From the NCBI GenBank assembly GCA_017617065.1, contig JAFZWP010000001.1:62001-126000 (forward strand): a stretch of DNA of 64,000 nt. Reading direction: 5' to 3'. Under the pieces are notes generated by a model, which saw only the letters and a list, made by a program, of their open reading frames with translations, was not told the DNA's origin and did not search any database. Both the position numbers and the translations under genes were made by a program. This stretch comes from Bacilli bacterium. Its GTDB lineage: Bacteria; Bacillota_I; Bacilli_A; ML615J-28; CAG-698. Numbering within the stretch: the stretch's first letter is position 1; the number at the start of each line of letters is the position of its first letter. This document shows positions 1-64,000 of the stretch, one piece after another.

Positions 1-206
1 CGTACTATACAATTATAATCTAGAGTTTGAATAAACCATAACAACATCTTTAATAATTTATTTGAACCCTTTGCTGAAGTTATAATTATATCTAATTCAA
101 AATGTTCGATCGATGAAGTAAGTTCAATCAAACAATCAGATAGCAATTTTAAAATTGTATCTTCTAAATCTGATTTAAGTAAAATTAATTGTTTATTATT
201 CTGCAT
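1..206 (-). CDS. Hypothetical protein, C-terminus beyond window edge
   Basis: An open frame begins with ATG at 206 and runs off the left edge without a stop (about 68 residues visible). It overlaps the end of the glycosyltransferase gene by 11 bp, so it is the next gene in the same leftward operon. The visible part is rich in Leu, Ile and Asp with no recognisable motif. Function unknown. Confidence 0.6.
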   Translation of the reverse strand, partial: MQNNKQLILLKSDLEDTILKLLSDCLIELTSSIEHFELDIIITSAKGSNKLLKMLLWFIQTLDYNCIV

Positions 207-1020
207 ATTTATCCAATAATTGTTGTGTTTTATTTATAATTTGTGTAAAGGCCGATAAACATCTATTTAAATATTGTTTATATTTAATTTTTGTTCCACT
301 TTCATTTTGTTCTTTATAATCGCTATAATAATAATAGTAACTAGCTTTATCTGGAGTTATATAACTACAATCAAAATCATAAAACAAATAATTACTCATA
401 CCATATAAAACTGCATTAAAGAATTCAGGTTTTTCATTTGTATACATCAAAATATTTTTTGAAAATACATAAAACCAGCAATGTGTTATGTCTGTCATTA
501 ATTGAAATCTTTGTTTATTTTGACTATTATAAAAACATATAACTCTATTATCAACTAGTAAAGATTCATCAATAACAATTTCATTTTTTGTATAATTTTT
601 ATCCACAACTTCTTCTTTTTCATGATAAGTTAGTAATAAACCCTTACAAACACTACTCTTATCCTCCATAATAGCTTTCATTGAGATTTCATAAAAATCA
701 TAATCTAAACTATCATCTGATTCAGGAAAAGCAAAATAATCACCCGTGGCATTATCTAGTGCTTTTTGAAAAGAAGGTAATATTCCTAAATTTATATCAT
801 TATCAATAACTTTAAAAGGTTTATTAAAGACAAACTTTTTGCTTTTTAAATCATCTAATATTTGAAGTGTTGTTTCATCTGTAGAGCAATCATTTACCAA
901 AATAACTTCTATATTTGGATAAGTTTGATTTGAAATACTATCTAAAAATCGGTATAATTTATTACCCGAATTATATATACTTGTACAGATCGATAATAAA
1001 GGAAAATCAGTATTATTCAA
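196..1020 (-). CDS. Family 2 glycosyltransferase
   Basis: 274 residues. The N-terminus matches the GT-A fold of family 2 glycosyltransferases: a first strand reading LLSICTSIYN, then a nucleotide-sugar segment with VILVNDCSTDE (about residues 35-46), and an acidic metal-binding segment PESDDSLD near residue 100. Such enzymes move a sugar from a nucleotide-sugar to an acceptor in the cytoplasm. The start is TTG at 1020, preceded by GAGG inside a strong hairpin (1027-1060). It closes the radical-SAM operon, so its acceptor could be a product of that island, for example the serine-rich protein at 4996, but that is inference. The family assignment is solid; the substrate is unknown. Confidence 0.85.
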   Translation of the reverse strand: MNNTDFPLLSICTSIYNSGNKLYRFLDSISNQTYPNIEVILVNDCSTDETTLQILDDLKSKKFVFNKPFKVIDNDINLGILPSFQKALDNATGDYFAFPESDDSLDYDFYEISMKAIMEDKSSVCKGLLLTYHEKEEVVDKNYTKNEIVIDESLLVDNRVICFYNSQNKQRFQLMTDITHCWFYVFSKNILMYTNEKPEFFNAVLYGMSNYLFYDFDCSYITPDKASYYYYYSDYKEQNESGTKIKYKQYLNRCLSAFTQIINKTQQLLDKYAE

Positions 1021-1026
1021 TATAAA

Positions 1027-1060
1027 ATCCTCTTTCTTATATAGAACAAAGAAAGAGGAT
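1027..1060 (-). promoter_or_regulatory. RBS-sequestering hairpin with phage promoter motif in its loop
   Basis: A perfect 12-bp stem (1049-1060 with 1027-1038) closes a 10-nt loop reading TGTTCTATAT on the minus strand. The 3' arm contains the GAGG ribosome site of the glycosyltransferase and is followed by TTTTAT. The loop and start of the 3' arm form the GTTCTATATA motif seen upstream of all rightward genes. Read-through RNA from upstream would hide the ribosome site, whereas RNA begun at the loop promoter would not. It may also act as a weak terminator. Confidence 0.55.
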
Positions 1061-1087
1061 ACTAAAACAAGGATTATTTTTCTAAAC

Positions 1088-1942
1088 TTAAGCTCTTTCT
1101 AACCGACCTTCTTTATAATGAACAGTATATTTACTAATGTGTTCATCTGCTGAAAAATCTCCACTTACTGGAATATTATGAATAGTACGAGCACCATGTT
1201 CTGGTTCTACAATAACCATAATTTCTTTACCATCTAAAGTTTCTTTAAATCTATCAGAAATCTTCTTTTGTAAATCTTTATATTTTTCCATTCTTTCAAC
1301 AATCACATCTTCCGATACTTGATCTGGTAATGTAGCAGCTTCTGTACCTGGTCTAGCTGAAAAAGCGTGTGTCCAAAATGCAACTGGAGAAATTTCATCC
1401 AAGAAATTATAAGTATCCATAAATTCCTCTTCGGTTTCACCAGGAAAACCAGGAATAATTTCAATAGTAAATTCAACACCTTTTTCTCTAGCATAATTTA
1501 ATAATTCACGTAATTTAGCTTGTGTATGAGGTCTATGCATACGAGTCAAAGCTGTATCAGAAGCAGATTGAATAGGTACTAAACAAGTTTTTAATAGTCT
1601 TTCTTCTGAACCGATTAAATCCATTAATCTTTTAAATTTATCTTCATCAAATGGATTAACCTGTCCTACCATAAAATAAGTATTAGGAAAATCTTTTAAT
1701 AATCTTTGGCATAAACCAATCAAATCCCCTACTTCTGGATCATTATATTCAATAGAATTAACACCTTCTAATTGTAATAATTTCATACCATGATCTTCAA
1801 TACAAGATTTAACATTGGCATAAATATCTGCATAAGGTTCTGATATAGATGGGCCACGAAATTCACGAACTACACAATAACCACATTTTTGTGAGCAGCC
1901 ATCTTGAATCTTAATATAATTTGTTTTTTTCAAATCTACCAT
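1088..1942 (-). CDS. Radical-SAM methylthiotransferase-like protein lacking the N-terminal domain
   Basis: 284 residues. It closely resembles the core of MiaB/RimO methylthiotransferases: radical-SAM cysteines Cys16, Cys20 and Cys23 in GCSQKCGYC, then IQSASD, MHRPHT, GFPGETEEEF and ARPGTEAA, all family landmarks in order. The last roughly 50 residues (from LDGKEIMVIVE) look like a TRAM-type RNA-binding tail. The family's N-terminal domain, which holds a second iron-sulfur cluster, is absent; a candidate for it is encoded separately at 2606-2947. The start ATG has an AGGAG site, and a GTTCTATTTATAA motif lies at 1974-1987. Methylthiolation of tRNA or protein is likely but the substrate is unknown. 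Confidence 0.85.
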   Translation of the reverse strand: MVDLKKTNYIKIQDGCSQKCGYCVVREFRGPSISEPYADIYANVKSCIEDHGMKLLQLEGVNSIEYNDPEVGDLIGLCQRLLKDFPNTYFMVGQVNPFDEDKFKRLMDLIGSEERLLKTCLVPIQSASDTALTRMHRPHTQAKLRELLNYAREKGVEFTIEIIPGFPGETEEEFMDTYNFLDEISPVAFWTHAFSARPGTEAATLPDQVSEDVIVERMEKYKDLQKKISDRFKETLDGKEIMVIVEPEHGARTIHNIPVSGDFSADEHISKYTVHYKEGRLERA

Positions 1943-1973
1943 AATATACTCCTAAACTTATTTAGCAATTTCT

Positions 1974-1987
1974 TATAAATAGAACTC
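1974..1987 (-). promoter_or_regulatory. Candidate phage promoter (GTTCTATTTATAA motif)
   Basis: The minus strand reads AGTTCTATTTATAA about 32 bp upstream of the gene starting at 1942, just inside the end of the preceding gene. It matches the motif found upstream of all six rightward genes. Confidence 0.5.
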
Positions 1988-1988
1988 G

Positions 1989-2606
1989 TTATTTTCTATT
2001 AAATTCAAATTCTCTAGTTAATCGTTTTATAAATTTTTCTAACAAAACAAAGTTCTGATCTAAAGATTCACTTGGTTTTAGCTGTAACATCACTTGTGAA
2101 TCGAATTGCAAATGCGTCGAATTTGAAACTAGAACCAATTGATCTTGAAAAGTAGCCAATACTTTTAAAAACTTACTTAAGCTGCTTATTGATTTAAACC
2201 TAAATGAAATAAACCAATTACTAATTCCATGCCCACAACAAGAATCACAAGTCTGTATTTCATCTGTAATTTGATTTAATTGATCAACATAAGCACGTAT
2301 TGGCTCATCTATCTCATCATAGCTAAAATCTCTATATACATCTACTTCTGTCTGCCGATTTGGATGATTTCTCCAATAATCCCAAATTAAACATTCTGGA
2401 GGTTCATTTGGAATAATAGAATCTGTGTATTCTACTTCTTTAAATATAAGATTTTTATTACCATAAAACCATTTATCATCAAATGAAACGTATAAAATAT
2501 TTTTATAATTAGGTTTTAATGAAGTACATAATCCAGCTGCTATTAAAGCATTGTTTTTATCAAAAACTTGAATATATTTTCCAATATAAGCTTCTGGATT
2601 AGTCAT
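1989..2606 (-). CDS. Hypothetical protein with CDSCCGHG motif, in the split-methylthiotransferase operon
   Basis: 205 residues, no recognised family. The first 60 residues (start YIGKYIQVFDK) look like a small beta-barrel. A CDSCCGHG motif sits near residue 135 and could bind metal. The middle carries DYWRNHPN. The start codon overlaps the stop of the gene before it (TAATG), so the two are translationally coupled. It lies between a separate methylthiotransferase N-domain gene and the radical-SAM gene that probably partners it, so a role in that complex or in substrate delivery is plausible but unproven. Confidence 0.75.
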   Translation of the reverse strand: MTNPEAYIGKYIQVFDKNNALIAAGLCTSLKPNYKNILYVSFDDKWFYGNKNLIFKEVEYTDSIIPNEPPECLIWDYWRNHPNRQTEVDVYRDFSYDEIDEPIRAYVDQLNQITDEIQTCDSCCGHGISNWFISFRFKSISSLSKFLKVLATFQDQLVLVSNSTHLQFDSQVMLQLKPSESLDQNFVLLEKFIKRLTREFEFNRK

Positions 2607-2947
2607 TACTTATAGCTCTCTATATTCCACATATCTTTTTTAAATACTAATGTACCTAATTTTTCAAATTTTTTACCAATTATATCATTAATACAGCCTG
2701 TAATAAATATTTTGTAATCAGGATATTTATCTTTTAGCTCTAAAATCCTTTTACGTGATAGCATAGTATGCCATTCTACTACATTACATACCAATACAAT
2801 AACAGTAGGATCAGTTAATTGCCCTTTCATTTTATTAAACATTTTTTCACCATCAGCAATTCCCATAGGACAACCGATAGTATAAATAACCAAATTATTA
2901 TCTTCAAACTGAAATTCTTCAACATACGACTTTAATTTTGTAGACAT
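2606..2947 (-). CDS. Stand-alone methylthiotransferase N-terminal domain
   Basis: 113 residues. The layout is that of the N-terminal domain of MiaB/RimO enzymes (UPF0004): IYTIGCPMG with Cys26, VLVCNVVEW with Cys54 and IFITGCIND with Cys85. These three cysteines hold the auxiliary 4Fe-4S cluster that supplies sulfur. In known enzymes this domain is fused to the radical-SAM core; here it is a separate gene, overlapping the radical-SAM gene at 2932 by 16 bp. It resembles the protein at 3611 along its length (both end near DMWxxxxY). The assignment is by motif and context. Confidence 0.7.
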   Translation of the reverse strand: MSTKLKSYVEEFQFEDNNLVIYTIGCPMGIADGEKMFNKMKGQLTDPTVIVLVCNVVEWHTMLSRKRILELKDKYPDYKIFITGCINDIIGKKFEKLGTLVFKKDMWNIESYK

Positions 2948-3618
2948 TCAATATCCTTTTGTAATTCTTTATATTTATTCATACGGCTTAAAATAACCTT
3001 TTCTGGTATTATATCTGTATACTTTTCTGCTTCTGTGCCTGGTCGATTTGAATATACATGTGCAGTAAAATTTGTTTTAAACTGATTCAAAAAAGCATAA
3101 GTTTCATTAAACATTTCTTCTGTTTCACCGGGAAAACCTACGATTATTTCTGTTTTAATAATTATACCTTTTGTTTTCGCATAAGTAAATATTTTATATA
3201 AAGATTCTTTAGTATAAGGTCTATGCATTACTTTTAAAAGATCATTTGAAACAGATTGAATAGATATAAATAACTCTTTACTAATATTATCTGTTATTTC
3301 TACCAAATCAATCAGTTCACATACTTCTTTTTCATTAAAAGGATTTATATTATCAATAACAAAATTAATATCTCTATATTTATCAGTTAATTTTCTACAT
3401 AAATCAACAAAGTTACCCACTGAATCATGATAATACTCTAATGTATTAACTCCACACAAATCGAAAACTTTACAATCCAATTCTTTTATAAAAAAATCAA
3501 TATCTTTACATATAGCTTCATATGAATACGATTGAGATTTACCGCGTAATTCACGTACTATACAATAACTACAATTTTGCGAACAACCATCTTGAACTTT
3601 AATACTAATTTTATTCAT
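2932..3618 (-). CDS. Radical-SAM methylthiotransferase core, short form
   Basis: 228 residues, a paralogue of the gene at 1088. It has cluster cysteines Cys12, Cys16 and Cys19 in GCSQNCSYC, followed by IQSVSN, MHRPYT, GFPGETEEMF and NRPGTEAE. It ends right after the radical-SAM barrel, so it has neither the N-terminal sulfur-donor domain nor a TRAM tail. It overlaps both neighbours, each of which encodes an isolated N-domain (3611-3967 upstream, 2606-2947 downstream). A complete enzyme therefore probably needs two polypeptides. Substrate unknown. Confidence 0.82.
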   Translation of the reverse strand: MNKISIKVQDGCSQNCSYCIVRELRGKSQSYSYEAICKDIDFFIKELDCKVFDLCGVNTLEYYHDSVGNFVDLCRKLTDKYRDINFVIDNINPFNEKEVCELIDLVEITDNISKELFISIQSVSNDLLKVMHRPYTKESLYKIFTYAKTKGIIIKTEIIVGFPGETEEMFNETYAFLNQFKTNFTAHVYSNRPGTEAEKYTDIIPEKVILSRMNKYKELQKDIECLQN

Positions 3619-3967
3619 AGTTATCTAAATCCCACATATCTTCTTTTTTTATTATTTTACCTAACTTTTCAAATTTATCTTTTACTTTATCATTAATACA
3701 CCCTGTTATAAAAATCTCATGATATGGATATTTTTCTTTTAACTTTCTTATATTTAATATTACATTAGTTTTATATGCTTCAGTAACATTACAAACTAAT
3801 GCAATAATAGTAGGCTTATTTATTATATCTTTTAGTTTATAAAATAATTTAAGCGCATCTGCATTAGCTACTAAACATCCACCGTTATATACAATAAGAT
3901 TATTAGTTGTATATATATCACAAGTAGATTCTGTTTCTATTTCAAGATTCTCATCCTTTAATAGCAT
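3611..3967 (-). CDS. Second stand-alone methylthiotransferase N-terminal domain
   Basis: 118 residues, a paralogue of the protein at 2606. It keeps the three cysteines expected of the UPF0004 domain: Cys31 (NGGCLVAN), Cys59 (ALVCNVTE) and Cys90 (FITGCIND). It overlaps the stop of the upstream radical-SAM gene and the start of the downstream one by a few bases. Expected role: carry the auxiliary iron-sulfur cluster for the radical-SAM protein at 2932. The function is inferred from motif order and position. Confidence 0.68.
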   Translation of the reverse strand: MLLKDENLEIETESTCDIYTTNNLIVYNGGCLVANADALKLFYKLKDIINKPTIIALVCNVTEAYKTNVILNIRKLKEKYPYHEIFITGCINDKVKDKFEKLGKIIKKEDMWDLDNYE

Positions 3968-4974
3968 TATTCTATATTCTCCAAATTTTTAATAAATTTT
4001 TCTATATCACAATAGATACAATGCCTATCATCATTAACATAGCATAAACCATCTACTAGATGACCACAATCTAAATAAACATCTCTAGTGTCATTCCATC
4101 TATCTTCAATATTTATATCTTCTACATATATAGTTAAATTTCTAGACCTCATCTCTGGCTGATGTATAAGATTTTGGACTTTTTGTAATCCATACTTTTT
4201 ATAGAATACTTTTAAAAATTTTAAAAACAAACTACGATCTTCTATAAAAAACTTTTTGGGAAATTGATCTAGTCTTTTTAACATCATAGCTCGGTAATCT
4301 TTAATACCTGTGGCAGTTGGGCAATCTTTTCTTGAAATACTTGGATACCTAAAATCGATTGTCGAATATTCTGTAATAAAATCAAAATAATTTGGATTTT
4401 CTATTAATTTTTCAATGGTATCTTGTGTTAAAATAGTTTGTGTATGAACTTCTACAAATGGAAAATCTTCTTTTAGATTTTTAATATTATTTAACCACAA
4501 TTCTTCTTTTTGTGAATTTCTAAATCTACCTATAGTATCATAGGAAGTGCAAATACGAATACATTGATTTGCATTATAATTTTTTTCAAAAAAACAGGAT
4601 AAGCATTGATATAAATCTATAGGATTATTATATAATAATGCAGTTGCTAGCCAAACTTCTTTAATTTTATTTTCTTCTAATAGCGTATTTAATAAATCAA
4701 ATAATGCAAACCATTCTTTGTTTAATTCTTGTGGAACTTGTCCATCAAACAATTCACCGCCGATTAAACCAACCGCATTGTATTCTTTAAATGTTTCTGG
4801 ATTATTTAATACTTCTATTGTTTTAAGTATACTATTTCGTTTAAAATCTAAAGAAGTAATTCTTTGTGTTCCTTTAAGATAGCAATATTCACATCCATTA
4901 TTACAATCGGGCCATAACTCAAATTGTATGGCCTGTATAGCTTCTCTCGAAGTTGAATCTAATGAATATGAAAT
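3967..4974 (-). CDS. Radical-SAM protein with C-terminal cysteine cluster, apparent ATT start
   Basis: About 335 residues if started at ATT 4974. The radical-SAM motif CNNGCEYC (Cys24, Cys28, Cys31) is followed by LIGGELFD, the SAM-binding GGE. The C-terminus has CGHLVDGLC and CIYC, a probable extra iron-sulfur or zinc site. An AGGAGG site at 4981-4986 is followed in frame by GCT AAA ATT; there is no ATG, GTG or TTG before the radical-SAM motif, and the frame opens only after a TAA at 4987-4989. A TTG near 4752 would remove the catalytic cysteines. It resembles the protein at 7155. Substrate unknown; a peptide-modifying role is possible. Confidence 0.75.
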   Translation of the reverse strand: MSYSLDSTSREAIQAIQFELWPDCNNGCEYCYLKGTQRITSLDFKRNSILKTIEVLNNPETFKEYNAVGLIGGELFDGQVPQELNKEWFALFDLLNTLLEENKIKEVWLATALLYNNPIDLYQCLSCFFEKNYNANQCIRICTSYDTIGRFRNSQKEELWLNNIKNLKEDFPFVEVHTQTILTQDTIEKLIENPNYFDFITEYSTIDFRYPSISRKDCPTATGIKDYRAMMLKRLDQFPKKFFIEDRSLFLKFLKVFYKKYGLQKVQNLIHQPEMRSRNLTIYVEDINIEDRWNDTRDVYLDCGHLVDGLCYVNDDRHCIYCDIEKFIKNLENIE

Positions 4975-4995
4975 TTTAGCCTCCTTTTAGCTATC

Positions 4996-5649
4996 TTATT
5001 CTAAATTCATATATGCAATAAACATAGAAGATGAACAGTTTGAAGAACTTGAACTTGAAGAAGAGCTAGAAGAAGATGAACTTGAGCTAGAAGATGAACT
5101 AGATGAAGATGAACAGCTATATGCATAATTTAAACTCACAGAGCGTTTATTAGCTGCACCCGAAGCATAGCAAGCTGCCAAACTATCAATATACTGTGTA
5201 ATATCTGTAGCTGTTGCAACATTTGTATCAAAATTCATACTAGTTGGTGGTGTAATTGTTCCTTGATTATACCATACAATATTCCAAGCTCCAGTATCTT
5301 CATTATGAAGTATAAGAACTCGCATTGCTAAATATTTATAAGCACAAGACATGAAATTAATAATGCCACGATATGATACAATTTGACTAGCTTTTGCATT
5401 AATACCACAACTTGTCATATAATCATTAAAATCAGTTTCTACAGTAGATTGTGCTACAGCATTACCCCAAGTATCACTAGTTGAAATAACACATTTAGCA
5501 TAAGGTGTACCGGATTCTTTACCAACAGTTCTAGACCAACCAGATTTTAATGACGCATCTAAATTGGTATTATTACCAATATTTCTACATCTTTCTGTCA
5601 TAAAACTCATAACTATTGATTTTAAATCACCATATGTAAGAGTTGCCAT
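4996..5649 (-). CDS. Hypothetical protein with C-terminal polyserine tract flanked by cysteines
   Basis: 217 residues. The first 180 share a layout with the next gene (CRNIGNN versus CCNIGGF; GINAKAS versus GIDARSD), so the two are paralogues. The C-terminus is a Cys, then 24 consecutive serines by my codon count, then Asn-Cys-Ser-Ser-Ser and a short tail. The serine codons are mixed (TCA, TCT, AGT, AGC), which argues for selection on the protein rather than repeat slippage. It sits directly before a radical-SAM gene and in the same operon as a glycosyltransferase. It could be a virion protein or a substrate of the modification enzymes; neither is proven. Confidence 0.75.
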   Translation of the reverse strand: MATLTYGDLKSIVMSFMTERCRNIGNNTNLDASLKSGWSRTVGKESGTPYAKCVISTSDTWGNAVAQSTVETDFNDYMTSCGINAKASQIVSYRGIINFMSCAYKYLAMRVLILHNEDTGAWNIVWYNQGTITPPTSMNFDTNVATATDITQYIDSLAACYASGAANKRSVSLNYAYSCSSSSSSSSSSSSSSSSSSSSSSSSNCSSSMFIAYMNLE

Positions 5650-5664
5650 AATATTTTCTCCGCT

Positions 5665-6303
5665 TTAACTTAAATAACATCTATGATTAACTGGGTTATT
5701 TTCACGATCAATTAAACCATAATTAACACCATCATGAACAATACCTTCACGAACTACTTTTCTAATACCCGCGTCTGATATAAAACCAGGTACATTATTA
5801 GGTTGAATAGGATTTACAGTATATTTAGGTGTACATGTACCTGCTATATATTTTGTACCTTGAAAAACACCTGGATTTGTTTCAAGTGTATTATAAATTT
5901 GTCTTCTACTATAAATAGGTTTAAGATGATAAGACATAAACTGTTGATATAAACCAATAGCTTGACCCATATTTTCCATTTGAATTACAGTATCTGATCT
6001 AGCATCAATTCCCGCCGCTGCTAAGAAAGTAGTCCATTCTGAATTAACTGTGGCTTCTGTTACAGTAGAAATCAAATTACTTGGATTTGCATAATATACT
6101 GAACTTACAATAGTACCACCAGAAGCACCAGATGGTCTACTACGAGTTTGCGTATACACTGCAACTTGACTTTGACCAGAACGTAATCTGGTTGGTACAT
6201 TAGAAGCAAATCCTCCAATATTACAGCATACATTTTTTAACGCTGCCAAGCATCTTGTTGAAAAATCTGCCCAAGTTATAACAGAATTACTAGCTATTGA
6301 CAT
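5665..6303 (-). CDS. Hypothetical protein, paralogue of the polyserine protein
   Basis: 212 residues. The N-terminal 130 residues align with the protein at 4996 (WADFSTRC, CCNIGG, a LRSG segment, AAAGIDARSD), but the C-terminus is different: no serine tract, instead a Pro/Asn-rich stretch (NPIQPNNVPG) and a final HDGVNYGLIDR segment. It is not a known family to me. The size, gene pairing and lack of catalytic motifs would suit a structural protein. Confidence 0.75.
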   Translation of the reverse strand: MSIASNSVITWADFSTRCLAALKNVCCNIGGFASNVPTRLRSGQSQVAVYTQTRSRPSGASGGTIVSSVYYANPSNLISTVTEATVNSEWTTFLAAAGIDARSDTVIQMENMGQAIGLYQQFMSYHLKPIYSRRQIYNTLETNPGVFQGTKYIAGTCTPKYTVNPIQPNNVPGFISDAGIRKVVREGIVHDGVNYGLIDRENNPVNHRCYLS

Positions 6304-6308
6304 TAATA

Positions 6309-7067
6309 TTATTCCTCTGGTTTATTATCTATTACAGTTTTTACGGCTTTTTCCATAAGGGCTGTACCAATCATATCCATAATAGTATTTGTAAATACAA
6401 ATTTTTCAGCAATTTGACCTAAATAACCTAATGAATTCAAAACGATCTTTTTAGTTTCCCAAATTGCTGGATCTTTTACTGATGAAAGGATTTTTGCTAA
6501 AATAGTTACATCCATAGAATTAAATAAGTATACATATATATTTTCCATAGCAACAGCATTTGGATTATTTTCTACTGCTTCTACCAAGTTGCAAGTTTTA
6601 AGCATACTTACATAATATTCAGCAGTTTTATATGTAACATCTTTAATTTCTTGTTCAAGATCATCAAATATATCCAAAAATTCTACTTCATCATTTAAGA
6701 AAACTTGTTCGTGTTCAAAATATGCTTCTTCAAAAGTATTATAACCTTTAATTAAACAAAAAATATTCATTAAAAATACAGGATTTTTTAATTCCGGTGT
6801 TTTTAATGCACAACCCAAAGCTTCTTTACGGTAGTCATAAGATAAATTTTTAATTAAAATAGTTAAAGTATGGCCAGAATCAATTTCATATTGCCATAAC
6901 TGTTTTAAACTTTCTAAAAATACTTCTTTATCTATAGTATCAATAAATTTTACAGTTATTGAAGCTTGTTCATTTTCTTCTTTAGCGAAGTTTTCTTTAA
7001 ATACTTCAATAGCTTTTGCTACTTGTTCTAAATTTTCAATTTCGAAAGTTCTGATTTTTTTATCCAT
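6309..7067 (-). CDS. Hypothetical acidic protein
   Basis: 252 residues, strongly acidic and probably helical, with no motif I recognise. Its ribosome site (AAGGAG) lies just after a GTTCTATATAAATA motif, and it is followed 5 bp later by the gene pair at 5665 and 4996, so it leads that transcription unit. The length and the lack of Cys clusters set it apart from its radical-SAM neighbours. It could be an assembly chaperone or a partner of the paralogous pair; this is speculative. Confidence 0.7.
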   Translation of the reverse strand: MDKKIRTFEIENLEQVAKAIEVFKENFAKEENEQASITVKFIDTIDKEVFLESLKQLWQYEIDSGHTLTILIKNLSYDYRKEALGCALKTPELKNPVFLMNIFCLIKGYNTFEEAYFEHEQVFLNDEVEFLDIFDDLEQEIKDVTYKTAEYYVSMLKTCNLVEAVENNPNAVAMENIYVYLFNSMDVTILAKILSSVKDPAIWETKKIVLNSLGYLGQIAEKFVFTNTIMDMIGTALMEKAVKTVIDNKPEE

Positions 7068-7083
7068 TTTAGACTACTCCTTA

Positions 7084-7099
7084 TTATTTATATAGAACT
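7084..7099 (-). promoter_or_regulatory. Candidate phage promoter (GTTCTATATAAATA motif)
   Basis: The minus strand reads GAGTTCTATATAAATAAT, 8-30 bp upstream of the AAGGAG site of the gene at 7067. It contains TATAAATA, the T4 late-promoter core, within the window's own GTTCTAT motif. Confidence 0.5.
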
Positions 7100-7154
7100 C
7101 ACAAATACTGGCTTTTTTAGTACTTTTATATTACCATTTTACCAAACCAAAGTT

Positions 7155-8105
7155 CTAATTTGTTTTATATTTTATTAGTTTTTGTATTTCACAAGGGTAA
7201 CATCTATCACTATCCGCAAAACACCTTGTGAAATTTACCGAATGGCCACATTCTCCTAGTTTAGATGAACAATATACAAAATCTTTTTCTTTTTTATTAT
7301 ATTCATATAGTAATTTAGGCTGTTTTAAAGCGATATTATCACCGTAGCTCTTTAAATATCCAGGCATAAGATTATCTATATGCAATAAAGTTTCAAATAC
7401 TGTCGATTTTTTAGGCATTTGTGGAGCTTTATCATCATCTAAACGAATATAAGGAATTGTATTAATATCTACTCTAAAGTACTCTATCCAATCTTTTATA
7501 GTAAAAGTATCCTTATCTTGCTCTTTTAGATATTCAAGCAAATAATCAGCACCAAATTTATCTTCGCATATACGCTTACAAGCTTCATTTGTTAATACAG
7601 TATTTACTACTACTTTTAAATCTTTATAGGTATCTGTAATATATTTTAAATTATGATAGAATAATAATTCATGCTCTTTACTTGTAAATCTACCTAATAT
7701 ATCATAGGAAGTAGCAAATTTTAGTCTGGGTAATAGTCCATTTGCTTCAAATAATGCTAAAAACCAATCTAATAAACCAATATCTTTATATAAAAGGTTT
7801 GTATTGATATATAGCAAATCTATTTTATTTAAACATAGTTTATCTTTAATTTCTTTTATTAAAGCAATAAATTCTTTTTTAACATCTTCATTAACAATAT
7901 CAAAGATTTCACCACCTACTAATAAGATATGATTACCTTCTTTAAATTGTTTATTTAAGAAAGATTTGCATTTTTCTATTGAATCTATTTGCTGGTTTAG
8001 AGTAAGTATTTTATCATCTATTTTGCGTTCATGATTGCGCTGGTGACAAAATGTACAATTATTGCCACAGTTATTCCATAAAAGAAATTCATAAACGCTT
8101 TGCAT
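7155..8105 (-). CDS. Radical-SAM protein with C-terminal cysteine cluster
   Basis: 316 residues. The radical-SAM cysteines are at 13, 17 and 20 (CGNNCTFC), with the GGE SAM-binding motif in LLVGGEIFD. The C-terminus has CGHSVNFTRC and CYPC, matching the arrangement in the protein at 3967, so the two are paralogues that bracket the putative substrate pair (4996, 5665). It overlaps the start codon of its neighbour (stop/start TAATG), so it is coupled to the phosphatase at 8105. The C-terminal cysteines resemble a SPASM or twitch-like extra cluster, common in peptide-modifying radical-SAM enzymes, but the family cannot be fixed by eye. Confidence 0.8.
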   Translation of the reverse strand: MQSVYEFLLWNNCGNNCTFCHQRNHERKIDDKILTLNQQIDSIEKCKSFLNKQFKEGNHILLVGGEIFDIVNEDVKKEFIALIKEIKDKLCLNKIDLLYINTNLLYKDIGLLDWFLALFEANGLLPRLKFATSYDILGRFTSKEHELLFYHNLKYITDTYKDLKVVVNTVLTNEACKRICEDKFGADYLLEYLKEQDKDTFTIKDWIEYFRVDINTIPYIRLDDDKAPQMPKKSTVFETLLHIDNLMPGYLKSYGDNIALKQPKLLYEYNKKEKDFVYCSSKLGECGHSVNFTRCFADSDRCYPCEIQKLIKYKTN

Positions 8106-8503
8106 TATTCACTCCAGACTTGAGCCATAAACATGCCATGATTATGCATTAAACCCACAACTGCTCCATGATCATCTAAGCCCATGTTAAATTCATAACC
8201 TTTTTCTTCTAATTTCTTAATCATATCTAATTTGAATTCGGCAGTAGTACCTGGATAATCATGAGGTTTACAAAATACTTTCTTTTTAATATCAGGAAAT
8301 AGTTTATTAAGTAATTTTTCTACTTTTTCTTGACCCATAGCCCATCTACCTGTAATAAATATAATAGTAAATTTTTGTCCTAATTGTTCAATTACAGGAA
8401 TCATCTTTTTGTTAGGTTCACCAAAATGATCATAGTTAGGAATTGCAAATTTATGTGTCACTACCCCATCTATATCACAAAAAATTGCAGGTATTTTTTC
8501 CAT
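8105..8503 (-). CDS. HAD-superfamily phosphatase
   Basis: 132 residues. Motif I is DIDGV (residues 9-13), with the nucleophile and general-acid aspartates; motif II is FITGR near residue 50; the C-terminal acidic motif is GLDDHG. The minimal size, with no cap domain, is typical of small HAD phosphatases such as polynucleotide 3'-phosphatases or nucleotidases. It overlaps neighbours on both sides (TAATG junctions). A nucleotide or nucleic-acid 3'-phosphate substrate is possible, given the RNA-repair enzyme elsewhere in the window. Confidence 0.82.
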   Translation of the reverse strand: MEKIPAIFCDIDGVVTHKFAIPNYDHFGEPNKKMIPVIEQLGQKFTIIFITGRWAMGQEKVEKLLNKLFPDIKKKVFCKPHDYPGTTAEFKLDMIKKLEEKGYEFNMGLDDHGAVVGLMHNHGMFMAQVWSE

Positions 8504-8721
8504 TATCTACTACCTTTATCTTGACTTTCTTTTGCTATATATTCATTTTCTAGTTTATGAAATATATCTATATAGAATGCCTGTGCTTTCTCTGGATCTT
8601 TAAATTTTTTATCTATTGCTCTACCATTAACCATATAAGTTACATGCCATCTTTGATCTTCGTGTTTAAAAATTGGTACCATACAATGAGTTGCTGCGTA
8701 CATATTTGCTGGAGTTGCCAT
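8503..8721 (-). CDS. Hypothetical protein
   Basis: 72 residues; its stop overlaps the start of the HAD gene. The sequence HVTYMVNGRAIDKKF followed by PEKAQAF looks like a small beta-beta-alpha domain of the kind seen in AP2-like or integrase arm-type DNA-binding modules, but this is weak. No strong ribosome site precedes the ATG, suggesting coupling to the gene at 8725. Confidence 0.6.
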   Translation of the reverse strand: MATPANMYAATHCMVPIFKHEDQRWHVTYMVNGRAIDKKFKDPEKAQAFYIDIFHKLENEYIAKESQDKGSR

Positions 8722-8724
8722 AAT

Positions 8725-9423
8725 TTACACCATATATCCTGTTTGATAATTTTTAGTAATTAGATACCCCTCGGATTTAAGTTTATTTATCTGAGTTTGG
8801 GTCAAATAATATTGGCCACTATATATGAACGCCGGAATTTTTGTATTTTTTCTTAAGTACAAATAAGCTTTTAAAGTACCAAAATGACTTCTACTAAATG
8901 AGCCAAAACTAATATACCATTTATTTGGTTCATATTCGTGTGGATCTACATTAGAAATCATCATATTTTCTGTTGGATGACCGCCATGACCTATTATCAT
9001 AATACATTCTTTAAACCATAGTGGATCATTTAACCGCTCTTCATGATACCATTTGTTTTGGTCATATTGATCTATATTATCCCAATTGCCATAATGTGTT
9101 TCATTAGCCATTAATTGACCATTACAATGTTCAGAAAATAATCCTCGGCCATCCATCCAAGCTTTAGTTACTTCCATGGCTGACATATTACGAATATCTT
9201 GCTTTTTAACTTCTGAATACCAAGTTTTATCAAACATATCTTTTACAACACCATTTTCATCTATAAAAGCCATCATACATTCTTTTATAGCATCAAAATA
9301 ATCTTGTAATGTCATATTATAAATAGGATTAACTACTTCATTATTAGACTTTATATCTTGAATAATGAATTTTCTAGCTTCTTTTAATTCGGCTGGAGTA
9401 ATACCATACTTATAATAATTCAT
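8725..9423 (-). CDS. Hypothetical protein
   Basis: 232 residues, no recognised family. It is rich in aromatic residues, with IIGHGGHP near the middle and a C-terminal YLTQTQINKLKSEGYLI that looks like a helix-turn-helix-sized motif. The ribosome site AGAGG lies as the loop of a small hairpin (GCATA-GAGG-TATGC, about 9425-9439) just before the ATG. Confidence 0.65.
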   Translation of the reverse strand: MNYYKYGITPAELKEARKFIIQDIKSNNEVVNPIYNMTLQDYFDAIKECMMAFIDENGVVKDMFDKTWYSEVKKQDIRNMSAMEVTKAWMDGRGLFSEHCNGQLMANETHYGNWDNIDQYDQNKWYHEERLNDPLWFKECIMIIGHGGHPTENMMISNVDPHEYEPNKWYISFGSFSRSHFGTLKAYLYLRKNTKIPAFIYSGQYYLTQTQINKLKSEGYLITKNYQTGYMV

Positions 9424-9450
9424 AGCATACCTCTATGCTTATAGAATATA

Positions 9451-9918
9451 CTACTTTTCTAAATAATCAATAAATAATTTTCCAATTAAATGATCTGTTT
9501 CGTGCTGTACAATTCTAGCCATTAAATGATTTTTAATCAAATCTTCATGCTCTTGACCATCTATATCTTGATATTTAACTCTGATACGTGTATATCTAAA
9601 AACATTTTCATGGATAGGTTTACCATCTTCACCTAATACACTTAAACAGCCTTCTTTCATACATTCTTTATCAAATGATTTCCAAACTATTTCAGGATTA
9701 ATCATAGGTATAAATTCATCAGCATCTGGATTCTTGACTATAATCAAACATTTAGATATACCAACTTGAGGAGCAGCAAGACCTACGCCACCCGCATTTT
9801 TAACTGTTTCGATCATTTCTTTAATTAAATGTGAAATATATTCTTTTTCTGTCGATAAATCAACACCTTCTGCAATTTGGCGTAATACTTTATCACCTAC
9901 ATGTACTATTTCTAACAT
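9451..9918 (-). CDS. def: Peptide deformylase
   Basis: 155 residues starting at ATG 9918, which has a GGGAG site; an ATG 15 bp further upstream lies inside that site. All three deformylase motifs are present: GLAAPQ (46-51), EGCLS (89-93) and HETDH (139-143, the HExxH metal ligands and catalytic Glu). It removes the formyl group from nascent N-termini in the cytoplasm. Phage deformylases are known from several marine and enteric phages. The C-terminus is short, as in other phage forms. The stop is TAG. Confidence 0.95.
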   Translation of the reverse strand: MLEIVHVGDKVLRQIAEGVDLSTEKEYISHLIKEMIETVKNAGGVGLAAPQVGISKCLIIVKNPDADEFIPMINPEIVWKSFDKECMKEGCLSVLGEDGKPIHENVFRYTRIRVKYQDIDGQEHEDLIKNHLMARIVQHETDHLIGKLFIDYLEK

Positions 9919-10283
9919 TATCTTACTCCCCATTTTGCTTTTAAGCGTTCAACTTGTTTATCCAAAGCTTCATAATCCAAACCTTTATTTTGTTGTTTAT
10001 TTTCATATTCAGCTTTTAATTGATCAAACAAAGCTTGCTGTGCTATAATAGATTGAACTCTTTCTTTGCACTTATTTTCTAAGCCAACTTTAGCATCACC
10101 CAATCTTAAATAAGTATTATGATGTTTAGTACCAAATTCTATTGTGTTGTCGGAATTAATACTGCCTTTACGCAAGACATATACATCTTTATCTTTAACT
10201 ATAAACCAACCTTTTAAACTATCAGTACACCATACATCTTTCATTCCGCATGGATTTTTATATTGAAAATTTTTCTTTGGCAT
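9918..10283 (-). CDS. Hypothetical basic protein
   Basis: 121 residues from ATG 10283, which has AAGGAG 8 bp upstream; a longer frame runs into the promoter region and is unlikely to be translated. The N-terminus is basic (MPKKNFQYKN) and the C-terminal third is a probable coiled coil. The stop overlaps the deformylase start (GATAATG). No known family. Confidence 0.7.
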   Translation of the reverse strand: MPKKNFQYKNPCGMKDVWCTDSLKGWFIVKDKDVYVLRKGSINSDNTIEFGTKHHNTYLRLGDAKVGLENKCKERVQSIIAQQALFDQLKAEYENKQQNKGLDYEALDKQVERLKAKWGVR

Positions 10284-10307
10284 CTTTTTCTCCTTTTGTA
10301 TATACAA

Positions 10308-10336
10308 ATTATGTAATACAAGAGGAGAAAAGTAAA
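10308..10336 (-). promoter_or_regulatory. Host-like promoter for the 10283 gene
   Basis: Minus strand: -35 TTTACT (10336-10331), 17-bp spacer, -10 CATAAT (10313-10308), preceded by TTGG as in other promoters of the window. Confidence 0.6.
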
Positions 10337-10347
10337 ACCAATTTTTT

Positions 10348-10698
10348 CTAATTTAATGCTATTTTTAGATAACCTAATTGTGTATCTAATTCTTTACGAG
10401 TATTAGCTTTAATGTTGAAGCATCTTTTACTTTTATCACCAACTATTTCAATTGGACCTTTTCCATTTAAAATATTCATTAATGTTGGATCAGCTTGTAA
10501 TCTTTTATCTAACCAACCCAATGTAGCCATACCAGTAGAAACCGTAAATTCAACATTCCATTTATCTACTTTATAAACCGAAAGATAACAACCTATATTT
10601 AAATGAGCAAATATCTTACCTAAGAAATTTGTCATTTCTTTCTTAAAGCCTTGTTTCCATATTTCATATTTTTCTGTTTCATTCATATATCTTTTCAT
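10348..10698 (-). CDS. Hypothetical protein, possible member of the LxRIxG family
   Basis: 116 residues, TAG stop. It pairs with the upstream gene at 10700: both end in a similar segment (RCFNIKANTRKELDTQLGYL versus RFFRITGTDEEIQAKLAYM). The end LGYLKIALN resembles the C-terminal signature of the paralogue family at 32634-41646. No function is known. Confidence 0.65.
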   Translation of the reverse strand: MKRYMNETEKYEIWKQGFKKEMTNFLGKIFAHLNIGCYLSVYKVDKWNVEFTVSTGMATLGWLDKRLQADPTLMNILNGKGPIEIVGDKSKRCFNIKANTRKELDTQLGYLKIALN

Positions 10699-10699
10699 T

Positions 10700-11017
10700 T
10701 TACATCACCATTTTCATATATGCTAATTTTGCTTGTATTTCTTCATCCGTTCCTGTTATTCTAAAGAATCGATGTGATAATCCTTGCTGTCTTTTAACAT
10801 CTACATCTTTGCCTGCCCAAATATGTACGCATTGCATAAAGATAGGATCTTCTATAAACTTTACAGTTAAGGCTATCAATTCATCATTTGGAGCATCCAA
10901 TCTAAATTCAAGTTGACCATCTTCTACAAAATATACACATACACTCCGTATCCAATCATTAGGAGAGATATTGAATACCCTATTTAAAAGATTTTGATAC
11001 TCCGTTATTTTTGACAT
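10700..11017 (-). CDS. Hypothetical protein, paralogue of the 10348 gene
   Basis: 105 residues. Similar in size and C-terminal pattern to the protein at 10348, ending in a LAYMKM helix. It is transcribed from the host-like promoter at 11042-11069. The two genes look like an old tandem duplication. Function unknown. Confidence 0.65.
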   Translation of the reverse strand: MSKITEYQNLLNRVFNISPNDWIRSVCVYFVEDGQLEFRLDAPNDELIALTVKFIEDPIFMQCVHIWAGKDVDVKRQQGLSHRFFRITGTDEEIQAKLAYMKMVM

Positions 11018-11041
11018 AATTATTCCTTAATTTTTTATTAT

Positions 11042-11069
11042 ATTATACTGTTTATTTTTTAAATGTAAA
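11042..11069 (-). promoter_or_regulatory. Host-like promoter, divergent from the GIY-YIG gene
   Basis: Minus strand: -35 TTTACA (11069-11064), 16-bp spacer, -10 TATAAT (11047-11042). It drives 11017 leftward, while the GTTCTATTTATAAA motif at 11081-11094 faces right. Confidence 0.75.
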
Positions 11070-11080
11070 ACAGATAAACT

Positions 11081-11094
11081 GTTCTATTTATAAA
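11081..11094 (+). promoter_or_regulatory. Candidate phage promoter for the GIY-YIG gene
   Basis: GTTCTATTTATAAA lies 12-25 bp before the ATG, overlapping the ribosome-site region (AAAGGA). It is one of six rightward copies of this motif. Confidence 0.6.
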
Positions 11095-11105
11095 GGATAT
11101 TTTTT

Positions 11106-11936
11106 ATGTTTGGATATATTTATAAAATAACTTTACCTAATGGTAGATGCTATGTTGGGTGTAAGAAAAAAGCTACTTTTGATGAAAATTACTGGAGTAG
11201 CTCTTGTAATCCAGAATTTTGGAAAGATTTAGAATTTTATGGTAAAGAAAATTGTAAGCGAGAAATTTTAGAATGGATAGATAATCAAGAAAATATTGCA
11301 GAAAGAGAAGATTATTGGATATTACATGAAAATGCTTTTATAAAACAAGGCGGATATAATCTAGCCAAATCTTGTCATCCATTCTATCAAAATGAACATA
11401 CTATACAAAAAATTAAAAACAACAATAAAAAGTATAATGCCAATCTAACTGAAGAACAAAAGTTAAAAAGAAGTCAACATTGTAGAGAAAAATGTTTAGA
11501 TCCGGCAGGTATTTATCAATCTAAAGAATATAAAGAAAAAATGAGTAAATCCCTTAAAAAAGCTATAAAAGAAAAAGGTGGAATTTGGAATAAAGGATTA
11601 ACTAAAGAAAATAACGCTGGAGTTAAAAAAATTTCTGAAACAAAGAAAAATGGACATTGGTATACAAACGGAGTTATAGAAATATTCTGTAAAAATTGCC
11701 CAAAAGGCTTTTATATTGGAAGAAAACCTTATTCAACTAATGGTTTAAATAATATCAAAAAAGCCGCCAAAGATTCTCAAAGATGTAAAAAAATATCACT
11801 TAGCAAAAAAGGATCTAAAAACCCGGCTTTTGGAAAGCATTGGTATACAAATGGAAATATAAATATCCTTACATTTGATTGCCCAAAAGGATTTAAGCCG
11901 GGAAAATTAAAAATTAAGGTAAAATTTCAACAGTAG
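11106..11936 (+). CDS. GIY-YIG homing endonuclease
   Basis: 276 residues. It starts with GYIYKI and then CYVGCKK, the GIY-YIG strands, followed by a WSSS segment and an Arg/Glu-bearing helix (NCKREILEWI, AEREDYWI) typical of the catalytic domain. The C-terminal half is lysine-rich, with two copies of an HWYTNG repeat and FCKNCPKGF/TFDCPKGF zinc-like pairs, probably DNA-recognition modules. It is a free-standing mobile gene inserted between leftward genes in the opposite orientation; its end (TAG) overlaps the convergent transpeptidase gene by 23 bp. Confidence 0.85.
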   Translation: MFGYIYKITLPNGRCYVGCKKKATFDENYWSSSCNPEFWKDLEFYGKENCKREILEWIDNQENIAEREDYWILHENAFIKQGGYNLAKSCHPFYQNEHTIQKIKNNNKKYNANLTEEQKLKRSQHCREKCLDPAGIYQSKEYKEKMSKSLKKAIKEKGGIWNKGLTKENNAGVKKISETKKNGHWYTNGVIEIFCKNCPKGFYIGRKPYSTNGLNNIKKAAKDSQRCKKISLSKKGSKNPAFGKHWYTNGNINILTFDCPKGFKPGKLKIKVKFQQ

Positions 11937-12525
11937 TACCCACTCTTACCAAGCGATTAACTTCTAAAATTTCTTCTTTTGTTTTAACACGAATACATCC
12001 TAATGATCCATTCATTGGCAAGCCTTCAATCCAAGCATGAATACCAATTGAATCGCCAGGTTTACATCCTAATTCTTTAGCTTTTTTAATATCCTTAGCA
12101 CGTGGATAATCTAAAGCTAAAAACTTATGGTATTTAGAATCTCGCTTTTCAACAATCCTATAAGTACCTTCTGGTGTTCTTTTATCACCATCACATTGTT
12201 TAGGACCAGGATTTTTACCTGTTACTACATTATATTGTTTAACCACACAACCGTTAACATCTAACAATTGCATAGTCTTAGCTGATTTATCTACTACAAT
12301 CTTTACTACTGTACCAGGATTCTTACATTTATCTAAATATACTTCACCATATGCTTTTTTATAAATAGTATTATGATAAACATTTTGTGGCATAAAAGCA
12401 TAAGCCGGACTAATACTTGAATCCATTACTACATCAGCTCTTGCTATTCTTGTACTTAATATATCACCAATTATACAACCCAGCAAAATTGCAGCAATTA
12501 ATCTAATCATATCTTGTTTTTTCAT
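11914..12525 (-). CDS. L,D-transpeptidase (YkuD domain), exported
   Basis: 203 residues. The N-terminus (residues 7-30) is a hydrophobic signal or anchor ending near ARADVV. The YkuD catalytic motif is present: His163 (IHAWIEG) and Cys177 in NGSLGCIRV, with Arg179. These enzymes form or cut 3-3 crosslinks or attach proteins to peptidoglycan in the periplasm. In a phage it could aid lysis, remodel the wall, or block superinfection. It has its own host-like promoter at 12553-12581. Confidence 0.9.
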   Translation of the reverse strand: MKKQDMIRLIAAILLGCIIGDILSTRIARADVVMDSSISPAYAFMPQNVYHNTIYKKAYGEVYLDKCKNPGTVVKIVVDKSAKTMQLLDVNGCVVKQYNVVTGKNPGPKQCDGDKRTPEGTYRIVEKRDSKYHKFLALDYPRAKDIKKAKELGCKPGDSIGIHAWIEGLPMNGSLGCIRVKTKEEILEVNRLVRVGTTVEILP

Positions 12526-12552
12526 ATTATATCCTCTTTGTTATATGTTTAT

Positions 12553-12581
12553 ATTATAAGCTATTTATTTCAAATAGTAAA
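12553..12581 (-). promoter_or_regulatory. Host-like promoter for the L,D-transpeptidase gene
   Basis: Minus strand: -35 TTTACT (12581-12576) preceded by GGC, 17-bp spacer, -10 TATAAT (12558-12553). It begins a few bases after the terminator of the small RNA at 12593-12675. Confidence 0.75.
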
Positions 12582-12592
12582 GCCGATAATTA

Positions 12593-12675
12593 AAAGGCTA
12601 CTTTTTTACGGTAGCCCTTAATGTTGCAGACAAAGTAATCGTATTCTCATCTCAGAAATTCCTTGACTCAAATAC
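12593..12675 (-). ncRNA. Candidate small non-coding RNA, about 83 nt
   Basis: A complete transcription unit without an ORF. The promoter at 12682-12709 (TTTACT, 16 bp, TATAAT) predicts a start near 12675; an intrinsic terminator with stem GGCTAC/GTAGCC (12597-12616) and a TTTT run ends it near 12593. The RNA body contains a CTGAGATGAGAATACG segment. It lies between the transpeptidase and ornithine carbamoyltransferase genes. No known family recognised. Confidence 0.6.
12597..12616 (-). terminator. Intrinsic terminator of the 83-nt RNA
   Basis: Stem GGCTAC/GTAGCC with an A-rich loop and a following TTTT on the minus strand. Confidence 0.75.
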
Positions 12676-12681
12676 AAATTT

Positions 12682-12709
12682 ATTATAGTAAATTTTTTGA
12701 AAAAGTAAA
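12682..12709 (-). promoter_or_regulatory. Host-like promoter of the 83-nt RNA
   Basis: Minus strand TGGTTTTACT with -35 TTTACT (12709-12704), 16-bp spacer, -10 TATAAT (12687-12682). Confidence 0.75.
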
Positions 12710-12720
12710 ACCAAATATTT

Positions 12721-12737
12721 AATTCTATAGTATATAA
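12721..12737 (+). promoter_or_regulatory. Candidate phage promoter for the ornithine carbamoyltransferase gene
   Basis: AATTCTATAGTATATAA, followed at once by AAAAGGAG and the ATG at 12753. It matches the rightward motif with one change (ATTCTAT for GTTCTAT). Confidence 0.55.
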
Positions 12738-12752
12738 TCAAAAGGAGAATAT

Positions 12753-13661
12753 ATGCGAAATTTATTAACATTAATGGATTATTCTACTGAAACAATTGAA
12801 AAATTAATTATAGATGCTCATGCTATAAAAGAAACAAAACAAACATCAGCTTGGTCTAAATGTAGTTATCCTTATATATTAGAAGGTAAAAATATCTTGT
12901 TATATTTTGAAAAACCTTCTTTACGTACACATTTAACATTTGAAATGGCTGTGCGTAATTTAGGTGGTAATCCTATATATTTTGATAATTCAAAGCAGAT
13001 GGGAAGAGAACCAGATGTTGATATAGCAAAGAATATAGCTAGATGGGGTTTAGATGGTATAGTAGCGAGAGTATTTAGTCAAACTACATTAGAAACATTT
13101 ATGAAATATACTAATGTACCAGTTATTAATGCACTGTCGGATTTGTATCATCCATGTCAAGCTTTAGCTGATTATATGACTATGAAAGAACTTACCGGTA
13201 AAAATTGGAAAGATTTAAAACTTGCTTATATAGGTGAGCCTAATAATGTATCTAATTCATTAATGATTATGGCAGCTAAATTAGGTACTACATTTACTAT
13301 TTGTTGTCCAGCGAGTATGAGTCCGGATTATTTGTTATTAAAGCAATGCCAAAAGTTAAATCCTAATATTAAAGTATCTTGTTTTATTGAAGACATTAAA
13401 GATTTTGATGTAATATATGGTGATACTTGGTATTCAATGGGTGATGAATATACGCCAAATAAAGCTTTAATTTTACAAGCTTATCAAATAAATAAAGCTT
13501 TATTGACTGCTTTAAATATTCCTTATGTATTACATTGTTTACCTTGTCATAGAGATCAAGAAATTACAGATGAAGTGATACAAGAACATCCAGAAATCTA
13601 TCAATTGGCTGAAAATAGATTATGGACAGAAATGTCAGTATTACATTATTTATTCTACTAA
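12753..13661 (+). CDS. argF: Ornithine carbamoyltransferase
   Basis: 302 residues, full family length. The carbamoyl-phosphate motif is SLRT (56-59; the usual form is STRT), then HPCQALAD (133-140), the ornithine-binding SMG loop (TWYSMG, 225-230) and HCLP with Cys263 (261-264). The SMG loop and HCLP identify ornithine rather than aspartate carbamoyltransferase. It makes citrulline from ornithine and carbamoyl phosphate, or runs in reverse in arginine catabolism with ATP gain through carbamate kinase. No other arginine gene is in the window, so it is an auxiliary metabolic gene, transcribed alone, with strong AAAAGGAG and a terminator at 13664-13690. Confidence 0.93.
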   Translation: MRNLLTLMDYSTETIEKLIIDAHAIKETKQTSAWSKCSYPYILEGKNILLYFEKPSLRTHLTFEMAVRNLGGNPIYFDNSKQMGREPDVDIAKNIARWGLDGIVARVFSQTTLETFMKYTNVPVINALSDLYHPCQALADYMTMKELTGKNWKDLKLAYIGEPNNVSNSLMIMAAKLGTTFTICCPASMSPDYLLLKQCQKLNPNIKVSCFIEDIKDFDVIYGDTWYSMGDEYTPNKALILQAYQINKALLTALNIPYVLHCLPCHRDQEITDEVIQEHPEIYQLAENRLWTEMSVLHYLFY

Positions 13662-13777
13662 TAAAAGCTCCTTTTTACGGGAGCTCTTATTAGATGTTTA
13701 CAAATTTGTTTATTTTCTTTACAACTACTACAACCCTTAAGGGTAGATTTCTATATTTCTTTTAGTATCTTCTTCAT
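13658..13777 (-). pseudogene. Small Cys-rich ORF interrupted by an in-frame TAG
   Basis: A strong AAAGGAGGAG site precedes ATG 13777. The frame reads 8 codons (MKKILKEI), then TAG at 13751-13753, then continues in frame for 30 codons with a zinc-finger-like GCSSCKENKQICKH. The continued frame ends at 13658, overlapping the end of the convergent argF gene and the shared terminator. Either a short peptide is made, the gene is decayed, or the TAG is read through. A second gene with the same arrangement lies at 16908-17264. Confidence 0.5.
13664..13690. terminator. Bidirectional intrinsic terminator after argF
   Basis: Stem AGCTCC (13666-13671)/GGAGCT (13680-13685), with T-rich tracts on both sides (TTATT rightward, TTTTATT leftward). 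Confidence 0.75.
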
Positions 13778-13789
13778 AGCTCCTCCTTT

Positions 13790-15025
13790 TTAGATATTAC
13801 CTAATATACTAATATCGCAATCTGCTACAAACAATCTATTAGTTATATCATGTACTATTTGTTTTGCAGATTTTTTAACCAATTTATTTTCTTTAGTAAC
13901 ATTACAATCACAAGGATTATACATTGGATTACAATATCTAAAGAAGTTGTCTTTTGCTATATCTGTCGATTTTAATCCTATAGTACCAGCAAAATTTACT
14001 GCGCGTTCAACATCTTTATCTGTAATTATCTTAGGAAGGTTAGTAATTACTTTATCTACTGCTTCTAAGTATTGTTTTAGATGTTTCTTTTCTGTACTAG
14101 ATTTAATCAACAAGATTTGTGGTAATCTATCATTAAAAGTATGTGGAAATAATGTTACGAATTCTGCATGAATACTATAACATACACCATACTTTTCACG
14201 AACTTCTCTAAATAACACTGCAGACAATCCAGCAGAAAGTACATTTTCATATAGATCAAGCATACGTTGAGTAGCAATCATATCTGGCATATAATAAGCA
14301 TGTAATACTTGTACTTGAGCTGTATCTTTCTTCTGCTTATATGGAGATTTTTTCTTTATATCTAAATCAATCTTAGTATTATCCCAAATAGTACGCATAT
14401 CTTTTCCAGTAGAAGCATATTCATCAAAGTATTTTTCGACAATCTTACAAACTTTACGAAATGATAAATGTGAGCATACTGAAATAACCATATTTTTTGG
14501 AATATAGGTATTTATGATAAAGTCATTTACTTGCTTTAATGTAATTGCTTTAACACTTTTAATAGAGCCAGCTACATCATCCATACCTAAAAATTCACGA
14601 TAATAATTAGTTTCATTTGTAGCTTCAAAGTCATCTTCATACATAGCAATTTCTTGACATACTACTGATTTTTCTTTTTCAAATTCTTTTTTATTAAGAT
14701 TTTTATTTAATAACATATCAGCATATATTTCAGCACATTTTTCAAGTTTATCTGGTAAACATTCAAAATGAAAACAAACATTATCATAATTAGTCCAAGC
14801 ATTAATAATAGCACCTTGTTGTTCTAATTCTTCAGAAATTTGTTTAGTAGTTCTTTCAAAACTAGCTTTAAACATTAAATGTTCAACCAAATGATTAATA
14901 CCTTTTTCTTTTGGACCTTCTAAAGCACTACCTGTTAAAACATTTACTTGAAAAGCATCTTTATTATTTACAGCATTCTTTTCATATAAGATTACTAAGC
15001 CATTATCTAATGTTTTTGTTTTCAT
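13790..15025 (-). CDS. M16-family zinc metallopeptidase
   Basis: 411 residues, one two-domain M16 half. The inverted zinc motif HLVEH lies near residue 47, with the downstream acidic helix KEKSVVCQEIAMYEDD supplying the third ligand. Family-typical segments such as NAWTNYDNVCFHFECLP follow. M16 proteases (processing peptidase/PqqF group) cut peptides; an M16 enzyme in a phage that also encodes radical-SAM proteins could trim modified peptides, but nothing links the two loci directly. No signal peptide, so cytoplasmic. It has its own promoter at 15061-15089. Confidence 0.88.
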   Translation of the reverse strand: MKTKTLDNGLVILYEKNAVNNKDAFQVNVLTGSALEGPKEKGINHLVEHLMFKASFERTTKQISEELEQQGAIINAWTNYDNVCFHFECLPDKLEKCAEIYADMLLNKNLNKKEFEKEKSVVCQEIAMYEDDFEATNETNYYREFLGMDDVAGSIKSVKAITLKQVNDFIINTYIPKNMVISVCSHLSFRKVCKIVEKYFDEYASTGKDMRTIWDNTKIDLDIKKKSPYKQKKDTAQVQVLHAYYMPDMIATQRMLDLYENVLSAGLSAVLFREVREKYGVCYSIHAEFVTLFPHTFNDRLPQILLIKSSTEKKHLKQYLEAVDKVITNLPKIITDKDVERAVNFAGTIGLKSTDIAKDNFFRYCNPMYNPCDCNVTKENKLVKKSAKQIVHDITNRLFVADCDISILGNI

Positions 15026-15060
15026 AACTATTACTCCCTTTATTAATATAATATAATATT

Positions 15061-15089
15061 ATTATAGTCTAAATATAAATAAATGTAAA
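15061..15089 (-). promoter_or_regulatory. Host-like promoter for the M16 peptidase gene
   Basis: Minus strand: -35 TTTACA (15089-15084), 17-bp spacer, -10 TATAAT (15066-15061). The -35 follows directly on the T-tract of the upstream terminator (15092-15122). Confidence 0.8.
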
Positions 15090-15091
15090 AC

Positions 15092-15122
15092 CAAAAAAGG
15101 CTATATCTGGAAATATAGCCTT
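15092..15122 (-). terminator. Intrinsic terminator of the small exported-protein operon
   Basis: Stem AAGGCTATAT/ATATAGCCTT followed by TTTTTTGG on the minus strand, running into the next promoter. Confidence 0.8.
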
Positions 15123-15149
15123 ATGTCATACGAAAAAAGGTTTTTCACG

Positions 15150-15380
15150 TTATTCATTTACTATAGCCAATGCTGAAGTTGTAGCAGAATACAAATCTTC
15201 ACCACAGACAACCATAAATGTTTCAGATTTACGAACAGTATCTGTAATCATTTCTACTTTAGCTGATACTTGTTCATTCATGGATGTTACAATCCGTGAA
15301 TTAGTTGTGACACTTACATCATTCCACTCTCCACCAGTCAGTACCGATAAAAGAGTCAAAGTTGTTGCGATACACGCCAT
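15150..15380 (-). CDS. Small protein with hydrophobic N-terminus
   Basis: 76 residues. The first 16 residues (MACIATTLTLLSVLTG) are a short hydrophobic segment that may act as a signal or anchor; the rest is hydrophilic with no motif. It follows two genes whose products have clear signal peptides, so an envelope role is likely for the group. Function unknown. Confidence 0.6.
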   Translation of the reverse strand: MACIATTLTLLSVLTGGEWNDVSVTTNSRIVTSMNEQVSAKVEMITDTVRKSETFMVVCGEDLYSATTSALAIVNE

Positions 15381-15403
15381 GGTTTACTCCTTTTTTAGTT
15401 AAG

Positions 15404-15682
15404 TTAGAATCTATATACAATACCATTTTCATTAGTAGTCCAACGAGGATTAGCTACTTCATATATAATAATACCAACAATTGCAACTGCACCGACAATA
15501 GCTATGGTACGCATTGTATTATCATATGCATGGTTTTTACCTCTATTATAACCTGTATTATATCCATTTTGATATGCTACAGAACTAGAAGGCACTGGTC
15601 TACCAATTTGATGAATACTCGGTGATGCTTGTGCTGTAATTGTTGTTAAAGCAAAAGCAATAGCAATTAGTAATCTTTTCAT
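15404..15682 (-). CDS. Exported small membrane protein
   Basis: 92 residues. A textbook signal peptide (residues 1-20, MKRLLIAIAFALTTITAQAS, cut after AQA) is followed by a Tyr/Asn/Gly-rich stretch (NGYNTGYNRGKNHAYD) and a transmembrane segment around residues 58-76. The periplasmic or envelope location fits superinfection exclusion or envelope remodelling; no family recognised. Confidence 0.7.
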   Translation of the reverse strand: MKRLLIAIAFALTTITAQASPSIHQIGRPVPSSSVAYQNGYNTGYNRGKNHAYDNTMRTIAIVGAVAIVGIIIYEVANPRWTTNENGIVYRF

Positions 15683-15693
15683 TTTATATACCT

Positions 15694-16056
15694 TTAATCA
15701 CAATATTCACATACCCGTGTTGTTGTATAGCTATTAACTTTATCATATACAACGCGTGGTTGATAAACATCATAATGCTTTTGTACTGTAACTGTTTTAC
15801 CGGTATATACAGTGACTGGTTTCAAATTATAAGAACGAGGAGCAGGTCTATTACAATAACCTCTATCATCTTTATACAAACAATATGTAGATCTATACGG
15901 TCTTTGATTAACTTGTCTTGTTTCTTGATAACTTTCTTCTGTTGTTTGCACTTGTTCTGTATATACTTCAGATGTTACTTCTTGTGGAAGATAATCTGAA
16001 GCAAAACAAGTTACTGTTGTTAATGCTACGATTGATGTAATAATTAATTTTTTCAT
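15694..16056 (-). CDS. Exported Cys/Tyr-rich small protein
   Basis: 120 residues. The signal peptide is residues 1-19 (MKKLIITSIVALTTVTCFA). The mature part is rich in Gln, Thr and Tyr, with cysteines in YCLYKDDRGYC and the terminal CEYCD, possibly forming disulfides in the periplasm. No homologue recognised. Confidence 0.7.
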   Translation of the reverse strand: MKKLIITSIVALTTVTCFASDYLPQEVTSEVYTEQVQTTEESYQETRQVNQRPYRSTYCLYKDDRGYCNRPAPRSYNLKPVTVYTGKTVTVQKHYDVYQPRVVYDKVNSYTTTRVCEYCD

Positions 16057-16074
16057 ATTTTACTCCTTTTGTTA

Positions 16075-16380
16075 TTACTCTTTTAGATCTTTTGCATATT
16101 CCCCAAAACATTTACCAAAATATTCAAACTTACTATATAAATTCTTACATTTTTCTACAATTTCTTCATTACTTAATTTACTTACGCCATCTCTTACTTG
16201 TCTTAAAAAATTACACTCTTCATTACAAAAATTATGTATAACTACAGATAAGCTTTGCATTTTCTTTTTATATACATAATCATCTTCACCTAACTTATCT
16301 AAAAACCATTCTTTATTATCTTTTACATATTCTAATACATCTTCTGGATCAATTCTCACATCTGGTTCAAAATCCCACAT
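16075..16380 (-). CDS. Hypothetical acidic protein
   Basis: 101 residues, helical and charged, no signal peptide. Single cysteines at CNEEC and KCKNLY are not spaced like a known metal site. It is in line with its neighbours, with AGGAG before the ATG. Function unknown. Confidence 0.65.
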   Translation of the reverse strand: MWDFEPDVRIDPEDVLEYVKDNKEWFLDKLGEDDYVYKKKMQSLSVVIHNFCNEECNFLRQVRDGVSKLSNEEIVEKCKNLYSKFEYFGKCFGEYAKDLKE

Positions 16381-16390
16381 TATAATCTCC

Positions 16391-16822
16391 TTAGCCTAAC
16401 ATTTCTTTTGCTATTTTACTTGCTAATCCCATATCTAATGTTTGACCGGTATAAATAAGTTTCAAATGACCCATAATTTTACCTATGTTAGTATCTGGAT
16501 AATCTGTAATATATTCTTTAATAGCTAATTTAATACTTTCTTCAGATACTGCAGCAGGTAATTGTGATTCTACCCATTCCAAATGCTTTTTCTGTAATGA
16601 TACATCACGACCTGCTTTTTCTAATCCATCTATTTCTTCTAGCAATTTCTTTTTCATAGATTTAAATACAGCAATTTGATCTAATGTACCTTTATCTTTT
16701 TGCTGTTTAATTAATTCAGATTTAGCTAAGCGATAAATAGCTAACATATCTTTATCACTAGCCTTCATCGCGCTAGTAATTAAAGTATCTACATATTCAA
16801 TTGGATTCATTGGATTGATCAT
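16391..16822 (-). CDS. YqeY/GatB-tail-like protein
   Basis: 143 residues. The layout matches YqeY: N-terminal SAMKASDKDMLAIYRLAKSE, a middle GLEKAGRD, then WVESQLPAAVSEESI and a final NIGKIMGHLK with LASKIAKEML. YqeY is homologous to the tRNA-binding tail domain of the GatB subunit of glutamyl-tRNA amidotransferase. The function of free-standing YqeY is poorly known; in a phage it may act on tRNA or translation. Its ATG overlaps the stop of the 29-residue gene at 16819 (ATGA). Confidence 0.78.
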   Translation of the reverse strand: MINPMNPIEYVDTLITSAMKASDKDMLAIYRLAKSELIKQQKDKGTLDQIAVFKSMKKKLLEEIDGLEKAGRDVSLQKKHLEWVESQLPAAVSEESIKLAIKEYITDYPDTNIGKIMGHLKLIYTGQTLDMGLASKIAKEMLG

Positions 16823-16908
16823 TTTTTATTCCTTTCTGTTTTACCTAAATCATAACCTGCAACATAGCCTATTATAAATGCTATACAAATAAATATAATC
16901 GCCAACAT
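16819..16908 (-). CDS. 29-residue membrane protein
   Basis: ATG at 16908 overlaps the stop of the upstream frame and has AAGGAG 7 bp before it. It encodes a hydrophobic helix (residues 2-19) and a short charged tail (GKTERNKK), ending in TGA that overlaps the next ATG. Overlaps on both sides and a good ribosome site make it a real gene despite its size. Confidence 0.65.
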   Translation of the reverse strand: MLAIIFICIAFIIGYVAGYDLGKTERNKK

Positions 16909-17264
16909 TATTTACTCCTTATAAGCATATCCCAAAATGCTTTGTTTCTAGCTTTTTTTAATGCAGATAATACTTTTTCTGCTTCAAAATATTTATGGTT
17001 TGCACAAAGCATTGAACAATTTTCATTGCAAGGTTCATCACCAAAATTATCACAACCTTTCTCTATAACTTCATAATTTCCTGCTAATCCTTCAGCTGGA
17101 ACATTTAAATCCATAGTTTGGACTTGAATGACTTTAATACAAGATTTTTCATCTTTATCCGAAGTCCATTCACATTTAGTAATGGCTTTTCGTTGTTCAT
17201 TACGATCTTTTCTTGCTATCTTTACTTGATTTTTTAGATCTTTCTAAATCTCATATTTAGTCAT
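16908..17264 (-). pseudogene. Cys-rich gene interrupted by in-frame TAG at codon 7
   Basis: ATG at 17264 has an AGGAAAG site. The frame reads MTKYEI, then TAG (17244-17246), then 111 more in-frame codons to TAA at 16908. The second part includes DRNEQRKAITKCEW and a cysteine-rich CDNFGDEPCNENCSMLC. An internal ATG at 17114 gives 68 residues, but no ribosome site precedes it. The alternatives are a nonsense mutation, amber read-through, or a short leader peptide. The context (Glu-Ile-TAG-Lys) is the same as in the ORF at 13658-13777. Confidence 0.55.
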
Positions 17265-17294
17265 TTTCTTTCCTTTTACTCGGTTACGCTTGGT

Positions 17295-17323
17295 ATTATA
17301 TATTATAGAATCTTAAAAATAAA
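17295..17323 (-). promoter_or_regulatory. Host-like promoter upstream of the amber-interrupted gene
   Basis: Minus strand: -35 TTTATT (17323-17318) preceded by GGC, 17-bp spacer, -10 TATAAT (17300-17295); a second TATAAT overlaps at 17302-17307. Confidence 0.65.
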
Positions 17324-17349
17324 GCCGAAAATAAAATTAAATTTTCCAT

Positions 17350-17382
17350 AATAAAAAGGGTACTCCGAAGAATACCCTTTAT
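17350..17382 (-). terminator. Terminator of the tail-fibre operon
   Basis: Stem AAAGGGTA/TACCCTTT around a TTCTTCGGAG loop, followed by TTTTTATT on the minus strand. Confidence 0.8.
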
Positions 17383-17399
17383 TTTTAATAAATTAAATT

Positions 17400-20300
17400 T
17401 TATCTTAATTTTAAATAATCAACATCTGCATTTAAATCACTTATATAATCACTTTTTCTTTCTAAGTCACTATTACCTGCAGTTAAACCAACATATTGGC
17501 CTTCAACTGTTTCAGTAACTGGAGTATTTAAAGCATATGCTACTATTATTGGAGTACCAGCTGCATATTGATCTGCCATCCATTGTTGAAATGCTGTATT
17601 AGTAGCAAATTCAGGTAAAGTTTTATCAACACCAAAATATATTCTTCCAACATTTTGAGATGTTCGATAAACTCTAACTGTATTACTATTTGCTGCTGGT
17701 GTATTATCAGTTCCAACAAAATGTGTACAGAATGGTATATAATTAGCATTTATCTGATCTGTAATAGCTGTTTCTGAAATCCATCCATTAGTACCATTTA
17801 TAAATGTTTCAGTACCATCAAATACTTTGACACCAATCTTTCTATTTACTATACCGCTAATAAGATCTTGTGTATCAACATAATCACCAAAACCAAATAA
17901 ACTTTGTACATCCAATTGAGTTTTACCATAAGGTTCATATGTTGTAGGACGAGAACCCATTTCTATTTGATTTGTATTTAACTCATTCTGCATTATAGAA
18001 AGTCTAGTATAAGCAACTCCAGAAGGTATAGTAACAGTATAGTATTTTCCACCAACAGTAGCTGAACTATCAACGTCTAATTGGCAAACCCAATCACCAT
18101 TACTATCATAGCCATGCCATCTTCTAGCTGAGCCTATACTATTTCTATAAAAACTCCAAGTATAAATTTTACCAGCTTCTACAGGAATTAAACCACTATA
18201 GCAAAAATCTGTATTCTCTCTTATTACTCCTGTAGAACTTATATAATATCCTTCAACAATATCTGTTTTATCAAACAAATTCTTGCTATATACAGTTAAT
18301 ATTTCTGGATTATTATCATCTACAATATTATGATAAACAATAGACATATCTGTTAATGCTGAATTTCTATAGGAAACTCTAGCTAAACATCTATTTGTAA
18401 TAGTAAACTCTATAGTTTGAAGATCTGTTGTTGTACCGGTAGTACTAAATATCTGTGCTATTGGTGTAGTTTTATCTTCTTCATAAGAATAGCATGTAAA
18501 ATATCTACTCGAACCAGCAACAGTAAATTTACATGTTGCAGTATATGAACCAGGTTCTAGCCATATACCATCTGTTACATTATAATTTTCATTTTCACTA
18601 ATTATACCCGTACTAGCTGATATAATATAACCTACATCTTCACCTTCTGTTGTAAACTTCTCTTCATTTATTGGCTTTATTATACCATTATTACAATGCA
18701 AAGCTAACGGTCTATTTGGTGTAGGAGTTATTGTAGCAGCTTGCGTTGTATCTACTGTTAAATTAGACATACTTGCTTGTTTAATAGATACTGGAGGTAC
18801 AACTAATGTTTGTGCAGATACTGATTCAGTAGTTGCAGTTGCTAATGGATACACAATCATCACTGGAGTACCTTTAGCATATTGATCTGCAAACCAAGCA
18901 TTAGCATCTTCTGGTGAAGTTATATTATCCATTCCTAAGAAACAGAATAATACTAAACTATCAGTATCTCTTGAACAAAAACCTGCAGTAGTAGGTGCTC
19001 CATTAACTGTAGCATCATATTTAAAATGTGAACAATAACAATCTGCTTGAGAAACTGGTGTTCTTTTTATATCATTAAGTGTAATATTACCACGTTTATA
19101 TGTTGCATTCCAAGTAGTAGATATTTTATTATTTACACCATCTAGTATTAGTATACCTACATTTCTTGTGATAGTACCCGTTAAGATTTCTTGTGTATCT
19201 GCATAAGTACCTGCACCAAATAAGTCTTCACAAGTAGCAGTATTGATTGTACCGGCATTATCTTGTAGTATTTCTTGTGTACCAGATACTATATATCTAG
19301 TGTTATTATTAATTTCATATACATCTAAAGTATCCAAATAATCATAAGTACCATTAGTTGTTCTTACTAATCCGATGATATATTTATCATTTGGACCAGT
19401 AGTTAAGATAGTATCACCCGTTGCATAAGTAGTTGCAACTGAATCTACTGTTTTTGTTTGAAAAGTACCATAATTACTGTTTAAAATACCAGTAATTTGA
19501 TAATGAGTATTTGGTTTAACATCAATTACTACACATCTTTGAATATTAGATGCTCCAGATGCAACTGTTAAAACACCAGTACTACCATCTACATATCCAT
19601 CTATTTCTTCATAATTATTTTTATTAAACAAATTCGGACTTTTTTGTAATGTACCATTATTACATCTAATATTTAATGGATGATCCGGTGATGGAGTTGT
19701 ATGCAATGATTCTGTTGTGGTTATTTCCAAATTAGGTAAGCTACCTTGTGTAACTGAAACAGGCGATTTTCTCAAATATTGCTTATTTACATTTTCTGTG
19801 GTTGTTTCAGCCAAAGTATATACAACCAATACTGGTGTACCTGCTAAGTATTGACTTCTTAGATATTCTTTAAAATCTGCTACTGTATCAATACCAACCA
19901 TCTTTATGACACAATTACTATTACTATTAGTAAGAATCATACTCATAACTTCAGGTTTATCAAACTCTGTCCAAGCTGAAGTTGGTTTGAAATGTGAACA
20001 AATTGGAGCAGGAGCTGCACCTGATATTTTATCAGTTAAAAATAAACCAATAAATGCATTATCATGCCCTGTTGCTGTATTCCAAACTTCACCACCGTTT
20101 AATATTTTAACTCTACACGCTCTACTTATAACACCATCAAGTACAGATTGTGAATCTTGATAATCAGTATGTGTTTGAAATAGATTTTCACAAGTACTCG
20201 TATTACCCAATGTATCGGATAATGTTTCTTTTTGACCTTCTGCAACTATACCAAACTTAACAAAAGCTTGTTCAGCAGTACCTTCTCTAAATGTCCAATT

Positions 20301-22124
20301 ATAAGAATCTATAATTTCTTGAGTAGTAGCTGTACTAGTACCACCCGATTCATTAATACTACCTTGTGCATAAGCTGCATTTGCAGGGGATGTTCCTTTT
20401 CCAATAGTATCTTTAGTATAATCATTTGTACTTATATAATTAAGATCTGAATCAAACCAATGAATTCTATTATAAGAAGATAACCCATTATTTGATTTTT
20501 TTCTACCGTATAAAACATAAGAAGTATTAGGTTTAACTGGCATATATCCTGTTAAGAAATTATATGAAGCTGATGTTTTAGCACCATTATTAGCTTTATC
20601 TCTATAATAACCTAATTCTACAGCATCTGGATCAAATTCATTTGAACTTATTTTTACTTTACCATTATTACATACAATATCTACTGGACAATAAGGATCT
20701 GCAATCGGAGTAGTAATTTCTTCACCTGCTGTCAAACTTCCATTTGTTGGTGTTTTAAATGTACCAGATATCGCATCATAAAAACCTGCAACATTTTGAT
20801 TATCTTTTGCAGGAATATAATAACCTACTAATTCACCAGATTTATAAAGTTTGGCATAATAAATAACATTGCCCGAACCTAAAGTATCACCAGTAGAATT
20901 ACCAAATAAATAAATATTATTTGTTGTACCAGATGTATATGTATATGTACAAGTTTGTGTATTTTCTTCATCGCTTGTTAAATCTTTTACATAAAGAGTA
21001 CCATTGCCATTTTTAAATGCCAATCTTATAAAATAAGTATGTGTATTATTTCTAGTAAGAGAACTTGACATAATATTTTGAGTACCATTCCAGCCGGCTA
21101 AAATAGTATTACTATTAGTTGAACCATTAACACCCCAGATTGGATTATTTTCGCGTGCTTGAAATATATACCAAGATCCAGTTGATGGTTTTACTTTAAT
21201 TTCAAATATCATATCATCAACATCAGCTGCAATTCCAGTATCGATTTTAACACCCACTATATTTGTAGTACTATCAGTTTCTATATAATCTCCCAAACTT
21301 CTTTGTATTTCTGTTTTACCTTTAGCAACTACTGTATCTAATAATGTTTCTGAAATAAACTCAGTTGCACCATTTGCAGTTACAGTATCAAGATAATCTT
21401 TAGAAGGCTGAGTAATTTTACCATAAGTAGTAATTTCTTTTAGACCACTATGAATAGCATTTTCAAAAGTTGCAATAGCAGGACCAGCTACAAAAGTACC
21501 TGTTCCAGTATTTGTTAAGAAAGTACTAGATATTGTATCATACATACCAATAACACCAGCTGAATTTTTAGCAGGTACTAAATTCATTTTCAATTTACCA
21601 GTATTATCTACAATTGTAAATGCATACATTTTTAAGCTAGAAATACCTATGATACTACCCGATGAATTTTTACCAGCAAATATAATAAGTGAGTTGGTTG
21701 TTATTGTTCCGTCATTTACAGGAGATAATTTTTGTTCTCCGTTTATTTTAAATACTTCTGTATATAATTCTAAGTTTATTTTTTGATTTGTATAATCACC
21801 AGTGGCTCCATTTATAGATGTTAATGAACCAAAACGAACATACCAATTACTTGTAGTACTACCATATAAATCTGCCCAAGCAGCTCCAGTAGAGCTATCT
21901 CCACGAGCACATAACACAAAATTATCAGTACTATTTTTAGCAGTATATTCAATGGTTGCTGCTATTTTATCTGTTAAACTTAAAACAAAACCAGTATCAA
22001 TATATTGCGTTCCGGTAGATGCAATATACTCTAATTTCGTATAACCTACTGGAAGAGCACTTGTAATCTTTTCTACATAACTATTTAAAGCTACATATTG
22101 TTGGAGCTTTTTACGAAGATTCAT
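17400..22124 (-). CDS. Large modular tail-fibre / receptor-binding-like protein
   Basis: 1574 residues, the largest gene here. After a short N-terminal helix it has a concanavalin/LamG-like domain starting LPVGYTKLEYIASTGTQYID (residues about 25-220), with a second lectin-like part near 280-460. From about 480 to the end there are repeated modules: each begins near a Pro-Leu segment and a CNNG motif (DIVCNNG, NIRCNNG, ALHCNNG) and contains a DTQ/DSQ-x-hydrophobic-(x)3-G-x-(I/V)-x-R unit. The C-terminus ends in a short charged helix. The architecture is that of a host-surface adhesin on the virion. It follows two smaller structural genes. Confidence 0.85.
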   Translation of the reverse strand: MNLRKKLQQYVALNSYVEKITSALPVGYTKLEYIASTGTQYIDTGFVLSLTDKIAATIEYTAKNSTDNFVLCARGDSSTGAAWADLYGSTTSNWYVRFGSLTSINGATGDYTNQKINLELYTEVFKINGEQKLSPVNDGTITTNSLIIFAGKNSSGSIIGISSLKMYAFTIVDNTGKLKMNLVPAKNSAGVIGMYDTISSTFLTNTGTGTFVAGPAIATFENAIHSGLKEITTYGKITQPSKDYLDTVTANGATEFISETLLDTVVAKGKTEIQRSLGDYIETDSTTNIVGVKIDTGIAADVDDMIFEIKVKPSTGSWYIFQARENNPIWGVNGSTNSNTILAGWNGTQNIMSSSLTRNNTHTYFIRLAFKNGNGTLYVKDLTSDEENTQTCTYTYTSGTTNNIYLFGNSTGDTLGSGNVIYYAKLYKSGELVGYYIPAKDNQNVAGFYDAISGTFKTPTNGSLTAGEEITTPIADPYCPVDIVCNNGKVKISSNEFDPDAVELGYYRDKANNGAKTSASYNFLTGYMPVKPNTSYVLYGRKKSNNGLSSYNRIHWFDSDLNYISTNDYTKDTIGKGTSPANAAYAQGSINESGGTSTATTQEIIDSYNWTFREGTAEQAFVKFGIVAEGQKETLSDTLGNTSTCENLFQTHTDYQDSQSVLDGVISRACRVKILNGGEVWNTATGHDNAFIGLFLTDKISGAAPAPICSHFKPTSAWTEFDKPEVMSMILTNSNSNCVIKMVGIDTVADFKEYLRSQYLAGTPVLVVYTLAETTTENVNKQYLRKSPVSVTQGSLPNLEITTTESLHTTPSPDHPLNIRCNNGTLQKSPNLFNKNNYEEIDGYVDGSTGVLTVASGASNIQRCVVIDVKPNTHYQITGILNSNYGTFQTKTVDSVATTYATGDTILTTGPNDKYIIGLVRTTNGTYDYLDTLDVYEINNNTRYIVSGTQEILQDNAGTINTATCEDLFGAGTYADTQEILTGTITRNVGILILDGVNNKISTTWNATYKRGNITLNDIKRTPVSQADCYCSHFKYDATVNGAPTTAGFCSRDTDSLVLFCFLGMDNITSPEDANAWFADQYAKGTPVMIVYPLATATTESVSAQTLVVPPVSIKQASMSNLTVDTTQAATITPTPNRPLALHCNNGIIKPINEEKFTTEGEDVGYIISASTGIISENENYNVTDGIWLEPGSYTATCKFTVAGSSRYFTCYSYEEDKTTPIAQIFSTTGTTTDLQTIEFTITNRCLARVSYRNSALTDMSIVYHNIVDDNNPEILTVYSKNLFDKTDIVEGYYISSTGVIRENTDFCYSGLIPVEAGKIYTWSFYRNSIGSARRWHGYDSNGDWVCQLDVDSSATVGGKYYTVTIPSGVAYTRLSIMQNELNTNQIEMGSRPTTYEPYGKTQLDVQSLFGFGDYVDTQDLISGIVNRKIGVKVFDGTETFINGTNGWISETAITDQINANYIPFCTHFVGTDNTPAANSNTVRVYRTSQNVGRIYFGVDKTLPEFATNTAFQQWMADQYAAGTPIIVAYALNTPVTETVEGQYVGLTAGNSDLERKSDYISDLNADVDYLKLR

Positions 22125-22146
22125 TTCACATTCCTTCTTTTTCGAA

Positions 22147-22983
22147 TTATAAACTTACACCTGAAATTAAACCACGCCAATTTACACCATCATAAGTAAA
22201 CATAATACTATACCTACAATTTGCTCTTGGTTGAAATCCTGTGTTTTCATTAACATTATCACCTGACCATACTACTGGAACATCACCAGTAACAGATATT
22301 ATAGTAGGTGTTGAACCAGACGTGAAATTAACTTGTGCCGAATAGTCTGTAGTAAATGCATTAAGTGGTTTTTGGAATGTTAATGTAGCAAATTCACCAC
22401 CGTTATAAATACAATTATCAGCAACACTTAATGGAACACTCAAACCCGTAATATCAATTAAAGTAGGTTTATATTGTTTATTAGCAAGTGCATTATCTAC
22501 ATATTTTTTAGAAGTAGCATCTGTATCATTGTTAGGAGTTTGAGCTACTCTAACTTGACCGCCATCAGTTCTTCTTGGAACAGTATCATCGGTATTATTT
22601 ACTGAAACACCATATGTCGTTGGATTACCAGAACCATTTGTACCATAAACAATTAATTTGCTAGTAACTTTATCTACTTTACCTGCTAACAAAGTATCAT
22701 CTTCAGATTTAGTATAATAAGGACCTAATTCACCAATGAATGTGAAAGAATTACTAGATTTTGTATAGCGATAATATGTTTCAGCGCCACTTTTGCTTTC
22801 ATCTTGCAATACTTTAACAATAGCTTGATCTGTTAATTTAGATTTGTCATAATTATTTAAGTCAGCTTTACTTTGTACTATATCAGCGCAATCTGTAGCA
22901 CCTTTTAAATCTTCAATTTCACCTTCAATTTTATTAACGGTTGCTGGTGAAATAGTTAAAGTATCTTGTAATATTAATGTCAT
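22147..22983 (-). CDS. Phage structural protein, fibre-like
   Basis: 278 residues. The N-terminal half has the NNYDKSKLTDQAIVKVL and ETYYRYTKSSNSFTFIG pattern common in phage fibre or appendage proteins; the middle ATSKKYVDNAL resembles the chain-register segment of tail fibres. The C-terminal 80 residues are beta-rich. It sits just before the large fibre gene, with 22 bp between. Likely a short fibre, connector or baseplate-attached protein. Confidence 0.75.
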   Translation of the reverse strand: MTLILQDTLTISPATVNKIEGEIEDLKGATDCADIVQSKADLNNYDKSKLTDQAIVKVLQDESKSGAETYYRYTKSSNSFTFIGELGPYYTKSEDDTLLAGKVDKVTSKLIVYGTNGSGNPTTYGVSVNNTDDTVPRRTDGGQVRVAQTPNNDTDATSKKYVDNALANKQYKPTLIDITGLSVPLSVADNCIYNGGEFATLTFQKPLNAFTTDYSAQVNFTSGSTPTIISVTGDVPVVWSGDNVNENTGFQPRANCRYSIMFTYDGVNWRGLISGVSL

Positions 22984-23001
22984 AGTTTAATCCTCCGCAA
23001 A

Positions 23002-23300
23002 TTATTCACCAGGAGCAATACGTTGATCTACACCCATCTTAACCCATACTTCACCACTGCCTTCAAAACCAAACCATTCTGGTAAACCAGTTAATGGATG
23101 AAAACCTTCTGATAAAGTATCACCTGTTTCAATTAAATCAGAAAAAGCAGGAACAATTAATTTTTTTGTTTCTGGATCAAATTCTGTTACATTTGAGCCT
23201 TTTAAGGTAGCTGATCCACCAACAACTTGAATTAAACCTGCACCAATCATAGGTGAACTTGCATGATATATACTTTATTAGCTTCAATTTTTACTGCCAT
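23002..23300 (-). pseudogene. Small structural gene with a probable two-base frameshift
   Basis: ATG at 23300, preceded by AAAGGAAA, opens a frame that ends after 17 codons (MAVKIEANKVYIMQVHL). The overlapping frame starting at ATG 23250 encodes 82 residues (MIGAGLIQVVGG to RIAPGE) but has no ribosome site. Removing one TA from the short (TA)n run at 23265-23272 joins them into MAVKIEANKVY-HASSPMIGAGL, about 98 residues. The join gives a smooth protein, so the frameshift is probably a mutation, assembly error or a phase switch. The position beside the fibre genes suggests a small virion protein. Confidence 0.6.
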
Positions 23301-23323
23301 TTTTTATTTCCTTTCATGAGATT

Positions 23324-23362
23324 AAAAAAAATTCTTATATCCGGCATATAGATATAAGAATT
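23324..23362 (-). terminator. Strong intrinsic terminator
   Basis: Stem of 12 bp (23330-23341 with 23351-23362), 9-nt loop, then seven T on the minus strand, 24 bp upstream of the ATG at 23300. Confidence 0.8.
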
Positions 23363-23424
23363 CTTTCTATAGAAAGTTAAAAGGTTGTCTATAAAAGGAA
23401 TATCGCGTTTCTATACTACCGATA
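23324..23424 (-). ncRNA. Structured leader or small RNA before the fibre block
   Basis: The minus strand carries the motif GTTCTATAAAATATA (23440-23426), then a hairpin whose 14-bp stem pairs 23383-23396 with 23430-23444 (one bulge), a 14-bp palindrome CTTTCTATAGAAAG (23363-23376), and a 12-bp terminator stem with a run of T (23324-23362). If the motif is a promoter, the RNA is about 100 nt. The same promoter-terminator order occurs before the capsid gene. Confidence 0.5.
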
Positions 23425-23453
23425 CTATATTTTATAGAACAACCAAATTTAAC

Positions 23454-23948
23454 TTATTTATTTGTTTTAATATTATCGAAATGAGCTTTTAACGGATCAG
23501 ATGGTGGAATAACCGCTCTATTATGACCTGCATAATATACATGATAACCTTTATTAATTAATTCTTCATCTGACATCTTAGCAATTTCAGTTGCATCATA
23601 CATTACATCACCAGGTTCTGCGGGTAATTTCGGTGTTGGAACCATAGGATTATATGGTTGCTGATATGGAGGCCAAGGTTGAGGATAAATATCTGGATTT
23701 GGTTGACTCCATGGATAAGGCTTTTTTGATTCTAATGCTTTAATTCTATTATTCAATAAAGCAACTTCAGCTTCTAATCCTAATATTCTTTCTTCCAATT
23801 CTTTAATACGTAAATCTTTTGCTTTTTCAGGATCTAAAATTTCGGCTTCGTGTTTTTCGGCTTCTTCTTTGGTATTGAAAATTTTACCATCAGAACATTT
23901 ATATGTTTTAACTTCTTCAACTTCTATTTTTTTATACGTTTTAGTCAT
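23454..23948 (-). CDS. Coiled-coil protein with proline-rich linker
   Basis: 164 residues. The N-terminus (YKCSDGKIFNTKEEAEKHE) resembles a small beta-hairpin plus helix found in other phage proteins; residues about 48-75 form a coiled coil (LEERILGLEAEVALLNNRI); then a Pro/Tyr/Gln-rich linker (PQPWPPYQQPYNP). Possibly a virion or scaffold-associated protein. Ends just before the structured RNA region. Confidence 0.7.
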   Translation of the reverse strand: MTKTYKKIEVEEVKTYKCSDGKIFNTKEEAEKHEAEILDPEKAKDLRIKELEERILGLEAEVALLNNRIKALESKKPYPWSQPNPDIYPQPWPPYQQPYNPMVPTPKLPAEPGDVMYDATEIAKMSDEELINKGYHVYYAGHNRAVIPPSDPLKAHFDNIKTNK

Positions 23949-23959
23949 ATTTTACTCCT

Positions 23960-24187
23960 TTAATCATTTATAACCGTAACTATTTTTTTACCTGCTTCTA
24001 TACCATTTTGTATATCTGTCCAAGCTTGTTCCAGAGCTTCTTCGCCTTCAAATCCCCAATTCCAAGGCTGTAACCCATCATTACTATAGAATACTAAAGT
24101 TTTAGTAGATTTATCACATTTCATACCTGTTAAATTTTCAGTATTTATAAGTAATGAAAAACTAGCTGATTCTAATTTAATAAACAT
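23960..24187 (-). CDS. Hypothetical small protein
   Basis: 75 residues from ATG 24187, with GAAGGAG 7 bp upstream. The upstream in-frame start lies inside the previous gene and lacks a ribosome site. Contains a beta-rich first half and a C-terminal IEAGKKIVTVI. Function unknown. Confidence 0.65.
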   Translation of the reverse strand: MFIKLESASFSLLINTENLTGMKCDKSTKTLVFYSNDGLQPWNWGFEGEEALEQAWTDIQNGIEAGKKIVTVIND

Positions 24188-24198
24188 TTTATACTCCT

Positions 24199-24828
24199 TC
24201 AATAACCTTGCCAAATTAAATAATATTTATCCCAATCAATATTTTTATATAAATGCAACATATTAAACATATCATATTCATACTGCCACGTATCCATCAA
24301 TATTTTATGTTTTAATACATTCTCTTTATCAATTTTTAATTTTGTTAAATCATATATTTGATGGCGAAAAGATGCTATTAAATTAGGTCTATGATAACCC
24401 ATATCTTTATCTTCTAAGCATTCCTCATCTGTCATATCAAATGATCGAATTACAGCTTCATAATATTTTACTGTGTTATTTCTATAATAATCAGCAGCAA
24501 CAAGTAAAGCTTCTGGTTTAACTATACAAAATTCAGTATCTTCATCTGAATAATCTCTACAATCTTCTTTTACTTTTTGTGCAACATCATAATCAAAATA
24601 TTTACCGCATTCAATTACTTCTTCCGGTTTTAATTGTTTACGAAGAGCATAAGAATCTACTATATCATTTTCAAGATATTTAGCAACTTGTTCATCTTCT
24701 TCACCACTACCTTCCCATTCTTCTCTTACATATTCAGAAGTAAGTTTCATTTGTTCTTCATGTGATAGATTTAAGATTTTATCAGCTTCTTCTTTTTCTA
24801 TAATAGCAAAGTAATTTCTATATCCCAT
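24199..24828 (-). CDS. Hypothetical acidic protein
   Basis: 209 residues, ending in TGA that overlaps the AAGGAG of the next gene. It begins YRNYFAIIEKEEA, a start seen in phage proteins that resemble DUF1877-like folds; this is a weak resemblance. Strongly acidic and helical, with clustered aromatic residues at the C-terminus. Function unknown. Confidence 0.65.
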   Translation of the reverse strand: MGYRNYFAIIEKEEADKILNLSHEEQMKLTSEYVREEWEGSGEEDEQVAKYLENDIVDSYALRKQLKPEEVIECGKYFDYDVAQKVKEDCRDYSDEDTEFCIVKPEALLVAADYYRNNTVKYYEAVIRSFDMTDEECLEDKDMGYHRPNLIASFRHQIYDLTKLKIDKENVLKHKILMDTWQYEYDMFNMLHLYKNIDWDKYYLIWQGY

Positions 24829-24829
24829 A

Positions 24830-25198
24830 TTAATCCTCCTTATAAAGCAATTGCCATTTACTAGCTATATTTTGCATATATTTTCTGATTATATCTATTA
24901 CTACATATTTATCTTTATTAAATTGTGGATCATTTAATTCATATACAGTAGGTTTAGGAAAATACCCAATTTCTTCGTAATAATCTTTCCGTAAATTTTG
25001 TAATTTACTAATATCTTCTGCAAAAGCTTTTTGACTAGCAGTTGTATATCCTAAAAGATTAATTAAAAAATTAGAGTATTTAGCAACATCAACATAACAA
25101 CTTAACTCAATATTCCATTTATCAATAATTTCATTTTTATTAGCAAATACATTTACTTCACAAATACAACCTTCATCAGATCTTAATTGCATATACAT
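24830..25198 (-). CDS. Hypothetical protein
   Basis: 122 residues, coupled to its neighbours by near-zero spacing. It has single cysteines at GCIC near residue 11. No motif recognised. Confidence 0.65.
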   Translation of the reverse strand: MYMQLRSDEGCICEVNVFANKNEIIDKWNIELSCYVDVAKYSNFLINLLGYTTASQKAFAEDISKLQNLRKDYYEEIGYFPKPTVYELNDPQFNKDKYVVIDIIRKYMQNIASKWQLLYKED

Positions 25199-25199
25199 A

Positions 25200-25709
25200 T
25201 TAATTTCCTTTATACCAAATTACTTCATCTTCATCCATAGGTTTAAGAACTTTCTTTCTTATATTACCATCATTATCAAAATAAAAATAATCTGCAGTTT
25301 GTCCATAATCATTTTCATGCTGATAACCAAGTGAACATACTGAACTAGTAATATACGGACCAACTAATTTAAAGAAATTTTCTATTGTACTAGATAATCT
25401 CGGTAAAGTAGTAATAGATATTCCTATAGTATCTATTTCAGGAAAATCTGGATCTACAGGTCTTTCCATATCCCAAGGATCTAATTGACATCTTTGAAAG
25501 CCTACATTATGATATACATCATTCCTCCATAATGTTGCAATAGGTTCATATTCTTTACTTAATTTTTCAACTTCTTCTTGCGTAGGTTTTTGATCAGGAA
25601 AATACCTAACATAATAATCAGTAAAAGCAAGTAATAAATACTGCTTCATTCCCGAAGGCATTTCTGGTTTAATCTTAAAACTAATATGTACAAATGATGG
25701 ATCAGACAT
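25200..25709 (-). CDS. Hypothetical protein
   Basis: 169 residues, no recognised family. It contains PGxxxxLLLAF-like helices and a C-terminal acidic tail DEDEVIWY. Stop and next start overlap (TAATATG region), so it belongs to the same operon as 24830. Confidence 0.65.
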   Translation of the reverse strand: MSDPSFVHISFKIKPEMPSGMKQYLLLAFTDYYVRYFPDQKPTQEEVEKLSKEYEPIATLWRNDVYHNVGFQRCQLDPWDMERPVDPDFPEIDTIGISITTLPRLSSTIENFFKLVGPYITSSVCSLGYQHENDYGQTADYFYFDNDGNIRKKVLKPMDEDEVIWYKGN

Positions 25710-25897
25710 TATTTATCCTCCGCTAATTTTAAAAGATCTTCAAGATAGCACCATTTTTGAATATCTGTATATTCCCAAGTACCAACACCTTTATTAGGAT
25801 AATGCCAACCTAAATAAGGAAACATACTACCACCTGCATAAAATAGAATCTGTTTATCTAAAGCTGCTTGTTCAATACCTTCTGTTTTCCAAATCAT
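25709..25897 (-). CDS. Hypothetical small protein
   Basis: 62 residues, rich in Trp and Gly (GGSMFPYLGWHYPN). It overlaps both neighbours by one to four bases. Function unknown. Confidence 0.6.
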   Translation of the reverse strand: MIWKTEGIEQAALDKQILFYAGGSMFPYLGWHYPNKGVGTWEYTDIQKWCYLEDLLKLAEDK

Positions 25898-26118
25898 TTT
25901 TCTTCCTTTTCTAATAAATATTTCATATCTGAATTCTTTATACCGTATTTTACAAGTTCATTTATAGTTGTCCAACAAACACAATCTTCTGGTATTGTAT
26001 CTTTATCTTTCATTTTTCTAAAAATCATATGATTTCTAGTATCTATATATAATATACTACACCATCTATGTAAATCTTTCCAATCTTCAGGTTTATACCA
26101 AACAAATTTCTTTGCCAT
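25894..26118 (-). CDS. Hypothetical small protein
   Basis: 74 residues with WYKPEDWKDLHRWC at the start and a charged C-terminus. Ends in TGA overlapping the next ATG (ATGA). Function unknown. Confidence 0.6.
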   Translation of the reverse strand: MAKKFVWYKPEDWKDLHRWCSILYIDTRNHMIFRKMKDKDTIPEDCVCWTTINELVKYGIKNSDMKYLLEKEEK

Positions 26119-26678
26119 TAATCATTACTCCTTGTTTTACGCCACAATCTAGGTTCTTTAAATCCACCATAACCACTCCACCATAAGCCTTTTTCATATT
26201 TCTGTGCGTCTTCCATTGCTTCTTTAAATGGTTTACATTCTTTTCCACCATTATACCACCAAGCATAACCTTCTGTAACCATTCTATAATTCAATGTTCC
26301 AGTATAATCCCATTCTATATTCCAATAATATTCTTGACACATACCAAGAATTCTACCATATACATCTCTTTTAGTATATTCACAGATAATTTCTTTATTT
26401 CTAACTGTTTCTAACAATACTTTCTTAGCATAAAATCCACAATCTGTTTCATTATCTAAACAATATTGAATCTTACCTTTATAATAACTTTCTGGAGTAT
26501 CAATACATTGTAAACGAATTTTTTCGCCTTGTATTTCTATAGTATCACCATCAATTACGCGAGCTTTACCTTTAATAGTTTCTGCATAAACATTTGGACA
26601 CCATATTAAAGTTAAAGCATAAATACAGAGAAGAATAATAAAAATTGTTTGACAAATCTGTGCAATTCTATGAAACAT
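26118..26678 (-). CDS. Secreted thermonuclease-like nuclease (SNase)
   Basis: 186 residues. The N-terminal 32 residues are a signal or anchor (FIILLCIYALTLIW) ending near NVYAE. The SNase domain follows: RVIDGDTIEI, LQCIDTPE, and KRDVYGRILG, supplying the Asp, Arg and Glu active-site residues. It would cut DNA or RNA outside the cytoplasm, either scavenging host nucleotides or excluding incoming phage DNA in the periplasm. Confidence 0.88.
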   Translation of the reverse strand: MFHRIAQICQTIFIILLCIYALTLIWCPNVYAETIKGKARVIDGDTIEIQGEKIRLQCIDTPESYYKGKIQYCLDNETDCGFYAKKVLLETVRNKEIICEYTKRDVYGRILGMCQEYYWNIEWDYTGTLNYRMVTEGYAWWYNGGKECKPFKEAMEDAQKYEKGLWWSGYGGFKEPRLWRKTRSND

Positions 26679-26894
26679 TTATCTACTCCTTTTTATCTGT
26701 TCAATTTCATTTTGAAAAGCTTTTCGGTCATGATAGGTTTTTATTAATCCGTTAATATCAGACATACCTGTAACAAACAAAACAACATCATTAACTGTAA
26801 TCATAACAATATCATTTGCTTGTACAGCTTTTCTTTTTGCTATTATCAATGCTTCTCTAATCGAGTTCATTGCCGGTGGATCATACTCTATCAT
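26679..26894 (-). CDS. Hypothetical small protein
   Basis: 71 residues; AAGGAGG lies 8 bp before the ATG. A beta-strand pair (IVMITVNDVVLFV) is followed by a basic helix ending KRSR. Function unknown. Confidence 0.6.
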   Translation of the reverse strand: MIEYDPPAMNSIREALIIAKRKAVQANDIVMITVNDVVLFVTGMSDINGLIKTYHDRKAFQNEIEQIKRSR

Positions 26895-26930
26895 GACTTC
26901 AAACCTCCTTGGATATATGCATTATAAGTA

Positions 26931-29132
26931 TTAAGCCATACTTTGTAAAGCCAAATTTCTAATATCGATAATAGATAATGTATCTAAATCTTTACCTGAA
27001 TTTTTTAACTCTGTCATAAATCTAAACATAGTATTCATTAATTCAGTTTGTTCAGAATTAACATTTTTAGCAGCAAAGTATTTATCTGTACTACCTTTCA
27101 TTATATATTCTTTCATTCTACGCATATCTTTCCAGAATTTATAGAAAGGAGTTTTATATTTAATCATAAAATTATTCTGATCTACAAATACAAATCCTTC
27201 TATTTCTTCATGAAAATCTTTATCAAATGCTTCAACAAAAGATTTCAATTCATCAAAGGTATTAAACACTTTACACATTTCTTTTGGTTTACATCCAATT
27301 TCTTTAGCCAATTGCCATACTTCATCATATGATTTGAATATATCATTAAAGTCATTTTGTACTATATCTAATAATACAACTTTTTCTTTTGTATATTCAA
27401 TAATATGCGGATCATTAATTGGATCTACACATTCAAATACAGCAGAACAATTATTAGTTTTTAAGTATTCTTTTAATTTATCACAATCTACAGTCTTTTT
27501 TAATATACGCTCAAAGTTTTCTTTATATTCACCTTGATTAGTAGATTTAGATGCAATAAATAATTTATCATTCCATACAGATACAATACCCAAAAAGCCA
27601 TTTTCTTTTAAATATGCTGTTACTGGAAAAACTAATTTATTTTGTAAATTTCTCCATTGAGTAGAAGGATGTTGTTCTGCCTCAAAGAATTTTGGATAAC
27701 TACGTGCTACTACATTATTTGTTTTACTATCAACAAATAAACCCCTAGCAGTAGTAGTTAATTTATTCCATTTTTGACTATAAAAAGCTTCTCTACTAAA
27801 ATTATAAGATACTATCCCATCTTCTAATTCTTTTTTATGAATTAAAGTACTATGATCTAATTCACTTACAATAGATTTATTATGAGTATTTTCATGTAAA
27901 TCTCTCGCATTAAAGATTGTATTTTTAATTTCAATAGGTTTAATGTGCATTTCCGTATCATAAGATAATTCTACAATACGTAAATTACCACCATATTCTA
28001 TATCATTTTCTAAGTTAATATTACAACCATCTATAGAAATAGTTGGATTACCTTTTACATTACGATGACCATGCACATTATAATAATGATGACCTATGCT
28101 TTGAACAGCCCAAGCTTCATTCATTTTAGCAAAAGCTGCTTCAACTTGATCTAAATCTTCATAATTGCCTACACCTTTAATACATTGCATAGCAGGTGTT
28201 TTATAAGACAAATGACTGCTTAAACCACCATGTGTTATATTAAAGAAATAATGATCAAAATCTTTACCAAATATAACTTTAACCGCTACTTTTAATTTTC
28301 TAGTAAATTTACTCAATTGATCTTTTAATTCACCAAATTGTATTAAAGAATCACGAAAAGCTTCTGTCATTTTAGCATTATTACCATCTCTGACAAAATT
28401 CTTAGCCCATATTTCATGATTACCTTGTAAAAATATAAAGTTTTCTTTTTCACAATTATCTAAACAAAATTGCAATACTTCTTTACCTTGTATTCCACGA
28501 TCAAAGTAATCACCAACAAAGATATATAAGTTTTTATCAGAGATAGGATTAGCATCAAAGTATTCTTTTACAGGTTGATAACAATTATGTATATCACCAA
28601 ATACAATTACTTTATCCCATTCGTTACCATTTATTTTATATATAAAATCATCCAAATTTGGTAATTTATCATAATCGTATATTTCATACTTTCCCTGTAA
28701 AGGTACTTTGATTTGATTATACATACGGTCTAATACTTCTTCTGGTACTCTTTTATAAGATTCACGTCTTAAGTTTCTTTCTTTACATATATCTAAATCT
28801 ATAGAAGAAAAATCAACAATAACCATACGATAGTTATATTCTTTACATAACTTTTTATAATCTTTTAAATAAGATTCTTTAGTATGCGTAGCATCTACAA
28901 TAGTAAAATCACCATTCTTCATACGATCTTCTATTCTTTCTCTAAAGAAAGCCCAGACTTGTTTATCGTATCTGGAAGAAATAGCATATTTACCATTAAT
29001 ATTTTGTTCTGGCGCAGCAAACATCAAACGAATATTATCTGTACTTAAAGCATATTGTTCTAAATCTTGGTCTTTTAACCAAGTAGATTTACCACAACCA
29101 GGAATACCACGCAATACTAATAATATTTTCAT
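26931..29132 (-). CDS. Trifunctional RNA-repair enzyme: polynucleotide kinase, metallophosphatase, RNA ligase
   Basis: 733 residues, three enzymes in one chain. Residues 1-165: P-loop kinase (GIPGCGKST, 9-17) of the 5'-OH polynucleotide kinase type. Residues about 172-400: calcineurin-like phosphatase (GDIHN 179-183, GDYFDRG 207-213, GNHE 237-240). Residues about 440-733: T4 Rnl1-like RNA ligase (TARGLFVD, nucleotidyl Lys509 in LKENG, EGFVF near 645, IKYK near 657). The order matches bacterial Pnkp, but the ligase part looks like phage Rnl1. It would heal and seal RNA broken by host anticodon nucleases. The promoter is at 29156-29186. Confidence 0.9.
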   Translation of the reverse strand: MKILLVLRGIPGCGKSTWLKDQDLEQYALSTDNIRLMFAAPEQNINGKYAISSRYDKQVWAFFRERIEDRMKNGDFTIVDATHTKESYLKDYKKLCKEYNYRMVIVDFSSIDLDICKERNLRRESYKRVPEEVLDRMYNQIKVPLQGKYEIYDYDKLPNLDDFIYKINGNEWDKVIVFGDIHNCYQPVKEYFDANPISDKNLYIFVGDYFDRGIQGKEVLQFCLDNCEKENFIFLQGNHEIWAKNFVRDGNNAKMTEAFRDSLIQFGELKDQLSKFTRKLKVAVKVIFGKDFDHYFFNITHGGLSSHLSYKTPAMQCIKGVGNYEDLDQVEAAFAKMNEAWAVQSIGHHYYNVHGHRNVKGNPTISIDGCNINLENDIEYGGNLRIVELSYDTEMHIKPIEIKNTIFNARDLHENTHNKSIVSELDHSTLIHKKELEDGIVSYNFSREAFYSQKWNKLTTTARGLFVDSKTNNVVARSYPKFFEAEQHPSTQWRNLQNKLVFPVTAYLKENGFLGIVSVWNDKLFIASKSTNQGEYKENFERILKKTVDCDKLKEYLKTNNCSAVFECVDPINDPHIIEYTKEKVVLLDIVQNDFNDIFKSYDEVWQLAKEIGCKPKEMCKVFNTFDELKSFVEAFDKDFHEEIEGFVFVDQNNFMIKYKTPFYKFWKDMRRMKEYIMKGSTDKYFAAKNVNSEQTELMNTMFRFMTELKNSGKDLDTLSIIDIRNLALQSMA

Positions 29133-29155
29133 TTCTAATCCTTTATAATTACATA

Positions 29156-29186
29156 TATATTATAATTAATTAGAATTCAAAAGTAA
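29156..29186 (-). promoter_or_regulatory. Host-like promoter for the RNA-repair gene
   Basis: Minus strand: -35 TTTACT directly after the CCCGGC arm of the upstream terminator, 17-bp spacer, -10 TATAAT near 29159-29164. Terminator tail and -35 share the same bases. Confidence 0.75.
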
Positions 29187-29206
29187 AGCCGGGATTTTAA
29201 CCCGGC
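29181..29206 (-). terminator. Terminator after the SPFH gene, fused to the next promoter
   Basis: Stem GCCGGG/CCCGGC (29201-29206 with 29188-29193), loop of 7, then TTTACTTTT. Confidence 0.75.
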
Positions 29207-29227
29207 TCTAACTTTTATGTTCTGTTT

Positions 29228-30082
29228 TTATTTATTTAGATTCATTAAAATCGGCATAGAATCACCTGTCATAATTTGAGGTAATTTACCATCCCATTTT
29301 TGAACAAATTCATAATTAACAAGTTTTGGATTATTAGCTAAAGCATTTGCACGAATACGCATGGACTCAGCTTCCGCTTTTGCACTCGTAACTTGTTGTT
29401 TAGCTTTTTGCTCAACTTGTTTAGTACGATTAGCTTCTTCAAGAGCTGCTTGTTCTGCTACTACTTTCTTTTCAATAGCGCTTTCAAATTGATCTGAATA
29501 ATCAATGTTAATCATTTGAAAATTAGTAATAGATACCGGATAATTATGTTCAATCATACGAGCTTGTAAAGACGTTAAAATATTACTAGCTACTTTATCA
29601 CGGTTGGCAACCATTTGATCCGCATTCCAAGTACCTACTTCAGCTTTTACTGCTTGTTCCAAATTAGGATATAAAATACGTTCCTGCCATTGATTACCAT
29701 AGGTTTTATATGTTTCTACTATATCATTACTAATTAAATTATAAGAATAAGATACCGTAATTCTAGCTGTCTGAATATCTTTAGTATAAGTTTCGGTTTT
29801 ATAATCATCACGGATTGTTTTTACATCAAACCGTTTTACATCTTGAATTATAGGCCATTTTACGTGTAAACCAGCTTCATAGATGTTATTAGACGCTTTA
29901 CCAAATGTAGTTAAAATAGCTCTTTCACCTTCTGCTACAGTAAACCAAGAACCAAAAATGAAAATAAGTCCTATAATCCATAAAACAGCTGTACATATTA
30001 CAGATAAGAAAACATCGAACATGTCATCATTTTCCATAATATATCCATTATTTGGTTTAAAATAAAATTTATTAAACTTCAT
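29228..30082 (-). CDS. SPFH/Band-7 (prohibitin-like) membrane protein
   Basis: 284 residues. A transmembrane helix (about residues 24-48, VFLSVICTAVLWIIGLIF) leads into an SPFH domain (VAEGERAILTTFGKA, GLHVKWPIIQDVKRFD), then a long coiled coil with repeated Ala/Glu/Lys (EQAALEEANRTKQVEQKAKQ). The family forms membrane-bound rings that control proteases or scaffolds. Phage-encoded SPFH proteins are found in several large phages and may guard the membrane or block host defence. The next gene upstream is a two-helix membrane protein. Confidence 0.9.
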   Translation of the reverse strand: MKFNKFYFKPNNGYIMENDDMFDVFLSVICTAVLWIIGLIFIFGSWFTVAEGERAILTTFGKASNNIYEAGLHVKWPIIQDVKRFDVKTIRDDYKTETYTKDIQTARITVSYSYNLISNDIVETYKTYGNQWQERILYPNLEQAVKAEVGTWNADQMVANRDKVASNILTSLQARMIEHNYPVSITNFQMINIDYSDQFESAIEKKVVAEQAALEEANRTKQVEQKAKQQVTSAKAEAESMRIRANALANNPKLVNYEFVQKWDGKLPQIMTGDSMPILMNLNK

Positions 30083-30094
30083 CTTATACTCCTT

Positions 30095-30286
30095 TTATTT
30101 TTTGTTTTTCTTTTTAGGTTTTATAAATCGAATTAATTCAACCAAGTAAATCAATCCTGCAATCGGTAAAGCTATAACTACTATTGGCCATATCCATAAC
30201 ATAAGCCAACAAATGAAAAACCCACCAACCAACAAAGCAATAATACCTAATATAGTTAAGCCTAAAATTCTAAAAAATTCGAACAT
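30095..30286 (-). CDS. Small two-helix membrane protein
   Basis: 63 residues, almost wholly hydrophobic with two transmembrane segments and a basic tail (KPKKKNKK). The 12-bp gap to the SPFH gene suggests joint action at the membrane. Confidence 0.7.
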   Translation of the reverse strand: MFEFFRILGLTILGIIALLVGGFFICWLMLWIWPIVVIALPIAGLIYLVELIRFIKPKKKNKK

Positions 30287-30287
30287 A

Positions 30288-30635
30288 TTATCTTCCTTTG
30301 TTAGTAGGATAAATTAAAATTGTATTAGATTTGTTAACTTTTTTATTTCTATGCTTTTTATCTAATTCAGCTATAGCAATATAATTTTTCAAGTACATTT
30401 CTAATTTTTTAACTTTATCTAGATCTAAGCATACTTGATCTGTATAAGGTTTACCATGTTTCAATGTATACCAAATATGTCTAAATCTATGCCAAAACGA
30501 AGGTTTAGCATAAGCATATGCAAATACTGACATATATAAACCTTCATCCAAATAATCTGGATCTTGTGGTTCCAAAACAATATATTCTGATCCACAATCA
30601 CATTGTACAAATTCTTTAAAGTCTTTCTTTTTCAT
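30288..30635 (-). CDS. Hypothetical protein
   Basis: 115 residues, coupled to the membrane protein gene. An N-terminal CDCGSEYI pair of cysteines suggests a small metal site; the C-terminus is basic. Transcribed from the promoter at 30661-30689. Confidence 0.65.
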   Translation of the reverse strand: MKKKDFKEFVQCDCGSEYIVLEPQDPDYLDEGLYMSVFAYAYAKPSFWHRFRHIWYTLKHGKPYTDQVCLDLDKVKKLEMYLKNYIAIAELDKKHRNKKVNKSNTILIYPTNKGR

Positions 30636-30660
30636 ATATTACTCCTTTAAGGTTGTTTAT

Positions 30661-30689
30661 ATTATAATATATAATATTAGAATTGTAAA
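30661..30689 (-). promoter_or_regulatory. Host-like promoter of the SPFH operon
   Basis: Minus strand: TTTACA (30689-30684), 17-bp spacer, TATAAT (30666-30661). The -35 directly follows the T-tract of the terminator after 30732 (stem AAACTGG/CCAGTTT). Confidence 0.8.
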
Positions 30690-30731
30690 ACCAAAAAATA
30701 AAACTGGAGCTAAATGTCCAGTTTCATTTCT

Positions 30732-31532
30732 TTATAATCCTTGGAAGTACAAATCATGCATTCGCCGTAATAATTCTGGTGTAACTTTTAACCCACGTAT
30801 TTTATCTGGATTTATACAAAGAACAGAATCTATTGCGCCTCTTGTCAATGCAGTAGGAACAAAATCAGCTGTCCAATTCCATTCAAAATCTTCACCAGCT
30901 TTTTCTTTTTCTTCAGCATCTTCAAAAGATAACCAATAACTAAAGTTTAATTTATCGTAATCACAATAGTCACCAATATATTCTTTCTTTTCTTTAGTGG
31001 TTAGATTTGTATTATGCTTTAAATCTAATATATCATAATAATTACCAAAGCTCAATTCAGATAAATCACTCAAAAATTCATTTGAATTAACATATTGTTT
31101 ATCGGATAGTTTATTATTTATCTTTTCACACAATCTATCTCTATCAAACAAATATTCGCGTTCTTTATTTAAACATTCAAATAAAGCTTTAGCTGTTTTA
31201 TTATAATTTAAAAGAAAAGTTTTATCTTCTACTAACTCATCAGTATAATTTGGTTGATGTGCTTTGTTGCGTGTAAATACTTTTGATTGATATGGTTGAA
31301 TCATACATACAGCTACACCATTTCTATATAAGTATTTTTCACCATCTAAATACCAAGTATTATCCCAACGATAATCTTTAGCTTTAGCCCATTTTTTAAT
31401 TTCATATAATTCTTTTTCATAAGTATATAAACAACCAAAATGTCGTTTCCTTAACATTTTATTTACTCTCCAAAAATCCAAAGTAAATATTTGAGGTAAA
31501 GCTCTCCAAAACGAACGAATATATAATTGCAT
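30732..31532 (-). CDS. Hypothetical protein
   Basis: 266 residues, rich in aromatic and charged residues, with no recognised motif. A GTTCTATTTAAAAC motif lies just upstream (about 31565-31575), so it may be read from the phage-type promoter. It neighbours another unknown of similar composition at 31581. Confidence 0.65.
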   Translation of the reverse strand: MQLYIRSFWRALPQIFTLDFWRVNKMLRKRHFGCLYTYEKELYEIKKWAKAKDYRWDNTWYLDGEKYLYRNGVAVCMIQPYQSKVFTRNKAHQPNYTDELVEDKTFLLNYNKTAKALFECLNKEREYLFDRDRLCEKINNKLSDKQYVNSNEFLSDLSELSFGNYYDILDLKHNTNLTTKEKKEYIGDYCDYDKLNFSYWLSFEDAEEKEKAGEDFEWNWTADFVPTALTRGAIDSVLCINPDKIRGLKVTPELLRRMHDLYFQGL

Positions 31533-31580
31533 TTGTTTCTCCTTTGGTTTATATACTATTTGTTTTAAATAGAACTGAAA

Positions 31581-32573
31581 TTATATTCTATACCAATCAA
31601 AAGCCATATTTAAATAATACTCTTTCAATTTATTTATTTTTTCTTTTGCTTCTTTAACTGAACTCTCTTTATAATTTTTACAATCTTTTTTTATTAAATT
31701 TATATATTTTTTAGCTTGTTTTTCTTTACCTTGTTTCATTAATGAAGCATAATGCGCATCTACCATAGGATCTTTCACCCTAGCTTTATTGAACAAATAC
31801 CAATCACAAGTAGAAGCTATATCTGTTAATTCAGCATGTGCATTAAAATCATTTCTACAAGCTAATAAATGCATTACATAACACCAAAGCTTTTCAATAT
31901 TATCTTTAGTATTATTATAAATCATACGTAAATTTGTATCATCTATTTCATCCCAAGGCAATTTACCTGTATCCAAAACCATTAACATATGTTCTGGATA
32001 TTCTACCAAGTATGGTATTGCAGCTTCTGGATAATTTTGATATTCAGATTTATAAATCTTAGGATTCTTTTTAATAACTTGTTTTAATACTTTTTCTGCT
32101 TTCTTTTTAGAAAATACCCAACCTTTGTAAAGTACTTTAACTTTAGTTTTAGTTTGTTCTGCTTTTGTTTTAGCAGATTCATCACCAACTAAACCGGCTA
32201 CTGTAAAATCCATAAATAAATTACAAGCTTTACCTTTATAGATATATTGTTTTTCTTCAAATTTAATATAACCAAAATGACAAGTTGCAAAATAATATTT
32301 AGTATTTGCATCACGTGTTCTGCATTCAAAATTATCCAATAATTTGCTATCAGATACGCGTTCAATCAATTCAGAACCTAACCATCTGCAAGCTTTTTGA
32401 AAAGGTAATCTCTTATAAAGTTTCATCCATTTTTCACGAATTGTATTTTCTAATGAAGGCCAATTATACATATTGTCCTTAAATTCTTTTATAAAACGAA
32501 TAGGATGTCTAAATGCAAAAAGAGATGCATACCACATATTATTGCTATATCTATAATCATAAGTATTAATCAT
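31581..32573 (-). CDS. Hypothetical protein
   Basis: 330 residues. The N-terminus (FAFRHPIRFIKEF) resembles that of the 30732 product (FWRALPQIFTLDFW) in composition only. A long lysine-rich C-terminus. Its own promoter lies at 32599-32627. Function unknown. Confidence 0.65.
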   Translation of the reverse strand: MINTYDYRYSNNMWYASLFAFRHPIRFIKEFKDNMYNWPSLENTIREKWMKLYKRLPFQKACRWLGSELIERVSDSKLLDNFECRTRDANTKYYFATCHFGYIKFEEKQYIYKGKACNLFMDFTVAGLVGDESAKTKAEQTKTKVKVLYKGWVFSKKKAEKVLKQVIKKNPKIYKSEYQNYPEAAIPYLVEYPEHMLMVLDTGKLPWDEIDDTNLRMIYNNTKDNIEKLWCYVMHLLACRNDFNAHAELTDIASTCDWYLFNKARVKDPMVDAHYASLMKQGKEKQAKKYINLIKKDCKNYKESSVKEAKEKINKLKEYYLNMAFDWYRI

Positions 32574-32598
32574 ATATAACTCCTTTTATTATATTCTT

Positions 32599-32627
32599 AT
32601 TATAATATACTAAATTTTTAATGTAAA
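32599..32627 (-). promoter_or_regulatory. Host-like promoter for the 32573 gene
   Basis: Minus strand: TTTACA (32627-32622), 17-bp spacer, TATAAT (32604-32599), preceded by TGGC. Confidence 0.8.
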
Positions 32628-32633
32628 GCCAAA

Positions 32634-33053
32634 TTATGATTTAATATCTAACCCTTCTATTTTTAATAAAACCATTATATTATTATAAGCTTCTTTACTA
32701 ATTACTACATCATAAAAACATTTTCTTTCCAAAGAACTCCCATCATAATGCTCTATTTTAAAGTCTTCTTCTATTATTTCTATTTTGTTTTCAATTTCTT
32801 TTTTAATCTTAGCAGCTTCTCTTTTCATACGTTTAGTTAATAAATCTTGATATGTCTGCAATTCCCATTCCACATAATGCCTAAACCCAAAATCCCAACG
32901 AGTCATTATAACAAACCTAATTTGTCTACCTTTAATATCTAATAAAACTTTACATTGAGAATCAAAATCAAGTCTATTAAGACCTAAATTTTCCCATACA
33001 AATTTACCCAATGCTTCATCTCTACTATAAGTAGTTATATACTTTTGCCACAT
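32634..33053 (-). CDS. LxRIxG-family protein
   Basis: 139 residues. The C-terminus VISKEAYNNIMVLLKIEG matches the signature shared by about twelve proteins in this region: aromatic residue, short strand, acidic or basic helix, then Leu-x-(Arg/Lys)-Ile-x-Gly. The middle is a charged helix (KRMKREAAKIKKEIENKI). Function unknown; it starts the tandem series that runs to 41646. Confidence 0.65.
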   Translation of the reverse strand: MWQKYITTYSRDEALGKFVWENLGLNRLDFDSQCKVLLDIKGRQIRFVIMTRWDFGFRHYVEWELQTYQDLLTKRMKREAAKIKKEIENKIEIIEEDFKIEHYDGSSLERKCFYDVVISKEAYNNIMVLLKIEGLDIKS

Positions 33054-33544
33054 TAATCTCTCCTTAATCTAAATGGATAACCACCTAATATTTCTTTTAA
33101 TCTCTTTCTTTTTTCAGCTTCTCTAATATAATATTTTACATCATCTTTTATACCTTTACCCCACCAATTATTTAGTATTTCTGTTCTTTCTGGTGATAAA
33201 TTTTTTGTTTGCCCATAATGTGTTCTAGCTATTCCACCGCAACTCAATGTACCAAATGTTGGATCTAATAAAGTAAGCAAACCATTATGATAATGATATC
33301 TAGTACCTCTTTCCCATTTTCTATATAAAGGTGAAGTACGATAAGTTTCTTCATCTTCTCTTAATTCATAGCTACAACCACTTTTCTCATATACATGTAA
33401 ATTTAATACAGATATTTTAATACCCCAAAAAGCACGAGCATACGCTTCAAATTCCCTTTCATTAATAGGAGGAAACTCAGCTATAAATTCTTTTATAGCC
33501 ATATACTTTTCATCAAAATTGTCTAAGTTAAAATATTTACTCAT
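33053..33544 (-). CDS. Hypothetical protein
   Basis: 163 residues, no LxRIxG tail. Rich in Arg, Tyr and Glu, with GTLSCGGIARTHYG near residue 100. It overlaps both neighbours at stop/start junctions. Function unknown. Confidence 0.6.
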   Translation of the reverse strand: MSKYFNLDNFDEKYMAIKEFIAEFPPINEREFEAYARAFWGIKISVLNLHVYEKSGCSYELREDEETYRTSPLYRKWERGTRYHYHNGLLTLLDPTFGTLSCGGIARTHYGQTKNLSPERTEILNNWWGKGIKDDVKYYIREAEKRKRLKEILGGYPFRLRRD

Positions 33545-34071
33545 TATAATACTCCCGAAGAAATAAACGGTGTTGAACCTAAACTATTATAATTACTTGG
33601 AAAACTAACAGAAGTCAAACTTGTACAATTATAAAACATACTATTAGGATATATTTGTTCAATTCGATTTGTATAACCTTTAATTCTTAACAAAGTTACA
33701 GCAAGATTAAACTTTTCTTCAGATAAATAAAACATAAATTCTACATATATATCTGAATCAGTCATTAAAGGCTGTTTTTCTTCTTTAACTTCTACATTTA
33801 TTAAATCAAAAAAGTCTAATCCAAGTATACTTTCTACCCATTCAAATTGTTGATGCATAATATCATTTAAACTATCTTTATCAAAGAATGGAAATGAACT
33901 AGGAGTTATCCAGTATTTAAATAAAATTACATGATCTTTTACATTTCTTCTTATCTTAATTGCTATATCTCTAGGATTATAATGAAAAGTATCTAACCAA
34001 GCTGTACCTAATACATCTGAAAATGGATCTATAACTAAATGATCAAAATTTGCTTCTGGTGTTATTACCAT
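33544..34071 (-). CDS. LxRIxG-family protein with a BspA-like repeat at its C-terminus
   Basis: 175 residues. The family signature (YLSEEKFNLAVTLLRIKG) lies around residues 116-133 instead of at the end, and is followed by about 40 residues containing MFYNCTSLTSVSFPSNY, the pattern of one BspA-type leucine-rich repeat common in surface proteins of gut bacteria. This looks like a fusion or a recent insertion of a repeat fragment. Confidence 0.65.
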   Translation of the reverse strand: MVITPEANFDHLVIDPFSDVLGTAWLDTFHYNPRDIAIKIRRNVKDHVILFKYWITPSSFPFFDKDSLNDIMHQQFEWVESILGLDFFDLINVEVKEEKQPLMTDSDIYVEFMFYLSEEKFNLAVTLLRIKGYTNRIEQIYPNSMFYNCTSLTSVSFPSNYNSLGSTPFISSGVL

Positions 34072-34436
34072 TATTTCCCTACCTTTTCTAAAAATTTACT
34101 TAAAGCTTCTTCATTTATATTTAAACCACTTTCTACTAATTTTATATAAAATTTAGTCAAATCTTTTTCTATCCACATTATATGATATAAACTTTCCCCT
34201 TGTGATGTATAGCGTAATGCTAACTCTTTATCAGCAAATCTTTTTTTACAATAACAAAATACACCATTAATATATTCAATATAATCAGCATATTCCGTAT
34301 TTAATTCTTTATCTTTCGGTAATAATAAATATATAGTTTTTACCGGTAAACTATTATAAGTTATCCAATCATTAGTATGGTCTATATAAAGTCCGTATGA
34401 ACCATCAGAAGTTGTAATCAATTGTATATCTTTCAT
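34071..34436 (-). CDS. Hypothetical protein
   Basis: 121 residues in the tandem series, without the LxRIxG tail (it ends FLEKVGK). The N-terminus reads TTSDGSYGLYIDHTND. Overlaps the next start (TAATG). Function unknown. Confidence 0.6.
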   Translation of the reverse strand: MKDIQLITTSDGSYGLYIDHTNDWITYNSLPVKTIYLLLPKDKELNTEYADYIEYINGVFCYCKKRFADKELALRYTSQGESLYHIMWIEKDLTKFYIKLVESGLNINEEALSKFLEKVGK

Positions 34437-34792
34437 TAAAAGCCTCCTGATATTCTACAATACCCAACTAATGCATCTAATTGTTCTTTTGTTAATTCAA
34501 ATGTCATTGTAGATGTTACAACATTATAATTTTGTTTTTCTAATTCATCCTCAAAAACTTTCCAACCAAATGTTTCAATAATAAATTTTTTTAAACTACG
34601 CCGACACATTCCTATTACTTTAGAGCTTTGAGCCTGAAACATATCAGTTATTTTTACATAGAATATATTTTCATCATCTAAATCTTCAAACCAATTTACC
34701 ATTAAAACAGTACGATGAAGCTGTTCATCAATCAGTCGAATCATTACTGGTTCTAGGTTTTCTAAAGCATCTATATACTCTTCTAAAGTCAT
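34436..34792 (-). CDS. LxRIxG-family protein
   Basis: 118 residues from ATG 34792, which has AAAGGA upstream; the longer frame runs into the promoter. It ends FELTKEQLDALVGYCRISGG, the family signature. Promoter at 34813-34841. Confidence 0.65.
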   Translation of the reverse strand: MTLEEYIDALENLEPVMIRLIDEQLHRTVLMVNWFEDLDDENIFYVKITDMFQAQSSKVIGMCRRSLKKFIIETFGWKVFEDELEKQNYNVVTSTMTFELTKEQLDALVGYCRISGGF

Positions 34793-34812
34793 TTCTTTTT
34801 CCTTTGCTATAT

Positions 34813-34841
34813 ATAATAGCAAGTTTAATAGCAAATGTAAA
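34813..34841 (-). promoter_or_regulatory. Host-like promoter for the 34792 gene
   Basis: Minus strand: TTTACA (34841-34836), 17-bp spacer, TATTAT (34818-34813). It begins directly after the terminator of the 250-nt RNA. Confidence 0.7.
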
Positions 34842-34844
34842 ACA

Positions 34845-35092
34845 AAAAACCTCTGCTTTTACACAGAGGCTAAGAGGTCTAATGATAGAAAATAAATTTT
34901 TTGGATTCAACTCCACCAAGTAAGAGCGTGTTTTGGCACAAACAATCCTAAGCTAAGCCAAAATCACTGAAGGAGTCTCCCTTACGGCGATCATTGTTTA
35001 ACTTTATAAATATCTCGAATCTATTTATAAAGCATCCGGTTTTAAAAGATACATTTAACAACACAACCTACTTCAAGTTTACCTGTTAAACA
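34845..35092 (-). ncRNA. Candidate structured non-coding RNA, about 250 nt
   Basis: A promoter (-35 TTTACT 35126-35121, 16-bp spacer, -10 TATAAT 35104-35099) predicts a start near 35092, and a terminator (stem CCTCTG/CAGAGG, then TTTTTT) ends it near 34845. No convincing ORF lies inside. A 10-bp helix pairs the 5' end (ATTGTTTAAC) with GTTAAACAAT about 90 nt later, enclosing an 11-bp hairpin CTTTATAAATA/TATTTATAAAG; further on is TTTTGGC/GCCAAAA. I could not match it to a known family. Confidence 0.65.
34850..34872 (-). terminator. Terminator of the 250-nt RNA
   Basis: Stem CCTCTG/CAGAGG with an 8-nt loop followed by TTTTTT; the T-tract leads into the next -35. Confidence 0.8.
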
Positions 35093-35098
35093 ATATTT

Positions 35099-35126
35099 AT
35101 TATATATAGATTTTTTCAAAAGTAAA
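35099..35126 (-). promoter_or_regulatory. Host-like promoter of the 250-nt RNA
   Basis: Minus strand: TTTACT, 16-bp spacer, TATAAT, preceded by TTGC. Confidence 0.75.
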
Positions 35127-35139
35127 GCAAAAAATTTCT

Positions 35140-35150
35140 GTTCTATAAAT
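35140..35150 (+). promoter_or_regulatory. Candidate phage promoter for the 35224 gene
   Basis: GTTCTATAAAT lies about 75 bp before the likely ATG. The intervening leader has a GGAAA/TTTCC pairing (35154-35184) and repeated GCGATAAC segments. Confidence 0.5.
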
Positions 35151-35223
35151 TAAGGAAAGCGATAACCGCGATCCTATAATTTCCATGCGATAACATCAAG
35201 TGGCGGGAACTAAAGAGAAAACA

Positions 35224-35724
35224 ATGTTAAAAGAGACTACGGCCCTAGATTTCTGGGCATTCCGTGAGGATTATGATATTGATAATACCATATCCGTTTG
35301 CAAAGAACAATTTTGTGAAAATCTTATAAAAATCTTCCATCAACGTAAACAAGATTCAGAAAAATATCCAGTCAGCTTATGCAGCTTAGATAATTATACT
35401 GTATTCCGAAATATGTATGTTACGCATAAAAATATTACATTTAATACTAAAAATTTAATATTTGAAACTTGTGTAACAGATTTGTGGGATAGATTTGTAA
35501 CTTATTTAGAAAGACAAAAAGATAAAAGAGGACCACAAGATCCTTATATGGAAGAACAATTAGTAATGAATGGTCAATTAGATAAATTCAGTGTAAATGA
35601 AATAACACTATATAATAAAGCAGACTATCATGATTTCTTTGGATCTGGTGAATTTCCATTTATGAATTTTAGTATTATACGAGTAGGAACTCGAGAGTAT
35701 TCATTCTGGGATATAGTAAGATAA
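35224..35724 (+). CDS. Hypothetical protein
   Basis: 166 residues from ATG 35224 (a GTG at 35200 would add 8 residues; neither has a strong ribosome site). No motif recognised; the protein is acidic with many Asn and Tyr. It is transcribed rightward against most of the genome, ending at a bidirectional terminator. Confidence 0.65.
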   Translation: MLKETTALDFWAFREDYDIDNTISVCKEQFCENLIKIFHQRKQDSEKYPVSLCSLDNYTVFRNMYVTHKNITFNTKNLIFETCVTDLWDRFVTYLERQKDKRGPQDPYMEEQLVMNGQLDKFSVNEITLYNKADYHDFFGSGEFPFMNFSIIRVGTREYSFWDIVR

Positions 35725-35727
35725 AAG

Positions 35728-35755
35728 AAAAAGGCCTTTAATTAGGCCTTTTTTT
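35728..35755. terminator. Bidirectional intrinsic terminator
   Basis: Near-perfect palindrome: AAAAAGGCCT, a 6-nt loop, AGGCCTTTTTTT. It serves both the rightward gene ending at 35724 and the leftward gene ending at 35754. Confidence 0.9.
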
Positions 35756-36008
35756 AACTCAATTGATTTACGACTTCTCGCCGGAAAACACGATCTATTG
35801 CATTAACTTCTTCTAAAGACATATCATCATCAATCATTTTATCATGCAATTGTGTCATCATTTCTAACCATTCTTGCATACCTAATTTACCGGTTTGTAA
35901 ACCAGCACCAATACCTTTCATTTCATTTTGATAAGGCAATTTAGGTTCATGAAATTGCGTAATTTCATTATTTAATGCTTCAACGATAATTTGTCTAATT
36001 TTACTCAT
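35754..36008 (-). CDS. Hypothetical small helical protein
   Basis: 84 residues, resembling the next gene in its central pattern (GLQTGKLGMQEWLEMMTQL versus QYQSGRLSKLEYIAQIGKL), so the two are a tandem pair. Helical, no catalytic motif. Confidence 0.65.
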   Translation of the reverse strand: MSKIRQIIVEALNNEITQFHEPKLPYQNEMKGIGAGLQTGKLGMQEWLEMMTQLHDKMIDDDMSLEEVNAIDRVFRREVVNQLS

Positions 36009-36009
36009 A

Positions 36010-36276
36010 TTATATTAAAGTATCTACTAATGCATTTGCTTTATCAAACAATTCTGCTCTTTGTGCTTCATCATAAGCAGATAAACTATTAACAAAATCA
36101 GAAATTAATTTACCAATTTGTGCAATATATTCTAATTTAGATAATCTACCACTTTGATATTGATCTGCAATTGGTTTTACTGCAGCTTCAAATGTCATAT
36201 ATGCATCATTATCTTCAGCTAAGATTGATTCTTGTAATACTTTTATTTGATTTAAGCAATCTTGTAGTGTTTTCAT
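36010..36276 (-). CDS. Hypothetical small helical protein, paralogue of 35754
   Basis: 88 residues sharing a SGRLSKLEYI-type core with its neighbour. A GTTCTATTATATATAA motif lies about 30 bp upstream, back to back with the rightward copy at 36338-36350. Confidence 0.65.
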   Translation of the reverse strand: MKTLQDCLNQIKVLQESILAEDNDAYMTFEAAVKPIADQYQSGRLSKLEYIAQIGKLISDFVNSLSAYDEAQRAELFDKANALVDTLI

Positions 36277-36337
36277 AATAAAATATCCTTTAGGTTTAAA
36301 ACTTATATATAATAGAACTTATATAGATTCATTTTAA

Positions 36338-36350
36338 AGTTCTAGTATAA
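36338..36350 (+). promoter_or_regulatory. Candidate phage promoter for the 36370 gene
   Basis: AGTTCTAGTATAA, 20 bp before the ATG and followed by AAAAGGA. A leftward copy of the motif lies about 20 bp away, forming a divergent pair. Confidence 0.55.
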
Positions 36351-36369
36351 GTAACTAAAAGGAATTATA

Positions 36370-36564
36370 ATGAGTTTAAAAATATTACCAAATCCTGATA
36401 AAGCACAATATGATGAAATTACTCAACGCGTTATAGAAAACGATGGATATTGTCCATGTATGATAGAAAAAACGCCTGATACAAAATGCATGTGCAAAGC
36501 ATTCCGTGATCAGGCAGTTCAAGGTTTTTGCCATTGTGGCAGATTCATTAAAGTTACAGCTTAA
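36370..36564 (+). CDS. FtrB-like small iron-sulfur protein
   Basis: 64 residues. The cysteines are arranged as CPC, CMC and CHCG in GYCPCMI, KCMCKAF and GFCHCGRF. This is the pattern of the catalytic subunit of ferredoxin:thioredoxin reductase (CPC...CPC...CHC), which carries a 4Fe-4S cluster beside a redox-active disulfide. The protein is shorter than plant and cyanobacterial FtrB and may be a minimal redox protein. It could feed electrons to iron-sulfur enzymes or reduce thioredoxin-like targets. Rightward, single gene. Confidence 0.75.
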   Translation: MSLKILPNPDKAQYDEITQRVIENDGYCPCMIEKTPDTKCMCKAFRDQAVQGFCHCGRFIKVTA

Positions 36565-36566
36565 AT

Positions 36567-37286
36567 CTATTCTTCTTCTTTTTCAATATAAGCTTTAACT
36601 AATTTTTGTGCTTTACAATAGAGCACAAATTTTTCATAGTTTTCATCAGTCAAGCTTTTGATACAGTTTAACATAGCTTCTAAAGCAAATTCTGTTATAC
36701 CAAAAGCTTCTTCCATCATATCTACAACTTGATCTCTACCTTGTTCAGCTTTTTCTAACCATATATCAAACAAATCATATGCATCTAAAATTGCACACAT
36801 CTGTCCGGCGTATGCAGAAAACAAGAAAGGTAAATTTACATCTTGCTTACTAGTATCTGTATCTTTATACAATTCATACTTTTCATCTAACAATAAGATA
36901 CATTGCCATATTAATACCATAGAAATCATATCAATATAACCTAACAAACCAAGCTGTTTTTCATCATTCTTTTCTATCATCTCAGCTAAAACATTTTTAG
37001 GAATACCATTAAATATATTTAAATGATCTTCATCTTCAGTATCTGTAAAATGCCCAATTGATTGTAAGAATTCTGGTTCATCTTCATCATTTGTCAATGC
37101 AAAATAGAATCGTACTTCATCATTTAAAGCAGGCAAACAAGTATCTACACGAAAAGCTTGACCATTTTTTAAATTAGCCAACATTTCTTCGCCTTCTTTT
37201 TTACTCATGTCTTTGACTTGATTTATTAAACAATCCACCAAAGCTTTTGCACGAATCCAATTAGGTATTTGATTTGGATCTATCAT
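36567..37286 (-). CDS. Hypothetical acidic protein
   Basis: 239 residues, helical and acidic, ending KAYIEKEEE with a TAG stop converging on the FtrB-like gene. No family recognised. Promoter at 37322-37349. Confidence 0.65.
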   Translation of the reverse strand: MIDPNQIPNWIRAKALVDCLINQVKDMSKKEGEEMLANLKNGQAFRVDTCLPALNDEVRFYFALTNDEDEPEFLQSIGHFTDTEDEDHLNIFNGIPKNVLAEMIEKNDEKQLGLLGYIDMISMVLIWQCILLLDEKYELYKDTDTSKQDVNLPFLFSAYAGQMCAILDAYDLFDIWLEKAEQGRDQVVDMMEEAFGITEFALEAMLNCIKSLTDENYEKFVLYCKAQKLVKAYIEKEEE

Positions 37287-37321
37287 TTTATTTACTCCAT
37301 TTTTTGTATTTAACTGTGTAT

Positions 37322-37349
37322 ATTATACTAGTTAATTTTCCAAAGTAAA
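37322..37349 (-). promoter_or_regulatory. Host-like promoter for the 37286 gene
   Basis: Minus strand: TTTACT (37349-37344), 16-bp spacer, TATAAT (37327-37322), preceded by GGC. Confidence 0.75.
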
Positions 37350-37739
37350 GCCAAAAGCTTGCTCTTCATCTTTATTAGATAAGTATCCTTTTATACGTAA
37401 TAAACCATAAATGTTATTAAAAGTTGTTTTATTTAATTTATACATAAGGATATTTATTACACCGGAAGTAGTAATATGCTTATCATGTTTAGCCACACTT
37501 ATACCAAATTCTTCTTTTATATCTTTATCTAACTTTGTAATGAAGCCTTCATATATATCTTTACTATAAAGATTATTTCTTAAATAAATTTTTAAAATAC
37601 CTTTTCTACATTCAATTTGCTGAAGAAATTGCATAGCCATACTAATTACATAAGAATTGTTTGTTTCAGGCATACCTCTTTTATACATCCAATTCTGTAA
37701 TCCTATACGTAATAAATATTCATCTTTACTTTGCGACAA
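37332..37739 (-). CDS. LxRIxG-family protein
   Basis: 135 residues. The signature YKLNKTTFNNIYGLLRIKG lies near the C-terminus, followed by a short acidic tail. Its end lies within the promoter of the next gene. Function unknown. Confidence 0.65.
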   Translation of the reverse strand: MSQSKDEYLLRIGLQNWMYKRGMPETNNSYVISMAMQFLQQIECRKGILKIYLRNNLYSKDIYEGFITKLDKDIKEEFGISVAKHDKHITTSGVINILMYKLNKTTFNNIYGLLRIKGYLSNKDEEQAFGFTLEN

Positions 37740-38103
37740 TATATCCTCCCATTCTTAAAAAATCACCTAATTCAGTTAATTGTTTATCATTACAACCATA
37801 CTCCAAAGAATTAGTTTCAAAATCAGTATGCTTCCACCAACCCTCTAATAATTTATCAAGGTAAGCCTCTACTAATTCCATTTCTTGTTTATAATTAAAA
37901 TAATAATCCCCCGCAAACTTAATCTTTATCCATATATTATTATTTATTTTATTTGCATATTTAAATGATATTTCTCTTATACCTATACTTTTACCGGGAA
38001 TTGCTTCATTAGTATTTGGTATAGGAAATACTATGCTTTCTAAATAAGCTTTTAATGCATTACAAATTACGCCTTGCCCATAAGGTACAAAGAAGCTACT
38101 CAT
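37726..38103 (-). CDS. LxRIxG-family protein (divergent)
   Basis: 125 residues; the C-terminus is DKQLTELGDFLRMGGY, a variant of the signature with Met for Ile. It overlaps both neighbours by 4-14 bp. Function unknown. Confidence 0.6.
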   Translation of the reverse strand: MSSFFVPYGQGVICNALKAYLESIVFPIPNTNEAIPGKSIGIREISFKYANKINNNIWIKIKFAGDYYFNYKQEMELVEAYLDKLLEGWWKHTDFETNSLEYGCNDKQLTELGDFLRMGGYIVAK

Positions 38104-38429
38104 CCTATCCTCCCTAACACTGCAATATTTTCTATTGTTTCTTTAGGTGCAATAAATCTAAATGAAGTACCTAAATCTGCAATAAACTCAAAATTATATT
38201 CATTTGTTAATATATCTCTGAATCTTTTATAATCATAATCAAATAATTCATCTGATTTACTATATTCTGTTAAAAATAATGAAAATTCTATACCAAAATA
38301 CTCATCTTTTGGATTAAATATATGTAATACAGCAATAAAATGATGAGTTAACCGATTCTGTTTATATAAATCGGTTAACAGTTTATCAAATGCATTCACA
38401 AAATCTTTACGGAAAGATTCTTTCATCAC
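38100..38429 (-). CDS. LxRIxG-family protein
   Basis: 109 residues, ending exactly at the signature (APKETIENIAVLGRIG) with TGA. A predicted helix-strand-strand-helix-strand-helix order, as in the others. Overlaps the neighbouring genes. Confidence 0.62.
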   Translation of the reverse strand: MMKESFRKDFVNAFDKLLTDLYKQNRLTHHFIAVLHIFNPKDEYFGIEFSLFLTEYSKSDELFDYDYKRFRDILTNEYNFEFIADLGTSFRFIAPKETIENIAVLGRIG

Positions 38430-38838
38430 TTTTCTCTTTAATAAATGCTCTATTATCTATTTTAATCAAAGTTTCTAATTTGTTGTATAAATCACGCGGT
38501 ATTAAATATTTAACATCAACATCACAATAATTTACTTTTGAACCCCAAGTATCTTCAATTATTCTAGTTTCACCATATTTAATATCTGTTTTAAATTTAC
38601 TTTTAATATCTAAATCTTTTTCTAAATTTTCAATTAGTTTATTAATAGCAAATCTACGAAAACTTTTAAGATATTTATCCTTTGATATACCAAAAGATAA
38701 TTCAATTCTAACTTTAAGTTCAGATATATCTGTAATATATACATAAGTACTTAAACTATTCCAATAAAAACAGCTGCGGACATTAGTATCCACATATGTT
38801 CTTAATGCTTCTATCAAAAAATCTCTATCTGTCTTCAT
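38407..38838 (-). CDS. LxRIxG-family protein
   Basis: 143 residues; the signature is IPRDLYNKLETLIKIDN, followed by a 15-residue tail. The Arg is replaced by Lys. Overlaps the next gene by 23 bp. Confidence 0.62.
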   Translation of the reverse strand: MKTDRDFLIEALRTYVDTNVRSCFYWNSLSTYVYITDISELKVRIELSFGISKDKYLKSFRRFAINKLIENLEKDLDIKSKFKTDIKYGETRIIEDTWGSKVNYCDVDVKYLIPRDLYNKLETLIKIDNRAFIKEKSDERIFP

Positions 38839-38840
38839 AC

Positions 38841-39185
38841 TTAAGCAACCCTACTTAATACTTTTAGCTTATCATACAATTCTTCAGGTACTTTATATAA
38901 AATTTCATATAAAATTTCTTTATTACTACGTGAATATTCCCTTTCTAATTGGGGTTTATCTAAATCAAAAGTATTTTTAAACCATTCTTTTATTTGTTCT
39001 TGACCTTTTCTGTTTACTTTACTAGATCTCAATCCTACTCTAATTAAAGGTGGATATTCACGATAAGGCTCCGGCAAAGTATCTTTAATCCCGATATAAA
39101 AATTACAATCTTGTACTTTTATACTATCATCAATATACTTTTCTAAAAACCGTTCTATTCTTACATACTCATCATTATATATCAT
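38841..39185 (-). CDS. LxRIxG-family protein
   Basis: 114 residues ending VPEELYDKLKVLSRVA, the signature without the final Gly. The middle IRVGLRSSKVNRKG forms the predicted strand before the central helix. Confidence 0.62.
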   Translation of the reverse strand: MIYNDEYVRIERFLEKYIDDSIKVQDCNFYIGIKDTLPEPYREYPPLIRVGLRSSKVNRKGQEQIKEWFKNTFDLDKPQLEREYSRSNKEILYEILYKVPEELYDKLKVLSRVA

Positions 39186-39188
39186 TTT

Positions 39189-39566
39189 TTATCTCTTTTC
39201 ATTTCTTTTTAATAATTCAGCTCTAGTAATAACCTCGAGATTACTTAATTCATTATTAAACTTATCACCATCAATATGATAAACAATCTCATTACTTTCT
39301 AATTTTCTACCAAGTTGCTGTTCCATTAACCATTTACTATAACTAATTCTGCGCTGGTGCATATACACTTTACCATTACGACTTCTTACTGGTACTTTCT
39401 CTTCACTGCTACATACCATACCATCACGGCATTTTCTAGGCTTGCCTATTACACGTTTAGCTTCAAGGTCTTTTTTAGTAAAACTAGTAGCATTAGCCCC
39501 TTGCCAACCAAAAAGACCTTTATTCCAAGCTTTTTGACCTTTAACAAATCTACCCTTATTATTCAT
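39189..39566 (-). CDS. HNH homing endonuclease
   Basis: 125 residues. The HNH core is VYHIDGDKFNNELSNLEVI near the C-terminus (HNH_3 type), with a NUMOD-like N-terminal FVKGQKAWNKG. It sits inside the tandem paralogue array, so it is probably a mobile insert. Its ribosome site is weak. Confidence 0.82.
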   Translation of the reverse strand: MNNKGRFVKGQKAWNKGLFGWQGANATSFTKKDLEAKRVIGKPRKCRDGMVCSSEEKVPVRSRNGKVYMHQRRISYSKWLMEQQLGRKLESNEIVYHIDGDKFNNELSNLEVITRAELLKRNEKR

Positions 39567-39576
39567 ATTTATCTAC

Positions 39577-40050
39577 CTAATTAACGGTTCCTTGTATTTT
39601 AAACAAAGCAAATACCTTAGCTACATCTTCTTTCTTCATAAAAAATTCATAGATAAGGCGTTTATCCCCTTGTTTATAATGCAATTTCTTTTCTATATTA
39701 CAATAACCTTTAGTCAATTCATTAATAAAACCATTTATACCTTTCTGATTCCATTTATGCTCTGACAATATTTGATCAGAAGGAAAACCCGAATAAGTAT
39801 CTAATGTATATTTTGGATATATAAACTTTACTCCAATATAATCTCTATAATTTGCACCCAATTTCTTTTTGTTAGCATTTATAACATACCAACCATCCGG
39901 GTGTAAAAAAACCTCATCTGGAATAGTAGGCATAGCTGGAAACTTAGGAAAACTAGCAAAGCTAGTCTTCAACATCATCTTCTCTACTGACTTAGCCATC
40001 AAACCACCTATAACTGCTTTGGTCATATTTACTATATCTGTATTTGCCAT
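39577..40050 (-). CDS. LxRIxG-family protein
   Basis: 157 residues; ends KKEDVAKVFALFKIQGTVN with TAG. The N-terminal 30 residues are a Met-rich helix not seen in the others. Promoter at 40081-40109. Confidence 0.62.
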   Translation of the reverse strand: MANTDIVNMTKAVIGGLMAKSVEKMMLKTSFASFPKFPAMPTIPDEVFLHPDGWYVINANKKKLGANYRDYIGVKFIYPKYTLDTYSGFPSDQILSEHKWNQKGINGFINELTKGYCNIEKKLHYKQGDKRLIYEFFMKKEDVAKVFALFKIQGTVN

Positions 40051-40080
40051 TTTTTATCCTCTTTTTTATTAACTATACAA

Positions 40081-40109
40081 ATTATATAGTAATACAAAAC
40101 TAAAGTAAA
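40081..40109 (-). promoter_or_regulatory. Host-like promoter for the 40050 gene
   Basis: Minus strand: TTTACT (40109-40104), 17-bp spacer, TATAAT (40086-40081), preceded by GGC. Confidence 0.75.
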
Positions 40110-40116
40110 GCCAAAA

Positions 40117-40497
40117 TTAACCAGCTATTCTACTTAATAAATATATATTATCTCGCGTTTCTTCATCTATTTCATACATAAAAACTAATTGTATACTATG
40201 CACACCCGCAACAGCAGCTGGATCATCATCATCTTCAGCTATTTCTGATCTAACTCCTTCTGGTATATTAAATCTTTTACGTAATACTTTATCTAAACGT
40301 TCTTTAAGCTTTTCAATATCTAAATCATCTGTATCATATACTATAATATAATATCCAAATGTATTACGATTCAAATATGCTCCTGTAGCATTCCAACGTG
40401 CTTCATAACTTATTTTATCCAATTCATCTTTTAAAGTACTTATAGCATATCTACTAATATCTACTTCTTCAATTGGATCTTCAAAACCCGGATACAT
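40117..40497 (-). CDS. LxRIxG-family protein
   Basis: 126 residues, ending IDEETRDNIYLLSRIAG. An acidic loop (EDDDDPA) lies before the last strand. Function unknown. Confidence 0.62.
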   Translation of the reverse strand: MYPGFEDPIEEVDISRYAISTLKDELDKISYEARWNATGAYLNRNTFGYYIIVYDTDDLDIEKLKERLDKVLRKRFNIPEGVRSEIAEDDDDPAAVAGVHSIQLVFMYEIDEETRDNIYLLSRIAG

Positions 40498-40510
40498 CTT
40501 ATTACCTCTT

Positions 40511-40532
40511 TTACTATATTAATTAAATAGTT
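40511..40532. repeat. AT-rich inverted repeat, copy 1
   Basis: TTACTATATTAATTAAATAG plus TT at 40511-40532; differs by one base from the copy at 42516-42537. It can fold as AACTAT/ATAGT around an AT loop. Confidence 0.5.
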
Positions 40533-40882
40533 ATCCTATATAATGCTGCGAGCTGTTCAACTAAACTTACTGGTATTTTATATGCTAGATTAAGATTACC
40601 AAAGATACCTGACTTATCTAATATATGATCATCATCTTTATATATCCATGCATCCTCAAATCCAAATTTTTCTCTAATATACTCCAATATCTGTGGTTTA
40701 TAAGCTAATTTTATATTCAGTATACATATACTTACGGTACTAAAACCTTTATATTCTTTCCCAAAAGGCGTAAATACACATATATTACACCCATAACATT
40801 CCTTGTCTGCTTTAGTTAATTCACCAAGCAGTCTAGGTATATTTAGCTGTAAATAATTCTCAGCTTCTATATGTATTCCCAT
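40523..40882 (-). CDS. LxRIxG-family protein (divergent)
   Basis: 119 residues ending IPVSLVEQLAALYRITI; the Gly is missing. A CYGCNIC cysteine group near residue 30 is unique among the paralogues. Its stop lies within the AT-rich repeat. Confidence 0.6.
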   Translation of the reverse strand: MGIHIEAENYLQLNIPRLLGELTKADKECYGCNICVFTPFGKEYKGFSTVSICILNIKLAYKPQILEYIREKFGFEDAWIYKDDDHILDKSGIFGNLNLAYKIPVSLVEQLAALYRITI

Positions 40883-40911
40883 AGTTTAGCCTTTTAATTT
40901 ATCAAATCTTT

Positions 40912-41646
40912 TTATCTTAAATAAGAAATTGGTAAATTTTTAATCTTTAATAATCCTATTAAAGCATCCATATCTTTTATTTCATATCTTATATTCATTT
41001 CTCCATAATAACTATTTCTTATAACTTTTGCATAAAAAGGTTTAATACCTGCTGTATTTTCAATTAATTTAATAAGATTATTTTTATATAAAATTAAATA
41101 TTTCATAAAATCAAAACCACTAGGTTGTTTATCTCCTAATATCAAATTGATTTCAATAAAATTACCATCAACTTGTATAAAAGGTTCTTCCCAAGCTTTG
41201 AATTCATTACTTATTAATACAGCAAGAGCAGCTTGAATAGGCTCCTGATTTGGATCATCTAGTTCATTTATATCTTTTAATAATCCTAAATCTTGTGGTT
41301 TTTTAATTCCAATCAATACAACATCATCATCTCCGGTAGATTCTTCTGGTAATAAACCAATATTAGTATAGCCTTTTGCTAATAATTTGTTTATACTTGC
41401 TTTAAATGTATTTGGATCTGCAGAAGTATATTCTATTTCTACTTCATCTTCATTTAAATCATAATAAACATACAATTCATCTATCATAAATTCAGCAATT
41501 GGTGCTACAGGTGTACTAGTTACATCTATATTATTATCATAAATATAATTTAATCTAGTGATTGTAGCTTTATAATATAAATCTATCAAGATTTCAGTTA
41601 TATCTATTTCTTTTGATATATGTTTTTGTAATGATTCTAAGTCCAT
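40912..41646 (-). CDS. LxRIxG-family protein, long form
   Basis: 244 residues, about twice the usual family length, possibly two fused copies: a first half with GYTNIGLLPEE and a second ending IKDMDALIGLLKIKN. Acidic. Function unknown. Confidence 0.6.
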   Translation of the reverse strand: MDLESLQKHISKEIDITEILIDLYYKATITRLNYIYDNNIDVTSTPVAPIAEFMIDELYVYYDLNEDEVEIEYTSADPNTFKASINKLLAKGYTNIGLLPEESTGDDDVVLIGIKKPQDLGLLKDINELDDPNQEPIQAALAVLISNEFKAWEEPFIQVDGNFIEINLILGDKQPSGFDFMKYLILYKNNLIKLIENTAGIKPFYAKVIRNSYYGEMNIRYEIKDMDALIGLLKIKNLPISYLR

Positions 41647-41658
41647 TTTTAATCCTTT

Positions 41659-42366
41659 TTATAAAGCACATAAAGTTTCTTTGATTTTATTTATATGTTT
41701 ACTTATTTTATTATCTATTACATCACCCATGAGATAAGTTAAAATAGAATCACGTTTACCTAATTTAACTTTATTTGTTTCAATAAAATTAAGAAATTCT
41801 TTAATTGTATAAATTCCTTTCGTTTTATTATTACATATTACTTTTATATTATGTCTATTAATCAGAATTTGCATAGGATATCCAAATCCATTCCAAAAAA
41901 CACGATCAAAAGTCAATATAAAACTACCTTCTTCGTTGCTATAAATCAAATCAGGTCTATTTCCATTTACATTACCTTTTAAAGCATTTAATACAGCTTC
42001 TGTACTGATAGCTTTATACTTTAAACTAATTTCATCTTTATTGTGATCATATTCTTTAGCCAACTGCATTAACATTTCTATCTTTGTTTTAGGTAAATTG
42101 TTCAAATCATCATTAATTCTACGGGTTTCTGGATTATCCAAAGCTTTGTATTGAATATAGCTATTCAAATACTCATTTAATTTATTCATATCCCATTTAC
42201 CTACATTATAATAGGTATAAGCTACACATTCCATAGCTTCTTTTATAGTCTTTTTCTTAAATGAATATCTTACACGATTAATCATAAAGCTAGCGTGATA
42301 TAAATCGCACGTAACATCCCAACAAATATGTTTAGGTAAATTATATTTTCTATTTTTCATAATCAA
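41659..42366 (-). CDS. Hypothetical basic protein
   Basis: 235 residues, lysine-rich. It begins with KYNLPKHICWDVTCDLYHASF, with a strand-rich DNA-binding look (ILINRHNIKVICNNKTKG), but no named family. Promoters at 42387-42415 and about 42435-42478. Confidence 0.65.
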   Translation of the reverse strand: MIMKNRKYNLPKHICWDVTCDLYHASFMINRVRYSFKKKTIKEAMECVAYTYYNVGKWDMNKLNEYLNSYIQYKALDNPETRRINDDLNNLPKTKIEMLMQLAKEYDHNKDEISLKYKAISTEAVLNALKGNVNGNRPDLIYSNEEGSFILTFDRVFWNGFGYPMQILINRHNIKVICNNKTKGIYTIKEFLNFIETNKVKLGKRDSILTYLMGDVIDNKISKHINKIKETLCAL

Positions 42367-42386
42367 ACTCCTTGGTTATAATATTA

Positions 42387-42415
42387 TTTATAACGTATTA
42401 CCCCTGAAAAGTAAA
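42387..42415 (-). promoter_or_regulatory. Host-like promoter for the 42366 gene
   Basis: Minus strand: TTTACT (42415-42410), 17-bp spacer, TATAAA (42392-42387). A second possible promoter (TTTACG, 17 bp, TAAAAT) lies about 60 bp upstream, directly after the terminator of the HNH gene. Confidence 0.7.
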
Positions 42416-42480
42416 GCCGATTTTTTGCTATTTTTCTAATTTGCTGCTATTTTATCCGGTAAATATCCTATCGTAAAACC

Positions 42481-42512
42481 AAAAAAAGCTTAAGCATCTC
42501 TACCTAAGCTTT
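42481..42512 (-). terminator. Terminator of the HNH gene at 42539
   Basis: Stem AAAGCTTA/TAAGCTTT with an 11-nt loop and TTTTTTT on the minus strand. Confidence 0.75.
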
Positions 42513-42515
42513 TAT

Positions 42516-42537
42516 TTACTATATAAATTAAATAGTT
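42516..42537. repeat. AT-rich inverted repeat, copy 2
   Basis: TTACTATATAAATTAAATAG plus TT, one mismatch from the copy at 40511. It lies at the end of the HNH gene, before its terminator. Confidence 0.5.
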
Positions 42538-42538
42538 A

Positions 42539-43135
42539 TTAATTATTAAAGCCGTGCTCAGTTAAATAATCATTTAAGAATGTATTAAAAGCTTTATCAT
42601 CACTTTTAAATCTTTCATAAACAATATAATAATCTTTTCCATAATACATTTTTATAAACGCTTTATACATTGCAATATTATATGGATATACCCGACATAA
42701 TAACGCATGTAATAATAAATGCTCTTCAAACTTAATCACTACTAGATTACTTTCATTATCTAATCCACCCAATGTTCTAGGTAATATATGATGAACTTCT
42801 CTATACCTTTCATCAGTCTTTTGTAATCCTTTTATCTTTATATCTCCTCTAACCTTAAAATCATTAACCGCTTTTATATATATATTATACCATTTTTTAT
42901 CCATTTCATCTATACCGTGCAACTTTACACTTTTATTCCACTGATTTGTCTGATTATAATCCTTTACATTAAATCTGGTATATACATCACTATAATCACT
43001 CTTACATTTAATAGTACGATTGCTGTCTAAGTTTATCCCGGCTTTCCAAGCTCGTCTATATTTTTTACTTAGCTCTTTAGCTTGAGCTTCCTCTTCTTTC
43101 AATTTAGCACGCATCTCTTTAAAACTTAATTTCAT
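42539..43135 (-). CDS. HNH homing endonuclease
   Basis: 198 residues. The HNH core is HHILPRTLGGLDNESNLVVI with a following EEHLLLHALL helix, a form common in phage free-standing endonucleases. The N-terminal 90 residues are basic. The gene and the next endonuclease gene share a related upstream sequence. Confidence 0.88.
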   Translation of the reverse strand: MKLSFKEMRAKLKEEEAQAKELSKKYRRAWKAGINLDSNRTIKCKSDYSDVYTRFNVKDYNQTNQWNKSVKLHGIDEMDKKWYNIYIKAVNDFKVRGDIKIKGLQKTDERYREVHHILPRTLGGLDNESNLVVIKFEEHLLLHALLCRVYPYNIAMYKAFIKMYYGKDYYIVYERFKSDDKAFNTFLNDYLTEHGFNN

Positions 43136-43200
43136 TCTATATACCTCTAGATATATATTACTATATAAGATAAAATAATCAAAATAAAACTAAAAAATTA

Positions 43201-43246
43201 AAAAAATTATTCCAAACTTCAATAAACTATTTAAAAGATATAGTTA
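43201..43246. repeat. Direct repeat flanking the HNH-AP2 gene, copy 1
   Basis: About 45 bp beginning AAAAAATTATTCCAAACTT and ending AAAAGATATAGTTATT, nearly repeated at 44013-44060 (few mismatches). The two copies bracket the endonuclease gene at 43244-43942. Copy 1 can also fold CAATAACTAT/ATAGTTTATTG. Confidence 0.75.
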
Positions 43247-43942
43247 TTGATTATTTATGCTACCAATTTCACCTTTATATTCTTGTATAGGATAATCTAA
43301 TCCATTATCTATAATATATTTATTACGAGCTTCTAATGCTTCTTTCTGTGTCTTATAATGTCCTAAAGCTACTTCTTTATAATTTATTACAATTCTAGCT
43401 AACCATCGCTTTCTTCGTTTTCCTGTAGTTATATAACGAATTCCGCTATAACCACTGGTATTTAATTTAGTCATTCTTCTATTTATATTTTGTTGTGTAT
43501 AAGTAGCCCATCTACAATTACTAGGTTCATAATTACCATTAACATCAATTCTATCGATAGTTAAATCTTCTTTATATCCATTATTTATCGCCCAATTATA
43601 AAAATTAGTAAAGTTATTTTTCCATTCATTACATATTATTATACCACGTTCACCATAATTTTTGTAACTAGAATGTTTTGGATTATAACATCTAGTTTTC
43701 ATATCATGCCAAATACTATATAATCGTTTATTAAAAATCGTTCGTTTTGGTGATGCACATATTCTACAACCTCTACTTCTACCTGTTATAAGTCTATATA
43801 AAGGTATATCTAATTCTTTACCACATTCACATTTACAATGTACACTATTTTCAGGTTTTTTTATCAAACTATATCCTACAACTGTCCATTTACCAAAACA
43901 TTTTCCTATATAATCTTCGGGTTTATATTTTATATTTGACAT
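43244..43942 (-). CDS. HNH homing endonuclease with AP2 domain
   Basis: 232 residues from ATG 43942 (a longer frame lacks support). An N-terminal zinc ribbon (CKCECG ... CRIC) is followed by an HNH core in TIDRIDVNGNYEPSNCRWA and a C-terminal AP2 domain (SGIRY ... WLARIVINYKEVALGHYKT). This domain order is typical of mobile phage endonucleases. It is flanked by direct repeats and lies just upstream of the major capsid gene, in the opposite direction. Confidence 0.9.
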   Translation of the reverse strand: MSNIKYKPEDYIGKCFGKWTVVGYSLIKKPENSVHCKCECGKELDIPLYRLITGRSRGCRICASPKRTIFNKRLYSIWHDMKTRCYNPKHSSYKNYGERGIIICNEWKNNFTNFYNWAINNGYKEDLTIDRIDVNGNYEPSNCRWATYTQQNINRRMTKLNTSGYSGIRYITTGKRRKRWLARIVINYKEVALGHYKTQKEALEARNKYIIDNGLDYPIQEYKGEIGSINNQ

Positions 43943-44012
43943 TTTGTATCTCTTATTTCTACTTATAATAATAGAATATACTGCTACCAATCAAGAAAAT
44001 AAAACAATTATA

Positions 44013-44060
44013 AAAAAATTATTCCAAACTTGCATTAACTGTTCAAAAGATATAGTTCTA
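44013..44060. repeat. Direct repeat flanking the HNH-AP2 gene, copy 2
   Basis: Starts AAAAAAATTATTCCAAACTT and ends AAAAGATATAGTTCT; the pair of copy 1. It ends within the phage promoter motif at 44054. Confidence 0.75.
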
Positions 44061-44070
44061 TAAAATATAA
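44054..44070 (+). promoter_or_regulatory. Candidate phage promoter upstream of the capsid gene
   Basis: AGTTCTATAAAATATAA. The 15 bases GTTCTATAAAATATA are identical to the minus-strand motif at 23426-23440 before the fibre block. Confidence 0.6.
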
Positions 44071-44071
44071 A

Positions 44072-44185
44072 CAAGATAACTATTCTGGAATGTGTAGATG
44101 AATACCTATAACCAACAATACTCGGTCTAATCCCTTATCGCAATATTAGTCCCGATTATCATAAATAAAGATAGGTATTTTTTTA
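44072..44185 (+). ncRNA. Structured RNA or attenuator upstream of the capsid gene
   Basis: After the promoter motif, a 9-bp outer stem AATACCTAT/ATAGGTATT (44101-44109 with 44171-44179) is followed by a T-run. Inside are TCGG/CCGA and CTAAT/ATTAG pairings (44122-44155). This is either a short RNA of about 115 nt or a capsid-mRNA leader with a terminator. The capsid ATG lies 118 bp downstream with no clear second promoter. Confidence 0.5.
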
Positions 44186-44302
44186 TTACTATACAAATAA
44201 AACAGTATATCAAATTAACTTTACGCTAACTATAACCAAAATTAATTTCCATGTAAAGTTATATAACGATATACACATACATATATATAAAGAATAATAA
44301 CA

Positions 44303-45871
44303 ATGTCTATATTAAAACAAATCGAAACAAAAAACACTTTAACAGAAGCTAAACGCGCTGTTAAAATGAACAAAGGTATCGCACACGCTGCTCAAGTATT
44401 AGCAGAATCTAACTTAGGTGCTCGCTGCCCAAACTTAGTTAAAGGCTTGGAATCAGAATCTAAAGAAGCTAAATACGCAGCTGCTACTTTGGTTCAATTA
44501 TTAGAAAATACAGCTGAATACGTTGCCAAAACAGATGGCCGTGATATCTTACACGAAGATGCAGTCAATGCTACAGCTAACACTATGTTAACTCCAGGTG
44601 TCTCAACTTTGACTCCTCAAGTCGTTGATATCGTAAATGTGTTCTATCCACAGATGGTAGCTAACTATATTGCTGACATTCAAGCATTGGATCGTCAATC
44701 TGGCCAAATCTTCACTATCAAAACACGTTATAGTGAAACAGCAGCTGGTGTAGAAGCAAACGACATCGTATTCGAAAAAGCTACTGATGGTACATATTCT
44801 TCAGAAGGTGTTATTTCTTATGAAGCAGCATCTATCGAAGAAAGTGGTTCATCTGCAACTGAAGCTACAATCACATTGTCTCCAGTATCTATCTTGACAT
44901 CAGCAGAAGCATCAGTTATCGTACGTGCAGGTTCATTTATTGTATCTGTTGGCGGTAAAGAAGTTGCTCGTGACTATGGTTTAGATACAAAATTGGATGG
45001 CGTTGGTGGTACATATGTAGTTATCGGTAAAGGTATTTCTGGTACTGTAGATGCACAAACAGGTGTTGCTGAATTGACAATTGATTTAGCAATGTTTGAA
45101 AACGGCACAACATTCAGTGCAGTTGCTTCTTATGATACAGAAATCGATGAAGATTTGATCCACAAGATTCAATTCGATATTCCAAATCAACCAATCTTAG
45201 CTAAAGAACACCCATTAATGTCATCTTACTCAGTTGCAGCTGGCTTAGTCATGAATGCACACTTAGCAGTTGACACAGATGAATTGATCACTAACCAATT
45301 AGCTGGTACAATTCGTTGGGAACGTGACTTGGCATTAGTTAAAGCAGTATCTGATGCAGCTAAATTACAATCTGCATTGACATTCGACTGCTCAGCTAAC
45401 GGTACTAACTTGACATTAGCACAACGCTATAGCTCATATACAACTACAATTTCTTCAGCTCGTGGCTTGATCCAAGAAATTGCTGGTCGTGGTACTGTAG
45501 ATTTCATCATCTGCTCAGCTTCTCAAGGCTTAGTTGTTATTGAACAAATCGAAGGCTTTAAAGCTGCTCCAGAAGCAAAGAAACCAATTGGTCCATATTT
45601 AGCAGGTACATTACGTGATGGCACAATCAATGTTATTGCTGTTCCTTACACAAAAACATTAGCTGCTGATCAAGTAGTATTTGGTTTCAAGGGCTTCCAA
45701 TTAGGTGATTCTTCAGTTATCTTGGCTGAATGGGTTCCTTTATACTTAACACCAACATTCCAAGCTCCAAACTTAAGAAACCACAAAGGTGCATTAAGTT
45801 TCTATGATTTGTTCATCAACAAACCAGAATACTTGGCAAAGGGTGTTATTTCTAACTTCAACGTTGCTTAA
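44303..45871 (+). CDS. Major capsid protein, T4 gp23-like
   Basis: 522 residues. The segment TPQVVDIVNVFYPQMVANYI, then IQALDRQSGQIFTIKTRYSE, matches the entry to the HK97-fold core of gp23-type capsid proteins. The first about 70 residues are a charged helical part likely cleaved during maturation. Residues about 175-285 are an inserted beta-rich, Ig-like domain. Codon use is GC-richer at third positions (GCT, GGT, AAC, ATC) than neighbours, as for a very highly expressed gene. The terminator is at 45903-45936. Confidence 0.9.
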   Translation: MSILKQIETKNTLTEAKRAVKMNKGIAHAAQVLAESNLGARCPNLVKGLESESKEAKYAAATLVQLLENTAEYVAKTDGRDILHEDAVNATANTMLTPGVSTLTPQVVDIVNVFYPQMVANYIADIQALDRQSGQIFTIKTRYSETAAGVEANDIVFEKATDGTYSSEGVISYEAASIEESGSSATEATITLSPVSILTSAEASVIVRAGSFIVSVGGKEVARDYGLDTKLDGVGGTYVVIGKGISGTVDAQTGVAELTIDLAMFENGTTFSAVASYDTEIDEDLIHKIQFDIPNQPILAKEHPLMSSYSVAAGLVMNAHLAVDTDELITNQLAGTIRWERDLALVKAVSDAAKLQSALTFDCSANGTNLTLAQRYSSYTTTISSARGLIQEIAGRGTVDFIICSASQGLVVIEQIEGFKAAPEAKKPIGPYLAGTLRDGTINVIAVPYTKTLAADQVVFGFKGFQLGDSSVILAEWVPLYLTPTFQAPNLRNHKGALSFYDLFINKPEYLAKGVISNFNVA

Positions 45872-45902
45872 TTAGTTACGTTATCTTAGAAAGCCTATAT
45901 AT

Positions 45903-45936
45903 AATCCCCTGTCCTTAGTGATAGGGGATTTTTATT
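45903..45936 (+). terminator. Terminator of the capsid gene
   Basis: Stem AATCCCCT/AGGGGATT with a 12-nt loop and TTTTATTT. Confidence 0.9.
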
Positions 45937-45949
45937 TGAAATGCAGCGT

Positions 45950-45962
45950 AGTTCTATAGTAT
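45950..45962 (+). promoter_or_regulatory. Candidate phage promoter abutting a start codon
   Basis: AGTTCTATAGTAT runs directly into the ATG at 45963. If it is a -10-type element the mRNA would start at or just after the ATG. Confidence 0.5.
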
Positions 45963-46667
45963 ATGAGTAAATTTAGAGATCTTGTTGAATCTATTATAGT
46001 AGGTGAAGAAGCACCATTTTGGACATTTGGTGAAGATACATTAGAAGAAGGCTTAGTACCATCCAATGCTCCTATAGGTAAACTAGTCAATAAATTAGAT
46101 AGCTTTATTAAAGATGATAAACCTACGCTAGAAGTTAAATTATATAGTACCGGTAGAGATATTAAGAAAAAAGATGAAATAGTCTCATATTATCTTACTA
46201 TTAAAGAAACTAAGACATATAAATTCCATGGTTGTAAAATAGAAGTACCTGTTACTATAAGATGCCGCTGCTCAACACACGATAAGCCAGAACAAGAAAT
46301 TAATCCACCTAAAGATATTAATGTATATATACCTAACCCTTCCTTCCCTAAAACATTTAATAATCGTGGCGGTATTATGTGTTATGACTTAAGCGAACCA
46401 AATTTAGATAGTTATATTGCAAACGGTTATGATGATATATTACTAGCATTAAAAGATAAAAGAAACTATATAGAAATGCCATTAAATGCTATTAAAGGCG
46501 ATGTTTTTAAAGATATTATCACTTTACCAGCGCAAGAAGTAGTATTTAAATATAAATTCTTAAATCGTGATACTTTATATTTCTCTAAATGGTTTCAAGA
46601 TTGGTTAAAGCAAGTACGAGCTTTATATAGCAATACCTTTCAACAAACTAATACATTTTCCAGATAA
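45963..46667 (+). CDS. Hypothetical protein downstream of the capsid gene
   Basis: 234 residues. No ribosome site precedes the ATG; only the promoter motif does. It contains a CRCSTHDKPEQE segment and a Pro-rich loop (YIPNPSFPKTF). The location after the capsid gene suggests a structural or assembly role, but there is no match to a known head protein. Confidence 0.65.
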   Translation: MSKFRDLVESIIVGEEAPFWTFGEDTLEEGLVPSNAPIGKLVNKLDSFIKDDKPTLEVKLYSTGRDIKKKDEIVSYYLTIKETKTYKFHGCKIEVPVTIRCRCSTHDKPEQEINPPKDINVYIPNPSFPKTFNNRGGIMCYDLSEPNLDSYIANGYDDILLALKDKRNYIEMPLNAIKGDVFKDIITLPAQEVVFKYKFLNRDTLYFSKWFQDWLKQVRALYSNTFQQTNTFSR

Positions 46668-46695
46668 ATAAAAAAACGTGCTGCTGAAGCACGTT
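46668..46695 (-). terminator. Terminator of the 370-nt RNA
   Basis: Stem AACGTGCT/AGCACGTT (46675-46695), 5-nt loop, then TTTTTTTATTT on the minus strand. Confidence 0.9.
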
Positions 46696-47037
46696 ATAGT
46701 TAACCCCAGAAAACCTTTATTTCAAGGCCCTTTTACATCCGCTAGGTTGTATGGAAGGCGGTTCATACTCCGATTCTGATATATTACTTAGGGAAAAACC
46801 TCATTAACCAGATACAATTGTTAATGAGGCCCTTTTACTTTCCATTTCGTATAGTCAGCACACTATACCGCGATTCTGATATATCGCAAGCAATATATCT
46901 TTATCAGCTCTCTCTACCCGGCTGATCTCAGACAAAACCCTATTTCTAGGTAAAAAGTTCAGGTTTCCCTTACTTGTGTCACCAAATGCAACCAGGCGTA
47001 GTTCCTGGACTTTTACGCACCAGCGCTGTCTTTTTGT
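46668..47037 (-). ncRNA. Candidate large structured RNA, about 370 nt
   Basis: Promoter at 47044-47072 (TTTACA, 17 bp, TATAAT) and a perfect intrinsic terminator at 46668-46695. No convincing ORF on either strand. Many helices: AGACA/TGTCT closing the 5' domain; CCTCATTAAC/GTTAATGAGG; GTATAG/CTATAC; GATATAT/ATATATC; ATCAGC/GCTGAT; two GNRA-type hairpins (AGG-GAAA-CCT and CCTA-GAAA-TAGG). A module with ATATATCAGAATCG, a GTATnG hairpin and GTAAAAGGGCCT occurs twice in tandem. No known class recognised. Confidence 0.72.
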
Positions 47038-47043
47038 AACTCT

Positions 47044-47072
47044 ATTATAATAGAACTCTATATAAATGTAAA
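47044..47072 (-). promoter_or_regulatory. Host-like promoter of the 370-nt RNA
   Basis: Minus strand: TTTACA (47072-47067), 17-bp spacer containing GTTCTAT, TATAAT (47049-47044). It combines both promoter motifs of the window. Confidence 0.85.
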
Positions 47073-47082
47073 ACCAATTATA

Positions 47083-47106
47083 AACTATTTAAATTATATA
47101 GTTTAT
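47083..47106. repeat. AT-rich inverted repeat between the two large RNAs
   Basis: AAACTAT/ATAGTTT with a 9-nt AT loop, like the hairpins at 40511, 42516 and 43201-43246. It may mark the 3' end of the upstream RNA. Confidence 0.45.
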
Positions 47107-47666
47107 CATATAGGGGCAGGCTTGATCCCAAACTTCGCGGTGCCTTCCCGGAATGAAATATTTTATATTCTTCTTTTTCGTATTATATTTCCATTTCTGT
47201 CAATATTTTATACTACTTTAGCTTCGTATACCATATTCCACATAGATTACTCTTCACTATGATCAGCCAGAAAACGCTTACTGGGTTAATTCTTATTATA
47301 GATATGTATAAATAAGAATAAAAACTTCTATATATAAATTGTCATATCCTTTATATATAGTTTGAATGATTATACTTCATTCCGCCGGATATTGGTTTCT
47401 ACACAAGTCTGCCAGGAAAGTGTCGATCTCACATTGCCGGTCATTTCATAGAACTATTCGGCGAGGGAGAATGGATACGAAAAAATTGTATTTGGAAGAA
47501 TAAAATAACCGGAATAGCGTGAAAGGAAGGAAAGGAGAGAGAAAGAACGCTATTCCGGGTTCAACAAAAGGATATAGGCACACGAATGTAGGAGGGAGAA
47601 AACCTATATCCCGGAGAAAAAGTAGACTGAACAACACGAATACGCAAACACTTTTTGTTTGTCTAC
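47105..47666 (-). ncRNA. Candidate very large structured RNA, about 560 nt
   Basis: Promoter at 47673-47701 (TTTACA, 17 bp, TATAAT). Helices visible on the minus strand: CCGGAATAGCG/CGCTATTCCGG (11 bp); GGATATAGG/CCTATATCC (9); CTATATATAAA/TTTATATATAG (11); ATTCTTATT/AATAAGAAT (9); GTAGAC/GTCTAC; and a long-range CGGAATGAA/TTCATTCCG joining 47376-47384 to 47149-47157. The first two hairpins have pyrimidine-rich loops. Size, phage setting and ornate folding recall ROOL and GOLLD RNAs; I cannot confirm membership. Confidence 0.65.
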
Positions 47667-47672
47667 GTTGCT

Positions 47673-47701
47673 ATTATAGATATATTATTTGCAAATGTAA
47701 A
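47673..47701 (-). promoter_or_regulatory. Host-like promoter of the 560-nt RNA
   Basis: Minus strand: TTTACA (47701-47696), 17-bp spacer, TATAAT (47678-47673). Confidence 0.85.
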
Positions 47702-47709
47702 GCAAATAA

Positions 47710-47856
47710 TTAGCTGATTTGGACAATTTGTCCGTAACCAGCAATAGATGATTCCTTTAATTGATGATATGCACGATTAGCTTCATCCCAGCTGAAATAT
47801 CTTCCCGGCATTTCTTCACCATTAAAGATAATCTTATACATAGTACAATTAGCCAT
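47710..47856 (-). CDS. 48-residue hypothetical protein
   Basis: ATG 47856 has AAAGGAG 8 bp before it. The protein has a strand pair (YKIIFNGEEMPGRYF) and a helix (SWDEANRAYHQL), ending YGQIVQIS, a compact beta-beta-alpha-beta pattern seen in other tiny proteins here. It ends next to the promoter of the 560-nt RNA. Confidence 0.65.
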   Translation of the reverse strand: MANCTMYKIIFNGEEMPGRYFSWDEANRAYHQLKESSIAGYGQIVQIS

Positions 47857-47867
47857 AATATACTCCT

Positions 47868-48266
47868 TTAGTTTAATTCTATTGTTATCTTACTATCTTT
47901 ATCAAATAAGTCTTCTAATTCTTCATTATTACTTATTTTAGCCAGCGCATTAAATATACCCGTTACACCTTCTTCAGTATCTATCTTCATCTCTTTAGGT
48001 AAATATAAAACAGTTGTACCGCGTGTTCCTAATACACCATCCCATTCTGCTATTAGACCATATTCATCTCGTAAAAACCATTCACTATCACTTCCCATAG
48101 GACTATCAAAAGATACTACTGTATAACGCTCATGCATATAATCATCTGTTACATGCCAAAGCTTTCTATCTATACAGTCTCTAGCTTCTAATGGGCTTAG
48201 CTTATGATTATCTATGAGCTCTTCTAATATAGGCCGTAATATCTTTTCTATATCCTGCTGCTTCAT
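47868..48266 (-). CDS. Hypothetical protein
   Basis: 132 residues from ATG 48266 (AAGGAG upstream; the longer frame has no support). Acidic, with ARDCIDRKLW and an E-rich C-terminus. Function unknown. Confidence 0.65.
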   Translation of the reverse strand: MKQQDIEKILRPILEELIDNHKLSPLEARDCIDRKLWHVTDDYMHERYTVVSFDSPMGSDSEWFLRDEYGLIAEWDGVLGTRGTTVLYLPKEMKIDTEEGVTGIFNALAKISNNEELEDLFDKDSKITIELN

Positions 48267-48280
48267 TCTATTCTCCTTCG

Positions 48281-48514
48281 TTAACAATGCATCTTTTCAA
48301 ATTCTTCTACGCAAACAGTTTGGCAAAGCTCTGGAAAGAATGCATTTACTTGTAACTTCCACATATTTTCACAAGTATCCAGCGCAGTCTTTAATTCTTC
48401 TACTCTGTTTATATTTGTGATATATTCTTGTTTAGCTGTCCATCTACCAAAGAACATGGCTAAGACCAAAGATAATGATATTCCAATAATCAATCCTAAA
48501 TTTGTATTTTTCAT
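48281..48514 (-). CDS. Small single-pass membrane protein
   Basis: 77 residues. Transmembrane helix at about residues 6-23 (LGLIIGISLSLVLAMFFG), then a helical region and several cysteines (CENMW, CQTVCVEEF, MHC). The layout resembles spanin-like or other membrane-anchored phage proteins, but no lysis gene neighbours it. Function unknown. Confidence 0.65.
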   Translation of the reverse strand: MKNTNLGLIIGISLSLVLAMFFGRWTAKQEYITNINRVEELKTALDTCENMWKLQVNAFFPELCQTVCVEEFEKMHC

Positions 48515-48525
48515 ATCCTACTCCT

Positions 48526-48840
48526 TTATATATGATTTAAACATGTTTTAGGTAATGGATTAATACCATATCTGATTGTATAATACAACTCGAATAGCTG
48601 ATTCATTTGATCTGTACAACCACTCCAATGCACAACTATATTATGTGCAATATCAAATAATGCCATGCGCTGTGGTACATTCATCTCAGACCAATTGCCA
48701 TAATCATGAAAGAATGTCATCATATCATAGCATTGTTCTGGTGTCATATCTATACCTTTATTATCTTTAAGCCATTTACTGTAGGTTTCACAATTAGCTA
48801 ACTCTACTAAGACTTGCTTTACTTCATCATCTCTACTCAT
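48526..48840 (-). CDS. Hypothetical protein
   Basis: 104 residues, helical, overlapping the next gene by 8 bp. No motif recognised. Confidence 0.62.
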   Translation of the reverse strand: MSRDDEVKQVLVELANCETYSKWLKDNKGIDMTPEQCYDMMTFFHDYGNWSEMNVPQRMALFDIAHNIVVHWSGCTDQMNQLFELYYTIRYGINPLPKTCLNHI

Positions 48841-49162
48841 TTGGTTCTCCTTTATCCGTTACTATTTCTGCTTTATACCATTGTAATACATTCTGCGTAA
48901 GATGTGTTGGATTACGATGTGGTAAAACACCTTTAATACCTAACTCTTTTTCTATCTCTGGTATTACTATTTGAGTTAAATAGTTTTTGAATAGTGCTGT
49001 AACAATACCACGATCTCTAACACCACCATCTGGTTTTAATTCTAGACCATGACGTTTAAGCAGTTCATTTAAACCACCACTATTACAGGTTTTAGTAAAG
49101 AATTTATTCATCTTACGTTCTTTTTGTACACGCTTTTGATATGCAGTTAATTCTTCTGCCAT
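48833..49162 (-). CDS. Hypothetical basic protein
   Basis: 109 residues, basic, with CNSGGLNELLKRHGLEL near the middle; TAG stop. Function unknown. Confidence 0.62.
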   Translation of the reverse strand: MAEELTAYQKRVQKERKMNKFFTKTCNSGGLNELLKRHGLELKPDGGVRDRGIVTALFKNYLTQIVIPEIEKELGIKGVLPHRNPTHLTQNVLQWYKAEIVTDKGEPNE

Positions 49163-49163
49163 A

Positions 49164-49361
49164 TTAATCTCCTATTTTTTGTCTATTTATATCATCATAA
49201 GTTAAAATAAACAACTTAGCTTCATCCCCTTTATATCCAAACTTTTCTGATACTTGCTCTAAACTAAGCATTTTATCTGAGTTTTCTGCAGCTTCTCTAG
49301 CTTTACAGAAGATCTCAGCTTGTTTCTTAGCAGGGATATGTTTATAATCAAAGTCTCGCAT
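49164..49361 (-). CDS. Hypothetical small protein
   Basis: 65 residues from ATG 49361, 7 bp after AAGGAG. Contains LEQVSEKFGYKGDEAKL, possibly helix-turn-helix. Function unknown. Confidence 0.6.
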   Translation of the reverse strand: MRDFDYKHIPAKKQAEIFCKAREAAENSDKMLSLEQVSEKFGYKGDEAKLFILTYDDINRQKIGD

Positions 49362-49375
49362 TTTATTCTCCTTCA

Positions 49376-49582
49376 TTATATTGCCGGTGTTATAACTACT
49401 ATCATATCACCTGTCTTAACTTTATCACCATAATATTGATCATATTCAGTAAGCTTACCACATGTAATACTAAGTATATCACCTAATGTATTTTCTTCTT
49501 CATCTGCCGCAGCTAATACCTGAATATCACCGTGTTCTTTTTGTATTACTTTAAGTTCATTAATTACATCTTGTATTGTCAT
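49376..49582 (-). CDS. Hypothetical small protein
   Basis: 68 residues: TIQDVINELKVIQKEHGDI, then VLAAADEEENTLGDI and a strand-rich end. This pattern (helix, then a beta sheet with a nucleotide- or ligand-sized turn) is common in small phage proteins with no known role. Confidence 0.62.
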   Translation of the reverse strand: MTIQDVINELKVIQKEHGDIQVLAAADEEENTLGDILSITCGKLTEYDQYYGDKVKTGDMIVVITPAI

Positions 49583-49593
49583 ATTAGCCTCCT

Positions 49594-49788
49594 TTATAAG
49601 ATAACAAATTGTTTATTAAATTCTTCTTCAGTTATTTTAAGTTCACTATAGATGTCTTGATATAACTGTTCAATGACATCATCTTTTGAATCATAACCCA
49701 TATATGTTCTTGTAAATAATTCCCAACCATTTACAATAACCATATAAGTATTATTACCTTTCTGTTCAATTCTTACTTCATCTTTCAT
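49594..49788 (-). CDS. Hypothetical small protein
   Basis: 64 residues, beta-rich start (VRIEQKGNNTYMVIVNG) and a helical end. Function unknown. Confidence 0.6.
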   Translation of the reverse strand: MKDEVRIEQKGNNTYMVIVNGWELFTRTYMGYDSKDDVIEQLYQDIYSELKITEEEFNKQFVIL

Positions 49789-49789
49789 A

Positions 49790-49915
49790 TTAACCTCCTA
49801 TGATTATTTTAATTATACCAATTGTTAACATAATTATAAAGATAAGAATAATTATACCTACTACTTTAGCTTCATCTGTTTTAGCTTTATAATCATCCAT
49901 TACTGTTGGTCTCAT
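49790..49915 (-). CDS. 41-residue membrane protein
   Basis: ATG 49915 overlaps the TGA of the upstream gene and follows GGAG. The C-terminal half is a transmembrane helix of Ile, Leu and Met (about residues 19-39). Probably a real small membrane gene. Confidence 0.6.
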   Translation of the reverse strand: MRPTVMDDYKAKTDEAKVVGIIILIFIIMLTIGIIKIIIGG

Positions 49916-50355
49916 GCTTTACTCCTTTTATATTTATAATCTGTATTTACTACAAAAGGTTTTCTTATATTAATAGTCTTGATATTACCCCATTCACTTA
50001 ATCCCGCAAGTCTACCTATTTTAAACCAAATTTCTTCTTTATGTAATGCAAATTTAAGTGAAGTAGTTTTATCTTTTAACCGTAATTTATAAGTGCGTGT
50101 ATATCTATAACCCCAACCTTTATTGTGCTCTTCTTTAACTAACTCCATTATAACAGGCTTTACTATTAATCTACTATTTTCTTTATCTATATCTATTATT
50201 TTATACCTAATCATTATATGATCATCATTATCTCTATAAAGTTGTATAAATTTACCTTTCCATTTATTAATGATTTTATCAACAAGCAGTAATCTTTCTT
50301 TATTAAATCGATGTGATAAGTATCCACCGAGTGATACATATTCTTCTTGTGGCAT
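49912..50355 (-). CDS. Hypothetical protein, paralogue of the 50367 gene
   Basis: 147 residues from ATG 50355 (AAAGGAG upstream). It aligns with its neighbour: LGGYLSHRF versus LGEYLSEHM, LLVDKIINKW versus IFVDNIANHY, and DKENSRLIVKP versus DVDNSTLIVNP. Basic C-terminus. Function unknown. Confidence 0.68.
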   Translation of the reverse strand: MPQEEYVSLGGYLSHRFNKERLLLVDKIINKWKGKFIQLYRDNDDHIMIRYKIIDIDKENSRLIVKPVIMELVKEEHNKGWGYRYTRTYKLRLKDKTTSLKFALHKEEIWFKIGRLAGLSEWGNIKTINIRKPFVVNTDYKYKRSKA

Positions 50356-50366
50356 CTTATTCTCCT

Positions 50367-50807
50367 TTAGTCCCAAGGATTTTCTCTTGTTAATGTTTTA
50401 TCTGGTTTAGTAAGATCTGTATCTCTTACGTTATAGCTGTTTACATAAGCGCAACCTATCTTTAAGAGATGTGCTTCTACTAATCCAAGCTTTAACGTTT
50501 TAGTTTTATTAGTAACAACATCATACTTAAAAGTAGTCCATTCGTTATACATACTATCACGTTCTTTAGATAAGGCAGTAGCTTTAATTGGATTAACAAT
50601 TAATGTACTATTATCTACATCTACTTCTTTTATTATATAGCAAGGTAACATGTATCTATTAATTAATGATTTACCATTGCCTTGTTCTAACCAGATACAT
50701 TTACCTACGTAATGATTAGCAATATTATCTACAAAAATAATATCTTCCGGTGTCATATGCTCAGATAGATATTCGCCTAATTTATATACTTTATTTTTTC
50801 TCATCAT
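50367..50807 (-). CDS. Hypothetical protein, paralogue of the 49912 gene
   Basis: 146 residues, first of the tandem pair. Shared core LIVNP/LIVKP and TLKLGL/SLKFAL. Downstream of the terminator of the 13-residue gene, so it probably has an independent or read-through source of transcription. Confidence 0.66.
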   Translation of the reverse strand: MMRKNKVYKLGEYLSEHMTPEDIIFVDNIANHYVGKCIWLEQGNGKSLINRYMLPCYIIKEVDVDNSTLIVNPIKATALSKERDSMYNEWTTFKYDVVTNKTKTLKLGLVEAHLLKIGCAYVNSYNVRDTDLTKPDKTLTRENPWD

Positions 50808-50818
50808 TTGCTCCTTTA

Positions 50819-50852
50819 TAAAAAAGATATAGTCACCTTTTACAGTGACTAT
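50819..50852 (-). terminator. Terminator of the 13-codon gene
   Basis: Stem ATAGTCAC/GTGACTAT, 8-nt loop, then ATCTTTTTT on the minus strand. Confidence 0.8.
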
Positions 50853-50877
50853 ACCAGGGTTTCTTCTGTCGGGAAGA

Positions 50878-50919
50878 TTATTTTTTCTTCCCTTTGAAGA
50901 TGAATCGACTATTTGCCAT
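50878..50919 (-). CDS. 13-residue basic micropeptide with its own promoter and terminator
   Basis: ATG 50919 follows GAAGGAG by 8 bp; 13 codons give MANSRFIFKGKKK and TAA. The unit has its own promoter (50960-50988) and terminator (50819-50852), with about 40 nt of leader. A perfect 10-bp inverted repeat places CATAGTGAAC in the promoter spacer and GTTCACTATG across the start codon. A dedicated transcript for so short a peptide is unusual. Confidence 0.55.
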   Translation of the reverse strand: MANSRFIFKGKKK

Positions 50920-50984
50920 AGTGAACTCCTTCTGTTTACGATTACTCTGTTGCAACACTAATATAATACAAAAGGTTCACTATG
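50917..50984. repeat. Operator-like inverted repeat
   Basis: CATAGTGAAC at 50917-50926 and GTTCACTATG at 50975-50984 are exact inverse copies 48 bp apart, one between -35 and -10 and one over the ribosome site and ATG. Confidence 0.55.
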
Positions 50985-50988
50985 TAAA
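50960..50988 (-). promoter_or_regulatory. Host-like promoter of the micropeptide gene
   Basis: Minus strand: TTTACA (50988-50983) preceded by GGC, 17-bp spacer, TATATT (50965-50960). Confidence 0.75.
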
Positions 50989-51006
50989 GCCAATAGTTTA
51001 CTTTTT

Positions 51007-51132
51007 TTATTCTTCGTTACTTCGTTTATACATTTCCTTTTCTATTTTGTTCTGTAGCTTCTTATCCCCATCAGCAATTGCGTTAAGGTAAGCAGTTAAC
51101 AGTTCTTCATCACTAAGCTTCTTGACATCCAT
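51007..51132 (-). CDS. 41-residue hypothetical protein
   Basis: ATG 51132 overlaps the end of the upstream gene by 20 bp and has GGAG 7 bp before it. The protein is charged and helical: MDVKKLSDEELLTAYLNAI and a basic end. Function unknown. Confidence 0.6.
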   Translation of the reverse strand: MDVKKLSDEELLTAYLNAIADGDKKLQNKIEKEMYKRSNEE

Positions 51133-51895
51133 CGCATTCTCCTTCGATATCAATTTGTTCCATATCTATAATATCATCGTATGGTTCACGATGTCCATTT
51201 TTACGAGATACTTTAGCAATATGAATTTTACATCCAAGATCTTTAGCAATACCTTCATTGATATAGAATTCTATTGCTGTTTCTATGAATTCATTATAAG
51301 AAGTTGCTGGAGCGTAATCATCTTGTGGTTTGATACGATACGTTTTACCAGCATCATATGTATCTAATTCAAATCCAGCTTTCTTAAACGCAGCAAGTAG
51401 ATTATCCTTAACTACTAATGAATTCAAATTAACTTTGCGCTGGGATAATTGTTTTGCTTCTAAACGTTTCTGTTCTTCAGCATTCTTTTCTACTTCTTTC
51501 ATTTCACTAAACAAAGCAAAGGTTAACCAGCTTTCATCATCTAACCAATCATTATCCCACCCAGGATTCCAAGAACAATATCCGTTATTATAGATAGTCC
51601 ATGTTGCTAAACAATCCTCTCTAAAGAATACCATACGATCTTTAATACCTAAGATTTCTGGTAGATCTTCATTGGATGCTTTATCTGCTTTATGATCTTT
51701 AACCCATTGTAAAATGATAGGTTTAAGATCGCTTAATTTTATTTCATACATCTTATTAGTCTTTAATACACCATCTTCATCTGTAGGTCTGGTTTTTAAT
51801 CCAGCCTTAATGATTTTTGGATGATATATACTACTAGTATCGGATATATGTAAGAAAATATTCTTTTTAACTTCTTTTGCGTATTCTTTCCACAT
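51113..51895 (-). CDS. Hypothetical protein, paralogue of the 51897 gene
   Basis: 260 residues. The C-terminal half aligns with its neighbour: LNSLVVKDNLLAAFKKAG versus LNMLVVKDNLLKILNDKG, and IAKDLGCKIHIAKV versus VLKELGCKITIPKV. The N-terminal halves are unlike. TAG stop after a cysteine-rich tail (CDGCQEA). Function unknown. Confidence 0.68.
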   Translation of the reverse strand: MWKEYAKEVKKNIFLHISDTSSIYHPKIIKAGLKTRPTDEDGVLKTNKMYEIKLSDLKPIILQWVKDHKADKASNEDLPEILGIKDRMVFFREDCLATWTIYNNGYCSWNPGWDNDWLDDESWLTFALFSEMKEVEKNAEEQKRLEAKQLSQRKVNLNSLVVKDNLLAAFKKAGFELDTYDAGKTYRIKPQDDYAPATSYNEFIETAIEFYINEGIAKDLGCKIHIAKVSRKNGHREPYDDIIDMEQIDIEGECDGCQEA

Positions 51896-51896
51896 C

Positions 51897-52637
51897 TTAT
51901 TCTCCTTCAGTTATTTGTATATCACCTATATAACATAACGGATCACCTTGTCCATAAGCATGATTCGCTTTTACTTTAGGTATTGTTATCTTACATCCCA
52001 ACTCTTTTAATACTATATTATTCAAATAGTATTCAAGAGCATCCTTAACCAGCGCATTATATCCTTTCTTAGATCTATATTCTATGGTAGACATTTCGCC
52101 ATCATAGCATATACAATCATATCCTTTATCGTTAAGGATTTTCAGTAAATTATCTTTAACAACCAGCATATTAAGTTTCTGGATTGCTTTACGATTATTT
52201 ACTTTTTCAAGGATTTGCAATTCTTTTTTAGTTTGTGGGCATTTAACAAAGTCATCAATGCTAAACACAACTAATTTTGTTGCAGGTTGATAGTAAGGAC
52301 CTTCACCTTCTATATGTCTAAATCCTCTATCCCTTGCCGCAAAAGTCATAGACCAATCAGATTTACGTATAAAATAACGTTTATTATCTGGTAAGAGTCC
52401 ATTCTTTTTGCATAAATCAATAAAGTTATCAGTGCTTATTGAATAGAAGTGAGGATCTTTACACAACTCTTTCATGTCATCTGGTCCAACTTCAATTTCA
52501 TATGCTTTAGTTGCTTTCCACATGCCATGGATGTCTGTGCCTCTAGTCTTTTTTACTGTAAAGACTCCTCTATCTGTGACAGCAACATCTGTATGATCTG
52601 CAAATGCAACCATATCAATTCGTTTTATCGTAGCCAT
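51897..52637 (-). CDS. Hypothetical protein, paralogue of the 51113 gene
   Basis: 246 residues sharing the VVKDNLL and KELGCKI cores with its neighbour. Two-domain appearance with a diverged N-terminal domain. Function unknown. Confidence 0.68.
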   Translation of the reverse strand: MATIKRIDMVAFADHTDVAVTDRGVFTVKKTRGTDIHGMWKATKAYEIEVGPDDMKELCKDPHFYSISTDNFIDLCKKNGLLPDNKRYFIRKSDWSMTFAARDRGFRHIEGEGPYYQPATKLVVFSIDDFVKCPQTKKELQILEKVNNRKAIQKLNMLVVKDNLLKILNDKGYDCICYDGEMSTIEYRSKKGYNALVKDALEYYLNNIVLKELGCKITIPKVKANHAYGQGDPLCYIGDIQITEGE

Positions 52638-52648
52638 AGCAATCTCCT

Positions 52649-53098
52649 TTAGTAGTTTATTGCTTCTAAAACCCCTTTAATATATAATGGACCTTTATCT
52701 TCATATATACCTAAGGATTCTAATACTTTAATCATGCTGCGTGCTTCATCCCAAGTATCAAACTTCTTTGCTTCATCAATTGAATTTACTATAGTATCTT
52801 TATCTCCTACGTAAAACCAACCGACTTTAATTACAAAGTGATCATAATACTTACCTTCTGTTGCATACGCCATATCCACTTGCGCTGGTTCAACAGTATA
52901 GAAGTGGCAGTTTTCTTCATTCAAAGATTCTTCATAGTCACCTTCTAAAGTAAAAGTAGCATTATCACCATAAGTCTTATTTAAGTCTCTAGCAATCTTA
53001 ATCGCTTCTTCTTCTTTAGAAAAGACATATATAGTATCACCATTATATCCTTCTGTTGGTTGATACTGTTTAACCATATATATTGTTTGCCTTTTCAT
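52649..53098 (-). CDS. Hypothetical protein
   Basis: 149 residues; strand/helix pattern typical of small phage accessory proteins (IYMVKQYQPTEGYNG, then a helix EEEAIKIARDLNKTYG). Function unknown. Confidence 0.62.
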   Translation of the reverse strand: MKRQTIYMVKQYQPTEGYNGDTIYVFSKEEEAIKIARDLNKTYGDNATFTLEGDYEESLNEENCHFYTVEPAQVDMAYATEGKYYDHFVIKVGWFYVGDKDTIVNSIDEAKKFDTWDEARSMIKVLESLGIYEDKGPLYIKGVLEAINY

Positions 53099-53099
53099 T

Positions 53100-53396
53100 C
53101 TAAGCCTCCTTTGTTTTCAATGCAACCACAGTTATAAATGCTTCATCACCAGAATCATCTGTTTCATACAATTGTACTTGTAAGTCTTCTACAATCTTAC
53201 CTTTAGTATGATCACTTACCCATTCAACTACTACCTGGGGTATATCACCCAGATCATAGTCATCATGATCCCAGATTTCAACTTCATAACCTTCACCCAT
53301 TTTAGATTCAACTTCATCACAAAATTCGTATGGACTAAAGTCATCATATTTAACTTTAATACCACCCAATACTTCCCATAATGCTTTGCCTGCCAT
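53100..53396 (-). CDS. Hypothetical acidic protein
   Basis: 98 residues, acidic (pairs such as DHDDYDLGD); TAG stop just before the next start. Function unknown. Confidence 0.6.
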   Translation of the reverse strand: MAGKALWEVLGGIKVKYDDFSPYEFCDEVESKMGEGYEVEIWDHDDYDLGDIPQVVVEWVSDHTKGKIVEDLQVQLYETDDSGDEAFITVVALKTKEA

Positions 53397-53407
53397 GTTT
53401 TACTCCT

Positions 53408-53656
53408 TTAGTGTTCAGTTATAAATTCTTCTAAACTCATAATTACTGTATCTACCATATAAGTATGAGTCTTTTCCCCTTTACAATACTTTTTAATTGC
53501 TCGTTCGGCTTGTTCTCTAGTATTGAATAAAGAGGCGTTTACTTGTGTATTATGCAACTCTACACAGTCATCATCATCTACTTTTACATAGTGAATATGT
53601 CCTGTGTATTTACTAGTTGCTTTAATTAAAAAGAATTGATGTAATGATTCTGCCAT
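53408..53656 (-). CDS. Hypothetical small protein
   Basis: 82 residues with a strand FLIKATSKYTGHIHYVKV and a helix REQAERAIKKYCKG. The pattern of a strand, then a helix starting with an acidic or aromatic residue and AERAI, recurs at 52649 and 62574. Function unknown. Confidence 0.6.
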   Translation of the reverse strand: MAESLHQFFLIKATSKYTGHIHYVKVDDDDCVELHNTQVNASLFNTREQAERAIKKYCKGEKTHTYMVDTVIMSLEEFITEH

Positions 53657-53658
53657 TT

Positions 53659-53850
53659 TTATTCCTCCACTATTATGTTATCTCTAACCATAACCAATTC
53701 TAATTTCTTGGTTTTTTCATCCAAAACACAATACAATTCTACATTGTTTTCACCATCGTAAGCAACATAGGTATTTGTTTTGTAATCATCAATACTCTTA
53801 CCAATCATTTTACTTGGGGCCATAATGGTTTCTGCTTCAATTTCAAACAT
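53659..53850 (-). CDS. Hypothetical small protein
   Basis: 63 residues, beta-rich, ending in a VRDNIIVEE tail. Function unknown. Confidence 0.58.
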   Translation of the reverse strand: MFEIEAETIMAPSKMIGKSIDDYKTNTYVAYDGENNVELYCVLDEKTKKLELVMVRDNIIVEE

Positions 53851-53867
53851 TTTTTACTCCTTTTTGT

Positions 53868-54296
53868 TTATCCTACGAGTTCATCATAGGTATTAATATA
53901 TACTTCTTGTTCTTCTTTAGTGACTAATCCGGCTTCTCTTAAGATTCTTGGATCACAGTCATCTTCTGGATTAATGTGTCCGGCTTCATAAGCATCCATC
54001 CAATCATCTTTAGCCATCTTAATCACTTCTTTTTTACGCTTACTAGTAATAGGTTCAATCCATTTATCATAGTAAGCAATAACTTCACTGAATACTTGAT
54101 AGCCTAAACCGGTTTGTGTTCCATCTAATTCGTGTCCATAATTTTCCCACAACCAATCTACTGTAATACGATCATCGTGTTCATCTAAAGGATAGCCTTG
54201 GCCATCTCTTGGATTTGTTTCATCGATGTCTTCAATAACACTATCAAAGTATTCTTTATATTCATTTTGATCTTTTAAGTTATATGTTGCTGACAT
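53868..54296 (-). CDS. Hypothetical protein
   Basis: 142 residues, acidic and helical, with KRKKEVIKMAKDDWMDAYEAG in the second half. Function unknown. Confidence 0.62.
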   Translation of the reverse strand: MSATYNLKDQNEYKEYFDSVIEDIDETNPRDGQGYPLDEHDDRITVDWLWENYGHELDGTQTGLGYQVFSEVIAYYDKWIEPITSKRKKEVIKMAKDDWMDAYEAGHINPEDDCDPRILREAGLVTKEEQEVYINTYDELVG

Positions 54297-54307
54297 TTTT
54301 ATCTCCT

Positions 54308-54829
54308 TTAGTCTGCTAATGGGTATATGTTAACTTTTTCTTTAACGGTGACAATAAGTTTACCATCTTCAGTTAATTCATAATCTATATTACCATCAAA
54401 CACATATTTTTTGACTTTATAGATATGGATATAACCTGCTTTGGTTTCACTTATATAACCACTTTCTTTAGTATCTACAGATTCTTGTTCTTCCACAACC
54501 GGCTCCTTTTTGATATTGATTGGATTACCCTCTAAATCAATTCCTGCTGCTTTAGCTTTTGCTGCTAAAGCTTTAGGGCTGACATAATATGCCATTTTAT
54601 ATGAATGTTGGGATAATTTACTCCAAGGTACTTTATCATAAGTTGATTGCGATGGTGCAAGATGGATGAATCTAGCATAGCCTTTACCTTTACATTTATA
54701 TATTTTGGCTTTAATACTACTTTCTGCTACATATTCATCTTCACTAGCTATAGCTATAATATCTCCATCTACATCACACCAAGCAATACACGCTTTATTA
54801 TATGGATTTCTATGCCATTCTATATACAT
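54308..54829 (-). CDS. Hypothetical protein
   Basis: 173 residues. The first 60 form a beta-rich domain (WHRNPYNKACIAWCDVDGDIIA), the end another strand set (YIHIYKVKKYVFDGNIDY). Function unknown. Confidence 0.62.
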   Translation of the reverse strand: MYIEWHRNPYNKACIAWCDVDGDIIAIASEDEYVAESSIKAKIYKCKGKGYARFIHLAPSQSTYDKVPWSKLSQHSYKMAYYVSPKALAAKAKAAGIDLEGNPINIKKEPVVEEQESVDTKESGYISETKAGYIHIYKVKKYVFDGNIDYELTEDGKLIVTVKEKVNIYPLAD

Positions 54830-54844
54830 TCTACTCTCCTTCGG

Positions 54845-55423
54845 TTAAGCATTTTTTAATTCGCCCCAGTCTTTAACTAAAGCATTATTCCATACTTCTT
54901 TGAAATCGAAGTTATACATCTTTGCTAAGACTCCCACTGCATTCTTGGTTGGTTTACCAGTCGCGCAGCTATACAAAGCATCAACTAAACGTTTACGCTT
55001 TTCAGACTTAGCCCACTTCTTTAATGATTTATTGCACAAAGAATTATAAGACATTTCAACTAACCATTTATAATTCTTTTGTTGTAAGTCACGGATGAAG
55101 TTTCTTGTATACATTTCGATATCATCTTTAGTCAAGTACTTAGCAGCACCATCATACTTATAACCTTTACGAGTATGACTTGCTTTAAGATCTTCATAAG
55201 TGCCATCTTCATAAGGTAAACCTCTGAAGTAATGGCCACAATATGCTTTAACTTGTTTCATAGTACTAGATGACCAACTGTGCCACAATCTTATATACTT
55301 TCCATCTGGTGTGCGTTTAACAACATCAGTCGAATAACTCATAAGTATTTGTGAACCATCATCATAGTATTTAATCCAAGCATTCATATAATTTAATTGT
55401 TTGCGTTCAATTTCTCTAGGCAT
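54845..55423 (-). CDS. Hypothetical basic protein
   Basis: 192 residues, strongly basic and helical (SLKKWAKSEKRKRLVDALYS), suggestive of nucleic-acid binding but without a named domain. Overlaps the upstream gene by 8 bp. Confidence 0.62.
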   Translation of the reverse strand: MPREIERKQLNYMNAWIKYYDDGSQILMSYSTDVVKRTPDGKYIRLWHSWSSSTMKQVKAYCGHYFRGLPYEDGTYEDLKASHTRKGYKYDGAAKYLTKDDIEMYTRNFIRDLQQKNYKWLVEMSYNSLCNKSLKKWAKSEKRKRLVDALYSCATGKPTKNAVGVLAKMYNFDFKEVWNNALVKDWGELKNA

Positions 55424-55616
55424 TTTTTAACTCCTTTTTTATATCTTCTATTGTTATACCTGTTATTTTACATATACTTTCTAGCATAGCCTGATGATTT
55501 GCTAATATGCCATTAGTATATTCTAACATAGTTATTAAGTTTTTAATTGCATTCGTTAGTTGTATATTACTATATACTTTACTATCGGATTTTAATTTTT
55601 TTATTTCCTTAACCAT
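55416..55616 (-). CDS. Hypothetical small protein
   Basis: 66 residues, one long helix with heptad-like hydrophobic spacing (LKSDSKVYSNIQLTNAIKNL). Possibly a coiled-coil adaptor. Confidence 0.58.
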   Translation of the reverse strand: MVKEIKKLKSDSKVYSNIQLTNAIKNLITMLEYTNGILANHQAMLESICKITGITIEDIKKELKNA

Positions 55617-55617
55617 A

Positions 55618-56001
55618 TTATACCTCCTTAAAGTATTTTCTTAACGAATAATCGTATTGGCAGAAGGCTTTATCATCTTGGGTTTTCATTGGATAACCTT
55701 GGATCTTAGACATAGCCTCGCAAGTACTTGTTAATTCATTCCTTGGATTGCTTCTAAATTCTTTTACATCAAAGAAGACTCTTAAGAACCAGTCTGGTAA
55801 TACTTTATCAAAGGCTCTTTCCATAGTAAACCCAAACTTATCATAAGACCATTCATGCATCTTAATATAACGCTTGGCTTGATCTACTGGAAAGTCTTCT
55901 GATCTATCCCATAGTTGTAAGATCTCTTTTACTTGACCTGCATTTTCATCACCATTAGTAGATTCAAGTAATTGTAAGATTTCTGTATTTCTATTAGACA
56001 T
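55618..56001 (-). CDS. Hypothetical protein
   Basis: 127 residues, charged and helical. It follows the VWA gene with a strong intercistronic hairpin between them (GGCTACA/TGTAGCC, 56020-56050), which may tune expression. Confidence 0.62.
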   Translation of the reverse strand: MSNRNTEILQLLESTNGDENAGQVKEILQLWDRSEDFPVDQAKRYIKMHEWSYDKFGFTMERAFDKVLPDWFLRVFFDVKEFRSNPRNELTSTCEAMSKIQGYPMKTQDDKAFCQYDYSLRKYFKEV

Positions 56002-56056
56002 CTTGTTCTCCTTCGTTAGGAAAGGCTACACTTTTACATGTAGCCCTTCCAATTTG

Positions 56057-57394
56057 TTATTTATTTTCTACTTCGAATGGATATACTTCACCTTTAATCA
56101 AAGTAGGTTTCTTGAAGTCCTTATGATCTATACACATAAACACACAAGGACAGATGCTGGTAGTTTCATGATCACCATCTAATGGATCATAGAAGTCTGA
56201 TAAGATCATTAACATATCAATCTTATCTTTACCTTTATAATGATCTTTGATAAACTTAAAGTTTTCTCGCATATCATTACCACCATCTGATACAACCTTA
56301 AAGTCTCTTAACTTAGACTTATTAGATCCAGTTAATTTCAGTAAGGTTTCTTCATATACTTTACTACCGCAACACCATAAATCAATTTCGAATGACTTAA
56401 ACTGTTGCAAGATAGTAAACACATGATCCATCATTGTATTGATTTCTTTATCAGATATAGATCCAGATGTATCAATAGCAACACCTATGTGAAGCTTTGG
56501 TGTAGTACCAGCACTAGGTAAGATGATATTGTTTGCTATACCTGCACGACTTGGTTTGTTCCAAGTATAATTTGCTTTGATATAACCACGAATATATTTA
56601 CTTAATGCTTTACGCCAGTTGAAAGGCACTGGTTTATACGTTCTTGCGATTGTTCTATCCAGCGCAGATTCACCTAAGCCATTCTGTTTACTACCATAAA
56701 CTTCAGACATCTTAGATATTACTTCATTCTTAACATCTTCATCATCTATTGGTAAGTGATCATCCAAAGGTATCATACCATTCTTACCATTACCAGATCC
56801 ACCTCCATTTCCTGGTTTCATAAGAGTCCCATTATTTTCTTGTTTCTCTTTTTCAACCAATCGTTTGAAGATTTCTTCTGCTTGTAAGTCTTTGTATTCT
56901 GATTCATACAAAACCCAATCTGGCATATTACCTACTGGATTTCTTTTACGATCACCATAAGTAGGATCTGTAGATTCATTATTATGCAGCAACGCATTGA
57001 TTTCATAATCTGTTGCTTGATTCCACAATTCCCATTTACGCTTACCTTCATCTGTACCTAAGTCTTCTTTATACACACCGACATTTTTCATACGATCAAA
57101 AGTAAGACCAAGTAAATGCAACAATTCATGACACACTATAAATTGCATTTCTTTTTGTGTAATCGTTCTGTTAACTTGTTTACCGGTATCATCAGTAATG
57201 ATTGGATTCGTATTAAACTCTTCAACCATTTCTTCGTTAATCGTAATCGCTCTACCATCAGTCCAAGCTACAGCTGAATCTTTACCACCTTTAACAAACT
57301 TACAACCAATCTTAGTTATAAGTTCTGCATATATAGGAAAGTCAATAACCAAATTGATCATTGCATTTTCCCATATTTCTCTTACATTAGACAT
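56057..57394 (-). CDS. VWA-domain metallopeptidase-like protein (MoxR partner)
   Basis: 445 residues. An N-terminal HELLH (89-93) zinc motif is followed by a Gly/Asn-rich linker (about 194-207) and a C-terminal von Willebrand A domain with an intact MIDAS (DTSGS, 308-312). This is the COG3864-like architecture usually paired with a MoxR AAA+ ATPase, here encoded three genes upstream at 58084. Such pairs act as chaperone-like machines that load metal or remodel complexes. Confidence 0.85.
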   Translation of the reverse strand: MSNVREIWENAMINLVIDFPIYAELITKIGCKFVKGGKDSAVAWTDGRAITINEEMVEEFNTNPIITDDTGKQVNRTITQKEMQFIVCHELLHLLGLTFDRMKNVGVYKEDLGTDEGKRKWELWNQATDYEINALLHNNESTDPTYGDRKRNPVGNMPDWVLYESEYKDLQAEEIFKRLVEKEKQENNGTLMKPGNGGGSGNGKNGMIPLDDHLPIDDEDVKNEVISKMSEVYGSKQNGLGESALDRTIARTYKPVPFNWRKALSKYIRGYIKANYTWNKPSRAGIANNIILPSAGTTPKLHIGVAIDTSGSISDKEINTMMDHVFTILQQFKSFEIDLWCCGSKVYEETLLKLTGSNKSKLRDFKVVSDGGNDMRENFKFIKDHYKGKDKIDMLMILSDFYDPLDGDHETTSICPCVFMCIDHKDFKKPTLIKGEVYPFEVENK

Positions 57395-57803
57395 CTTCTT
57401 CCTCCTTTACTTGTTCTACTTCTTCGTTAGATACCACAAATCCATTGCTTAATTCCTTACGAATTTCTTCATCAGATAATCCTTTGGCTTTTAAGTCATT
57501 GATTATGCTATCTAATTTCTTTTGTGCTGCCTTACGAAGGTTTTCATCAGCTTCTTCTTTAGCTTTCTTTTCTTCAGCTTCGAGCTCTTCGACATTCTCC
57601 GTCGCATAGGCAGGGATGTCATAATTACCTTCAGCTTTGATTTCCTTCATAATATCAGTGCATTCATCTATTGAATCGAATTTAGTGGCTGCTTTATAGC
57701 TGTAGATAGGTTCAACGACTGTGACTATATTATCGTTATTATCTATCACTCTGTCTATACCCAACCAATACTTCTTTTCAATATCTTTAATAACGTATGA
57801 CAT
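57387..57803 (-). CDS. Hypothetical coiled-coil protein in the MoxR-VWA cassette
   Basis: 138 residues from ATG 57803 (AAGGAG upstream). The second half is a lysine/glutamate coiled coil (EEKKAKEEADENLRKAAQ), with a SDEEIRKELSNG end. It overlaps the VWA gene by 8 bp, which ties it to the cassette. Confidence 0.65.
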   Translation of the reverse strand: MSYVIKDIEKKYWLGIDRVIDNNDNIVTVVEPIYSYKAATKFDSIDECTDIMKEIKAEGNYDIPAYATENVEELEAEEKKAKEEADENLRKAAQKKLDSIINDLKAKGLSDEEIRKELSNGFVVSNEEVEQVKEEEDV

Positions 57804-57813
57804 CTTACACTCC

Positions 57814-58023
57814 TTATTGTTTATTATGTTTATAACTATCTTCAATTTCTTGTTTCCATTCTTCACAAGCTTTTTCAGTTTCTTTCCAGTATTGTAAGAT
57901 AGTATCAACAAAATCTTTTAAGATTGTTTTACCATCTTCTACATCTTTATTGCGCTGGATAAAAGCTTTTAATTCTTGTGGAAGAATTTCATCGATATAA
58001 ACAAATGGTTTTGGTTTAGCCAT
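57814..58023 (-). CDS. Hypothetical small protein in the MoxR-VWA cassette
   Basis: 69 residues, helical. A strong hairpin (CTAGGAAGA/TCTTCCTAG, 58044-58074) lies just before its ribosome site. Function unknown. Confidence 0.62.
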   Translation of the reverse strand: MAKPKPFVYIDEILPQELKAFIQRNKDVEDGKTILKDFVDTILQYWKETEKACEEWKQEIEDSYKHNKQ

Positions 58024-58083
58024 ATTAATCTCCTTTTGGTTAGACTAGGAAGACACCTAAGCATCTTCCTAGCCACTTGCTAC

Positions 58084-59322
58084 TTAGCTACGAATAGCTG
58101 CTGATGCCAATTGCAACAGATCCGAAGCATCTTTGATTGGATTGAATACTGCCAAAGCACCTTTCAATCTTTTGCAACGAATCAGTGAAGTAGCATTGAT
58201 TACTTTGAATGCTGAAGACTTTAATTGTCTTGTTGCATTGATAAAGTTCAATACATATTCACGACATTTAGCATCATCATTACAGTTGATAATAGCGTTC
58301 ATACAAGACATCTGGACAGCCCAGAATTGTTCGCTATTTTCATCACGGAAAGGTTTCTTGTCAATCAAGATTTCTTGCCATGATTGATACTTAGCTTTAT
58401 CTTTAATGAATGTAAACAACTTATTCGTAATACCAAGACCTAAACGACCAGAGGCATAACGTTTCTTTTCATCAATCGTAAAGCCACCAGTTTCTTTAGT
58501 ACCTTCTGGAAGATTCAACAACTTCTCAACGACTTCCCAAGATCTTGGTGTGACAACTATATCTGTATACATTGTTTCAGACAAGTCACCAACCTTAGCT
58601 TCCATTCCTTGTTTATCAAAGAGCAAGCCTTGATCTTGTGTCTTCAAGAATGTCATGACATCCAGATTACCACCATTATTCATACGATAATTTAACCAAC
58701 CATCAAAATCTGTTTTGATATTGAAGTGGCTAAAACGATTGCTTAATGGGATACTGAATTCAGTCACTGTTCCATTATATGCACTTGGATTACTTGAACC
58801 AATGATGATATAACCTTCAGGTACTTTGTATTCACCTAAAGCACGATCTTGAACCAATTGGAAAGCTGCATTCAATATAGCTGCTTGTCCTTGATTCATT
58901 TCATCCAAGTGAATTGTTCCACCTGAATATTGACCATCATCCTTAGGCCACATACTTGGTGTTGCCCATACAGTAATTGTATTACCGTGTTCATCTTTAG
59001 ATGGAATTGGCACACCAATCATATCAACAGGTTCTTTCATTGACAAACGCACATCAACTACATGAGGATTCCATGGCTTCACGTTCTCCCCCGCAGCAAT
59101 ACGCTTTTCATATTCTTCAACTTTTTCTTGATTCCACTGTTGAACACCTTGTGATTTACCAACACCAGGTGCACCCCATTGCATAACTGAATCTTTCAAA
59201 GCTAAAGCAATATCAAACATTCTTTTGATACCAGGTGTTTCTTTACCGTTGCTATCAACGATAGTATCGATAGTGAATTCTGGCATTAACATTTTTGATT
59301 TCATGTTTTCGACTGTAGACAT
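58084..59322 (-). CDS. MoxR-family AAA+ ATPase
   Basis: 412 residues from ATG 59322 (AAGGAG 8 bp upstream). Walker A GAPGVGKS (50-57), then a Walker B region IHLDEMNQG and a sensor-type GSSNPSAYNG. It is a MoxR-type ATPase. The VWA metallopeptidase at 56057 is the expected partner. In phages this pair is widespread in large genomes, with unknown targets. Confidence 0.9.
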   Translation of the reverse strand: MSTVENMKSKMLMPEFTIDTIVDSNGKETPGIKRMFDIALALKDSVMQWGAPGVGKSQGVQQWNQEKVEEYEKRIAAGENVKPWNPHVVDVRLSMKEPVDMIGVPIPSKDEHGNTITVWATPSMWPKDDGQYSGGTIHLDEMNQGQAAILNAAFQLVQDRALGEYKVPEGYIIIGSSNPSAYNGTVTEFSIPLSNRFSHFNIKTDFDGWLNYRMNNGGNLDVMTFLKTQDQGLLFDKQGMEAKVGDLSETMYTDIVVTPRSWEVVEKLLNLPEGTKETGGFTIDEKKRYASGRLGLGITNKLFTFIKDKAKYQSWQEILIDKKPFRDENSEQFWAVQMSCMNAIINCNDDAKCREYVLNFINATRQLKSSAFKVINATSLIRCKRLKGALAVFNPIKDASDLLQLASAAIRS

Positions 59323-59349
59323 AGTTTTCTCCTTTTTGTTGTATGTCAA

Positions 59350-60381
59350 TTAGTTTACATGGTTTGAATAGATTGACTCATCTTCTGGATACATAGCTTC
59401 ATATATATCCTTGAAGTTATACGAATATATCTTCAACAGAGGAGCAATCTCTTTTACGATAGAGCATTTGTTCTTTGAGATTCTTCCCAGTGAACAAGCA
59501 TGAGCTATCATAAACAGTTTACGAAGTTCTTTATTATAACGATGATTTTCACCAGGTTCATTATCTGGTTTCTTTTCGTTATATAGTTTCGTAGCTATTG
59601 CTGGATATCTATCAACGATTCTATATATGAATCTTAGATAGCTATGATCAACTGCTACGATACGTTTAAAGAAGTCCGCAGTAGATTCAAGTGTAGGCAA
59701 GTGATAACTATCTGCATACACATTTTCTAAGAGTCTTATCTTTTGTTGCTGATTAAATGTCTCAGTATTGCAAAAGAATAATTCATCAAAGAAATCGTTT
59801 TCTTTACCAAACTTTATCATGCTACTCATATCACTACCATATCTTTCAATCATTGCATAGGCATTTTTCTTACCTATGATTTCAACGACTTCAGATGTTA
59901 ATGATACTGAATCACATTCTTCCCAGTCTATAGTAAAGTCTTCAAAGTCCTTGATTAGATACAGATACTGATACAGCTTCATCTTACCATATCTTTTGAA
60001 AGATTTGATAAAAGCTTCTTTACGCTGTCCTTCAGATAACAACAACCAAGTCTTATCAGTAATTTGATTACCTTCAAAGAGCTGATTGATTGCTTTGTCT
60101 GCATCACTTTTGCTTACAATATCTGGATGTTTGTTAGACAAGTATACAAGCAAATCCGCATATCTGGTTGCTATTTTTTTACTTGTACCATAATCCGAAT
60201 ATCTAGCATCACCAAGTTCTTCAGTTAAAATATTCTTTAATTCTTTTAGGTCTGTAGTTGCTAAATCAGGTTTAGCGTAATAATCAGCCTGATTTATATC
60301 AAACCAGGCTGTGCAATTACTACGCATCCACGCTTGAGCACCTTCAGACAAAGAATCATAGAATTGTTTCAATGTCTTCAT
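59350..60381 (-). CDS. Hypothetical helical protein in the MoxR-VWA cassette
   Basis: 343 residues, mostly helical, no recognised domain. It directly precedes the MoxR gene by 27 bp. It could be a substrate adaptor for the ATPase; unproven. Confidence 0.7.
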   Translation of the reverse strand: MKTLKQFYDSLSEGAQAWMRSNCTAWFDINQADYYAKPDLATTDLKELKNILTEELGDARYSDYGTSKKIATRYADLLVYLSNKHPDIVSKSDADKAINQLFEGNQITDKTWLLLSEGQRKEAFIKSFKRYGKMKLYQYLYLIKDFEDFTIDWEECDSVSLTSEVVEIIGKKNAYAMIERYGSDMSSMIKFGKENDFFDELFFCNTETFNQQQKIRLLENVYADSYHLPTLESTADFFKRIVAVDHSYLRFIYRIVDRYPAIATKLYNEKKPDNEPGENHRYNKELRKLFMIAHACSLGRISKNKCSIVKEIAPLLKIYSYNFKDIYEAMYPEDESIYSNHVN

Positions 60382-60391
60382 AGTGACCTCC

Positions 60392-60727
60392 TTAACGTTT
60401 CAACAATTTGCCCAAGAAAGAAGTTGTTTCTCCCTTCTTAAACTTTGTGATTAAGATACGTGGAGCTTCTTTATATGTTGTATACAATTCCAGATCAATA
60501 TCTGGATGATCAGCGACTAAACGTTTATAGTCAACTACTGTTTGCACAATAGATACTTTTTGAACGCTGCCGTAATCTTCTACAACATATTTACCTTCAG
60601 CTAATGAGTCAGGACACAATTCAGCTTTAGCTTTATCTAATGCTGTCTTTGCATCTTTACTTGCTTCATTTAAGTCAACCAATGCTTTAACATCGCTAGT
60701 GGTTAACGAGCGTTTTGTCTTTGACAT
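60392..60727 (-). CDS. Hypothetical protein with structured leader
   Basis: 111 residues: N-terminal helix (ALVDLNEASKDAKTALDKAK), then strands (YVVEDYGSVQKVSIVQ). First gene of the MoxR-VWA operon, under the leader at 60734-60896. Function unknown. Confidence 0.65.
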   Translation of the reverse strand: MSKTKRSLTTSDVKALVDLNEASKDAKTALDKAKAELCPDSLAEGKYVVEDYGSVQKVSIVQTVVDYKRLVADHPDIDLELYTTYKEAPRILITKFKKGETTSFLGKLLKR

Positions 60728-60733
60728 AATTTA

Positions 60734-60896
60734 CTCCTTTTGTTTTATGTAGTTAGACAAATCAAGCGAGTTATTCGCTTGGCCAAGGACTCACAAGAAG
60801 TCCAAGGCTAAACAAACAACCACACACCAAAACAAGTCATCAAAGGAGCAATGACTTGAGAAGATTCTAATATCTTCTAAAGCCATCTACCTCGAT
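60734..60896 (-). promoter_or_regulatory. Structured 5' leader with anti-Shine-Dalgarno loop
   Basis: A -10 TATAAT at 60908-60903 (weak -35) predicts a start near 60896 and a leader of about 170 nt. Hairpins: AGAAGAT/ATCTTCT; CAAGTCAT/ATGACTTG (60833-60858) with loop TGCTCCTTTG; GGACT/AGTCC; CAAGCGA/TCGCTTG (60763-60781). The second loop contains CTCCTTT, complementary to the AAAGGAG ribosome site at 60734-60740, so loop pairing could hide it. Confidence 0.5.
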
Positions 60897-60962
60897 GATG
60901 TTATTATACCATATAAGGATTGCCGATTTTACAATTTTTTAACCGGCAACCCTTATTAAGAC

Positions 60963-61340
60963 TTAGACCTTGAGGATGTTCTCCCTCACACGCCTGTCGA
61001 GTTCTGCAACCTGTATATCATCCAGACCAGTCATCCGTTTGATATACTCGCGGTCAGGTAAGATGTTTTCATAGACATAACAACCTTTATATCTACGAAT
61101 GTCTTTGGCTGTTATACCAAATTCATCTTCATCCTCTTTGTTTAATAAGGTCTTTTCCTTTTCTTTCAACATGTTCTTTTTTCTAGCTCTAGATAAACGC
61201 GAAGCTAAGTTATTATATAATCTACGTTTTTCAGCTTCACTATCTGCTAAAGCAATACCTTTACGACCATGCTGTCTGTCTGGTTCAAGCTCAGCCAATT
61301 GCTTGGCCAAGCTTTCTAAAGTCTCATCCGTTATCTTCAT
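60963..61340 (-). CDS. Hypothetical basic protein
   Basis: 125 residues, with a basic helix (NNLASRLSRARKKNM) in the middle. The function is unknown; the basic helix would suit nucleic-acid binding. The gene ends before a long imperfect hairpin (ATAAGG-TTGCCG/CGGCAA-CCTTAT) at 60916-60958. Confidence 0.62.
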   Translation of the reverse strand: MKITDETLESLAKQLAELEPDRQHGRKGIALADSEAEKRRLYNNLASRLSRARKKNMLKEKEKTLLNKEDEDEFGITAKDIRRYKGCYVYENILPDREYIKRMTGLDDIQVAELDRRVRENILKV

Positions 61341-61358
61341 GATAACCTCCTTACGTTG

Positions 61359-61736
61359 TTATTCTAATTCAGCACCAGATGTATGTTTAACTACTTCGAA
61401 GTTTTCATCGATATAGTAAACACCGTTATCGTAATTATGACAATCTAAGTCTTTTACGATACCTATGCCAATACTTGTTTCATAAGCATGCTGCCTTGCT
61501 GTTTCATACTGAGATGCTAAAGCTTCTTCAGTAATCATATCTGCAAAACGTTGACATAATCTTGCCCAACCATAAGAAGGGTCAGATATAACATCACGTT
61601 GCCCTAAGTCTTTGGCTGAAGCAAGGATGTCCTTAACTATATCTTCAGACCCATGCCAATGTAAGTAAATGCCAATCTTTTTATCGACATTTTCTTTTGT
61701 AGTATTTTTATCTACAATTACACATCTGTTTCCCAT
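61359..61736 (-). CDS. Hypothetical protein
   Basis: 125 residues. The N-terminal part has GIYLHWHGSED, a His-rich segment; the C-terminus ends YIDENFEVVKHTSG. Function unknown. Confidence 0.65.
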   Translation of the reverse strand: MGNRCVIVDKNTTKENVDKKIGIYLHWHGSEDIVKDILASAKDLGQRDVISDPSYGWARLCQRFADMITEEALASQYETARQHAYETSIGIGIVKDLDCHNYDNGVYYIDENFEVVKHTSGAELE

Positions 61737-61747
61737 ACTTTACTCCT

Positions 61748-62377
61748 TTAGTTATTTGTTTGTTTATATTCAGTGACACCATATGCTGCTTTCATACGTT
61801 CTTTCCAATCGTTGATTACAGACATAGGTTCAGTTGAATATATTTCATCAACCCAGTCTTCTTCATAATTATCATAGATACTTAAAACTTCTACTGAGCC
61901 GTTCCAAGCATCTGATAATTGGCTTGATAAACTGTTTAAATCAACACCATCATATACTTCTTTATTGATACCTACAAACCCACAAGTACCAGAATCCCAT
62001 CTGCATCTAGTATCTTCACCTTTATTGAAAGCAAAAGATACACTGCCATGGACATATGCACCTAAAGCATAAGCTTCATACTTATCTTTACCATATGTTT
62101 CATCCAAGTACTTTTGGAAGGATTCAATATCTTCAACTACTGAATTACCTTCTGGTTCCCAGTCTTCTTTGGTATCTAAACCATCAAAGCCTTCACGTGA
62201 ATGTTTCATTGTCCAGACTTTATTTTGTTCTTTAAAGTCATCAACTATACATTCACATGCACATTGACTATATTCTTCACGACCTTCATATCTGTCTTCA
62301 TAGACTTCTTTTACAGTCTTGATTACATTGTCATTTTCTAAAGTGACTTCCAATATTTTTTCTCGTGTTGCCATCAT
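61748..62377 (-). CDS. Hypothetical acidic protein
   Basis: 209 residues (two adjacent ATGs). Acidic, with GVTEYKQTNN at the end. No family recognised. Confidence 0.62.
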   Translation of the reverse strand: MMATREKILEVTLENDNVIKTVKEVYEDRYEGREEYSQCACECIVDDFKEQNKVWTMKHSREGFDGLDTKEDWEPEGNSVVEDIESFQKYLDETYGKDKYEAYALGAYVHGSVSFAFNKGEDTRCRWDSGTCGFVGINKEVYDGVDLNSLSSQLSDAWNGSVEVLSIYDNYEEDWVDEIYSTEPMSVINDWKERMKAAYGVTEYKQTNN

Positions 62378-62389
62378 ATTCTCCTTTGT

Positions 62390-62563
62390 TTAGATGGTTG
62401 TATGAATGTATCCAGGTTTGACTTTAATGGTCCAATATGTATTAGGGTCATTGTAGTCATCAACTTTTAGGATACTGTTTTCCTTGGTAAGATGATGATA
62501 CCAAGAAGTATCTAGCATCTTTTCCAAGCCTCTTCCTGAATAGGTTCGTTGCTTAAGACTCAT
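62390..62563 (-). CDS. 57-residue hypothetical protein
   Basis: ATG 62563 with GGAG upstream; begins MSLKQRTYSGRGLEKML and ends YWTIKVKPGYIHTTI. It fills the gap between 61748 and 62574 and has in-frame good codon structure. Function unknown. Confidence 0.6.
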   Translation of the reverse strand: MSLKQRTYSGRGLEKMLDTSWYHHLTKENSILKVDDYNDPNTYWTIKVKPGYIHTTI

Positions 62564-62573
62564 CTTAAACTCC

Positions 62574-62915
62574 TTATCTATTCATGAATTCTGTTATAGC
62601 ATCTGCCAAAGCATCTATATTCCAAGAAGGATTATCTGCTTCATTAGCGCCATAATTTTCTTCAACCCAACCTTCAATGAATTCACTCAAGGTTGTATTT
62701 TCATTTACATCTTGTATGATGATATATTCAAGGTCACTACCATCAGAAAAGCGTTCAATCATATTGTCAGCTTCTGCATAGGTTTCAAACCTCTTAGCAT
62801 CTTTACGTTCATCCACATAATAGCTGAATGATTTGTTTTCAGCATCATCTGGATGTGCTGCAAAGTATCCATAAAAATTACCATCATAGTCATATGTTTT
62901 TATTATGTATGCCAT
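62574..62915 (-). CDS. Hypothetical protein
   Basis: 113 residues from ATG 62915 (GGAG 8 bp upstream; an earlier TTG is less likely). It has the strand-turn-strand then AEADNMIERF helix pattern seen in 53408. Promoter upstream with -10 TATAAT near 62936-62941. Confidence 0.62.
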   Translation of the reverse strand: MAYIIKTYDYDGNFYGYFAAHPDDAENKSFSYYVDERKDAKRFETYAEADNMIERFSDGSDLEYIIIQDVNENTTLSEFIEGWVEENYGANEADNPSWNIDALADAITEFMNR

Positions 62916-62980
62916 GTTCAACTCCTTTTGTTTGTATTATAGCATGTTTGTTTGTCGATTTACATCTATTTTTCAAGGAA

Positions 62981-63008
62981 TTAAAAAAGAGCCCATAAAG
63001 AGCTCTTT
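62981..63008 (-). terminator. Terminator of the 63029 operon
   Basis: Stem AAAGAGC/GCTCTTT with a 9-nt loop, then TTTTTT. Confidence 0.8.
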
Positions 63009-63028
63009 CATATAAGTCCTTGATTTTA

Positions 63029-63487
63029 CTACCATTCTTCATCTTCATCTGTATCTGACTGGACTTCTGTATTCCAGCAATCACCATTTGAAGATTTGAT
63101 TTCAGCAACGTGCCAATCTGATACACTGTCATCGAATTCAACAGATATATCACCCTCTGTTTCAAAGACAGCAAAGCAATGTTCTGGACAGTCTTTCAAT
63201 GCTTCTTTAACTTTATCGTTAAATTCGCATACACTAAACATACCAGAATCAGCACAGAATTGGTCGTGTTTTATATTTGGTCCATATAAAACATTACTCC
63301 AATCGCCAAATCCTGTTCGGTCAGCCCAAGCTTTACTACCTACAAATGCAGATAATGCAGCTTGTACTTGTTCATCAAATCTATCACACCAACCAGCATC
63401 ATTTTCACCAGCTTTTTCAATACATTCATTCCATGTATCATCTGGTAAAATATAACAAGGGTCAGTCACAACATATTGTTTAGTCAT
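63029..63487 (-). CDS. Hypothetical acidic protein, TDPCY type
   Basis: 152 residues. It starts YVVTDPCYILPDDTW, a beginning found in a widespread group of phage and plasmid accessory proteins of unknown role. The rest is acidic with a DEDEEW end and TAG stop. Confidence 0.7.
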   Translation of the reverse strand: MTKQYVVTDPCYILPDDTWNECIEKAGENDAGWCDRFDEQVQAALSAFVGSKAWADRTGFGDWSNVLYGPNIKHDQFCADSGMFSVCEFNDKVKEALKDCPEHCFAVFETEGDISVEFDDSVSDWHVAEIKSSNGDCWNTEVQSDTDEDEEW

Positions 63488-63512
63488 AATTTTCTCCTTT
63501 TTGTTGACTAAG

Positions 63513-63734
63513 TTATTGTGCTTGTTTCTTTTTTAATCTAAGCAAGCGTTTCTTTTCTCTACGTTTTTCAGCTTTAGCTTCATTACCTTTCATTGGAGCT
63601 TGCTTCATATCATATGTCTTATGCTTTTTAGTGCCAGAGCACATGCTACGAAGTATAGACATATCGCTATGTCCTGATTTAACTGTTCCAACTATTCCTT
63701 TTGAAGTATAGGGTGTTCTTGACTTTACTGCCAT
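63513..63734 (-). CDS. Hypothetical basic protein
   Basis: 73 residues from ATG 63734 (AAGGAG upstream; the longer frame is inside the previous gene). Very basic C-terminus (KAEKRREKKRLLRLKKK), suited to nucleic-acid binding. Function unknown. Confidence 0.62.
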   Translation of the reverse strand: MAVKSRTPYTSKGIVGTVKSGHSDMSILRSMCSGTKKHKTYDMKQAPMKGNEAKAEKRREKKRLLRLKKKQAQ

Positions 63735-63744
63735 TTTAATCTCC

Positions 63745-63933
63745 TTAGATTCTTTCAATTGTTATTTTATAAGGTTTGTTATATAAATACTTGAACCTTA
63801 CTGATTCATGCTCAGCCTCTTGTCTGGATTTAAAAGGCTGAGCACATTCTTTTAACGAAGTAGTCATCATAAAGTTCATGTAATACAGGATACCATCTTC
63901 AGTATCAGCTTTGATTACATACTTTACTGCCAT
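63745..63933 (-). CDS. Hypothetical small protein
   Basis: 62 residues: strand VKYVIKADTEDGILYYMNF, a helix SRQEAEHESVRFKYLY, then a strand YKITIERI. The same strand-helix-strand plan occurs in 53408 and 62574, suggesting a family of tiny accessory proteins. Confidence 0.6.
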   Translation of the reverse strand: MAVKYVIKADTEDGILYYMNFMMTTSLKECAQPFKSRQEAEHESVRFKYLYNKPYKITIERI

Positions 63934-63936
63934 GAC

Positions 63937-64000
63937 TTACTCCTTTATTTGTTCAACTATATCCAACAATTCTTTAGCAACATCGAAGTTGTTGTTCTGG
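63937..64000 (-). CDS. Hypothetical protein, N-terminus beyond window edge
   Basis: An open frame enters from the right edge and ends in TAA at 63937 (FDVAKELLDIVEQIKE). The end contains the AAGGAG for the next gene. Too little is visible to describe. Confidence 0.5.
   Translation of the reverse strand, partial: QNNNFDVAKELLDIVEQIKE

Follow-up and report, generated by a model that had tools for sequence, protein, structure and literature searches.

Known methylthiotransferases (MTTs) are three-domain single chains whose substrates are tRNA or ribosomal protein S12 (PMC10702137). In these enzymes, the auxiliary cluster of the N-domain is where the methylthio group is assembled, and transfer follows once the radical-SAM core has taken a hydrogen (PMC10702137). 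The phage locus described here shares with MtaB, MiaB and RimO (TIGR00089, the best family for both halves) the three cysteines of UPF0004 as well as the CxxxCxxC and GFPGETEE motifs. In contrast with these enzymes, it encodes two chains with a shortened N-domain and a missing or reduced TRAM. In addition, its equivalog scores are below cut-off and it belongs to a separate clade.

The window analysed is a stretch of 64,000 nucleotides corresponding to bases 62001-126000 of contig C6 (245,208 bp), from assembly G000 (1.73 Mb). Judged from its sequence, C6 is a giant-phage genome. Its phage major capsid protein has relatives in 15 viral contigs, and GroEL- and RecA-like genes were recognised by eye. 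The contig also carries 18 tRNAs in one array and one separate tRNA-Arg, with MiaB and MtaB types included. Because a whole giant-phage contig was binned in a bacterial assembly of this size, with an estimated contamination of 5%, the bacterium need not be the host of the phage.

Two pairs of genes on the minus strand encode separate MTT halves. N2 (3611-3967, 118 aa) and N1 (2606-2947, 113 aa) are stand-alone MTT N-domains. R2 (2932-3618, 228 aa) is a stand-alone radical-SAM core without TRAM, and R1 (1088-1942, 284 aa) is a radical-SAM core with a short C-terminal TRAM-like remnant. The order of transcription is T (3967-4974), N2, R2, N1, X (1989-2606) and R1. T overlaps N2 by 1 nt, N2 overlaps R2 by 8 nt, R2 overlaps N1 by 16 nt and N1 overlaps X by 1 nt; a 46-nt gap lies between X and R1. 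The original prediction described a set of alternating, overlapping genes. Its coordinates hold, but the operon continues beyond 3967 into T, which encodes a further radical-SAM protein.

Shine-Dalgarno-like sites precede N2, N1 and R1. Reading on from N2 or N1 into an R gene is impossible, and stops crowd the frames above R2 and R1. A single gene that was mis-called or frame-shifted is thus ruled out by the own start sites and by the stops filling the other frames. The splitting of an MTT into separate N and R genes is real and is seen in two independent pairs. Separate ORFs, domain matches and individual start sites all bear out the two N-domain/radical-SAM pairs initially proposed. The pairs are paralogous, with 44% identity between N1 and N2 and 43% between R1 and R2.

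The two small proteins had been singled out because they keep the three cysteines of the MTT N-domain. UPF0004 matches and an alignment of N1, N2, a G126 relative and seven ordinary MTTs agree on this point. In Pfam, N1 reaches 29.4 bits (E 8e-7), above the 27-bit cut-off of UPF0004, and N2 reaches 24.5 bits (E 3e-5), just below it. N2 is devoid of the last part of UPF0004 and retains the three cysteines in the alignment. Invariance is limited to G-C, C and G-C, which correspond to two glycines and the three cysteines of the cluster. Compared with ordinary MTTs, the GCxxN, NTC and YG motifs and the arginine of the SR motif are changed. AlphaFold2 gave a confident model for N1 (pLDDT 88, pTM 0.82). 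A Foldseek search of the PDB with this model retrieved the N-domains of MiaB, MtaB and RimO with probabilities of 0.96, 0.94 and 0.85, respectively, and superimposed it on RimO with a TMq of 0.60 and 22% identity. The structural match expected for the N-domain is found by probability, but its E values are only 0.1-0.3, which alone are not significant, and STAS folds outrank the MTT N-domains by E.

The radical-SAM cores are more readily recognised. Both R1 and R2 contain the CxxxCxxC, GFPGETEE and RPGTEA motifs, as originally read. They match Pfam Radical_SAM with 68 and 67 bits, respectively, and no other MTT domain is matched in either protein. Their TIGR00089 matches (NCBIfam) cover positions 139-383 of the 429-position profile for R1 (170 bits) and 142-363 for R2 (160 bits), and therefore begin past the N-domain of the profile. 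After TIGR00089, MtaB scores best, with every equivalog score under half its cut-off. R2 stops after the radical-SAM core. About 46 C-terminal residues of R1 are not recognised by Pfam, which also misses the TRAM domain in the MtaB of the assembly.

The assembly encodes ordinary MiaB, RimO and MtaB. R1 and R2 share 26-30% identity with these proteins and form a clade of their own (100/100). A recent capture of a host MTT is ruled out by this low identity and separate clade. In a tree of radical-SAM cores that contains MiaB, RimO and MtaB but no e-MtaB sequences, the R1, R2, R3 and R4 cores cluster apart from these three families (92/93; 96/92 without the long branch). This places R1 and R2 outside the characterised MTT subfamilies compared.

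Truncation of the N-domains, loss of TRAM in R2 and alteration of several motifs could be the marks of decay, the split genes being remnants of a single-chain enzyme. We consider this highly improbable. The frames are open and have ribosome-binding sites, and both pairs keep the six cluster cysteines and GFPGETEE despite being only 43-44% identical. A functional split MTT-type enzyme is, in our opinion, a strongly favored reading. N2 with R2 and N1 with R1 would form two paralogous two-subunit enzymes. The small N subunit would carry the sulfur-supplying auxiliary iron-sulfur cluster, and the R subunit the radical-making SAM cluster. As the two sets of cluster cysteines are kept on separate chains, N and R would have to meet to work. 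Such an assembly is likely because the two domains are fused in G126 and form one chain in G128. A natural two-part MTT would allow the sulfur-donating and radical halves to be studied and exchanged separately.

The protein encoded at 1989 was initially suggested as a possible third part of the enzyme. This protein, X (minus strand, 205 aa), lies inside the operon and belongs to a SCCGHG family. Its paralogs, at 36114-36755 of C6 and 208331-208708 of G104, are distant from any MTT gene, so that X is probably not an MTT subunit. A TYW3-like fold, considered from the SCCGHG motif, was discarded since only a weak match of a homolog was obtained (E 0.03). The AlphaFold2 model of X is of low confidence (pLDDT 54) and gave no significant fold match.

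T (minus strand) appears to be a better candidate than X for a third part, as the G126 chain joins a relative of T to N and R. It is a phrog_1802-type radical-SAM protein (E 1.5e-15) with a C-terminal four-cysteine motif. No ATG, GTG or TTG codon is found ahead of its CxxxCxxC motif. The likely start is an ATT codon located 5 nt after AAGGAGG. For the last domain of the G126 chain, T is by far the closest match (36% identity over 322 aa, E 9e-55, 50 bits above the next one). A search of INPHARED with T found no relative.

Twelve further viral records were searched over their whole length, and an MTT was present in one, G126. The corresponding protein, P0001, is a 688-aa single chain in which N and R are followed by another radical-SAM domain. 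Of two module-bearing contigs from bacterial assemblies, one, a 283 kb phage contig in G128, also encodes an MTT. This protein, P0002, is an unsplit N-R protein of 457 aa flanked by module genes. P0001 and P0002 resemble the split pairs in clade, in module context and in the absence of TRAM. They differ from them in being single chains and, for P0001, in being fused to the second radical-SAM domain. None of the 15 capsid relatives has an MTT. Outside C6, the N alignment retrieved only full-length MTT frames of 421-457 aa from 100 related genomes. No additional split case was found in viral scans with the N alignment, the R alignment and T, or in a search of genome contigs with N. Among INPHARED phages, N1 has no match and R1 has distant ones, of which MaAM05 was inspected and proved full-length. 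The open-access literature, which leaves most subscription papers outside, contains neither a split MTT nor a comparable phage module. The earlier statement that no split form is described thus agrees with the literature, the related genomes and the INPHARED phages covered here.

In an alternative reading, the split proteins are tRNA enzymes making ms2 at A37 of phage or host tRNAs. tRNA is the substrate of most known MTTs (PMC10702137). The 18-tRNA array and the tRNA-Arg of the phage, with their MiaB and MtaB types, would offer substrates, and MtaB is the top-scoring known equivalog for both halves. However, MiaB, MtaB and RimO are already in the host and the phage contig has no MiaA. Relatives with similar arrays, G112 (15 tRNAs) and G104 (18 tRNAs), have no MTT. 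In G126, the MTT is fused to an island-type radical SAM and lies at 40-42 kb inside an island, about 50 kb or more away from the tRNAs at 91 and 218 kb. Moreover, all three MiaB domains contact tRNA (PMC10702137). The loss of TRAM in R2, P0001 and P0002 argues against a tRNA substrate, though not decisively. We regard a tRNA-modifying role as unlikely, while giving it some weight. More generally, a tRNA or ribosomal-protein substrate is disfavoured by the context and the lost TRAM. The phage MTT appears to track the module rather than tRNA arrays, in a sample of three MTT-bearing phages in which several contigs are fragments.

The module is defined by radical-SAM genes adjoining proteins with a Ser/Cys-rich C-terminal tail. 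Two related proteins are encoded in the island and one of them terminates in SCSSS...NCSSSMFIAYMNLE. The tailed one is the candidate substrate (4996-5649, minus strand, 217 aa; ending SCSSS...SSSNCSSSMFIAYMNLE), and its tail motif is shared with proteins adjoining radical-SAM clusters on other phage contigs. The other (5665-6303, minus strand) is its paralog without the Ser/Cys tail. It is followed by a conserved module protein (6309-7067, minus strand) with homologs in the G104 and G128 modules. A second radical-SAM protein of the window (7155-8105, minus strand) belongs to the same phage family as T (phrog_1802, E 7e-12) and is 63% identical to a G126 module protein.

Tails of this family consist of a Ser/Cys tract of 14-34 residues and a FIAYMNL-like motif, (M/I/L)F(I/V)A(Y/H)(M/F/Q)(N/D/K)(I/L). 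Several radical-SAM genes always adjoin them, as observed at 4996-5649 of the window, at 29233-30554 of G126 and at 189375-190199 of G104. Further members are found on contigs L083, L085-L088, L093, L098-L100 and L106. When the radical-SAM proteins were used as queries, some twelve additional phage contigs emerged in which 3-6 radical-SAM genes adjoin Ser/Cys-tail proteins. Across the C6, G126 and G104 sequences examined, tails combining Ser/Cys and FIAY are confined to radical-SAM clusters. The tail serines are encoded by 262 TCN and 132 AGY codons. This mixture argues against a simple repeat at the nucleotide level, and serine itself appears to be selected. Tail-fibre-like genes are frequent near the modules.

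This arrangement recalls radical-SAM RiPP systems (e.g. PapB-type SPASM maturases), in which several radical-SAM genes also adjoin a small protein with a Cys/Ser-rich C-terminus. The G128 module contains a SPASM protein. For one module member, the top-scoring families are PapB and sulfatase maturases, although the scores are far under the cut-offs. In contrast to RiPP systems, the candidate substrate here is a phage protein of about 200 aa and an MTT-type enzyme is added. Most radical SAMs of the modules are of phrog_1802 type, with a four-cysteine motif instead of a full SPASM domain. The motif is C-terminal and present in most, but not all, of these proteins.

We propose that the N/R enzymes, probably with T, modify the Ser/Cys-rich C-terminal tail of the 4996-5649 protein. 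The chemistry would be comparable to that of RimO on a protein side chain, with insertion of sulfur or of a methylthio group. Adjacent IscS/NifS cysteine desulfurase-like and NifU_N genes at 540-2365 of C6, outside the window, form a possible iron-sulfur assembly set. Their products could feed sulfur and clusters to the enzymes. The Ser/Cys-tail protein seems the most economical substrate. Against this reading, only three phages are known to bear an MTT, split in one of them, some residues conserved among ordinary MTTs are changed, and in G128 a tRNA array begins about 8 kb from the module. We judge the tail-module pathway moderately probable, and give about an even chance to the pathway and the functional split enzyme both holding as stated. 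Since most modules have no MTT, the MTT step would be optional. The association of an MTT with a conserved Ser/Cys-tail module suggests that phages modify proteins in a way that is apparently undescribed. The modified proteins could belong to the virion or bind receptors, and standard proteomics would be able to test this. Somewhat more tentatively, giant phages of gut and rumen bacteria may encode a multi-enzyme radical-SAM system that remodels a poly-Ser/Cys tail. The split MTT would then be an exchangeable tool in this system, the first MTT to act on a viral protein in separate subunits and with no TRAM.

The split MTT genes sit in an island of about 29 kb (about 41-70 kb of C6) that is absent at the matching place in the close relatives G112 and G101. 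Besides the MTT genes, the island encodes ten phrog_1802-type radical-SAM proteins of one phage family, two NodU-type carbamoyltransferases, two DegT aminotransferases, a sugar-nucleotide dehydratase and glycosyltransferases. One of the latter (196-1020, minus strand; Pfam Glycos_transf_2, 86.9 bits) belongs to family 2 and is the next gene downstream of R1. The carbamoyltransferases, aminotransferases and glycosyltransferases make possible another target, namely a sugar or small molecule that the island produces and that is subsequently linked to some component of the phage or host. NDP-sugar dehydratase, DegT, NodU-type and glycosyltransferase genes lie together in the C6 island, and some of them also in that of G126. 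However, no such genes are present in the 18 kb inspected around the G128 MTT module, and many modules hold tail proteins and radical SAMs alone. A sugar or small-molecule substrate therefore seems improbable to us, and the tail protein is still preferred.

Several other genes were noted. The two carbamoyltransferases of C6 (49343-50992 and 54972-56597, outside the window) are of NodU/TobZ type and adjoin DegT aminotransferases and the sugar dehydratase. G126 has one carbamoyltransferase of this type, with a DegT protein 76% identical to that of C6. An ornithine carbamoyltransferase-like phage gene is found at 12753-13661 of the window (plus strand) and is absent from the relatives G112, G104 and G126. 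Some modules contain proteins of about 340 aa (L067:10263-11303, L086:12425-13477, L088:12417-13430 and L083:11799-12803) that have no Pfam match and, by eye, might be PLP enzymes. A second type of tail, CHSNCHSNCH...RSRR, occurs at 218752-219525 of G112 and in L087:1678-2367. These proteins adjoin a different set of radical SAMs, with C-termini that look SPASM-like by eye. Finally, inspection of the window by eye suggested an M16-like peptidase (13790-15025), a kinase/phosphatase/ligase-like RNA repair protein (26931-29132), an SPFH-like protein (29228-30082) and a pair formed by a VWA protein and a MoxR-like ATPase (56057-59349).

Follow-up and report, generated by a model that had tools for sequence, protein, structure and literature searches.

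The described enzymes closest to those treated here are the SPASM/Twitch maturases anSME, SuiB, SkfB, CteB and ChlB, in which a radical-SAM (rSAM) core is followed by a C-terminal extension, and the epimerase EpeE/YydG of the epipeptide system, which acts on a small precursor peptide and has as the hallmark of its type the H-donor Cys223 together with Asp210. Groups of rSAM genes are also found in phages. The T4-like Campylobacter phages CP220 and CPt10 carry 11-12 clustered rSAM genes (PMC2853527), and in the host recognition cluster of pelagimyophages the tail-fibre genes are accompanied by rSAM cassettes and glycosyltransferases (PMC7029224). In addition, the Pseudomonas phage pPa_SNUABM_DT01 has a run of rSAM genes, six of them annotated, near structural genes.

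The locus compared with these systems lies in a window of 64,000 nucleotides (the whole stretch of DNA that was analysed), which is part of a circular phage genome of ~245 kb. A predicted gp23-type major head protein (window positions 44303-45871, matching phrog_138 at 4e-25) identifies the phage as T4-like. The phage, a giant one, shares with 13 or more uncultured and distantly related viruses a protein with a Ser/Cys tail, encoded beside a battery of rSAM enzymes, which suggests an undescribed viral system that remodels one of its own proteins, probably a component of the virion. A search of the open literature, with subscription papers and preprints outside its range, did not turn up any account of a module of this kind. 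All of the named genes between positions 196 and 8105 were found, on the minus strand (Table 1), and proteins are referred to below by the first coordinate of their genes.

Table 1. Features of the module and of the adjoining genes, in window coordinates
Feature	Position	Strand	Remarks
Family-2 glycosyltransferase	196..1020	-	opens a sugar/rSAM run reaching beyond the window (contig 45553-61530)
Second MiaB/RimO-family rSAM half	1088..1942	-	
Second UPF0004-like half	2606..2947	-	
MiaB/RimO-family rSAM half	2932..3618	-	outside conserved core
UPF0004-like N-terminal half of a split methylthiotransferase-like enzyme	3611..3967	-	outside conserved core
rSAM enzyme, 335 aa, ATT start, candidate tail-modifying enzyme	3967..4974	-	CNNGCEYC
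Ser/Cys-tailed protein, candidate substrate, ~217 aa	4996..5649	-	~180-aa domain without known fold, Ser/Cys tail, conserved C-terminus
C-terminal motif MFIAYMNLE of 4996, conserved	4999..5025	-	family consensus close to xFIAYMxL
Ser/Cys tail SC-S24-NC-SSS of 4996	5026..5118	-	
Tail-less, diverged paralogue of 4996	5665..6303	-	blastp match to 4996
Helical protein, homologue beside tail genes in 13/13 relatives	6309..7067	-	phmmer/HMM matches
T4 late-promoter-like box TATAAATA	7085..7092	-	25 nt upstream of the 6309 start codon
rSAM enzyme, clade A, 316 aa, shared more widely than any other module member	7155..8105	-	CxxxCxxC core and C-terminal CGH...CxxC

The preliminary description had noted two related rSAM proteins, 3967 and 7155, with a C-terminal Cys cluster. 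The two do belong to one family and 7155 has a C-terminal CGH...CxxC, but the contig carries ten paralogues of this family, and 3967 as originally listed (TTG start at 4752) is without the CxxxCxxC motif. Its frame runs on in the upstream direction as far as an ATT codon at 4974, preceded by AAAGGAGG, and with this start the motif is complete. CxxxCxxC is present in 45 of 45 family sequences, 3967 being counted only with the ATT start, and together with a fold model matching rSAM enzymes it places the predicted proteins in the radical SAM superfamily. Four clades, A-D, are each common to several phages, and orthologues of 7155 occur in most relatives at 36-63% identity. The family differs from the SPASM/Twitch maturases in being phage-borne, in its many paralogues per genome, in an identity to them of only ~12-14% and in its C-terminal region, where none of the 45 sequences has the seven-Cys SPASM pattern but rather 3-4 Cys with the His of CGH...CxxC or, as in clade D, which has lost this element, none. 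The CGH...CxxC residues could fit an Fe-S cluster, such as the single additional [4Fe-4S] cluster of Twitch-type enzymes, or a zinc site. Neither 3967 nor 7155 gave a Pfam SPASM match, and general Pfam, PHROGs and NCBIfam scans found no RRE leader-recognition domain; the rSAM core begins at the N-terminus.

The AF2 model of 7155 has a pLDDT of 91.7. In VIA-align comparisons the best match of the rSAM model was anSME (Z 15.9, rmsd 3.4, 264 aligned), followed by ChlB (15.4), SuiB (15.0), SkfB (14.9) and CteB (14.8), so that anSME leads the other maturases by only about 1 in Z, and these similarities cover most of the model length. Lower Z scores were obtained for viperin (13.6), MoaA (13.5) and the sugar enzyme DesII (13.5). 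A profile of ten rSAM sequences picked up EpeE/YydG at E=8e-10, and this epimerase was also the top Foldseek match; with a 45-sequence profile against the PDB, however, viperins alone were found, at low score, and the preference for EpeE was gone. The sequence similarity to EpeE/YydG is limited to the core, and the phage partner is a protein of ~217 aa with a Ser/Cys tail instead of a small precursor peptide. That the rSAM enzymes act on peptides or proteins is fairly well supported, and like those of the SPASM/Twitch maturases their genes adjoin a gene for a Ser/Cys-containing protein.

In a census of the contig's 314 predicted genes, 4996 was the sole one with a Ser/Cys run of at least 7. 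The stretch Cys-Ser(24)-Asn-Cys, at first taken as the end of 4996, is indeed present, but the protein continues to a true end of SSS-MFIAYMNLE, which is the conserved part. Serine codons in the tail are a mixture of TCN and AGY (in 17 family members AGY makes up 34% in the tails and 39% in the protein bodies), which argues for a tail maintained at the protein level and not for simple trinucleotide slippage. The AF2 model of 4996 is of moderate confidence (mean pLDDT 73.7), and its domain had no fold match in the PDB or BFVD. The tail profile also matched PDB chains and the host relative G111, but through low-complexity poly-Ser only, and these matches were discarded. Furthermore, the sulfatase context C/S-x-P/A-x-R is absent from the Ser/Cys tails of the family. 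The proposal that 4996 and 5665 are a paralogous pair was borne out by pairwise blastp (22% identity over 156 aa, E=2e-6), with which the family alignments agree. Five relatives also have a tail-less copy (6 of 14 phages in all), and the retention of these paralogues counts against reading the tail as the substrate.

Relatives were sought through the rSAM enzymes by pattern scans of IMG/VR, a DNA pattern for CYxDSDxCxxCD having opened the family. Fourteen virus records besides the present phage proved to carry this rSAM family, and 13 of them agree in gene order, with a 6309-like gene first, then one 4996-like gene or two, and then the rSAM array; the lone exception is a 16 kb fragment. Gene order in related phages had been set beforehand as the test on which the preliminary description could fail, and the tail and rSAM groups travel together in 13 of the 14 records. 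The same records show the arrangement that defines rSAM RiPP or protein maturation, a putative maturase adjacent to its putative precursor and kept together with it. In 13 of 13 relatives the tailed copy ends with a Ser/Cys run and a motif close to FIAYMxL, although the N-terminal domains share only about 15-35% identity, and the tail proteins are the sole Ser/Cys-run proteins within the regions examined. The second of these scans, with a different rSAM motif, had supplied four more records, all four with the module, and neither the tail gene nor the 6309 gene occurred in any of ~53 loci of that scan that lack the rSAM family. A conserved neighbourhood denotes shared function and need not make the tail the substrate.

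Neither tblastn against 50,697 phage records nor back-translated scans of IMG/VR turned up a match for 4996, 5665 or a close relative; of six rSAM queries five were without a match and one had a single weak match. A strict tail pattern found only the record L024 in IMG/VR, and its match in Vibrio breoganii was a chance, non-coding one. The phages named at the outset differ in their gene content: in CP220/CPt10 the rSAM sequences are only weakly related, an amidinotransferase accompanies them and the tail family is absent from the 100 kb of CP220 examined, whereas in pPa_SNUABM_DT01 one rSAM protein matches the family HMM (E=9.5e-24) and the tail family is absent from the whole genome. For the pelagimyophages, no Ser/Cys-tailed partner is named in the part of the description consulted (PMC7029224).

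Across phages, the neighbours of the module are tail, tail-fibre, head-fibre or head genes. The module could belong to a host-recognition island comparable to that of the pelagimyophage rSAM cassettes (PMC7029224), which would weigh against the tail as substrate. Boxes resembling late promoters lie 10-80 nt upstream of contig genes in 16 cases, against a mean of 7.7 for anagrams; since 16 is near the top of 55 anagrams yet not unique, this evidence is weak and suggestive only.

The reading preferred here, to which a probability of roughly 60% is given, is that a phage module post-translationally modifies the phage's own late, probably virion, protein, the rSAM enzymes acting on the Ser/Cys tail of 4996. 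It is the linkage that points to the tail as their substrate, and the late-type promoter and the tail and head neighbours that point to the virion as the probable location of 4996. The substrate would consist of a folded N-terminal domain and a disordered Ser/Cys tail as the modified segment, and its hydrophobic, conserved FIAYMxL end could serve for recognition or as an anchor. Several enzymes from a single rSAM family (clades A-D) would attack Ser and/or Cys through H-atom abstraction; they might oxidise Ser/Cys to formylglycine, cross-link Cys through thioethers or epimerise residues to the D-form. The product of 6309 may be a partner or chaperone, and accessory carbamoyltransferases or PLP-type enzymes may finish the tail in some phages. 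A bolder version, possible but tentative, would be a novel type of protein maturation in viruses, in which the poly-Ser/Cys tail of a surface appendage is rebuilt stepwise by at least four different rSAM enzymes (plus carbamoyltransferase or PLP-type enzymes) into a densely non-standard virion polypeptide for adsorption or for evading host recognition.

Alternatively, the rSAM enzymes may modify sugars or nucleotide-sugars that decorate the virion or host surface, the Ser tail being a glycan acceptor or a mere neighbouring adhesin part, which is considered unlikely. Such a role would be in line with the rSAM cassettes and glycosyltransferases of the pelagimyophage cluster (PMC7029224), with DesII among the fold matches and with the interleaving of sugar and rSAM genes in this phage and partly in G158. 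The minus-strand run opened by the glycosyltransferase contains RmlB, which scores over its NCBIfam cut-off, two DegT aminotransferases, two O-carbamoyltransferases and two GT2 enzymes. However, homologues of GT2 and DegT are each near the module in 1 of 13 relatives and RmlB in none, compared to the tail gene in all 13, and the closest folds are those of peptide-modifying enzymes. Glycosylation was rejected as the core function because it is not conserved among the relatives. The downstream methylthiotransferase-like genes, likewise present as first described, also fall outside the conserved core, a homologue being near the module in only 1 of 13 relatives. Their UPF0004-like and rSAM parts lie on separate chains (split pairs 2606+1088 and 3611+2932), all four score under NCBIfam cut-offs and none has a TRAM match, so that they fall outside the MiaB/RimO methylthiotransferases, defined by UPF0004, rSAM and TRAM on one chain and over cut-offs. 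From the original proposal that the polyserine protein is modified, the rSAM side is thus retained, on the linkage and the peptide/protein-modifier folds, and the glycosyltransferase and methylthiotransferase side is dropped.

Poly-Ser stretches can act as simple linkers, and the tail protein might be a flexible adhesin or assembly factor with an unmodified Ser/Cys stretch, the rSAM enzymes targeting other virion proteins made concurrently; the stability of the tail-less paralogues fits this, but it is improbable given that all 13 relatives have a tailed copy adjoining the rSAM genes and that no further Ser/Cys-run proteins are nearby. An auxiliary metabolic role, such as was suggested for the rSAM genes of CP220/CPt10 (PMC2853527), in which the genes would support the host during infection when oxygen is low and have no relation to the tail protein, is very improbable, as their linkage and order with the tail and 6309 genes are strict, and the Campylobacter phage genes, with only weak rSAM similarity and no tail homologue in the 100 kb of CP220 examined, are a different gene set.

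Phages with many rSAM genes have been an oddity without explanation since CP220/CPt10 in 2010. In one large uncultured lineage, the rSAM array now has a conserved, testable candidate for a substrate, with a clear putative modified segment and a putative recognition motif. If the rSAM enzymes do modify the tail, viruses would subject proteins of their own virions to RiPP-like chemistry, and every such phage would offer a ready-made series of related enzymes to those who study peptides rich in Ser and Cys.

The preliminary description placed correctly the radical-SAM (rSAM) genes at 3967 and 7155 (window starts, as for all genes so numbered), as well as those of the Ser/Cys-tailed protein 4996, its tail-less paralogue 5665 and the helical neighbour 6309. 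The gene order, which had been suggested as a check, is conserved in related phages, a 6309-like gene, one or two 4996-like (tail-family) genes and the rSAM genes following one another in 13 mapped virus records. Module genes lie mostly on one strand, with divergent rSAM genes in record G154, and an rSAM gene of the 7155 type (clade A) directly precedes the 6309 gene in contig C6, G156, G158 and G155. The second tail-family gene lacks the tail in C6, G154, G159, G163, G165 and G166, and the 4996/5665 arrangement is therefore recurrent; the two are indeed paralogues, as suspected, but remote ones (22% identity over 156 aa, E=2e-6). In G153 the module is duplicated, with four tail genes. In locus L066 (IMGVR_UViG_3300010049_000011, 2267-9224), a single phage carries a duplicated module comprising two 6309-like genes and four tailed ones.

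Direct searches with 4996 and 5665 gave no match in 50,697 phage records, nor did back-translation in IMG/VR. The family was reached by scanning for DNA that could encode CYxDSDxCxxCD, a motif at the rSAM C-terminus, and homologues of 4996 and 6309 adjoin the rSAM genes in the loci so matched. Of 12 virus records searched in full with a tail profile, 9 gave a match; the remaining three are 11-16 kb fragments. Scanning with another pattern, drawn from the rSAM core motif, brought in four more records of 38 kb to 314 kb, each of which has the tail family. Among ~64 new loci from this core-motif scan, roughly 53 without the rSAM family, most of them short stretches, had neither tail nor 6309 homologue and form a useful negative control.

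C6 (245,208 bp, the window being its bases 62001-126000) was assigned to bacterial bin G000, but represents a phage genome rather than a host island, because the tail family was found neither in 149 relatives of the bin's organism (the single apparent match being low-complexity Ser) nor in 391 further genomes of its phylum. Its ends overlap by 141 bp, giving a circle of 245,067 bp, and among its genes are baseplate/tail genes and, at window 44303-45871, one for a major head protein of T4 type (phrog_138, 4e-25). The 1.73-Mb bin contains a complete jumbo phage genome, ~14% of its bases.

The two related rSAM genes are real, yet they are two of ten family members on C6 rather than a pair (Table). 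Scattered among the ten on the minus strand are genes for DegT aminotransferases, RmlB, O-carbamoyltransferases, GT2 enzymes and a B12-binding-like rSAM. The start first listed for 3967 was too late: the frame extends to an apparent ATT start at 4974 behind AAAGGAGG, a strong Shine-Dalgarno sequence. No in-frame ATG, GTG or TTG lies upstream of its rSAM motif CNNGCEYC, which is included only with this start. In a tree of 45 rSAM proteins, clades A to D are distinct and each spread across phages, 3967 falling in a small, less certain group. CxxxCxxC is retained in all 45. The C-terminus reads CGH...(C)YxDSDxCxxC; its Cys number four in clade B and either three or four in clades A and C, and are absent from clade D. 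These Cys were proposed to bind an extra cluster, which is plausible, but they could instead form a zinc site. Clade D (e.g. L011 14064-14981) has lost the metal-site Cys and keeps most of the YxDSD...D(I/V) sequence, for which reason the loop probably has a role beyond metal binding. The 7155 structure model is confident (pLDDT 91.7). Foldseek places EpeE first (9e-6), and VIA-align over the full length is led by anSME, ChlB, SuiB, SkfB and CteB (Z 14.8-15.9), followed by viperin and MoaA (Z ~13.5), the top ranks being too close to tell apart formylglycine, thioether or epimerase chemistry. That the C6-family enzymes modify peptides or proteins is given a probability of about 0.7.

Coordinates of the C6 rSAM family and of a PLP-transferase-like family in or near rSAM modules
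Feature	Sequence	Position
rSAM family, ten members	C6	45553, 46512, 47455, 48414, 51020, 54064, 57549, 60610, 65967, 69155
335-aa PLP-like protein	L065	7198-8202
335-aa PLP-like protein	L067	10263-11303
335-aa PLP-like protein	L068	6987-7994
335-aa PLP-like protein	L072	3764-4777
335-aa PLP-like protein	L148	
335-aa PLP-like protein	L151	

The Cys-Ser24-Asn-Cys run noted in 4996 is present but is not its end, the protein finishing in ...NCSSS-MFIAYMNLE. Across 17 tailed proteins, the tails are nearly pure Ser and Cys (10-35 residues, 0-8 Cys), followed by an end close to xFIAYMxL; SYIVYMMI, AFIVYMDI, GFIIYLDLN and IFIGFLKL occur in further records. The N-terminal domains of the relatives share only ~15-35% identity with 4996. 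Tail Ser codons mix TCN and AGY nearly as in the protein bodies, which is not as expected from simple repeat slippage, although a tandem-repeat finder sees an imperfect 33-bp repeat at 5045-5114. In the AF2 model of 4996, residues 1-178 fold and the tail is disordered; the folded domain had no match among PDB chains or viral models. The tail domain can ride on larger, adhesin-like proteins, since it is fused to longer N-terminal regions in G150 (640 aa in total) and G164 (518 aa); the G150 repeats resemble, by eye, BspA-type leucine-rich repeats, with no Pfam hit. On balance, the Ser/Cys tail is favoured as the substrate of these rSAM enzymes. The rSAM/sugar run in L011 is directly bordered, at its far end, by two tail-like proteins (1830-3119 and 3121-5040; contig 41830-45040) with near-identical C-terminal Hint/intein-like domains (CLTGDTLVTM...).

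The sequence TATAAATA, the T4 late box, lies 25 nt upstream of 6309 and upstream of 16 C6 genes, against a mean of 7.7 for its anagrams. Module neighbours include a tail fibre upstream in G150, tail proteins in G151, G154 and G156 (the last also with a head-fibre-domain protein) and the major head protein in G158. Box and neighbours are indications only of a late, virion-related module, and the chance that its product sits on the virion is put slightly above even.

The glycosyltransferase and methylthiotransferase-like genes had been counted into the system but are not core: in the relatives' stretches examined, GT2 homologues occur near the module in G158 only and a methylthiotransferase-like one in G164 only. 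O-carbamoyltransferases (GdmN/TobZ/NodU type) occur in C6, G150, G153, G157 and G158, and the 335-aa family, assigned by eye and with no Pfam or PDB match, in G151, G154, G155, G159, G163 and G166; it looks like a fold-type-I PLP enzyme, yet the PLP lysine is seemingly missing. As the two never occur together in the stretches examined, their carriers perhaps represent two module subtypes. C6, which has two O-carbamoyltransferases, also encodes an ornithine carbamoyltransferase (window 12753-13661; E=3e-58 against solved OTCases) that could shape carbamoyl-phosphate supply.

Many rSAM genes are already known in Campylobacter phages CP220/CPt10 (PMC2853527), and pelagimyophages are known to carry rSAM cassettes within their host recognition cluster (PMC7029224); the portions of these accounts consulted name no rSAM partner. 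Unlike in C6 and its relatives, the tail family was not found in the 100 kb of CP220 examined. The isolated jumbo phage pPa_SNUABM_DT01 of Pseudomonas has a run of six annotated rSAM genes (L038, 8430-17412), near which lie a cupin-like gene and genes for putative 2OG-Fe(II) oxygenases; its rSAMs are distantly related to the C6 family, it lacks the tail family, and the run is possibly an analogous system. Multi-enzyme remodelling of a virion appendage by rSAM enzymes would be a more novel but less likely reading. Because the known phage accounts, as far as consulted, name no partner and the open literature searched does not describe the module, it is counted as a new case of a known type, an rSAM maturase plus its cognate protein.

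Follow-up and report, generated by a model that had tools for sequence, protein, structure and literature searches.

A putative large structured RNA beside a phage capsid gene, with loops complementary to Shine-Dalgarno sites

The 64-kb window, by which we mean the whole stretch of DNA analysed here, is a piece of contig C6 in a 1.73-Mb bin and carries genes of a large rumen phage. Among them is a capsid gene at 44303-45871 of the forward strand, matching PHROG 138 'major head protein' (4e-25) and Pfam Gp23 (6e-21), with a terminator-like site of its own at 45903-45930. Between 46668 and 47709 we found no convincing gene; this stretch is flanked by a small forward-strand gene that follows the capsid gene and by reverse-strand genes from 47710 on. 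Located here, on the strand opposite the T4-Gp23-like capsid gene and convergent with it, is the sequence of a predicted RNA of ~590 nt, which starts ~40 nt past a 48-aa ORF (47856-47710), and next to it that of a 370-nt RNA. ARAGORN detected no tRNA gene in the 64-kb window, and no Rfam family was matched there. Elsewhere in the window we noticed an aspartate/ornithine carbamoyltransferase gene with both Pfam halves in this phage-like contig (12753-13661, forward strand), a fused polynucleotide kinase, phosphatase and T4-type RNA ligase, probably an RNA-repair enzyme (26931-29132, reverse strand), and a long serine run close to the end of an ORF (4996-5649, reverse strand).

A preliminary description of the locus had reported a perfect promoter. 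This holds for the -10 element and the spacing but not for the -35 element, which is why the word has to be limited to the former (Table 1). The same promoter form is present in the related loci L009, L050 and L021. Its strict form occurs seven times in the window, always on the reverse strand, indicating that it is the phage's ordinary promoter. Both promoters of the noncoding stretch and its intrinsic terminator face the reverse strand, and a reading of the forward strand as a Shine-Dalgarno decoy was thereby ruled out. Compared with 100 dinucleotide shuffles, the window variant (W) gave folding energy z-scores of -3.29 on the reverse and -3.15 on the forward strand; the reverse strand was more clearly favoured in L021 (-5.22 vs -2.37) and L050 (-3.01 vs -1.93). 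The RNA had been placed at 47105-47701 with a length of 560 nt; that stretch is real, but conservation goes beyond 47105 to ~47077; the 3' end is expected there, at the junction of an A+T-rich hairpin with the second promoter. It had also been described as lacking any ORF. ORFs of 45-64 amino acids do exist, depending on the frame, but none is conserved in relatives, which rules out a coding reading. What had been noticed, an ORF-poor and highly structured stretch behind a reverse-strand promoter, is thus real and measures ~590 nt.

Related loci were sought via the capsid protein, yielding 15 loci on viral contigs, one more by profile (L047) and two (L050, L051) on contigs of genomes. Model R1, which covers the hp_a/hp_b part, detected the RNA in five of the 19 sources searched: the window, L009, L010, L021 and L050. 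Since L010 gives the same matches as L021, the two are counted as one variant, leaving four. Identity to W is 92% over the region in L009, 79% over the 3' part in L021 and L010, and 79% over 317 nt in L050, a 6-kb contig in a Lachnospiraceae MAG. In every relative the RNA lies within the noncoding sequence that follows a T4-Gp23-like capsid gene, and promoter and 3' core are kept in all four variants. When 16 whole genomes or records were searched with R1, 5 gave strong matches; four weak matches (E 0.35-0.99) were discarded. Exact-pattern scans of viral contigs with core pieces of 20, 34 and 17 bases returned the same three contigs, and a DNA search of 50,697 phage records gave 5 matches, none of them credible (best E 0.02). 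None of 42 other genomes of the order held a relative (0/42). Apart from its own genome, 24 of 59 relatives gave short, weak matches, which we rejected as A+T-rich chance. L052, found by loop pattern, was also rejected; it is a G+C-rich phage in which the complement resembles a gene's own ribosome binding site.

Table 1. Positions of the predicted RNAs, their promoters and their structural elements (all on the reverse strand)
Feature	Position	Strand	Remarks
Promoter TTTACA-17-TATAAT	47701..47673	-	11/12 consensus matches, -35 element 5/6; predicted start ~47666
~590-nt RNA	47077..47666	-	5' domain 47666-47460, 3' core 47442-47077
H1, 5' hairpin GUAGAC/GUCUAC	47622..47666	-	absent as such in L050
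H2 hairpin	47570..47611	-	9-bp stem, loop with CUCCCUCC
H3 hairpin	47509..47558	-	12-15 bp stem (12 in W); in W a 26-nt all-pyrimidine loop (47546-47521) with CUCCUUUC
Single-stranded motif AUUCUCCCUC	47463..47472	-	also in L009, L050, L021
Long-range helix Pa	5' arm 47404..47413, 3' arm 47115..47124	-	span ~300 nt
Long-range helix Pb	5' arm 47383-47372, 3' arm 47161-47150	-	12 bp, span 234 nt
hp_a	47328..47360	-	11-bp hairpin, invariant; loop with GGAUAUG
hp_b	47289..47319	-	8-bp hairpin, invariant; loop with CAUAUCU
hp_c	47284-47267	-	4 columns: 1 compensatory, 3 invariant
hp_d	47261-47241	-	5 columns, all invariant
hp_e	47206-47185	-	5 columns: 1 compensatory, 3 invariant, 1 broken
A+T-rich 3' hairpin	47080..47106	-	9 bp in W and L009; either the 3' end or a weak terminator
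370-nt RNA	46675..47072	-	own promoter 47072-47044 (same grade), intrinsic terminator 46695-46675
Relatives of the ~590-nt RNA	L009 11317-10725; L050 2812-2205; L021 11012-10405	-	model and sequence matches

For pair counts the helices of W, L009, L050 and L021 were aligned by hand. The several 9-11 bp helices noted previously are recovered as H2, H3, hp_a and hp_b, and the 9-bp helix said to span about 230 nt is Pb, in fact longer. Conserved pairing in relatives, which the preliminary description had put forward as a check, is found: the long-range helices persist with paired changes. Pa reads GGCAG(A)CUUG/CAAG(C)CUGCC in W and GGGG-CUUG/CAAG-CCCC in L050 and L021, the mismatched A.C being gone from both sides. 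Its ten columns comprise two compensatory, one single, six invariant, one gapped and two with a non-pair, some possibly counted twice; the non-pairs are the A.C mismatch in W and L009 and a broken outer pair in L050. In Pb, GGAAUGAAGUAU paired with AUAUUUCAUUCC becomes GGAAAGAAGUAU paired with AUAUUUCUUUCC (1 of 12 columns compensatory, 11 invariant, none broken). The 5' arm of Pb can partly pair locally with 47369-47364, and this local pairing has changed in step (UCAUUC/UCUUUC), making a two-state switch possible. Summed over Pa, Pb, hp_c and hp_e, 5 of 31 columns are compensatory, and all 24 columns of hp_a, hp_b and hp_d are invariant; four variants offer few independent changes for covariation. 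The loops of hp_a and hp_b are complementary over six Watson-Crick pairs and one G-U pair (shuffle p 0.033 for Watson-Crick pairs, 0.055 with G-U), suggesting a possible kissing pair. The core largely agrees between single-sequence folds of W, L021 and L050, and the A+T-rich 3' hairpin has a single mismatch in L050 and likewise in L021. When the 5' part of W is folded alone, the minimum free energy structure favours pairing other than H1. With the promoter retained and the long-range helices kept up by paired changes, we regard it as very probable, judging from sequence comparison, that the stretch specifies a real structured RNA.

The H3 loop is composed entirely of C and U in W, L009 and L050, and its CUCCUUUC is the complement of the Shine-Dalgarno sequence GAAAGGAG. 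We take CUCCUUUC to be part of the 16S rRNA tail, complementing the phage's usual ribosome binding site; AAAGGAG, AAGGAG or AAGGAGG precedes 34 of 75 reverse-strand ORFs in the window. The tail of the host 16S rRNA was not found in the bin; the tail's core is given as CCUCC in PMC6288834. Between W and L050 the 21-nt pyrimidine loop of H3, with TTCTCTCTCCTTTCCTTCCTT, is identical, and the stem is rewritten in 10 of 12 comparable columns, all still paired. Over W, L009 and L050 the 15 columns of H3 include 10 compensatory, 2 invariant, 3 gapped and no broken ones; L021 was excluded from this count, having no alignment there. Preservation of a loop across rewritten stems suggests a target in trans. 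CTCCTT of the loop has an unpaired probability of 0.95 in W and 0.997 in L050, and a stem of H3 quality around a loop of 15-40 nt arose in 2 of 40 shuffles of W and in 0 of 40 for each of L009, L050 and L021. H2 in L009 has a changed loop that yet retains CUCCUCCCUCC, and in L050 it is a different 10-bp stem. In all four variants AUUCUCCCUC comes after H3, with an unpaired probability of 0.54-0.85. The complementary motif lies in unpaired hairpin loops on freely changing stems in W, L009 and L050 but not in the ~590-nt RNA of L021, where a 21-bp hairpin with another loop occupies the corresponding place, CUCCUUUC is absent and CCUUUC sits in a stem (unpaired 0.10); this counts against a riboregulator model. 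Pairing of the loop is stronger at gene starts than in gene interiors (-9.4 vs -5.3 kcal/mol, n=75), a trivial result of its Shine-Dalgarno complementarity. At up to 3 mismatches the loop's extended complement occurs in the bin at its own locus only, so that no single dedicated target emerged.

The 370-nt RNA, likely a genuine separate RNA, has a relative in L009 only (90% mean column identity between W and L009). Two such RNAs in tandem, as previously described, hold for W and L009 but not for L021 and L050, in which different small units replace the 370-nt RNA. At 46668-47045 (reverse strand) the 370-nt RNA shows two hairpins whose stems differ between W and L009, with pairing in each by eye, and it contains two copies of a unit with TATATCAGAATCG. 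By eye, L021 carries about four further small promoter-terminator units in tandem after its ~590-nt RNA relative (10408-9543, reverse strand); a separate RNA there has a 15-bp stem with a long C/U-rich loop (9756-9737). A second small RNA of L050 (1870-1600, reverse strand) places CTCCTTTC and CTCCTCC between the apparent arms of a long hairpin.

The motif recurs in the regions downstream of the capsid gene. On the reverse strand, CTCCTTTC is present in 7 copies in 6 of 15 such regions, with none on the forward strand and a mean of 0.1 (maximum 2) in 300 shuffles; elsewhere there are 6 copies in the same orientation in 224.6 kb (Fisher p 4e-7, optimistic, as are all p-values for this motif, because it was chosen after the sequences had been viewed). 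Independent cases number fewer than seven, because two of the seven copies (that of W and one of two in L050) lie in homologous ~590-nt RNAs. L009, too close to W, and L010, equal to L021, were excluded from the counts, and L047 and L051, with a gene directly downstream of the capsid gene, have no region to count. In the opposite orientation, that of the genes' own sites, 34 copies lie outside the regions. None of the seven forward-strand complements is an evident ribosome binding site: four have no reachable start and three lead ORFs of 2-7 amino acids. Promoter letters aside, no k-mers of their GC class are shared by more regions than CTCCTTTC and TTCTCCCTC (6 to 8 of 15). Among k-mers containing three or more G or C, the most widely shared is GCTTTAC of the promoter (12/15), followed by TCCTTTC (8), CTCCTTT and CCTTTCA (7) and TTCTCCC/CTCCCTC (6). 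In relatives that lack the ~590-nt RNA the stretch after the capsid gene is mostly still noncoding, and many have reverse-strand promoters and terminator-like hairpins. The predicted unpaired probability of the motif is high in H3 of W, L009 and L050 and in L019 (0.76), but mostly low in the remaining loci (0.11 in L015, 0.31 in L016, 0.29 in L020), which is the main weakness of any wider claim.

Two further observations concern these regions. Of the 14 occurrences of TTCTCCCTC in 15 sources, 13 are on the reverse strand, several right past a stop codon or a terminator-like hairpin (W 47463 and 47592; L011 7170, 8906 and 11301; L012 5336; L013 15491; L016 2294; others); the sequence is possibly a processing or regulatory signal. 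A small-RNA segment that closely copies the 16S tail, TGCACCTCCTT, is common to the reverse strands of L017 (~2681-2640) and L019 (~3378-3335); after it comes a hairpin, GATGTRT...GCATC, which varies between the two and by eye still pairs in each.

The preliminary description had likened the RNA to ROOL and GOLLD, a kinship that the analysis does not bear out. A cmscan of 46500-48000 against 4227 Rfam families at E<=10 gave five chance-level matches and neither ROOL nor GOLLD. The ROOL model (RF03087) matched none of 13 sequences, the host bin and 12 phage records, a set in which no control genome matched either, leaving sensitivity there unproven; among the matches to the Rfam set as a whole, at the gathering score and at E<=10, none was to GOLLD. 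The setting differs as well: according to a Nature 2025 paper, ROOL and GOLLD are often near tRNA islands. The same paper describes GOLLD as conserved in its 3' region and less so in its 5' region, and this we do find in the ~590-nt RNA, which also resembles both families, as far as that source portrays them, in being phage-encoded, in its size class of roughly 500-800 nt and in its elaborate fold. In contrast to them it matches no model, has no tRNAs nearby and carries Shine-Dalgarno-complementary loops, and sequence and setting make its membership in either family unlikely. The RNA very probably represents a new family outside Rfam and in kind would be an anti-Shine-Dalgarno hairpin regulator joined to a large ornate core. 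We know of no function for ROOL, GOLLD and similar large phage RNAs.

Smaller RNAs offer closer parallels to the 5' domain. Alphaproteobacterial alpha-r14/cuckoo RNAs are much shorter than the ~590-nt RNA. According to a study in mBio (2023, PMC10746234), these RNAs (NfeR1 and kin) consist of hairpins with an ultraconserved, unpaired anti-Shine-Dalgarno motif and very different stems, and the seeds of NfeR1/alpha-r14 mask ribosome binding sites, silencing mRNAs. On that account the ~590-nt RNA shares the row of hairpins, the unpaired motif and the diverging stems. Their hallmark, an identical CCUCCUCCC in three hairpins, is not found in it; they are chromosomal with CCUCCUCCC, whereas this RNA is phage-borne with CUCCUUUC/CUCCCUCC, has a 3' core of ~365 nt and lacks any Rfam match. 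RNAIII of Staphylococcus aureus also encodes a peptide. In RNAIII and RsaA an unpaired C-rich UCCC recognises ribosome binding sites, in RNAIII in several hairpin loops, as stated in PLoS Pathog 2014 (PMC3961350); the ~590-nt RNA has an unpaired C-rich sequence suited to the same sites, but gave no cmscan match at E<=10, is not chromosomal and has no conserved peptide. The c4 RNA of P1/P7 has one specific antisense target, unlike the generic Shine-Dalgarno complement and far larger size seen here. A review describes loops of c4 as believed to pair around a ribosome binding site. Neither the ~590-nt RNA nor a phage anti-Shine-Dalgarno RNA family was found in the portion of the open-licence full-text literature covered.

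Building on the promoter sequence, the paired changes, the loop identity across rewritten stems and the recurrence of the motif, all observed directly, we propose that the RNA is a phage riboregulator of two domains which covers ribosome binding sites, a reading to which we give even chances. Transcription from a sigma-70-type promoter of its own, opposite in strand to the major capsid gene, would yield an RNA of ~590 nt. Its 5' domain would present a row of long hairpins exposing pyrimidine loops (CUCCCUCC; CUCUCUCCUUUCCUUCCUUUC) and the single-stranded AUUCUCCCUC, complementary to Shine-Dalgarno-type sites such as GAAAGGAG and GAGGGAG. The compact 3' domain, predicted to be closed by Pa and Pb around five hairpins, two of them with complementary loops, probably protects and positions the RNA. 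By pairing with mRNAs of the host and/or the phage at their ribosome binding sites, the loops would block 30S entry and switch genes off by translational repression, and the loop-mRNA duplex may be exposed to RNase III.

Several features could also be read in other ways. The size (~590 nt against 574 ROOL model positions), the phage setting, the conserved 3' and variable 5' halves, as described for GOLLD, and the invariant hp_a and hp_b with their complementary loops would suit a scaffold or nanocage RNA like GOLLD or ROOL, in which the 3' core folds and perhaps multimerises by loop-loop contacts with the 5' part as cargo or linker. We think this unlikely, given the lack of a model match and of nearby tRNAs and a p of just 0.03-0.05 for the kissing pair, on whose pairing covariation cannot speak, the loops being invariant. 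The pure C+U loop of H3, predicted to be unpaired, might instead be a decoy for a pyrimidine-binding factor (Rho, a ribosomal protein) and not a base-pairing regulator; RNAs at the locus with no other relationship repeat the 8-mer CUCCUUUC exactly, a precision that such a decoy would not need, which makes it quite improbable.

Position, too, admits another reading. The RNA is convergent with the Gp23-like gene, follows the 48-aa ORF closely and keeps its place in relatives, as would a cis element, either a long 3' UTR or an antisense RNA acting on the capsid operon. Against this, it has its own promoter, the capsid gene's terminator-like site is >1 kb away and the loop is kept across rewritten stems; we hold a cis role to be very unlikely. 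Inverted repeats of a DNA element (an origin, packaging or recombination site) might mimic RNA helices, and both strands of W do fold better than shuffles; the preference for the reverse strand in L021 and L050, the retained promoter and the G-U pairs in use in Pa of L021 and H3 of L050 argue otherwise, and we consider such an element highly improbable.

The proposed riboregulator may belong to something wider, which we put forward tentatively, as a possibility more doubtful than the regulator itself: rumen phages with T4-type capsids would keep a fast-evolving RNA locus beside the capsid gene; the RNAs made there, though otherwise unrelated, would have copies of the 16S tail (CUCCUUUC) in common and act as ribosome-tail mimics competing for mRNAs. 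The ~590-nt RNA would be the most elaborate of these, its loops coupled to an ornate core, serving as a global translation switch in infection. It represents a large phage RNA outside ROOL and GOLLD whose anatomy suggests a job, the masking of ribosome binding sites. If this is true, phages steer translation by copying into RNA the tail that the ribosome itself uses for recognition, and large ornate RNAs can carry antisense loops.
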